Part shown: one piece after another, positions 1 to 32,195 of the stretch | Layout: the number at the start of each line of letters is the position of its first letter | Position numbering within the stretch: position 1 is the stretch's first letter | From: Saccoglossus kowalevskii | Lineage: Eukaryota; Hemichordata; Enteropneusta; Harrimaniidae | Assembly (NCBI RefSeq): GCF_000003605.2 | Contig: NW_003133367.1 | Location: 172,525 to 204,719 of the forward strand | Reading direction: 5' to 3' | DNA: 32,195 bases | Notes under the pieces: model-generated | Told to the model about the DNA's origin: nothing | Databases searched by the model: none | Seen by the model: only the letters and a program-made list of their open reading frames with translations | Made by a program: the position numbers and the translations under genes

Positions 1-118
1 TTTTCCAAATATTAATCACGAGACTTTCGAGTAAAAAGAAGTAGAAATTCACATTGCACACAATAAACATTAGCAATCATTAGCCAACACGAAATAGAAC
101 TTCCGGTGTTTCCATATG

Positions 119-124
<6 letters not shown>

Positions 125-162
<38 letters not shown>
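125..162. repeat. (TA)n microsatellite
   Basis: About 19 uninterrupted TA dinucleotides. The apparent Tyr-Ile repeat peptide on the minus strand comes from this repeat and is not a gene. Confidence 0.95.
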
Positions 163-166
<4 letters not shown>

Positions 167-813
167 TCTGTTAGAGGGCGATATAGACCACAATGCATGC
201 AGCCAAGAAGTGATGTCCCCACACGTGACTGCCGACATATATTAGTCTGAGTCAGGTATGGTCTACAATAAACCATTGACATGTTCTGTGGTCACTTGTG
301 AAACATATTAATTTCCATATTAAAATTAATTCTTCAGGCAAGTTGTTCTCTAGTAAATAATTGAATTAAAAACCGTATCACCAGTATGCATATTGGCTAA
401 TTAGTATGCACATCAGCATATTAATACGTGTATTGAATGAATTGTATACACGCGATACCGATAAAACTAAGGCATGGCATGTTATTTTTTTATTATGATA
501 ATTAGACAATCATTTTCTACGGATTAATATCAAATAGTTATCAAATCTCGTACATATGTGCACCAAGCTGACACCAGTTATGGAGTTATGATAATACTTT
601 TTCTAAAAAAAAATATTTTCCTTACAATTAATTAACTGATTAACCTTTTTCTCATATTTAAAAAGTCAAATACAAAGATACGTAACAACACAGATATAGA
701 ACAGTGCAACATGGCGTGAAAGCGAGTTTGCTCACAGTACGTAGCGAAGCGCTTTCGCCGAGTTATGATTTCAAATCTGTTTTCCTGTTTATTTTGTCGT
801 GGTATATTTATCA

Positions 814-853
814 TTTTGATCTCAGACAACTAATAAGTTGTCTGAGTTTTGAT
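814..853. repeat. Perfect 11-bp inverted repeat flanked by 7-bp direct repeats
   Basis: CTCAGACAACT at 821-831 and AGTTGTCTGAG at 836-846 are perfect reverse complements around the 4-nt loop AATA. Both sides carry TTTTGAT (814-820 and 847-853). It looks like a tiny foldback insertion with target-site duplication, or the footprint left by a larger element. It could also form an RNA hairpin. Confidence 0.7.
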
Positions 854-1172
854 AAAAATAAACATCATGTATACATTTTGGTTTCTGAATAATTTATACA
901 ACAGACCCCAAACAAATAAAGTCACATTTCAGCCAGCACATTTTTATTTTAATTAAACACTTTATGTTTAAAACTCTGCAATTATTTTGCCAAACAATTA
1001 TTGATAACATAATCTGCTGTGTAGAATGTTTTGCATCACGTTATACTATTAATAAAATAAATTTAACTATATGCTAAAACTATTTAAACCTAATATATAA
1101 CCATTCATTAGTTTTATATGAAAATATGGCTTTAAAACAATGAAAAAATAGATCTTAACTGAATATCATTAC

Positions 1173-1244
1173 CTGATTGATATCAGCTAGTGTAGTACCA
1201 ACAATCAGTGACAGCAGCAAGACCAGAGACACCAGACGTACCAT
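1173..1244 (-). CDS. First coding exon of a secreted or membrane protein (partial gene, runs off left edge)
   Basis: On the minus strand, ATG at 1244 opens 24 codons encoding MVRLVSLVLLLSLIVGTTLA followed by DINQ, and then a GTAATG donor in phase 0. This is a textbook signal peptide with an n-region Arg, a Leu/Val-rich core and a small-residue cleavage site (TLA). The exon is too short for ORF-length searches. I could not find a convincing second exon between 1172 and the window start, so the body of the gene probably lies to the left. It points away from the lectin gene. The family is unknown. Confidence 0.6.
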
Positions 1245-2729
1245 GATACCGACGATATCAGACACAAGGGAGATCAGAGTGACATAGGAATTACTTGGTA
1301 ACGGTAATGATATTCACAATCAACTATGCACCATATGTCAATTTCGACGCTATAACATTATGATTAAGTCGTGTATAGTTCACGATAAAGACAGTGTAGT
1401 GTTGCTATAGAAACGTAGAAATTACCATCAATGCCGTGTTAAGGAATGTCCTGTCATTTCACGGCCAACACATTAAATCATTGTACTGGTTTTAGGGTTA
1501 TTATAAAGCTATTATTACGCTTATTCATCACGCAAAAACCAGTGACCTCGTGACCCCCAAACAGTTTAGATCACTGTAATATATATATATATATATATAT
1601 ATATATGCTCGAATGCCTTGGAGCGGATAATGAATGGCACCCTCTATAGTTTTGATGATAATTACAGTCACGCGATACCTATATATAGTCAACGGTATTA
1701 AACGCGTTCGAGTCTCGCGGGATTAGAAACCAATCAGTACTTTTGCTACACACCGCTCTCTGGTATTGGTTGATATATATCGACCAAAATCGAATTTTAA
1801 TCACGTTGTCACTAACGTATCTCGTTCGGAATGATATTGTCAGTGCTTAAAATGTGTCGTTATTACCATGCGTTGGAAATATGTGTCCAACGAGAACTAT
1901 TCGACAGATGGACTGAAAATGTGCCATACGTAGACGTAAATTACCCTCCCCCCCCCCACCGTAAACTGTTCCAAATACCATGGTTACACGAGAGTAATTT
2001 AAATACTATTTTGGGGGCAAACAAAGGTCTCGTCGCCCTCTCACTCTCAACGAGAACCTGGCAGCCATTTTTGTCAAGTCAAAGAAAGAATGATTCTTTT
2101 TAGTATTCTGAAGGTTGGAGCGATGTGAGGTGATTACAGTCTTTATTTCATGAGATTAATTATTGTAGTACGGTTCTCATATGCCATGTCCTATAACTTG
2201 TTTTGTTTTGTTTTTAGTGATACATAGTATGTTCAAACCGTGATGATAAACATAAAACTAACTTAGTGGAAGGGCGAGCATTTTTTGTAAAAAAATAGGG
2301 TGTGTAACAACTAATTGATATCATAACAATCGAGCATAATAACTGTTAAACCGCCCTCTATACTGGACAGCGTTGATATGGAATAATACGCTAATCACTT
2401 CACGAGTGAGCGTACTCACGCGTTTCTGTAGTTACTGTGACATCATCAACATGTGTTTATGACACACGTACACCTATGACGCACAGCCCAGCATGACGTC
2501 AATCGACGGAACCTGCTCGGCGTTGGTCTTGGGTGTGGACATCTAATGCATCGTTAGGTCGGGCATTTAGTAGAAACAGTATGAAATATACCATTGTTTG
2601 GAGCGGGTGAATCGTGTAATATGTTACAGGTCCAGGTTATGCCATTTATGCTCGCTATTTTTAGGTAATATAGAATATGCGTTACAATTTTACAGTAAAT
2701 AAATGCTTTTGTTGACAAGTTTTTTACAG
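1245..2729. other. Upstream region of the minus-strand gene; no secure gene
   Basis: This holds the presumed promoter side of the minus-strand signal-peptide gene. I see no clear TATA box there. A 90-codon frame at 1831-2103 on the + strand is interrupted in meaning by a run of ten C bases and has no recognisable domain, so I do not call it. Confidence 0.4.
1579..1606. repeat. (AT)n microsatellite
   Basis: About 14 AT dinucleotides in the stretch upstream of the minus-strand gene. Confidence 0.95.
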
Positions 2730-2967
2730 AATATATGCACGCAAGGTTTTACATGTGGAACCACGACCTGCCCTACTAAACAATAATATATTTCACACTG
2801 TGGTGTTTGTAGATACACTCAAAAAGGGTTATGTAAAAGTTCGTAAATGGGTTCATTGTATTATTGCGAGTCAAACTATTTGCACACACAACACAACATT
2901 CCGGACATATGTTGGTATATCCATTGCTGTTGTAGTATTGTTTATTATGAATACAATTTTATATTAG
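2730..2967 (+). CDS. Candidate terminal exon with a C-terminal hydrophobic segment
   Basis: An acceptor-like tract (GTTTTTTACAG ending at 2729) is followed by 79 open codons and TAG. The end, YVGISIAVVVLFIMNTILY, could be a membrane anchor. I recognise no domain and found no upstream exon to join, so this is only a candidate. It may be chance open sequence in AT-rich DNA. Confidence 0.2.
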
Positions 2968-3930
2968 TCATATATTAAGAATCTATTTGAAATGGTTACT
3001 ATAAGCTTTCTGTCACGAACACCCAGTGGGATGACTAACGTCATATAAAAACATTATCTCAAATGTTGCCCAGACAGAATGGATAAATTAATAACCACTG
3101 TTTTATTTCAGATGGAATGTGCAATTGATTGATGATACAACCTACTGAAATTCATTCCGTGATTGGTCCTGGGCTAGTGCTTTAAGAGAAATACACGTCT
3201 TCATAGGTTATTTAAAAATAAATAGGAATTTTCTGTGTAACCGTAAATATAATAGACAATATATATTTTGAACTATTGATTGGCATCATTTACTGTCACG
3301 TGAATTTACAAACAGGACAAACTCCTAGCATTTACTATGCTGTTACTAGGGCAACTGTTTCAGACGTATAACCTCAGCATGCAACCATATGACTTGACTA
3401 TTCGCTACAACTGTGTTTTGTGTTTTGTGAAAAGCAAACTGGACGAATAAATAATTATGATCTAAGAGCCACTTCAATAAGCTACTTTGTTATTAAAGTA
3501 GAATCACCATGGTAACAAGGAAAAATGCAATCGAAATATTAATACTTTCTCGTTTGAAGAATACTGTCATGTTTATCGAGTAATAAAGTCTATAGAGTGA
3601 CATGGTCTAAGAATATCTAGATCATCGCCATGGAAATGTCAAAAACGAGTAACGTCAATGCTTTTAATGAAAAATTGAGTTTTCATTTGTATGTACTGCT
3701 TTGGTTGTGTCATTGTTATCTATTCAATCAGTTTATAACTTGACAGCGCTATAGCTGTAGGTTGTCGTGGTGTAAATTGTAATGAGAAGTTTATCGATTT
3801 GTTACTTGGAAACAACTACAATTGTTAGTTGAAATAAATAAAACTCATCTTTCCGAATATCCTAGACGTTAGTATTGTATGACGTGGTATGTCTATAACA
3901 CATTTTGTTGAATTTAATATTTAAAAAAAA

Positions 3931-3969
3931 TTATATAAAATACTATATAACAATATTTTATATATATAA
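3931..3969. repeat. AT-rich inverted repeat
   Basis: TTATATAAAATA and its reverse complement TATTTTATATA surround a short spacer. It is probably low-complexity sequence. Confidence 0.4.
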
Positions 3970-4283
3970 ACAGTAATAGTATTAGTCGAATGCATAATAT
4001 TGTAACGTGTTTATTGATTTATTTAGACATTTAGGATGGTTTTTATACCTTTTATCATCCGTAATTTTCTCTCAGAATTGTGCTCAGAGTATATGATTAG
4101 GAAAGGTAAATATGAATGACCAGACTCGGAACTGGAGGTAAAATTAGTACAACATATATTGTTTTTCATTGTGATCATAACAACTTCTATTACAATATTA
4201 ATGTATGCATATGATATTGCCAATATATTGCGAACAAGCACTGGGGACTTATTACGTCTGTGATTTCGATTCGGAGAGTTTAT

Positions 4284-4286
<3 letters not shown>

Positions 4287-4314
<28 letters not shown>
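4287..4314. repeat. Poly(T) run
   Basis: 28 consecutive T bases. It could be the A-tail of a minus-strand retroposed sequence, but no retroposon body is recognisable next to it. Confidence 0.9.
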
Positions 4315-4320
<6 letters not shown>

Positions 4321-6127
4321 CCGCGCTTCACCCACACCATCGTCATGTGCGGCATGCTCAGCAAGTCAGCTGGGAAGCCTAATCTCCGGTGAAAGTTAAT
4401 ACGTTCATTAATTACAATGTAGAAAACGTTTACCGTCAAATCATGTTTGCATAAACAAAGCTACGAACAACGATATCACAATTTTACTCCAAACAAAAAC
4501 ATGTGCACAAATTCACCCATGTCAAAGTAGAATACAATGTGCTTCACGCGTACACTGAATATTTAATTAAAAACAGAATAAAAACAAATTCACTCCTACC
4601 CTAATCCCCTTACATTCATTATGCATCAATAATAATGAAATATTTAAATTATTTATGCATACTGTTTTACATTTCCAATTCAGTTTTTTTTTCTCTATGG
4701 CGTTTTAAAGTATAGGATAATTCAGATATTCAATTCTATCGGGTTTATAAATATATTTGCATAATTATTTGTTGCCATGAAGTGTTCGTGTTTCGAGATT
4801 GTCAAATTATACAACGATGAGTCAACATCAGATGCGATGACCCTTGTAACATATCGCCCGACACATATACATTTAAACAAGATGAATTTCACTTTTAATT
4901 ATCTTGCTGCAAACTGCATGGTTCATCACTTATATTAGGCGATCGTCGTAATATGTTACATAACAAAAATAATTATTAAAGATAGCAAAATGCGCATGTG
5001 CAAAGTGTTGAATTATGAATAGAAGTTCTGTAAAGTACGTTTTAGGTTACAGATAGTTTTGACTATTTTTAGATTGTCAAATGATCGTCGATATTTACTA
5101 AATGTAATCGCCACAGCGACCATAATGTTTTGATGTAAGATTCTTCTATTTCGATGTCGTTTGGTGAGTATGTCAAATGACGCCATCCCAATATTATAAT
5201 AGAGTCGCAATTATGGGCGTTTAGCCGAACATGAACCCGAGAATAGGAATGTCCCGAACGTAGGGGGTGGGTGCTTAGTCGAGCATGGGCGCTGACGCGG
5301 TCGAGTACGGTATATTATCGAACAATTAGTTGCGATACAACCCCCGCATCTCTGCCTATGTATACATTGTCAATTCTAAAAAGGTACAGCGCTTTATACT
5401 AAAATGGTCTCCAAGCGTTTAATAATATCTCTCTCACATAATGACATCTTATAAATATTCCATATAATCGGTTTTTCACCATTCCCACCCAGAGTCTGCG
5501 TGCCCTAGAAAAAATGTGAGTATTGCTATTCCAATATGAATTCCTAATTTATATTACTGTGACTTGTAATTTGTTTTAAATCGTCTGGTGCTTGCTTTCT
5601 TTGTATGATAAACATATTTTAGCTGGCGGCGGTGTTTCAAAAATGATCAATTCCAATGCAAGGGCATGTTTCATTATATTTCAAGTAGACGTTTGCCCTG
5701 ATCAAGCAACACTGTAAATTAACTCAATGAAAATAAAGAAACGTATGCCGCTAGCTTATATAAATATGACGCTACCTTCCGGTACGCTGCCGGAGGAAAC
5801 ATTATTGTTGTCATGGCAGCGGCAGTACAACTTGCTAATCATACCATAGACTATTCATGGTTATATTTACGTCACGGGCAGAAAACAAAGTTACAAAACA
5901 TCAATCGATGAGATTGTTTATACGTATTTCATTATTCCTGTATCTTAGCAACATTTCTGACTGTGATGTGTTACCATTGACGCTTTCCCGTTAATGACAC
6001 CATAAATTACTCGGTGTAACGACTTTGCACTTTTAGTTTTACAAACGTCCGGTGTTGTATTTGTTCTACCAGCACGTACGCATGAGAATAGTAGGCACCA
6101 GGGGAACGCACAGGTGTACAGTGCGAG

Positions 6128-6166
6128 TATAAAAGGTGCAGAGGCAAAACGTAGTCCCATTCACTT
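6128..6166 (+). promoter_or_regulatory. Core promoter: TATA box with initiator-like site
   Basis: TATAAAAG lies at 6128-6135, and a TCACTT initiator-like motif at 6161-6166 sits about 31-35 bp downstream. From there to the ATG at 6272 there is no other ATG, which fits a short 5' UTR of about 110 nt. A sharp TATA promoter suggests inducible or tissue-restricted expression of the lectin gene, but that is inference. The start site itself is not observed. Confidence 0.6.
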
Positions 6167-6271
6167 GCAGTTCGTTCGACACGCGCGCACTTCAGGAAAG
6201 TAGACCCGACCTTAACTCGAGCACGTTGGCACGTTCTAATCGCCTGTGTACGTTAACACGACATCGTAACA

Positions 6272-6325
6272 ATGTGGTTGCAGCATTTTCTGTTCTGGCT
6301 GATAGCCACATCATTTGAATTCAAG
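6272..6325 (+). CDS. Exon 1: signal peptide
   Basis: This exon encodes 18 residues beginning [18 protein letters not shown], a hydrophobic secretory leader. The start codon has A at -3 (AACAATG). The exon ends in phase 0 at an AAG/GTATGT donor. It is the first ATG after the TATA box. The signal peptidase site probably lies near the end of this exon or in the next tiny exon. Confidence 0.85.
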
Positions 6326-9300
6326 GTATGTCGTATGATTATCCCAGGCTCAGCGTTGATTGAATTGCAAGGTTTGTTGTACGTAAGTTGTATACCATTC
6401 GGAAAATGTGATATTTATTTCAAGTGGTTCGAGGAAATACAGGTGCTTTTTTACCTTCGGTAATTCTAGCTTTGAACTGCAAATTGTGTATTTTTTGTAT
6501 TTTGTTACTCACTTTGAAACACTTTTAAAATCTAATCTTTTAAAATAGCGGTTCAGGTATACGTCACTGCACATCCCTCTAGAACCACGACGTGTGCATA
6601 TTCCCATTAGACGGTGTCTGCACGTCTTGCTTTTTAACCATCATGCATCGTTCTGCAAGATAGACTGAATTTTTTATAATTATATTCTTTTTTGTTTATA
6701 ACATTATTAACTAATTTTGGTATATAGTTGATGTATTTTCTTTTGATTTTCAGGTTACAAATGCAGTGGGTAAGTATTCAGATCATTGATATATAACTTT
6801 ATATGTATTCCGTTCTGTGGATATTTAGTACCTCTTAAGTGTATAATTAAGATATGCAAATCACTTTAGAAAAGGATGCGCAAAATAGTGTAAAGTGAAT
6901 TAAACACAAAGAACGATAAAGACTTTCAGTTTTCGACATTGTGAAATTCTTTCGTTTATTTGCAATAATTTGCATACCAATAATAATTTTAATAATTACT
7001 GATTTCACGGGAATATTAATTAGAGACAAAACATAATTTAGTATATTTTCGATATTTTTGTAATTTTATTTGTCTTGAATTAGGACTGAAAAAAGCTGAA
7101 TGAAATTACAAACTATGTAGTGTGTTCAACAACTCATGTATGAACAATAACTTTAATAAATATAATTTTACTTGGTGGAAATTTTGTTTTTCCTTCATAA
7201 AAACAAAAGAATTTAACAATGTCGAAAACCGAAAGTCGTTATCGAAGTGTTATTAAATGGTGATGTACCATCGTGCGACTGAAAAATATCAATTGAAACT
7301 AATCTATTTCATTATTGCACGATTTTTTAGAATAATAATGAGTTGAGCGCATTTCCATTTATATCTTACGTGGCACAGTTTAAACGATACACAGTTCCCA
7401 TTAATGAAAGTAATACTGTGCTACCAGGTCGCACAATGCCTTTACATAATTAAATCACCTGTTTAGTTATTTTCATGTTCAGGCGTTTCCCCACTAAAGA
7501 CAAGGTACCTCATGTTGTCTCTACAGAGGTATTCGACTCGTTTGAGTCACCATGTGCCGAATACAAACTAGTCAATACAAAGAAGAATTACGTTAAAGCC
7601 AGAGCGTTTTGTAAAAACGATGGTGGATTCTTGGCTGAGATAAAAAGCCAAACGGAACAAGATTTCTTAGCAACGATTCTATCAGAAAAGGATGTACGAT
7701 TTGATTATTTGGTTGGTGTAAAAAGTGGATCAAATAAAAAGACTTGGATCTACACAGATGACGTGACACCTGTATGTTACACCAATTGGACACAGGAAGA
7801 GTTTTTGGCTCAACGTCACAAGACAGATGAATGTGTAATCTTGAGGTAAGTAATGTCGATAGTGTTCGTTTTCTAGCTCAAACACAAGCAAACAAACACA
7901 TCGCAGCTTATGTGGTATGTAGTTACCATTTTTTACACCAATCATTCACAGTATTGGGGTTTCATGAGTTTGATTTACTTGAAAATCGAAAGCCTGGTCG
8001 CTTTCAACTTTGCAGGTAAATTCGTTCATTTTATTATTTCATATTTCTGTTTTATGTGAATATCAACACTTATTTATTCAACTTCCTTTACTTGAATATA
8101 TCAGACAGGAACGTGAGAGTTTTGTTTTGTACTAGGATTTTACTTACTTTTTGGGGAATGTAATTGATATTCCCAAGGTTCCCGAAGTTGTTTTCGTTCA
8201 CATTGTCTAGATAATTTGATCAAAAAATCAATCACACAAAAGGTATTTGCTATAACATTTTAATGCATGCAGCTTCATGGGGGATTGTTGGGTTCACGTC
8301 ATTATCGTATTGTTTTATAATCCAAGAATGTATGAGTAGCGAAGGGTATCCGCTCCCAACAAGCATACGTTTAATATTTTGTTTTTAAGCATACGGCATT
8401 TCTAATACATATGTGTATTGCAGCGTGCTTGTATGGACTGCAATAATCGGCTATTGTGATGCCACACAAAAGTGTTAATTTGTCGGGAGTAGTTTTGCGT
8501 CGGTACGTTTGGTGAACAAAAGGTCACGTGATATGTTTTTACAATTGAAAACGTAATTATAATTGTTCGAAAGTATAGTTTCTGAACATTTTAATATGCA
8601 ATATATTATAGCTATAGAAAGAATATAATTGCACTGCGTCCGTTCTAGTGGAACTGGAAGTTTTAGAAAAAATGTATGCGTGTACATTTTCATTCTAGAT
8701 ATGATGAAACAGAAAGACCGAAACGTAATATTTGATTCTATGGGAAGTATATTGATACCAATGTATACAGAGCCACACAATATTTCATTTGTATTTGTTT
8801 TGCCTTAGTGTTATATGACACAGGAGTCTTCATAAAAATCTCAAATTGATCATTGTAGGTTTAAAACATAGAGGATATCTTAAAAGCAGGGAACAAATGA
8901 AAATTACTACACTTCAATTAAATAAACTTGACATTGTAGTGTCATGTTTGCATCATGCTGGCATTTTAACACCACACTGCGAAAACGGAAGCAGGCGTGG
9001 GAACCCACGATGTCATGTTTGCATCATGCTGGCATTTTAACACCACACTGCGAAAACGGAAGCAGGTGTGGGAACCCACGCCGACTCAAATTTCTTTGTT
9101 CTTGCATTACAATTTGTCCACGTAGTGTGAATTCATGTGCCAGAAGGTGTGAACTGACTTCTCGCCAACGCTTAAATGTGGAGGGTGGAGTCTTTTGAAA
9201 ATGGTGGAGGGTGATTAATTATTTTAATATTTCCTTTATTTAATCGAATACTTTTACAATTATTTCAGTTAGTTTAATATTTCCTTAAATGGTGGAAGGT

Positions 9301-12300
9301 GTTTAGTTACTTTAATATTTCCTTTATTTCATCGAATACTTTTACAATTATTTCAGTTATTTTAATATTTCCTTTATTCAATCGAATACTTCTACAATCA
9401 TTTCAGTTATTTTAATATTTCCTTTATTCAATCGAATACTTTTACAATTATTTCAGTTATTTTAATATTTCCTTTATTCAATCGAATACTTCTACAATGA
9501 TTTCAGTTATTTTAATATTTCATTTATTCAATCGAATACTTCTACAATGATTTCAGTTATTTTAATATTTCCTTTATTCAATCTAATACTCTCACAGTTG
9601 GTATTTATTCAACTACTTCGGAGGACGAAGCGACCGCGACGACAACATCTCCTGCAGACGACGCGATCTTGACAACACTACGACGCCGAACTCAACCGCT
9701 ACTGACGCCGACTATATGACGTTTTTAATTTTTTCAGTTCATATTACCTTTTTACTTTTATATTACGTCTTAATTCGCTTGATGTATATTTTAACCCTCT
9801 TTGTGAGACATCCGCTGCTTAGTGGTTCCGGGTCGAACCACAGGAAAAAATACCGATGTCATGTTTGCATCATGCTGGCATTTACCTAAATGAAGGCACC
9901 CAGATGTCCAATTAAACGTCACATTCTTCAGAACGTTTGGACTTCTTTTTTTCTGGAGCTTTCTGACTTCTGGTTTCTATAGATAGCCGTATTGAAAACA
10001 TATACACTTTTCAATCTTTCTGAAATGCTACCATATATTTTTTTAATTGTTTCATCGATGCTTTCTAAAAAAACAAGGTTGGTGAAATAAAAGGTTGTTT
10101 GGAGAGCTGAAACGATTACTCTCAAGCAGCCTGTAAATGCATATTCAAGAACTAGTTAAGGACACAGTTTAGTGAATTAATGTTACATTTTGGCTAATTG
10201 TTGCTTTTTTGGACTGTTTGAAAACTGCTTTTAACTTCTTTTTTTAACGGCTAGCTCGATTACCTTGGCATTTCCTTTACATTACGCATCTTAAACAGTG
10301 GAGCTACATCAGCTTACAGTCCGCTAGTTTGCCTGTGAACACCATAGAACAAGTATAACGTGTTCTGGAACAATGCGGTCATTAAAAACAGTTATTAACT
10401 AAATCTTCTACATTAGTTATCCTTATTTACATAATTGAGGCAAAATCGAATTGCAATACTAGATCTAAATTATCTGAATTCGAATGTGTGTATAATAAAC
10501 ATTATTTAGCAGTTAGGGGCCACGGGTTGAGTTTCACAATGATTCAACGAGGTTTGAAACTAGTCATTTTCTCCCCTGAACGACTGAACGACCGTATAAC
10601 ATTCTTCTGAATCATCACCACCAAATTGATTAGGTTTGTTTGACACATTTTAAGGTGACCATTCCCACTTATGGGCGGTGTTTTACAACAATTTGATGAA
10701 GACGAGATTTTAAACTGAAATCAAGGCTAAATGCACCCTTGGACGCCTGCATAACCTCGGAATTAGCACCCCCAAATTGACACCAACAATTATCTGACAA
10801 ATTTCGCCAGATTAGACCTCCCCAAGTCATCTTTGTCTGTGACATTTATGACGAGTATGGGTGATTAGTAATCATATTTCAAAAGATAATTATGCACGTT
10901 TCAATATATGTATTCAATGTCACTTCTTATAATAATAAAATGTCTTATAATTATATTTATTAAATTGTATTTTTGTTTTCAGTGAAAAATCGGAATTCAA
11001 GTGGGACATTGCGCCTTGTTACAAGAAACGGCGTTTTATTTGTCAATACAAACGCACAAATGGTAAGTTGTTAAATAACATCAGATATATTATTGCGTCA
11101 ATCAACAATTGTCATGTTTTTTTTATGTGAAAGCCAGTCGACGACAATAAAATCGCGGAAAGATTACCGCCGGGACATTTACGCTATCCAGCGATGAAGC
11201 GCTTCGGTCACGTCACGTCACGTCATTGCGGCGTGGACAAATGAAAGAACGGCCGTTCACAGCGTCGATAATGTTTCAATATCTGTATTCGCCCATAATT
11301 AAAAAGTAATATTTTTGATAGATTTATCATAGTCTGAATGTCGAACGACCATACAACCGAATACAGTTGGTTTTATTAAATATACACAATTTTTACCACG
11401 TCATGTTTGACGTCATAGCTATTTGATGATAGCTGGGCATGACTAATAGTTAAGGTGTATTATGTTTACGTGTTACAGCCGACGAGGAATGTGACATTCC
11501 GTCTTACGTGATATGCGATGACATGAACAAATGCATACCAGCGTCTGCCAAATGCGATGATATCATCGACTGCAGTGATGGATCCGATGAAAAAGACTGT
11601 AATGACGTCGTTATGCACCCACCTCGTCCCAGGACAAGTAAGTAAATGCCATTGTACATATTATAAACGACTTAATCTTATCAATTATTATTTGTATATT
11701 ATTGAGTGTTTTTGTGGCGGAATTATTGGGAATTTAAAATCATTAAATTTAAAACATGTGTTGTCATGCGGGGTACACATCAGGATTTCTCTAAAATCCG
11801 ATGTCGGTATAGACTCCATTTATCTAACTCCTTATTTTTTATATTTTTGAATCTATTTTTGTTGCTTAAACTTCTTGTTTAAAACAAAATGGTAGTTAAA
11901 CGAATTGGAGCCTATACCTCGAAATATAAACTTACTGTCTATGTGCAGTGCTATGCGATGATCTGCTGTGTTATGCGGTGCGATGCGGTACTCTTTTATG
12001 CGTTGAGCCGATGTGAGGTGTTGTTCTATGTGTCGCGGTGTTGTGCTGTGCGGTGCCACATAGTCAAAGTACAGTACTGTAGGTGTAGTACTGTGTGAAA
12101 CAATTCACTAGTTATTATTTTCGGTGATGAATTTAATCCATCTAAAAACGTACGATTACTTAATCTCTGAATTTCAAGCATCCAGTATGCGCTGTGTACG
12201 TATTACGTACGTATACGTAGAGTGAAATAACCTCGTTTCTTTTTTTTTATTTACGCTGATGTACAGACGCTGTGTACGGTCCTTACGAAACAAAATGCCA

Positions 12301-15300
12301 CAAAATCCAAGTGTTCACGCGCCATCGACGATGGAGCAAAGCCCAGATGACGTGTATAAACAGTGGTGGTAAATTGCTACAAATAAACTCTGAACAAATG
12401 CAGAATACGATTACCGGGATTCTGCAAGCATACAGTGATCTCGGCCATTACAGTTACTGGATTGGTGTATACGATAAATGGAATGAAGGTACATGGATGT
12501 ATAACCGGGTGAGACCTGCCTGCTATACGCATTTCATGAATAATCGACCTGTTGGTAAACGGCCTGCTCTCGACGATTGCGTGATAATGAGGTGAGTCTT
12601 CAATGGAGGATCTCGAATTTATGACTTCGTCACGCTGTTGGGATTTGTGGAGATAAGTACATAGCCCCGTCGGGTGGCTGTTTATCCTGATAGAAAAGCA
12701 AAATTCTAATTTAATGTTTCTCAATAATGCAAGCAACACGTGCGTCTCTTATTTTTGTTGACATTTTTGATCCGTGCTGCTTTATTTTACTTGAGTCACA
12801 CTTTAATTGCACTGGTATGATTTTCGTATATTCATGCAAATTTTAAATATCACGTGATACCGAACTCGCTATATTATATACATTGATCACGTCAAGTTTA
12901 AGTTCAATTTAACTTATTACAATAATGTCAATGATGAACATGAAAATAAAAACATAATACAAGGAATATGCGTTATCATGGCAATGGTATATAATCGTAA
13001 AATCAGTTGATGATTGAAAGCGACATTTGTAATATTTTTTGTCAATGTCTAGATGGGTTTCACAATAGACCAGCTCCCATGAGCGGTGCCCATTAACGTT
13101 TTACCTATGTTGTCGTGTTTTACAGGAACGATGCGAATTTTTCATGGGATGATATACCATGTAACTCAAAGAAACCGTTCATATGTCAGTATGATCTTCA
13201 GACAGGTAATATTTTTTTTTTCTAAATTCATATATGACACCTTCATTCCTGACTCAGAAACATAGTTGTGATTTGCTGAGTGATACAATATTTTTCAGAC
13301 ACCTTGATTTTTAGCTTACAATCATGCTGATCCTCTCATTTATAGGACGGCTGACCACGCCAAAATGCCTCACGTTGTGACGAAACTTACGAGGCTTACC
13401 GTAACTTACATGCATTGTGACAAAACAAAGGCGTTGATAATATGGATACACTCAAGTTATCCGGTGTTCGTACTTGCTATATATATAATTATATACTTCT
13501 GTTAATTGTTTAGAAATGAATATCTGGGATGTTTGTAGGCTGGGTTGCAGTACTCTCATGGGAAACTATTCCCTGAACCCCAGATAGCTTGATTCAGTGA
13601 TATAAATTTTGTACCCCATAATTTTCAGCGGAGAAGATGTCCGCAGACTAGTTGTTATGTAAACAACGTTATTGATTTGCTCCAAACATCGACCACCTCA
13701 ACTTTTGCAGGTCATTTTCAACATTTTCTGGGGGAGTTCTGGGTCAATGATTATTGATATTATAAACTTGGGTATAATTGTTAAAAGTCGATTATTAAAC
13801 TAACATAATGAATGTATATTTCCGTTAACAAAAACGTTTTCGCTTTTCTTTCACATTAGCTCCTGCAGAGTGCAAAGAACGTTCTCATTTCGTATGCGAT
13901 GGGGATAGGTGTCTTCCAATTAAGCAATATTGTGACGGCAGTGTTCAATGCGATGATGAATCCGATGAAGCTGACTGCCCTACATCGGACACATGTAAGT
14001 GCAATGTAGTGTATTGTAGTGTATTGTAGTGTAGTGCCGTGTAGTGTAGTGTAGTGTAGTGTAACAGCTATCGCACTAGCAGAAGTTTGAGGCTATTCCG
14101 TAATGTTGTATATTTCGATTGCATAAGCACAGAACACCCTTTTCTCTATTCTAGCTACAACAGAACGCGACATTGTATCCTATTTTTATTGCGACGTCGA
14201 TACATGTCTTCCACTTGAACAGTATTGTGACGGCGTGGTACAGTGTGAAGACGGCACGGATGAGGTAAACTGCACAACAACAGAGCAAGTCACAAGTAAG
14301 TCTTGATTTGGTACATATGTTCCACATTGTTTATTTGACGAGTTACACCCTTACTTGAATTATTGTTCACGTGACAAACACGCTTTATGGATGATCTTAT
14401 AGATGACAAAGGTGACATTTAGAAAACTGTATATTACAGCTTATCAACATTACGGTTAATATTTTAAATAGGCTTAAAAATGAGTTTATACAATTATTTA
14501 CTTATGCTAACGCTTGTTAAATAAAACAGTGTCACAGTTTGTTTGATTGTCATACAACAATTAATCAAAAATGTATAATCTACACTTTTGCCAAAATTAC
14601 ACGCAGATGCGTTCTTTTTAATTTAATTTCTGTTTAAATATATCAACAAATGCAAAAACGTTTTAGGAAGAAACGCAATGTTTTGTTTTTTTCTATCTCA
14701 AAACATCGAAACAATCGGGCAAGGGATACTGAGCTATTTCAAATTGTATTTCTTGTTTGGCTAATTTGCACAACTAAACTCTTTTGAGCAAAAGTGGTTC
14801 TTCTTAACATGTACTGTAATAATAAACTGCGTAGACACTCATCTAGAAGAATAATTGTTTGCAGCTTGCATCAATTATGTAAAACACATGCAAATATATG
14901 CACATAAAATATGTGCACCTCTATTTATTAATAAAAGTATTCTCGATCCGTTTTAATTTGTTACACTAAAAATTAATAGTTCAACATTTGACAGCATAAT
15001 TGGTTTCAACCAAAGACTCGTTAAATCATTTCCGGTAGTTCATTTCACTTCAGTGTTATTGTATATGATAGCATAAAAAGCACCGTATATTCAAAACATA
15101 AATCTGATTGCAAAAGGCTAGTAAATGCTAAATGTGTGTTACAATAATGAACCATTGTCTGTGACACGGTCACAGGTTTCGGTTTCCCGCTCACATTTAT
15201 TCGAATTTGATGTAAAACATGGTTGTGTTGACGATAATGTGTAAGTCTAAACAACATGAAGCCCCCAACAAGTAAAGGTTTCATGCAAGTAACCGCCTGA

Positions 15301-18300
15301 CCAAACTGTAGGCATATTACGAAAATGTGTTTTTCATCTTAGATGATTTTGAACGGTGCTAAATTGTTTAATATACTAAAAGCGATACACTACTAACTGC
15401 GTCAAAAAGAAGATTATTACGTAACTGTGATTATCTGCAAATATGAACGAACTATAAACTGAACAAATGAACCTGAAGGGAAAGCTATTGAGACACACTA
15501 ATGTCTGGATAATGTATGCAAATTTTTGAAAGATTTACTCGACACTGTACATTCTGACTTACCGTGGCTTAAAAACAAATAGGGTGAATATATTCAATTT
15601 CTTTTCAATGACACGTTACGTAATAACAATTGTGGTCTTATTCTATCGTAGCGGCAGTAGAGTGCAACGAGCTATTTCAGTTTGCGTGTGATGTCAACAC
15701 GTGTATTCCGATTGAACAATATTGTGACGGTGATGTACAGTGTAATGATGGATCGGATGAAGAAGACTGTCCTACAACACAACTATCCACTAGTAAGTTT
15801 TCTAAACACACACACAAAACACAAGTTACAGGGTTGATTAACGGGGGGGGGGGGAGTAATTAGTTTTAGTCAAACTAAAACTTTGTTTTTGCATCATACA
15901 ACAAATATGAAATATTAACCCAAGAAGATGTGTATACTGTTCTAATTAATAGTAGAATGATTATTTAAAAGCGTACGCAGATTACCTCACTTCGAAATTT
16001 ATTAGTCACTCGACTTGTAGCCATTTATACCGTTGTTCAATTTCTCCGTGTATATTAAAGTACATTCCAGAATTCAGCCAATATGAGATAATATCTCTGT
16101 AAGATATTCTTCATTATTTTTTTGGAACACATGCTGGTGTGACGAGCTTGTGATTGGCTGGGCAAACAATGATAGAATAAAAGGTAATCGTCTAACATGA
16201 CCTTTATTATTACCCATTTAACAAAATTGCATTGTTTTTGTTTTTACATAGCTCCCATGGAATGTGACTTCAGTTCTCATTTCCTATGCGATGTCGATAC
16301 ATGTCTTCCGAATGAACAATATTGTGACGATATTGAACAGTGTAATGATGGAACAGACGAAATAAACTGTCCTACAACACAACCACCGACAACACTTCGT
16401 AAGTCCTATAAAATTAGTCGAATTAGATTTCCTTCTCAATAATACTGGTCATTGATCTGTGCGACAACATCGCCATATGCTGTTTTATTAACAAGAACAC
16501 ATACATGAATATTTAGTAGAAGCAGTGAACAACGCCTATTTGGATGCGAAGAACCGGTTTTTACCAGTCAGTGGTCGCGTGCAAAACGCGAGCGCGCGCA
16601 AAACGCCAACAAGCGCGACGGCCTATACAATTGATTCATGGGAACTCCATTTCTAATAGTGCACTCAGTATAGTCGTTAGGTATTAGGCAATAAACCAGG
16701 GCAATAGAGATGGTATTCCTACTTGATATTTACAGTACATAGAAATATATAGGAATTACATACACCTTCGTCTTCACAAAATATTTATGTTTAATAGATA
16801 TATTTATATTTATGTATTAACAGACATAAAATAATATTAAAGAATATAATACTGCTATTACATAACATCTGGCGCGCATTCATAACTTTTGGTCAACAAT
16901 GATTTGAAATAAGAGATTTATTTGTTGATTCAAGAAATATTCATTTTTTACAATATTGATAATATATACTCATGCAACATTATTTATATTGCTTACAAAT
17001 AATAATGCTAGGTGACTAACTCTGATTTGAAAGACGATGTATAATTTGTTGTGTTTTTAGCACATTCACGTGAAATGTTAGCTTAAACTGAACAAATGCA
17101 ACACTTAAAAAACATGCAATTGATGGGTCGTAACAGTTCAATAAAATGATAAATCGCGGCTTAGAATAAACTCGGTTGCATTACTTGAATAATGTTATTT
17201 TCGCGAATCATTCTGAGATTCTCGTATTTTGTACGAAATACTAATTACATACTATTCCACCCATAGCGCCATATCTTTGGGATAAACCAGATCAATACTA
17301 TTGCTGTCTGGAAAGATGTATTGATATGAATGCCGTATGTGATGGAGTGATGCACTGTCATGACAACCATGACGAAATACCTTGTCAGACTGGTAAGTAC
17401 CCGTTGTTCTGATTAAGAGAGAGAAAACACATCTAAAAATATAAATTTCGCTGAAAATGTGAACTGGCTATCTCCTATTTGCATATTCACATGATTCAAC
17501 CTGCCAGTCAGTCGTAGTCCATGCTACGCCATCCTAAAAAGTACAAATATTCTGTTCCGACGATTTTAATGTGCGTTTTCTTAATAAGGAATTGACCTGA
17601 GATTATTTAACGGCAGTGCACAATTATTGATACTTATGTAATATAACAGTTATGTTACGACAAAGTTGGAAATAAATTGAAATAAATATATAATTGAAGA
17701 TTGGCATTTATATTGAGCAGAAACGACATTTTTCTATGGAATTTTCTATTGAAGTTAAATTGGAGAGTTTTATCAAAATTAATATTATTATTTTATTTAT
17801 AGTTAATTGCGTCGTTTTGCTATTAAATATATCAATGAAATTACTTTAAACAGAATCATTATAATGTAATGTAATTGGCTAATGCATTGCTATTGTAACT
17901 TTATGGACGGGGTTATACCAATGACTAACATAAACATACACGCGTGTAGTTCAATTCCATCGAGGTTAGCGGCCTGGTAGTGAGCCTATGCCCAAGCAGT
18001 GAATGAGACTGCATCTATCTGATATGCGCACTTATTTGAATGAACGTGGCATAATTTCAGAAAGGGAGAGGGACGATCGCCAACAATTGATAAGTGGTAG
18101 AGCCGTTGTTTCCACCTGTGTAACGTATATTGATAGTTCTGGGTATACTAATAGTAATATTTATGCGTATGTGCATGGCTTAAGCACAGTTTGCATAACT
18201 GTTCATGTCAAAACTATTTACGATGATCCTTACTCGTTGTTGTAAACGTTAAACAACTTTGAATAAAAACATGAAATTTGAGACCGTATTGCTATTTTCT

Positions 18301-21250
18301 TGTGTGTAATTTCAAGTGTAAATACCGCGTCTGTATTAATACGTTCCTTTGTCTTCATTCACTATTACGAGTATAACATGCCATCTGTTGAATCTGTATG
18401 AATACACGCATGTATATACACGCATTGTTTTCATAAAACCATTGGCATCTGTCTGTGATCAGTGAAATATATGTTTATTTTAATACTGTAGAACTTAGCT
18501 ATGTAACTGTATAATCCACAAACAGTAGATAAAAACATACACTTTCTACCCGCACTTTCTGTATTTTTGGTTTACCTTAATTTATTGTCTCAAATATTTA
18601 TACATTTTATGCAAATATCAGTTCAGAGCCGAGTTTAAACTCGTTTGAAAGTTGGCTTTTTACTGAAATTGACTGGTCAGATACAACTCTCAAGATCGCC
18701 TGGAGAAATCAAAGGCGATGTCATTATATTATATGGGGTGTATTTCTCAAAATTTGTTGATAATGTTATATATTTAGAGTACAAATACTGCACGGAACTT
18801 GCATTATGCACCTAATTTCCGTTATTCTAAATTGTCAGGTATTAATTTTGTAAAGGGATGAACAGCGTTTCACCATTACCAACAAATGAATAAAAAATGT
18901 TGTCGGTTTTTGTTATTGTTTTTGTTTGATACTGATGGATTTTGTAGTATATGATAGCTGGTTTATTGTTACTGCAATATGTTCAACAACTGCTCCCAGA
19001 TTATGAATTACAATAAATTGGACCAATGTTGCCACGCATTGACATATATGTGGAGTGTTGCAAGGGATCGTAATTATGCTGCCTATAGAAATAGATGTCC
19101 CGGGGTATAGTGTCGAGAATCTAAAATGTCATTAAATCAAATCAATCAGTCAGCTGTCCGTCCGTCTGTCCGTTGCCCGTCCGTCCATCCATCGCCCATC
19201 CGCCCGCCCATCCATTTATTCATTTGTTGCGCACGCCGTATACTAACGTGTTTTATGTTGCAGGTGTCACAGACTGTGCTGGGTCTGATACTTATCAGTG
19301 CCACGGAGATCACTGCATTGCGTCATCACTGACGTGTGATGGTCGACTTGATTGTAAATATAGAGATGATGAAGGTATGTTTATTTCTCTAATACTCATT
19401 CATTCCATCCTACAATGCATTATTATGACATGCATGGACCTTACATTCCTTTGTCGAGACTTCATGGTATAGGTTTACGGCACAAATTAATAAATATTCC
19501 ACATGTGGACGACATTAAGCGTGCAAACGATCTGTAAAATTTAAATCTGTCAAAGAACCTTCTGTAGCACATTTTAACAAATATGGTTTGTAAAACAATA
19601 AAGATAAATGTAAATTTCGGCCATTTCTGCAATTTTATGGCATTCTGTGTCGGACATTTTTCTATGGTACGCTCTAGCGTCAGCCGGGAGTCTGATCCTT
19701 CGTATTATCAAACGGCTTATAGTTTGTTTTTTGCGTATATACGATTTGAATATTAATTATCTTAATATATGCAGCTCAAATCAATCCTTTGTTCCGAGTT
19801 TGAATGAATCGACTAGTCTCAGAAGCTAAACATTGTATCATGTTATACATGCCACCATTTCTCCACATTCGAACCTCGTACTAGAACAGTACGACATAGC
19901 TTTCGCATACATGAATACAAGACGTTGTGTTATTCGAATACAGCTTAGTGACCAAATCAACTGCATACGAGAAAACAAAATATAGGGAAACAAAATGTAT
20001 GAGATGTGCACCACGAAACAACACTTACTTATATTATATCAATGCTATACGCCAATAATCACTATTTGCCTTGCAATACCACAAGTTTCTCCGATATTAG
20101 CCTCGAATGACCACTAAGTATAACCAAGTACGAGAGTTCGTAGTATACAGTGTATTGATTTATTCATATTTTTTTAGGTCCAGATTGCGGGCAGGTCACT
20201 CCCCCTGTTAAATTTGTGACTGACGAGTTCACAAGAAAGGCTGTGCTACCCACGGGAGAGGCGTATAAACTTGACGCATTCAACATCGATGACACGACCT
20301 ACTTAGCGGCGCCGAACAGAATGGATAATATTGTTCTTTTGTACAAATTCGAAAATGATGCCTTCTCGGAGCATCAGTCAATTGATGACGTCAAATCCGT
20401 TGATGACGTAGAACATTTTCAAATTGACAATGATCACTATCTTGCCTTTGCTTCGAACGCTGTCGGTGCCAACTCAACCGTGTACAAATGGGACGGGGCT
20501 AGTTTCCAGTTATACCAGAGGTTGTCTTCACTCTCTTCCCACCACATTGATATCCACGCTTTTAAGGCGGATATTTACGATACGTATTTTATTTCATTAT
20601 GTACTCGACCGCCTTTTGGCGACAGTACTGTCGAAATCTTTGAATTTCAATCAAGCCAGTTTGAGCGCACCCAGGAGATTTCCTTGAACGGAGTGATGCA
20701 GACTACATCCTTTTCTACCCCTACCAACACGTATCTAGTCGTTGCTGAGTCTAGTAGTACTGCAGACGAACAAACCAAAGTTTACCAACTCGACCATTCA
20801 ACTCGCGAGTTTTCGCTGTATCAAACCATGCCGGTGAAGGGAAGTTCTTTTGCCGCTGTCCCATTTATGTCTCCAGATGGCGCCCTTTACCTAATGGACA
20901 TGATCACGCAGAACGTCGATGATGATACACAGCAGGTACAATCAGCGCTTTACATCTGGCGAGGAAACCAGTTCACGTTACACCAGATGATTCCCACGTT
21001 CGCGGCAACGATGGCGTGTCCAGTTATTATTGATAACGAGCAGTATATCTTATTATTAAGTGGACCATCAGCTGATAGCGTTGCGAGATCTGTTGTGTAT
21101 AAACTGTACGATCACTATCTCCACTCCTATCAACATATCAGCGGCCGAGTTGCTAGTGAGTGTGTAGCTTTTCAAAATAATGATAATTATTACATATTTA
21201 TTCCTGAACCAGCGAAGCTCGGCAGCTTATACAAATGGATGTATGACTAA
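6272..21250 (+). CDS. Secreted multidomain protein: C-type lectin / LDLa / EAR (EPTP) propeller, 14 coding exons, complete
   Basis: Joined coding exons are 6272-6325, 6754-6769, 7527-7845, 10983-11062, 11479-11637, 12267-12591, 13126-13205, 13860-13994, 14155-14295, 15652-15792, 16252-16398, 17267-17392, 19264-19374 and 20178-21250. They total 2907 nt, which is 968 residues plus TAA. Every junction is GT-AG and every phase agrees without a stop. Domains: signal peptide about 1-18, CTLD1 about 33-152, LDLa1 161-197, CTLD2 about 220-340, LDLa2-7 between 349 and 615, and EAR repeats about 625-968. There is no transmembrane segment after the signal peptide, so the product should be secreted. Possible N-glycosylation sequons are NWT at 110, NFS at 322, NCT at 428 and NST in the propeller. 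By family knowledge, CTLDs bind sugars or proteins, LDLa modules are small Ca2+-stabilised binding modules, and EAR/EPTP propellers bind partners such as ADAM22 in LGI1. The ligand here is unknown. Exon structure is very secure. Function is inferred only from domain content. Confidence 0.92.
6754..6769 (+). CDS. Exon 2: 16-nt microexon
   Basis: A 16-nt exon sits between a TTTTGATTTTCAG acceptor and a GTAAGT donor and encodes VTNAV plus one base. It changes the phase from 0 to 1. That is exactly what the acceptor at 7526 needs, since G plus AG makes a Glu codon. Skipping it would put exon 3 out of frame. No transcript evidence is available here. Confidence 0.7.
7527..7845 (+). CDS. Exon 3: C-type lectin domain 1, main part
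   Basis: The acceptor is GTTGTCTCTACAG and the donor GTAAGT; the exon enters in phase 1 and leaves in phase 2. It encodes residues 24-129. CTLD features seen are C33, C52, the WIGL-like segment YLVGV (84-88), the W97 strand, C107, the sequon NWT at 110-112 and C126. Neither an EPN nor a QPD sugar-specificity motif is present where one is expected, between C107 and C126. A longer reading frame runs upstream past 7475, but phase rules out an acceptor there. Confidence 0.9.
8940..9081. repeat. Tandem duplication of a 71-bp unit
   Basis: Two nearly identical 71-bp copies lie head to tail (8940-9010 and 9011-9081), each starting TGTCATGTTTGCATCATGCT. They differ at a few bases (GCAGGCGTGG against GCAGGTGTGG). 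A third, partial copy is at 9855-9883. Confidence 0.92.
9219..9600. repeat. Minisatellite, 50-bp unit, about 7 copies
   Basis: The unit runs from TTATTTTAATATTTCC through TTTATTCAATCGAATACTT to ACAATTATTTCAG. One copy (about 9269-9306) is shortened and carries a TGGTGGA insertion also found just upstream. Each full unit ends in a pyrimidine-rich sequence with CAG, resembling a 3' splice site. Confidence 0.92.
9855..9883. repeat. Third partial copy of the 71-bp unit
   Basis: About 29 bases identical to the start of the tandem copies (CGATGTCATG to GGCATTT), 0.8 kb downstream in the same orientation. With the first two copies it brackets the minisatellite and a GC-rich block, so the whole may be one composite mobile element. 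Confidence 0.8.
10983..11062 (+). CDS. Exon 4: end of C-type lectin domain 1
   Basis: This 80-nt exon follows a TTTTTGTTTTCAG acceptor and encodes residues 130-156, with the motif FKWDIAPC and then FICQY. This is the canonical CTLD end, where a WND motif would give two Ca2+/sugar ligands; here it reads W-D-I. C142 should pair with C126 and C150 with C52. The exon is too short to be found by ORF length. The donor is GTAAGT, phase 1. Confidence 0.9.
11479..11637 (+). CDS. Exon 5: LDLa module 1
   Basis: This phase 1-1 exon encodes residues 157-209. All six LDLa cysteines are present (161, 169, 175, 182, 188, 197), with the Ca2+ motif [11 protein letters not shown], the most canonical of the seven modules. 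A Pro/Arg-rich tail (HPPRPRT) links it to the second lectin domain. The donor is GTAAGT. Confidence 0.9.
11945..12098. repeat. Low-complexity TGCGATGCGGTG-like stretch
   Basis: Degenerate repeats of GTGCGATGCGGTG and GTGTTGTGCTGTGCGG lie inside intron 5. Open frames on both strands here reflect composition only. Confidence 0.6.
12267..12591 (+). CDS. Exon 6: C-type lectin domain 2, main part
   Basis: This exon encodes residues 210-317 between an acceptor ending GTACAG and a GTGAGT donor, with the same phases (1 then 2) as exon 3. CTLD features are C220, W232, C239, the WIGL-like YWIGV (273-277), W286, C295 and C314. As in CTLD1 there is no EPN or QPD motif. The parallel size and phases with exon 3 suggest duplication of a CTLD-plus-LDLa block. 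Confidence 0.9.
13126..13205 (+). CDS. Exon 7: end of C-type lectin domain 2
   Basis: This exon is exactly 80 nt, the same length and phases as exon 4. It encodes residues 318-344 with FSWDDIPC followed by FICQY. W-D-D occupies the WND position. NFS at 322-324 is a possible N-glycosylation site. The donor is GTAATA. Confidence 0.9.
13860..13994 (+). CDS. Exon 8: LDLa module 2
   Basis: This phase 1-1 exon encodes residues 345-389. All six cysteines are present (349, 357, 362, 369, 375, 384). The acidic motif reads [10 protein letters not shown], with Gln before the fifth Cys (SVQC) where a Ca2+-binding Asp is usual, and Glu in place of the usual Gly. The donor GTAAGT is followed at once by a GTAGT repeat array. 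Confidence 0.9.
14005..14062. repeat. GTAGT / GTATT pentanucleotide-like array
   Basis: GTAGTGTATT and GTAGT repeats start 10 bases after the exon 8 splice donor. Each unit resembles a weak 5' splice site core (GTAGT). Confidence 0.85.
14155..14295 (+). CDS. Exon 9: LDLa module 3, first cysteine lost
   Basis: This phase 1-1 exon encodes residues 390-436. Cysteines 2-6 are at 402, 407, 414, 420 and 429. The position of Cys1, eight residues before Cys2 as in its neighbours, is Arg394 (CGC at 14166-14168), one transition away from TGC. The third Cys (407), normally paired with the first, would be left free. A Thr-rich tail with a possible NCT sequon follows. Confidence 0.88.
14296..15651 (+). 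other. Intron 9 of the lectin gene; nothing further seen
   Basis: A 1.36-kb AT-rich intron. A 79-codon minus-strand frame (15045-15284) has no motif and no coding support. Confidence 0.85.
15652..15792 (+). CDS. Exon 10: LDLa module 4
   Basis: This phase 1-1 exon encodes residues 437-483. Six cysteines are present (441, 449, 454, 461, 467, 476) with the motif [10 protein letters not shown]; Gln466 replaces the usual Asp before Cys5. It is very similar to exons 8, 9 and 11. The Thr-rich tail is PTTQLST and the donor is GTAAGT. Confidence 0.9.
15843..15854. repeat. G homopolymer
   Basis: Twelve G bases in intron 10. Confidence 0.9.
16252..16398 (+). CDS. Exon 11: LDLa module 5
   Basis: This phase 1-1 exon encodes residues 484-532. 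Six cysteines are present (488, 496, 501, 508, 514, 523) with the motif [10 protein letters not shown] and Gln513 before Cys5. It has the longest linker of the series, PTTQPPTTL, which is mucin-like and probably O-glycosylated (inference). The donor is GTAAGT. Confidence 0.9.
17267..17392 (+). CDS. Exon 12: degenerate LDLa module 6
   Basis: This phase 1-1 exon encodes residues 533-574. There are six cysteines, but their pattern is changed. The Cys1 position, eight residues before Cys2, is Trp537 (TGG at 17278-17280), while an extra Cys546 sits next to Cys545. The Ca2+ motif is weak: CDGVMHC, then HDNHDE. It fits the LDLa spacing otherwise and has a GTAAGT donor. It could be a structural spacer with altered disulfides. 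Confidence 0.8.
17393..19263 (+). other. Intron 12 of the lectin gene
   Basis: A 1.87-kb AT-rich intron. A short open frame at 18003-18245 has no recognisable domain. A CCGTCCGTCC/CCATCC-like simple stretch occurs near the 3' end (19155-19215). Confidence 0.85.
19264..19374 (+). CDS. Exon 13: LDLa module 7 (all but its last cysteine)
   Basis: This exon encodes residues 575-611 after an acceptor ending TTGCAG. Cysteines 579, 587, 592, 599 and 605 are here; the sixth, Cys615, is in exon 14. CDGRLDC and RDDE keep the usual acidic ligands. The donor is GTATGT, phase 1. Just upstream in the intron is a CCGTCCGTCC/CCATCC-rich simple stretch (19155-19215). Confidence 0.88.
19375..20177 (+). other. 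Intron 13 of the lectin gene; nothing further seen
   Basis: An 0.8-kb intron that splits LDLa7 just before its last cysteine. No other feature is recognised. Confidence 0.85.
20178..21250 (+). CDS. Exon 14: seven EAR (EPTP) repeats, predicted beta-propeller, stop
   Basis: This large terminal exon encodes residues 612-968 and TAA. The first residues complete LDLa7 (Cys615). Then come seven repeats of about 36-54 residues with the EAR pattern: hydrophobic/aromatic-Tyr-Leu strand, then a hydrophobic-Tyr-x-Trp/Phe strand, then F-x-x-x-Q-x-I. Examples are [37 protein letters not shown] and the last repeat YYIFIP...LYKWMYD. The last repeat lacks its outer strand. A matching strand (EFTRKAVL, near residues 628-635) stands before the first repeat, as expected for ring closure of a seven-bladed propeller. 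Related domains occur in LGI, TSPEAR and VLGR1/ADGRV1. The ligand is unknown. Confidence 0.9.
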
Positions 21251-21313
21251 GCTATTTATATAATGTGTTATCATTATAAAATTACGACTTCAAATGGCAC
21301 AGAGTTGTTGGAT

Positions 21314-21465
21314 TTAAAGCGGAAGAGTTGTCACCTGCGCATGCGTCAGATGGCCATAGCGTGTCATTGTTTACAAACATGCGTCTACCCACGAGCCTTT
21401 GCGTTGTTATCGTTGCTTCGGGCTTAATTCACGCGTGTGCACAGGTGACGACTCATCTGCTTTAA
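21314..21465. mobile_element. MITE-like element, TTAA ends
   Basis: A 144-bp block (21318-21461) is bounded by TTAA on both sides. Its 20-bp terminal inverted repeats, AGCGGAAGAGTTGTCACCTG and the complement of CAGGTGACGACTCATCTGCT, match at 17 of 20 positions, and weaker pairing continues inward. TTAA target duplication is typical of piggyBac-type elements. It lies 64 bp after the lectin gene stop codon, so it is probably transcribed in the 3' UTR. It contains a short frame that resembles a signal peptide (21379-21444). Confidence 0.55.
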
Positions 21466-23370
21466 CCGAGTCTTCTCAATTTTAAAGTTTATTTTGAAAA
21501 TTAACATCCACTTTTAATGATGTAGATTAATGAATTCCTATATTGATTTGATTTCGCATATTTAATGACCTTTCTCGCCCAATCACATGATTCATACCGT
21601 GACTCAATACCGCAGCGGTGGTAAGAAGCGAGACTTGAACTCTGGGAAAGCTAAGAAGACCATTCAGATTTCTCCCAAAATGAATGCAGTTTTTAACTAG
21701 CAGTTAAATGCATGTAGTTTGATAACAAGTTTCCACATGCTACTTTTATTGATCGATTCTTGTCCGCCATTGTAACCACTAAAAATCACGTCTACTATAT
21801 TCGTCCATATTTTGAATTTTATTGCTCTAATTTGCATAAACAAAATATCCGCTAAATTTCTATACTCTCCATAACTAGAACAAGCAAATATAATAGGTGA
21901 AATGTCTATACCGTGTTTTTAGGTTCCGGGGAAATTGTAAGAGACAATTTTAATGGAATTAGAATTACATAATCTTCATAAATATGCAAGTTAGCAGCCT
22001 CTAATATGGAAAACCAATAGGCAAGCAAACCTGCCAATGAAGTGTCTAATCCATGTAATATAATCAAAATAAAGTATAATCAATTTGAGTTTAGAGGTTT
22101 AGGTATAGTTAATGGTGAATCCTGAGTTGAAATTAACTTTGGGTTAACTGTTGATTAACAATAACTATATCTCTGGGTATTAGCCGTGTTTGAGATAGGG
22201 GATTCACAAATTAATTCAATGGGAATATTCACTGAATCATCTCACATCCTTTAAGTTTCTCGAATTTCAGCTATATCTCCAGACGAGTCAGAATGGCTAT
22301 ATCTGTCTATGTTTCAATCAAATAGTCAATTCATTTTTTGACCCACCCCCCTCCATGAGCACACAGCAAACAAGGCATTTTGGTCAAACTAGGACTCCCG
22401 CACGATGCAATGTGTTCCATACTGAGTAAACTCCGATTGCTCAAAGAAGTATGTTTTCAGTCATATGGAGGATTGCTGCATACTCCATACAAACCTGTTC
22501 AGTGATCCTTTACTACTGTGACCCGTGGTATTTGAACCTCAAATATTTCAGCCTTTATTCACCCTTATTGTCTGGTTTTATATCCAGAAACATTGTTTAT
22601 TCAGTAACAGAGTATTTGTCTGCCTATTTCTGAGTTGCGCCCTCACATGTCAAATTTGTTTGTATTTGTCTCGGAAAACCCATCACAATGCTATTATTTT
22701 ATATTGCCATCCTTCTTATCATGTTTGAAACATTGTCATCTTTGAGTTATATCTATGTATTGTTTCTTAAGTTGTATTGTTTCTGAAGTGATATTTTTAA
22801 TTCTTTTTTTTCAGATATGAGTTGTATGTATAAATGCGCCTTGAGTCATTTTATTATCAAGATTTATAAATGTATGAGAACTTTATTGAAAGTTGTTTTT
22901 TCAACAACTCTCTCTGATCTGTTCTTACATAGACATCAACGAAATAAAGACCCAAGATTATCAACCACAATTTACTCAATTTTTTGTGTGTTTCCTGTAT
23001 GCTGCATAAGACTTCAATCTTAATAAATGCAACATTGCTGCCCACACCACCAGCGAAAACATGTGACATTATAATAATAGTTTCTTTGAATTGTAGATAG
23101 GTTTAGATCAAGTAGTTACATGAAAGTGCCTTCAGTCATAGACTACATAGCTTGTAAAAAAAGGTTTCAGCGAAGCAAGTGACCATAGACTTGCAATGGT
23201 GAAGCAGACTGCAAGTAGGAGACAAATGCTTAGCGACTCTAAGAATATTGAATTGATCGACTGTCTTGAAAATGTCTTGATTTTCAATCTCTTCACTGAC
23301 AAAAGTAACATGGAACGTTTGCAGAAGAAATATGCAGCGGGAATGGTTAAAAAACTACAAGCACGCCACT
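21466..23370. other. 3' flank of the lectin gene; no secure gene
   Basis: This holds two AATAAA signals (22068, 23022) and AT-rich sequence. Around 22817-22870, text like AATGCGCCTTGAGTC followed by TTTATAAATG resembles the 3' tails common to CR1/L2-type LINEs and their SINEs, but this is weak. Short open frames here show no domain. Confidence 0.4.
22068..22073 (+). terminator. Candidate poly(A) signal of the main gene
   Basis: This is the first canonical AATAAA I see after the stop codon, giving a 3' UTR of about 0.8 kb. Another AATAAA lies at 23022-23027. No canonical signal lies within 500 bp of the stop, so the real end is uncertain. Confidence 0.3.
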
Positions 23371-25200
23371 GCTATACAGCTACACTGGTACCAGTTACCA
23401 CGATACAACTACACTGACTCCATCCACTGCTACACTGACCACTAGCAACACTGACTATGGAGCTTCATTGACCCCAGTCACCGCTATACAGCTACACGGA
23501 CTCCAGCCACTGGTATACAGCTACACGGACTCCAGTCACCGCTATACAGCTACACGGACTCCAGCCACTGGTATACAGCTACACGGACTCCAGCCACTGG
23601 TATACAGCTACACTGACTCCAGCCACTGGTATACAACTACACTGACTCCAGCCACTGGTATACAACCACACTTACTCTAGCCACCGCTATACAGCTACAC
23701 GGACTCCAGCCACTGGTATACAACTACACTGACTCCAGCCACTGGTATACAACCACACTTACTCTAGCCACTGGTATACAGCTACACTGACTCGAGCCAC
23801 TGGTATACAGCTACACTGACACCAGCCACTGGTATACAACTACACTGACTCCAGCCACTGGTATACAACCACACTTACTCTAGCCACTGGTATACAGCTA
23901 CACTGACTCCAGCCACTGGTATACAGCTACACTGACTCCAGCCACTAGTATACAGCTACACTGACTCCAGCCACCGCTATACAGCTACACGGACTCCAGC
24001 CACTGGTATACAACTACACTGACTCCAGCCACTGGTATACAACCACACTTACTCTAGCCACTGGTATACAGCTACACTGACTCCAGCCACTGGTATACAG
24101 CTACACTGACTCCAGCCACTAGTATACAGCTACACTGACACCAGCCACTGGTATACAGCTACACTGACTCCAGCCACTGGTATACAGCTACACTGACTCC
24201 AGCCACTGCTATATAGCTATACTGAATCCAGTCACCACTATACAACAACACTGACTCCAGCCACTGCTATATAGCTATACTGAATCCAGCCACCACTATA
24301 CAACAACACTGACTCCACCCACCACTATACAACCACACTGAATCCAGCCACCACTATACAACTACATTGACTCCAGCCACCACTGTACAACTACACTGAC
24401 TCCAGTCACCACTATACAACTACATTGACTCCAGCCACCACTATACAACAACACTGACTCCACCCACCACTATACAACTACACTGAATCCAGCCACCACT
24501 ATACAGCTACACTGAATCCAGTCACCACTATACAACTACATTGACTCCAGCCACCACTATACAACTACACTGAATCCAGCCACCACTATACAACTACACT
24601 GAATCCAGCCACCACTATACAGCTACACTGAATCCAGCCACCACTATACAACTACATTGACTCCAGCCACCACTGTACAACTACACTGACTCCAGTCACC
24701 ACTATACAACTACATTGACTCCAGCCACCACTATACAACAACACTGACTCCACCCACCACTATGCAACTACACTGAATCCAGCCACCACTATACAGCTAC
24801 ACTGACTCCAGTCACCACTATACAACTACATTGACTCCAGCCACCACTATACAACTACACTGACTCCAGTCACCACTATACAACTACATTGACTCCAGCC
24901 ACCACTATACAACTACATTGACTCCAGCCACCACTATACAACTACACTGACTCCAGTCACCACTATACAACTACATTGACTCCAGCCACCACTATACAAC
25001 TACACTGAATCCAGCCACCACTATACAGCTACACTGACTCCAGTCACCACTATACAACTACATTGACTCCAGCCACCACTATACAACTACACTGAATCCA
25101 GTCACCACTATACAGCTACACTGACTCCAGCCACCACTATACAGCTACATTGACTCCAGCCACCACTATACAGCTACACTGGCTCTAGCTTCCACTATAA
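23371..25200. repeat. Satellite array, 29-bp unit, about 63 copies, two subfamilies
   Basis: The monomer is CTACACTGACTCCAGCCACT plus GGTATACAG (29 bp, measured between successive copies near 23521 and 23550). The first part (to about 24200) is mostly of the GGTATACAG type. The second part is of the CACCACTATACAACTACA type, often with GAATCCAGC or ATTGACTCC variants that alternate as higher-order units. Because 29 is not a multiple of 3, open frames within it encode an 87-nt periodic peptide that has no biological support. Confidence 0.95.
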
Positions 25201-25204
25201 AACA

Positions 25205-26100
25205 AAGAATTGCCTATTTCCTGTTTTCACAAAATCCAAGATGACGGCCAAACCACGTGAAGGATCAACATTTCATATAAAGCTATGACCACATGTCACA
25301 TACATATTTATTTAGTTGATCTGTGAATGCACCTTTGAGAAACAAATGCCTACACTTTTGGTCAGTTTTTTCTATAATCAAAGATGACGGCTAAACCATG
25401 TGACTGGTCGAAAATATATTATTTTTCTCATATGCAACTAGGACCAGACTTGTTATATACAAAATCGGCAGTTAATTGGTTGAAGCACCAATGAGAAAGA
25501 AATGCACAAACTTTTGGTCATTTTTGTTAATAATACAAAATGGCGGCCAAACCACGTGACCAATCAACTTTTTTTGCACAAACTTGAAACAGATATGCAT
25601 GCCAAATTTCATGTCAATCGGTCTGCAACTTTATGAGAAGAATATTTTTAAAGAATTTAGTCTTGTTTTCGAAAAAAACAAAATAGCGGCAAAAGTCACG
25701 TGATCACTAATGTTCTTTTACCTCATTAAGGATAGGCATAGGCTACAGGTGCAACACAACACAAATTGGGACTTCTAGACCGACACAAAGTGGTCAAAAT
25801 GGCCGCTTCCGGTTTTCACTTAATCCAAGATGGCGACCACATTAATGGACCAATCAAATTTTGTTTTTCGAACTAAGTAGATATAGATTAGTAGAAGCTA
25901 TATACTAAGTTTCATAGCGACCGGCCATGTTCAGTAGAAGAAGAGATTTTAATGAGAAAAATGCAGAGTCAGCATATTTTTAAATGGGCATAACAGAAAA
26001 AGTCACTTGACCGCTAAAGTTGTTATTGGCGAAATTTATTGCACTTAGGCAGTACTATATACAGTAACAAATTTGAAAGCCCAGACCCTCAGAAAGGGGT
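25205..26100. repeat. Diverged tandem repeat, about 147-bp period, about 6 copies
   Basis: Copies of a core like CAAGATGGCGGCCAAACCAC-GTGACC start near 25236, 25381, 25535, 25680, 25826 and, weakly, 25980. After the core come shared blocks such as CCAATCAA, a T-rich run, AAATTTCATGTCAATCGGT, TTATGAGAA, and TGCACAAACTTTTGGTCA. Divergence is high, so the array is old. I know of similar-looking dispersed repeats in invertebrate genomes but cannot name a family. Confidence 0.65.
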
Positions 26101-27520
26101 TATTACCCCCCCCCCCCCCGTCCAATTTTGACCCTCGATAGCGGCCATGACAGTTAACCAATACAAATTTAGAAATTTCAGTGCACAAGTTCACATCAGC
26201 ACCAATCAGCACAGCAAGTTTGAAAACAATATGTGCAGCCATTTTTTCAAACGAGCTGACGAAAAAAACAAAGATTTTTTTGATTTTTGAGAGTTTTGAG
26301 ATTTGTCGATGTACAGAGATATCGACGTTTTAAGAGTTGTTTTTATTTACGTGTTGTTTCCGGAATACTTTTGACGCTTTTTGAGTTAAAAGCACCTTTG
26401 TAACGTGTTTAATGTCTTTTTGAAGTGAGTTTGGTGCACTTATATGCGTATTGTTTGATAACGCAAGCTTTTGTTCATGATTGACAGGATTATATGTAAC
26501 TCAGTAGTTTCTATCGTTTCGCTTTTCCCCGTCTTTTTTGCCAGAGGAGTAATGTGTTATGATAGCTTTGTCTTTGCATTCCGTTTCCACGCCATATGAC
26601 TTGTGTTTAGATTAATGACTTGTGAGTTCAGTTGAAGTTTATAAGCGTATATGACAGGAGTTTGATTAATAGCTTGTTATTCATTGTTTATTAGTTACCG
26701 CTTTGCAATGCTTTAACCGAGAGACGCATCCCTGGTAATCACGTGATCATGCTGTCGCTTGGTTACACCGCCACGCCTTAGTTTTTTTGACCTTTTGATA
26801 TAGAGTTTGTAACCTTAGTAACGAGAGACAGTGCAGCGAAGGGTTACCTCAGCGAACTGTTTGAGAAAAGTGAGTCGATTGGTAGCCTTTCCCTTGTTTT
26901 TTTATTTATAACCGTTGATATTTGTGACTTTATAACCATTGTATTTAGACATTATAATCATTGTACTTAATTAGTATGTTTTACTCTTTTTTTGATTTAT
27001 TCCTTATATATTATTTGGAACTAATTACGAGATAACCGTAGGTATTTGAACTATTAATTCTGACAGTTGGTATTCGTAGTTATTAATGTAGTGAACGATT
27101 AATCAAGATATGACGTATCCAGTACTTAGTGTGATTGGCTTTATGATTGAAGGTTACACCCTAGAGTCTTTTTACTGTTTTGTAATTGGTTAAAGTTTTG
27201 AAAATGAATAAAGAGAGTTTTGAGTTGGTCTTGGCGAGTACTCCACGATAGACGCAGTCTAAGTCCAGTCCTGGAGAGTCTTGGGCGAGTCTTGGGTCAG
27301 CCTTGCGATAGTCTTGGGGATTTTTCCCCAGGGCGCTGTGTCTTATAGAGTGCTCGACTGTTCGACTAAGACGAGAGTTGAACCGTATGTCGTTGTGTGT
27401 GTCTTATTTGACTGTAAAGCTTAAGTGACTTTCCTGATCCCGCACCTCAAGGGGACGAGATATAGAGACGAGACAAGATTTCCCCCTGGCACGTGTGGAG
27501 AACCCCGAAGAGAAGAATTC
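26101..27520. other. Unassigned sequence, possible old retroelement remains
   Basis: It starts with a run of 14 C (26106-26119). A 12-bp string GAGAGTTTTGAG occurs at 26289 and again at 27213. Near 27265-27320 AGTCTTGGG recurs three or four times, after an AATAAA at about 27207. This could be LTR-type regulatory DNA, but no clear LTR ends or protein frames were seen. Confidence 0.25.
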
Positions 27521-27521
27521 C

Positions 27522-28030
27522 CCCCTGATAGTATCTAGCGTGCTATACGACTTGCGAAATCCAGCTTGATTTTCGTTCAAAGGACAATTTTTTCAACCCA
27601 TTTGTTCAATCTGGTAAATATTATAGAAGCAAATACAGCAGTGATAAAAATGTAATTTCCCTATAGTTATTAACGTTGTGAATGTCACCCTTTTTGTGTA
27701 GCGGTACAATCTACCCCAATACCCAATCACTTGGAAAGTAACCAGCAGAATATAACTTTAAATAATTTAACGAGTAAAACTGTAAATGCAGTGGGACATT
27801 TTTTTAACAATTCAACTGGTATGCCATCATACCCTGTAGCTTTACCCCTTTTCATGTCATGAATTACTTTGTTAACTTCCTCAAGTGTAATTTCGCTCCC
27901 AAGTTTGTCACAATTAATAAGGTTACAATCCTCTGCACTTTCTTCAAAGTTAAATTGTCCACAAAATGTTCAACCACTTCGTAGAAAGGGTTCACATCAA
28001 TTTCACCTTCATTATAACTGAACAGGTTTC
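27522..28030 (-). mobile_element. Degenerate non-LTR retrotransposon fragment (reverse transcriptase)
   Basis: Minus-strand reading shows reverse-transcriptase motifs in the correct order, with frameshifts and stops between them. The order is an acidic pre-RT stretch ending LGSEITLEEVNKVI, then GKATGYDGIPVELL (27791-27860 region), GDIHNVNNYREITFLS (around 27640-27695), and ENQAGFRKSYSTLDTI (around 27530-27577). No catalytic YADD box is present because the fragment ends before it. It is an inactive internal piece of a LINE, and the clade is not resolved. Confidence 0.85.
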
Positions 28031-28037
28031 GAATTAC

Positions 28038-28230
28038 TTATAGTTTTTTTATGTTATCGCTCAAGTAGGGCAATGTGCGATTGTATCTGTTTACGTGTGT
28101 AACCAGGAGCAACTGTATCTGGGAAACACTTCTTATTGTCACTGACTACTTAAATTTTTAGATTAGGCCAGATCAATTGTTGATTTACAACTGATAAACA
28201 ATGTGTGAAGTTCCAATCACTAATATGATA
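28038..28230 (-). pseudogene. Broken duplicate of the exon at 30719-30827
   Basis: About 190 bp, highly similar to 30717-30915, covers the same 36 codons and part of the upstream intron. In this copy a TAA stop (28054-28056) interrupts the frame after LLER, 3 bases are added, and the splice acceptor is changed (TTTAG/G to TTTAAG). Similarity stops right at the splice donor, where the LINE fragment begins. It is therefore a decayed duplication. Confidence 0.75.
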
Positions 28231-30231
28231 CGCTGTCGGATAATTATTGCATTGATGCAACAAAAGCATACACATTGTATGTGATCGAAAGGATACGTAG
28301 AACGTGTACTTACTATGATAAATATCTCACTGTATGTATATGAACTGTATGTCGAAGGTCAGTATCATATGGGAAGGCGGTAACCAATGACAACATAGTC
28401 ATTTACAATTCGTTCGACCAACACAATGGTATATACGTTGAGTTTCCCACTTGACACAGTTGACCACAAGTTATTCAACACGACTGATTTATGGGGCAGA
28501 AAATAATGACCTGTATTACTAGTAGACAATCGCCTTCAAATTGTCGGATTGTGTTGGTCTGAGTCGGTCCAAGTGACTATTCAAGAATGATCCTAACGTT
28601 GCTGTCATTTTATGTCACAAACGCCGAACGGATATATAGTTATGCTCGTTCATTTTTCGTTCGTGTTTTTGTTTTACGCGAGATGTTCCTATTTCAGTAA
28701 TTTACTCTTGCGATTTCTTAAATTATTATTAAATCTTATTCTTATTATACTTATTAAATAAAAACTCTTCCGGAGGAAGGGAGGTATGCTAGACACCCTA
28801 GGGGTCTGTAAATAATGTTTTACAATTGCCATGGAAATCTTTTAGACAATTTCAAGGGTCAAGAGGCCTTTTTTGAAATTCTCAGAAATCAAAGCTATTA
28901 TGCTTAACCACTTTGCGTTTTCTTCAAAAATGTGTTTCAAAATGTTGGATTTTAATCAGAAATTGTGCCTCTCGATCCGTCATTTGCACCATATCCAATA
29001 AATACAAGTACCCCCCCCCCCGCGAGTAATCTTCAAAGTCGCTATATGGTATACTATATTCAACGGTGTAAAATGCGTCAATTCTCACGAGTGTAATCCA
29101 TTTAATAATAATTTCTGAATAAGAGAACCGACATCTTGAAAATCTACGTACCTGTCCGTGTCGTATTCGCCAATAGAAACTATGCATTCAGTACGCTATA
29201 CAATACACCGACCAATACGATGTGGCATGGATAAAACGCAGACGCTAAAATTTGCTCCTGCTAAAACAACAACGTTTGTCTGGTTGAGAAGGCAATGCTT
29301 GGAAACGGAACACACTTAATAAAACACAAGAATTACCCCAAATTCTGATAAACAAGGCAAAAAGCAAAGCATGTAAGTAAAGCAAAAAGGAATAACAATA
29401 AATTAAACTTTGGTGACCTTTTGTTACATAATAATATTTCATTTGTGATTGTTTGTTTTAATATGAATATGTATTGCCATAATTATTTTTTTAATAACAA
29501 GTTTCAGGATTGAAACAGCAGTCTATATATAAAAATATCAACTGATAAAATAGTAAATATATTTGCTCAGTCTGAACCTTGTCAACACTATCAAAAAGTG
29601 TGACACATCATCAAAGTTATACCATTTATTATATGGAGTTTTGATACAAGCACGTTCAATAGGTTCAAATATTGTGTTAACACGAAGATCACCACTAACA
29701 CATTTTGACATATTTAAACGCACGGGGAAACAACTGATGTTACAATTTGGCAATATTTGAATCGTTTTTTTCTCTTTACAATATTATGAATAAGATTACA
29801 TGCATCGCATACATAATTAATATCACTTTGCACAGAAATAATCATCCAGAAATATGGGAAACTGATTCAAATTATTTCTGAAGTCTGTTAAACATTAAAT
29901 GTTTCCCAATTCACTGTCTGTGATTTACAGAAATTACAAAATGTACCCATGAATATAGTTTGAACAGTTTGCACTGTCATATTGTTTTAAAATAACTGAT
30001 AGAATTTCAGAGCATTTTATGTCATGAATAATCCGGTCTGTAAATTTATAAAATGTAACTTGTATTAGTTTTCCATGATCTTCCGTGGATTCCAGAGCGC
30101 ATGTATACATGTTGTATATCGGTATTTATCTTGTGTATCATTGTCATTTCCTGATTATCAATTACATTTTGTAATCGTCATTTTCGTCTTGAGGTCATTC
30201 TTCTTCCTTGGTCTTCAACTCGCAGAAAGTA
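28231..30231. other. Intergenic or 3' flanking sequence; no gene seen
   Basis: AT-rich DNA with a run of 11 C (29011-29021) and a near-palindrome AGACACCCTAGGGGTCT near 28790. An 87-codon minus-strand frame (28924-29187) crosses the C-run and has no known domain. Overlapping frames at 29538-29760 lie on both strands. None is supported. Confidence 0.4.
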
Positions 30232-30402
30232 TTAGGGCCGAATAAAACGTAAAAACATCGACATGAACACTATTGATACCAAACCTCCACATACATAGAT
30301 TTTCACGAATGGTAAACCAAATAGAAGATATATTATAATTCCTATGATACAGAACACCGTAAGTCTTAGTATTGCGTCACACATGTTTGTGGTGGAACGA
30401 CA
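30232..30402 (-). CDS. Candidate terminal exon encoding a two-segment membrane tail
   Basis: On the minus strand a strong acceptor (TTTCTCTGTGTTTACAG) is followed by 56 codons and TAA. The peptide begins CRSTTNMCDA and contains two hydrophobic stretches, LTVFCIIGIIIYLLFGLPF and YVCGGLVSIVFMSMFL. It ends RFIRP. This pattern suggests the C-terminus of a membrane protein. It needs phase 0 at its start, while the exon at 30719 ends in phase 1, so at least one exon is missing between them or they belong to different genes. The internal ATG would also give a 50-residue protein. No family is recognised. Confidence 0.4.
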   Translation of the reverse strand, partial: CRSTTNMCDAILRLTVFCIIGIIIYLLFGLPFVKIYVCGGLVSIVFMSMFLRFIRP

Positions 30403-30718
30403 CTGTAAACACAGAGAAAGAGAAAGTTAGTCAGAGTGTTCACATTTGTGTGAAATGAACTTGCATATATACAGAAATGAAATATTAGTCATTCATTACC
30501 TTTATAAATAGTATAATACATACTCACATATTAAAATCAAACGTTCACAATAAACAATACTGTAACTGTTGTAGAAACAGACGTCCCGCAACTCCAGTGT
30601 CCAGTATAATGATAAAACATGTTTAACATTTTATTTGGTTACTTATTAACCTATGCAAAACAGAAAGAATAACACGGGGATTATAAGGACCTGCCAAAAT
30701 TTAAAGTGAAACAATTAC

Positions 30719-30827
30719 CTATAGTTTTATTGTATCGCTCAAGTAGGGCAATGTGCGATTGTATCTGTTTACGTGTGTAACCAGGAGCAACTGTATCTGG
30801 GAAACGCTTCTTATTGTCACTGACTAC
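30719..30827 (-). CDS. Internal exon of an unrecognised protein
   Basis: Minus strand, 109 nt between an acceptor AAAAATTTAG and a donor GTAATT, starting in phase 0 and ending in phase 1. The peptide runs VVSDNKKRFPDTVAPGYTRK then QIQSHIALLERYNKTI. Its composition is protein-like, with a helical second half. The existence of a decayed duplicate that diverges exactly at the donor supports its being a defined unit. I do not recognise the family. Upstream exons were not found before the window end. Confidence 0.45.
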
Positions 30828-30915
30828 CTAAATTTTTAGATTCGATATCTAGGCCACATCAATGGTTGATCTATAACAACTAATCGATGTGTGAAGTTCC
30901 AATCACTAATACAAT

Positions 30916-32195
30916 GATACAATCCAGACCATGTTTCATTGAATAGAACATTATTTGCCTATTGTCTTATTTAGAACCATACTTTAGAGTATATGATTCA
31001 AAAGCCTAAGTATAGAGGGTCAAGTTCGCATAAACTAGTCAGTCATTATTTTCATAATTACCACTTGACAACAAAATGGCGAAGCTTGTAATAAATGTCT
31101 AAATTCGCGATTGCGAGAGCACATTTGCGTCACGCATCGTCCGTAATTATGTCGATTGAGATGTGTCCCGATTTTCAAAAGACCTATTCTTCTAATTTCT
31201 ACGCAGGTTTGTTTTTGTCCCATAATTATTTCATACTTGGTACCTTCACCAGACTATAATTCTGTGACAAAGCATTTTCTGCAAAAACCCAGACGTATTT
31301 CTTGAAGATAAGTGAGAGTTTGAATGTCCTAGCCCGAACGCACTCGATTTGACGGCGGTCCCAATGAGCCGCACTGAATCGAAACTTAAATTCTCGAAAT
31401 ACGCGAAAAACTGTTTTCTCAATTTCTGACAACAGTGAATATGTTGTCACACTTTACCCACAACCCTTTGCTGGAGAATCAAGATGGCGGACTACGTAAT
31501 AGGATCCAGATTTCAAATATCGCCCCCTATTGCAAAATTACGTGCCGCCGCCTCTGAATGTGTATAAATAAAAACATCGTCAACGTCCTTGGTTCAAAGA
31601 TTTGAGACTATATTTTTTCCATATGATTCATGTTTTTTTAAACATATTTATGCATTTCTAGTCTGTTTCTATAGCCATTTTATTCTCGTTTGAGCCCACT
31701 AGACTTCCGATGTGAGCTAGACTGTGGGACTGTTTATAACCATGATTTTCTGCAAAAAACTAGATTGATCCAAATGTCAACTATATGTATATTTTACTCC
31801 AATCGTGCGTCAATCGAACCACACGCTATCTTCACAGTTTGTTTGTGTCAGTTTTTTTTTTAAGTCAGTTAATCGTCGCCTTATTTTTCGACTGTGCCGA
31901 CTCGGACACAGTGCAATGTGCTTGTACAAAGCTGGGATATTCGGAACATTATTCCGTGTTATTATTTGACGTAGGAAACATGTTTAGGTCCATGTCTGCA
32001 ACAGTACATAGGCGTCCCTATAGCGTTTGTACAACAAGTCAAGGATCAAACTCACTGTTCTATTCAATACTAATTATAATCTACTATTAGCATACTGACA
32101 TTTTATTATTCAAAATATAAGCTTAATCATTATTTCCATTTAGAATGCTAGAAAGCGCATGACAATTACTGTAAAACCATTTATTTTCACTATTT
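30916..32195. other. Unassigned right end
   Basis: Two neighbouring minus-strand frames (31035-31223 and 31226-31450) and one + frame (31785-32090) show no recognisable domain or splice pattern. AATCAAGATGGCGGACTACG at about 31475 resembles the GATGGCGGC core of the 147-bp repeats. The area is probably repeat-derived. Confidence 0.35.

Follow-up and report, generated by a model that had tools for sequence, protein, structure and literature searches.

Most of what is known about EAR/EPTP propellers comes from LGI1, ADGRV1 and TSPEAR, proteins linked to epilepsy, deafness, and defects of teeth or hair. The LGI1-4 proteins are secreted and neuronal, and they combine LRR with a C-terminal EPTP domain. 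TSPEAR is likewise secreted and carries C-terminal EAR repeats together with a TSP-N/laminin-G-like domain, and ADGRV1 (VLGR1) combines Calx-beta, EAR and 7TM parts. Multi-domain mosaic proteins are common in invertebrate deuterostomes. On the lectin side, the available part of one report describes shrimp MjGCTL as having a signal peptide, one LDLa module and one CRD with a QAP motif (PMC5379193), and an EPTP domain was reported in a sponge archaeal symbiont in the available text of PMC7848895. In the open literature, we found no description of EPTP, LDLa and C-type lectin domains in one protein and no paper on EPTP in a deuterostome, and the literature found on EPTP with lectins concerned other subjects. 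The available part of PMC2949613 makes no mention of invertebrates, amphioxus, sea urchin, Nematostella, LDL or lectins. The same domain order may already be present, without annotation, among publicly available gene models of hemichordates.

The DNA analyzed here is a stretch of 32,195 nucleotides (the window), which forms the end of contig C2523. A gene rebuilt from it encodes a predicted protein of 977 residues that shares a C-terminal EAR/EPTP domain with LGI1-4 and TSPEAR, an EAR domain with ADGRV1, and secretion, putative in this case, with LGI1-4 and TSPEAR. In contrast to these proteins, neither the LRR of LGI1-4, nor the TSP-N/laminin-G-like domain of TSPEAR, nor the Calx-beta domain of ADGRV1 was found in the 977 residues (Pfam, E up to 1), and the protein has no transmembrane-like stretch where ADGRV1 has a 7TM part. 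LDLa and CTLD modules are common to this protein and MjGCTL, as may be a signal peptide, which is putative here, whereas the window protein has two CTLDs without QAP, seven LDLa modules and an added EAR domain. We regard the novelty as limited, in that the domain combination appears to be new but mosaic proteins of this general kind are known.

Gene Structure and Reading Frame

The rebuilt gene occupies positions 6272–21250 of the forward strand in 14 exons. Its features are given below in window positions, with the basis for each in brackets.

6128–6133, +, TATAAA box, putative core promoter (motif)
6272–6325, +, exon 1, start codon and hydrophobic leader, a putative signal peptide (gene model)
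6754–6769, +, exon 2, 16-nt microexon, the least certain exon (AG/GT borders, frame)
7500–7845, +, exon 3, first part of CTLD 1 (gene model, Pfam, PDB relatives)
10983–11062, +, exon 4, last part of CTLD 1, with a phase-2 intron inside the domain (gene model, Pfam, PDB relatives)
11479–11637, +, exon 5, LDLa 1 (gene model, Pfam, cysteine count)
12267–12591, +, exon 6, first part of CTLD 2 (gene model, Pfam, PDB relatives)
13126–13205, +, exon 7, last part of CTLD 2, with a phase-2 intron at a place matching that of CTLD 1 (gene model, Pfam, PDB relatives)
13860–13994, +, exon 8, LDLa 2 (gene model, Pfam, cysteine count)
14155–14295, +, exon 9, LDLa 3, five cysteines (gene model, Pfam, cysteine count)
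15652–15792, +, exon 10, LDLa 4 (gene model, Pfam, cysteine count)
16252–16398, +, exon 11, LDLa 5 (gene model, Pfam, cysteine count)
17267–17392, +, exon 12, LDLa 6, first cysteine replaced and one extra cysteine (gene model, Pfam, cysteine count)
19264–19374, +, exon 13, LDLa 7, cysteines 1–5 (gene model, Pfam, cysteine count)
20178–21250, +, exon 14, sixth cysteine of LDLa 7 (20186–20188), the whole seven-repeat EAR/EPTP domain (about 20237–21247) and the stop codon (gene model, Pfam, Foldseek, phmmer)
22068–22073, +, first AATAAA/ATTAAA past the stop codon, putative poly(A) signal (motif)

All 13 introns have GT-AG borders, and the joined exons contain no internal stop. A preliminary description of this DNA had proposed 14 exons joined in phase into one frame, which was borne out, as the phases match at all junctions. 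The length of 968 residues given there was not reproduced; start and stop coordinates are identical in the two models, so the difference of nine residues is due to splice choice. The shakiest element of the gene model is the 16-nt exon 2. An alternative acceptor for exon 3 at position 7483 was ruled out because it breaks the frame, which is preserved with the acceptor at 7500. The open frame of the EAR exon spans 363 codons, against a maximum of 215 codons when the window was simulated 60 times with a Markov model.

Phase-1 introns predominate (10 of 13). The leader intron is in phase 0, and each CTLD contains one phase-2 intron, the two being at matching places. By these phases, the CTLDs and LDLa 1–6 are each phase 1-1 units and the EAR exon is a phase-1 terminal exon. 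LDLa 7 is split between two exons, with its first five cysteines in exon 13 and the sixth as the third full-codon residue of exon 14. Exon 14 thus completes the module of exon 13 and holds part of an LDLa module and the propeller in one frame. At the level of sequence, we consider it confirmed that the CTLD/LDLa part and the EAR domain form one predicted gene and one predicted mosaic protein. The introns are large, but a model that is mis-joined, or that merges a CTLD/LDLa gene with a distinct EAR gene behind it, is very improbable, since the last LDLa module straddles exons 13 and 14 and takes its sixth cysteine from the EAR exon, the phases agree at every junction, and the four introns scanned out of 13 (introns 3, 9, 12 and 13) held no further Pfam domain besides LDLa 7 in exon 13. 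No second copy of any exon was detected in the window at E up to 1, no Pfam domain scored above its cut-off on either strand of the downstream region (22200–32195), and Rfam gave no match.

Domain Content and Secretion

Pfam matched Ldl_recept_a in seven stretches of the 977 residues (E 5.9e-34), Lectin_C in two (E 3.8e-28; 98.8 bits, cut-off 22.6) and EPTP (E 2.3e-19; 69.6 bits, cut-off 21), for which only two stretches pass individually. No other Pfam domain was over its cut-off. With two CTLDs, seven LDLa modules and the EPTP/EAR domain, the order claimed earlier, CTLD-LDLa-CTLD-LDLa(x6)-EAR, is correct. The seven EAR repeats are putative. Each repeat, cut by eye, was left out of the repeat HMM and ranked as the one true sequence among 999 shuffles, and repeats 1 to 7 ranked 2, 1, 174, 11, 7, 9 and 1 of 1000, so that repeat 3, at 174, is weak.

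The protein looks secreted, as had been proposed, with a hydrophobic N-terminus and no transmembrane-like stretch (the top 19-residue Kyte–Doolittle mean was 1.26). The putative signal peptide was judged by eye, and the leader lies outside the five most hydrophobic 19-residue windows. The protein carries 56 cysteines, four N-glycosylation sequons and threonine-rich linkers. In the LDLa modules, the aspartate after cysteine 4 is kept in seven of seven, and the residue before cysteine 5 is aspartate in two, glutamine in four and histidine in one. LDLa 3 (14155–14295), with its five cysteines, should have one free cysteine, which could be a possible interchain link or a sign of module decay.

The CTLDs and Sugar Binding

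The best PDB relative of CTLD 1 was PLA2R (E 9.6e-36) and that of CTLD 2 was C-type mannose receptor 2 (E 4.4e-20). Classical calcium-dependent C-type lectins carry the motifs EPN or QPD plus WND. Neither the EPN/QPD tripeptide nor the QAP motif is present in either CTLD. Where C-type mannose receptor 2 has EPN, CTLD 2 has R-P-V, the matching loop of CTLD 1 contains no proline, and the WND position reads WDI in CTLD 1 and WDD in CTLD 2. With no EPN/QPD in either domain and no loop proline in CTLD 1, classical calcium-dependent sugar binding is not predicted, and the "lectin heads" of the preliminary description, in the classical sugar-binding sense, were not supported. Non-classical binding by the CTLDs is possible, and a precedent is a shrimp lectin whose motif deviates from the classical ones, in the available part of that report (PMC5379193).

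CTLD matches are numerous in the host genome, and some are clustered on one contig (C1416, C1613, C4174). A further CTLD exon lies on the window's own contig at C2523:133142-133516, about 45 kb upstream of the gene. For the N-terminal part of the protein (627 residues), the best match outside its own contig, among the matches listed, was a tandem-LDLa-like gene on C4670 with 38% identity. No close paralogue of the lectin/LDLa exons was seen among the 78 matches listed, for which 70 of 355 candidates were scored, and no second gene with CTLD, LDLa and EAR was seen among the genome matches listed, the N-terminal search again with 70 of 355 candidates scored.

Other EAR Genes in the Same Genome

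The genome searched comprises 572,110,611 bases in 4830 contigs. Two EAR searches, which included the window's own match, found EAR sequence at at least nine other loci, on C3058, C4504, C1344 (two), C4807, C2612, C345, C4340 and C3233. A giant EAR frame of 7486 residues on C4807 was rejected as an artefact, as it is mostly a run of N. No relatives were found in viral contigs.

Two convergent genes on C1344, at 96725-103129 (+) and 112661-about 119600 (−), have PAN, EGF in one of the two, a Sushi-like exon and a single-exon EAR. In gene A, PAN and a Sushi exon (18.2 bits) precede the EAR exon; gene B, on the opposite strand, carries EGF in addition to PAN and a Sushi match of 18.6 bits (cut-off 20.7 for both). 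The Sushi matches are under the Pfam cut-off, yet they occupy the same place in both genes. The PAN and EGF exons lie upstream and are not joined to the Sushi exon in any gene model. Examined by hand, the Sushi exon in both genes ends with a phase-1 donor and the EAR exon begins with a phase-1 acceptor. The single-exon EAR of this pair thus stands behind a phase-1 intron as in the window gene, which makes three genes in which the EAR exon is entered in phase 1, as is typical of exon shuffling, with PAN, EGF (one gene) and the sub-cut-off Sushi in the place where the window gene has CTLD and LDLa.

Other EAR loci were built differently. C345 has EAR in at least three exons, whereas the window gene has it in one, and of its two Calx-beta matches one passes the cut-off and the other falls below it, which makes an ADGRV1-like gene probable. 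At C3058:57371-59890, several hundred residues precede the EAR in one open frame, and much of this part is threonine-rich (TTEPTQVK), like a mucin-like stalk; Pfam labels the stalk as Cornifin. No partner domain was seen in the flank portions scanned for C4504, C2612, C4340 and C3233. Likewise, no LDLa or CTLD was seen near the other EAR genes in the flank portions covered, which is a weak result. The partners seen in these flank portions are a lower bound.

It had been stated that known EAR proteins pair the propeller with LRR, TSP-N/laminin-G-like or 7TM parts. This stands insofar as no paper with CTLD and LDLa was found, but the list is incomplete, as the same genome offers Sushi-like and threonine-rich stalk partners. 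Given that EAR sits behind a Sushi-like exon in two genes and behind a threonine-rich stalk in another, the CTLD/LDLa combination is not an isolated case but one among several.

The Predicted EAR Propeller Compared with LGI1

By sequence, LGI1 is the nearest solved relative of the EAR exon (phmmer E 4.1e-10; profile E 7.9e-18). The AlphaFold model of the exon is weak (pLDDT 52). Foldseek ranks 1–7 were all human LGI1, and VIA-align matched propellers generally, with LGI1 not set apart from the others. HMMER local alignments to LGI1 were shifted by one or more blades. In the phmmer alignment, a D-x-E in the second repeat lies opposite the LGI1 calcium ligands D334 and E336, a reading in favor of calcium binding one blade earlier. 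Alignment from end to end gives no support for such a site, and in it only D334 of the LGI1 calcium ligands is kept.

According to the available part of PMC5906670, nine LGI1 residues touch ADAM22, four by hydrogen bonding and five by hydrophobic contact, and the LGI1 EPTP domain has a C260-C286 disulfide. The contacts were compared in the first of two alignments. None of the four hydrogen-bonding contacts is kept, and the five hydrophobic contacts (F256/M, V284/V, L302/N, Y433/F and M477/T, LGI1 residue first) include one identical and two similar residues; the second alignment puts L302 in a gap. The C260-C286 disulfide is missing; at those columns the EAR exon product carries V52 and V77, and the EARs of C3058 and C4504 from the same genome have both equivalent cysteines. 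With the ADAM22 contacts mostly lost, an ADAM22-like partner is not supported. Yet EARs diverge fast, the long EARs of this genome being 23–29% identical to one another, so the missing residues are weak evidence against such a partner.

A cysteine pair absent from LGI1, C280/C328 of the EAR exon product (window about 21017–21163), was observed in blades 6 and 7. This pair is common to seven of the eight EARs compared from the same genome (C345 and C3233 left out). It is possibly an alternative ring-closing disulfide; LGI1's own pair sits in blades 1 and 2. A tree of nine EARs (window, C3058, C4504, C1344A, C1344B, C2612, C4807, C4340 and LGI1, with the fragmentary C345 and C3233 left out) was unresolved save for the grouping of C3058 with C4504 (91/93), and we consequently make no claim as to the nearest EAR.

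Possible Function and Origin

The explanation that we favor, tentatively and at somewhat short of even confidence, is a secreted multivalent adaptor that arose by exon shuffling and whose propeller binds a partner other than ADAM22. From the intron phases and the other EAR genes of the genome, we infer exon shuffling of phase-1 modules as the origin. The soluble multivalent adaptor role is the least sure step. The two CTLDs would serve as non-classical recognition heads, for protein or for sugar without an EPN/QPD site, and the LDLa string with the threonine-rich linkers would act as a spacer. The propeller would dock on a cell-surface or matrix partner, in the manner of LGI1 on ADAM22 via the channel rim, the partner being a different one.

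Of the alternatives, the one that fares best, though improbable in our estimate, is a soluble immune opsonin, in which the CTLDs would bind microbes and the LDLa/EAR part would recruit haemocytes or mucus, as in the shrimp LDLa-CTLD lectins. Immune lectins that combine LDLa with CTLD are known from invertebrates, for instance MjGCTL in the available part of PMC5379193. The many CTLD matches in the genome, some of them clustered, would fit a lectin-rich innate system. However, the CTLDs lack EPN/QPD and QAP, and there is no sign of the recent duplication that is common in immune genes, as the window holds no second copy and no second gene with CTLD, LDLa and EAR appeared among the matches listed (70 of 355 candidates scored).

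Next, and also improbable, is a component of matrix, mucus or junctions, serving as a structural connection within an extracellular layer such as skin mucus, cuticle or gill slit matrix, with both ends on matrix. The multi-module build, the 56 cysteines, the four sequons and the threonine-rich linkers would suit this role, as would the long threonine-rich stalk of another EAR gene (C3058), and nothing specific speaks against it; the Pfam domains over cut-off are CTLD, LDLa and EPTP alone.

A neural or signaling ligand that acts like LGI1 via ADAM-family receptors is quite unlikely: LGI1 is the closest solved propeller relative by sequence and tops the Foldseek list, but the protein keeps none of the four hydrogen-bonding ADAM22 contacts and one of five hydrophobic ones as identical (two of five as similar), and it lacks the C260-C286 disulfide, residue loss being weak evidence where EARs diverge fast.

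The favored reading, an adaptor assembled by exon shuffling, may be part of a broader pattern. In one hemichordate-like lineage, EAR could be a shuffle-ready terminal exon that was put repeatedly behind recognition modules, namely behind CTLD/LDLa, behind the PAN/EGF/Sushi pair (perhaps one event followed by duplication), and once behind a mucin-like stalk. These genes would represent a class, so far undescribed, of soluble recognition proteins with a propeller tail, and the neuronal uses in LGI and sensory uses in ADGRV1/TSPEAR would be just those members that are known from vertebrates. We put this generalization forward as a speculative proposal that is, on balance, unlikely. If the propeller serves in a non-chordate as an interchangeable tail behind lectin-like and complement-like modules, this would suggest that it binds partners as a general domain, and such natural fusions would let one ask what the propeller binds without LRR.

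Repeats and Other Sequence Observations

Downstream of the gene, the window contains a 29-bp minisatellite of about 60 copies (23469–25203). Tandem repeats were also observed in intron 3 (window 8940–9590), with a 71-bp unit in two copies at 98% identity, an 88-bp unit in two copies and a 50-bp unit in nearly six. A PKC C2-like match near the contig end (window 31475–31801, +) scored 17.5 bits against a cut-off of 18. A short open frame without a Pfam match (window 27730–27969, −) resembles a reverse-transcriptase fragment.

On the mitochondrial contig C4830, ND1 and COX2 are encoded on one strand and COX1 on the other, and the codon use of these three genes suggests that the host is a Saccoglossus-like hemichordate, probably an acorn worm. 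We take ATA to occupy isoleucine positions of COX1 (YNV-ATA-VTAH and PIM-ATA-GGFG), and in ND1 we likewise take AAA to stand at lysines (ER-AAA and QAR-AAA-GP) and AGA at a serine. In the available part of PMC3121625, AUA encodes isoleucine in echinoderms, enteropneusts and Rhabdopleura and methionine in chordates, AAA encodes asparagine in echinoderms and lysine in Saccoglossus, and the gene order of Saccoglossus is derived.
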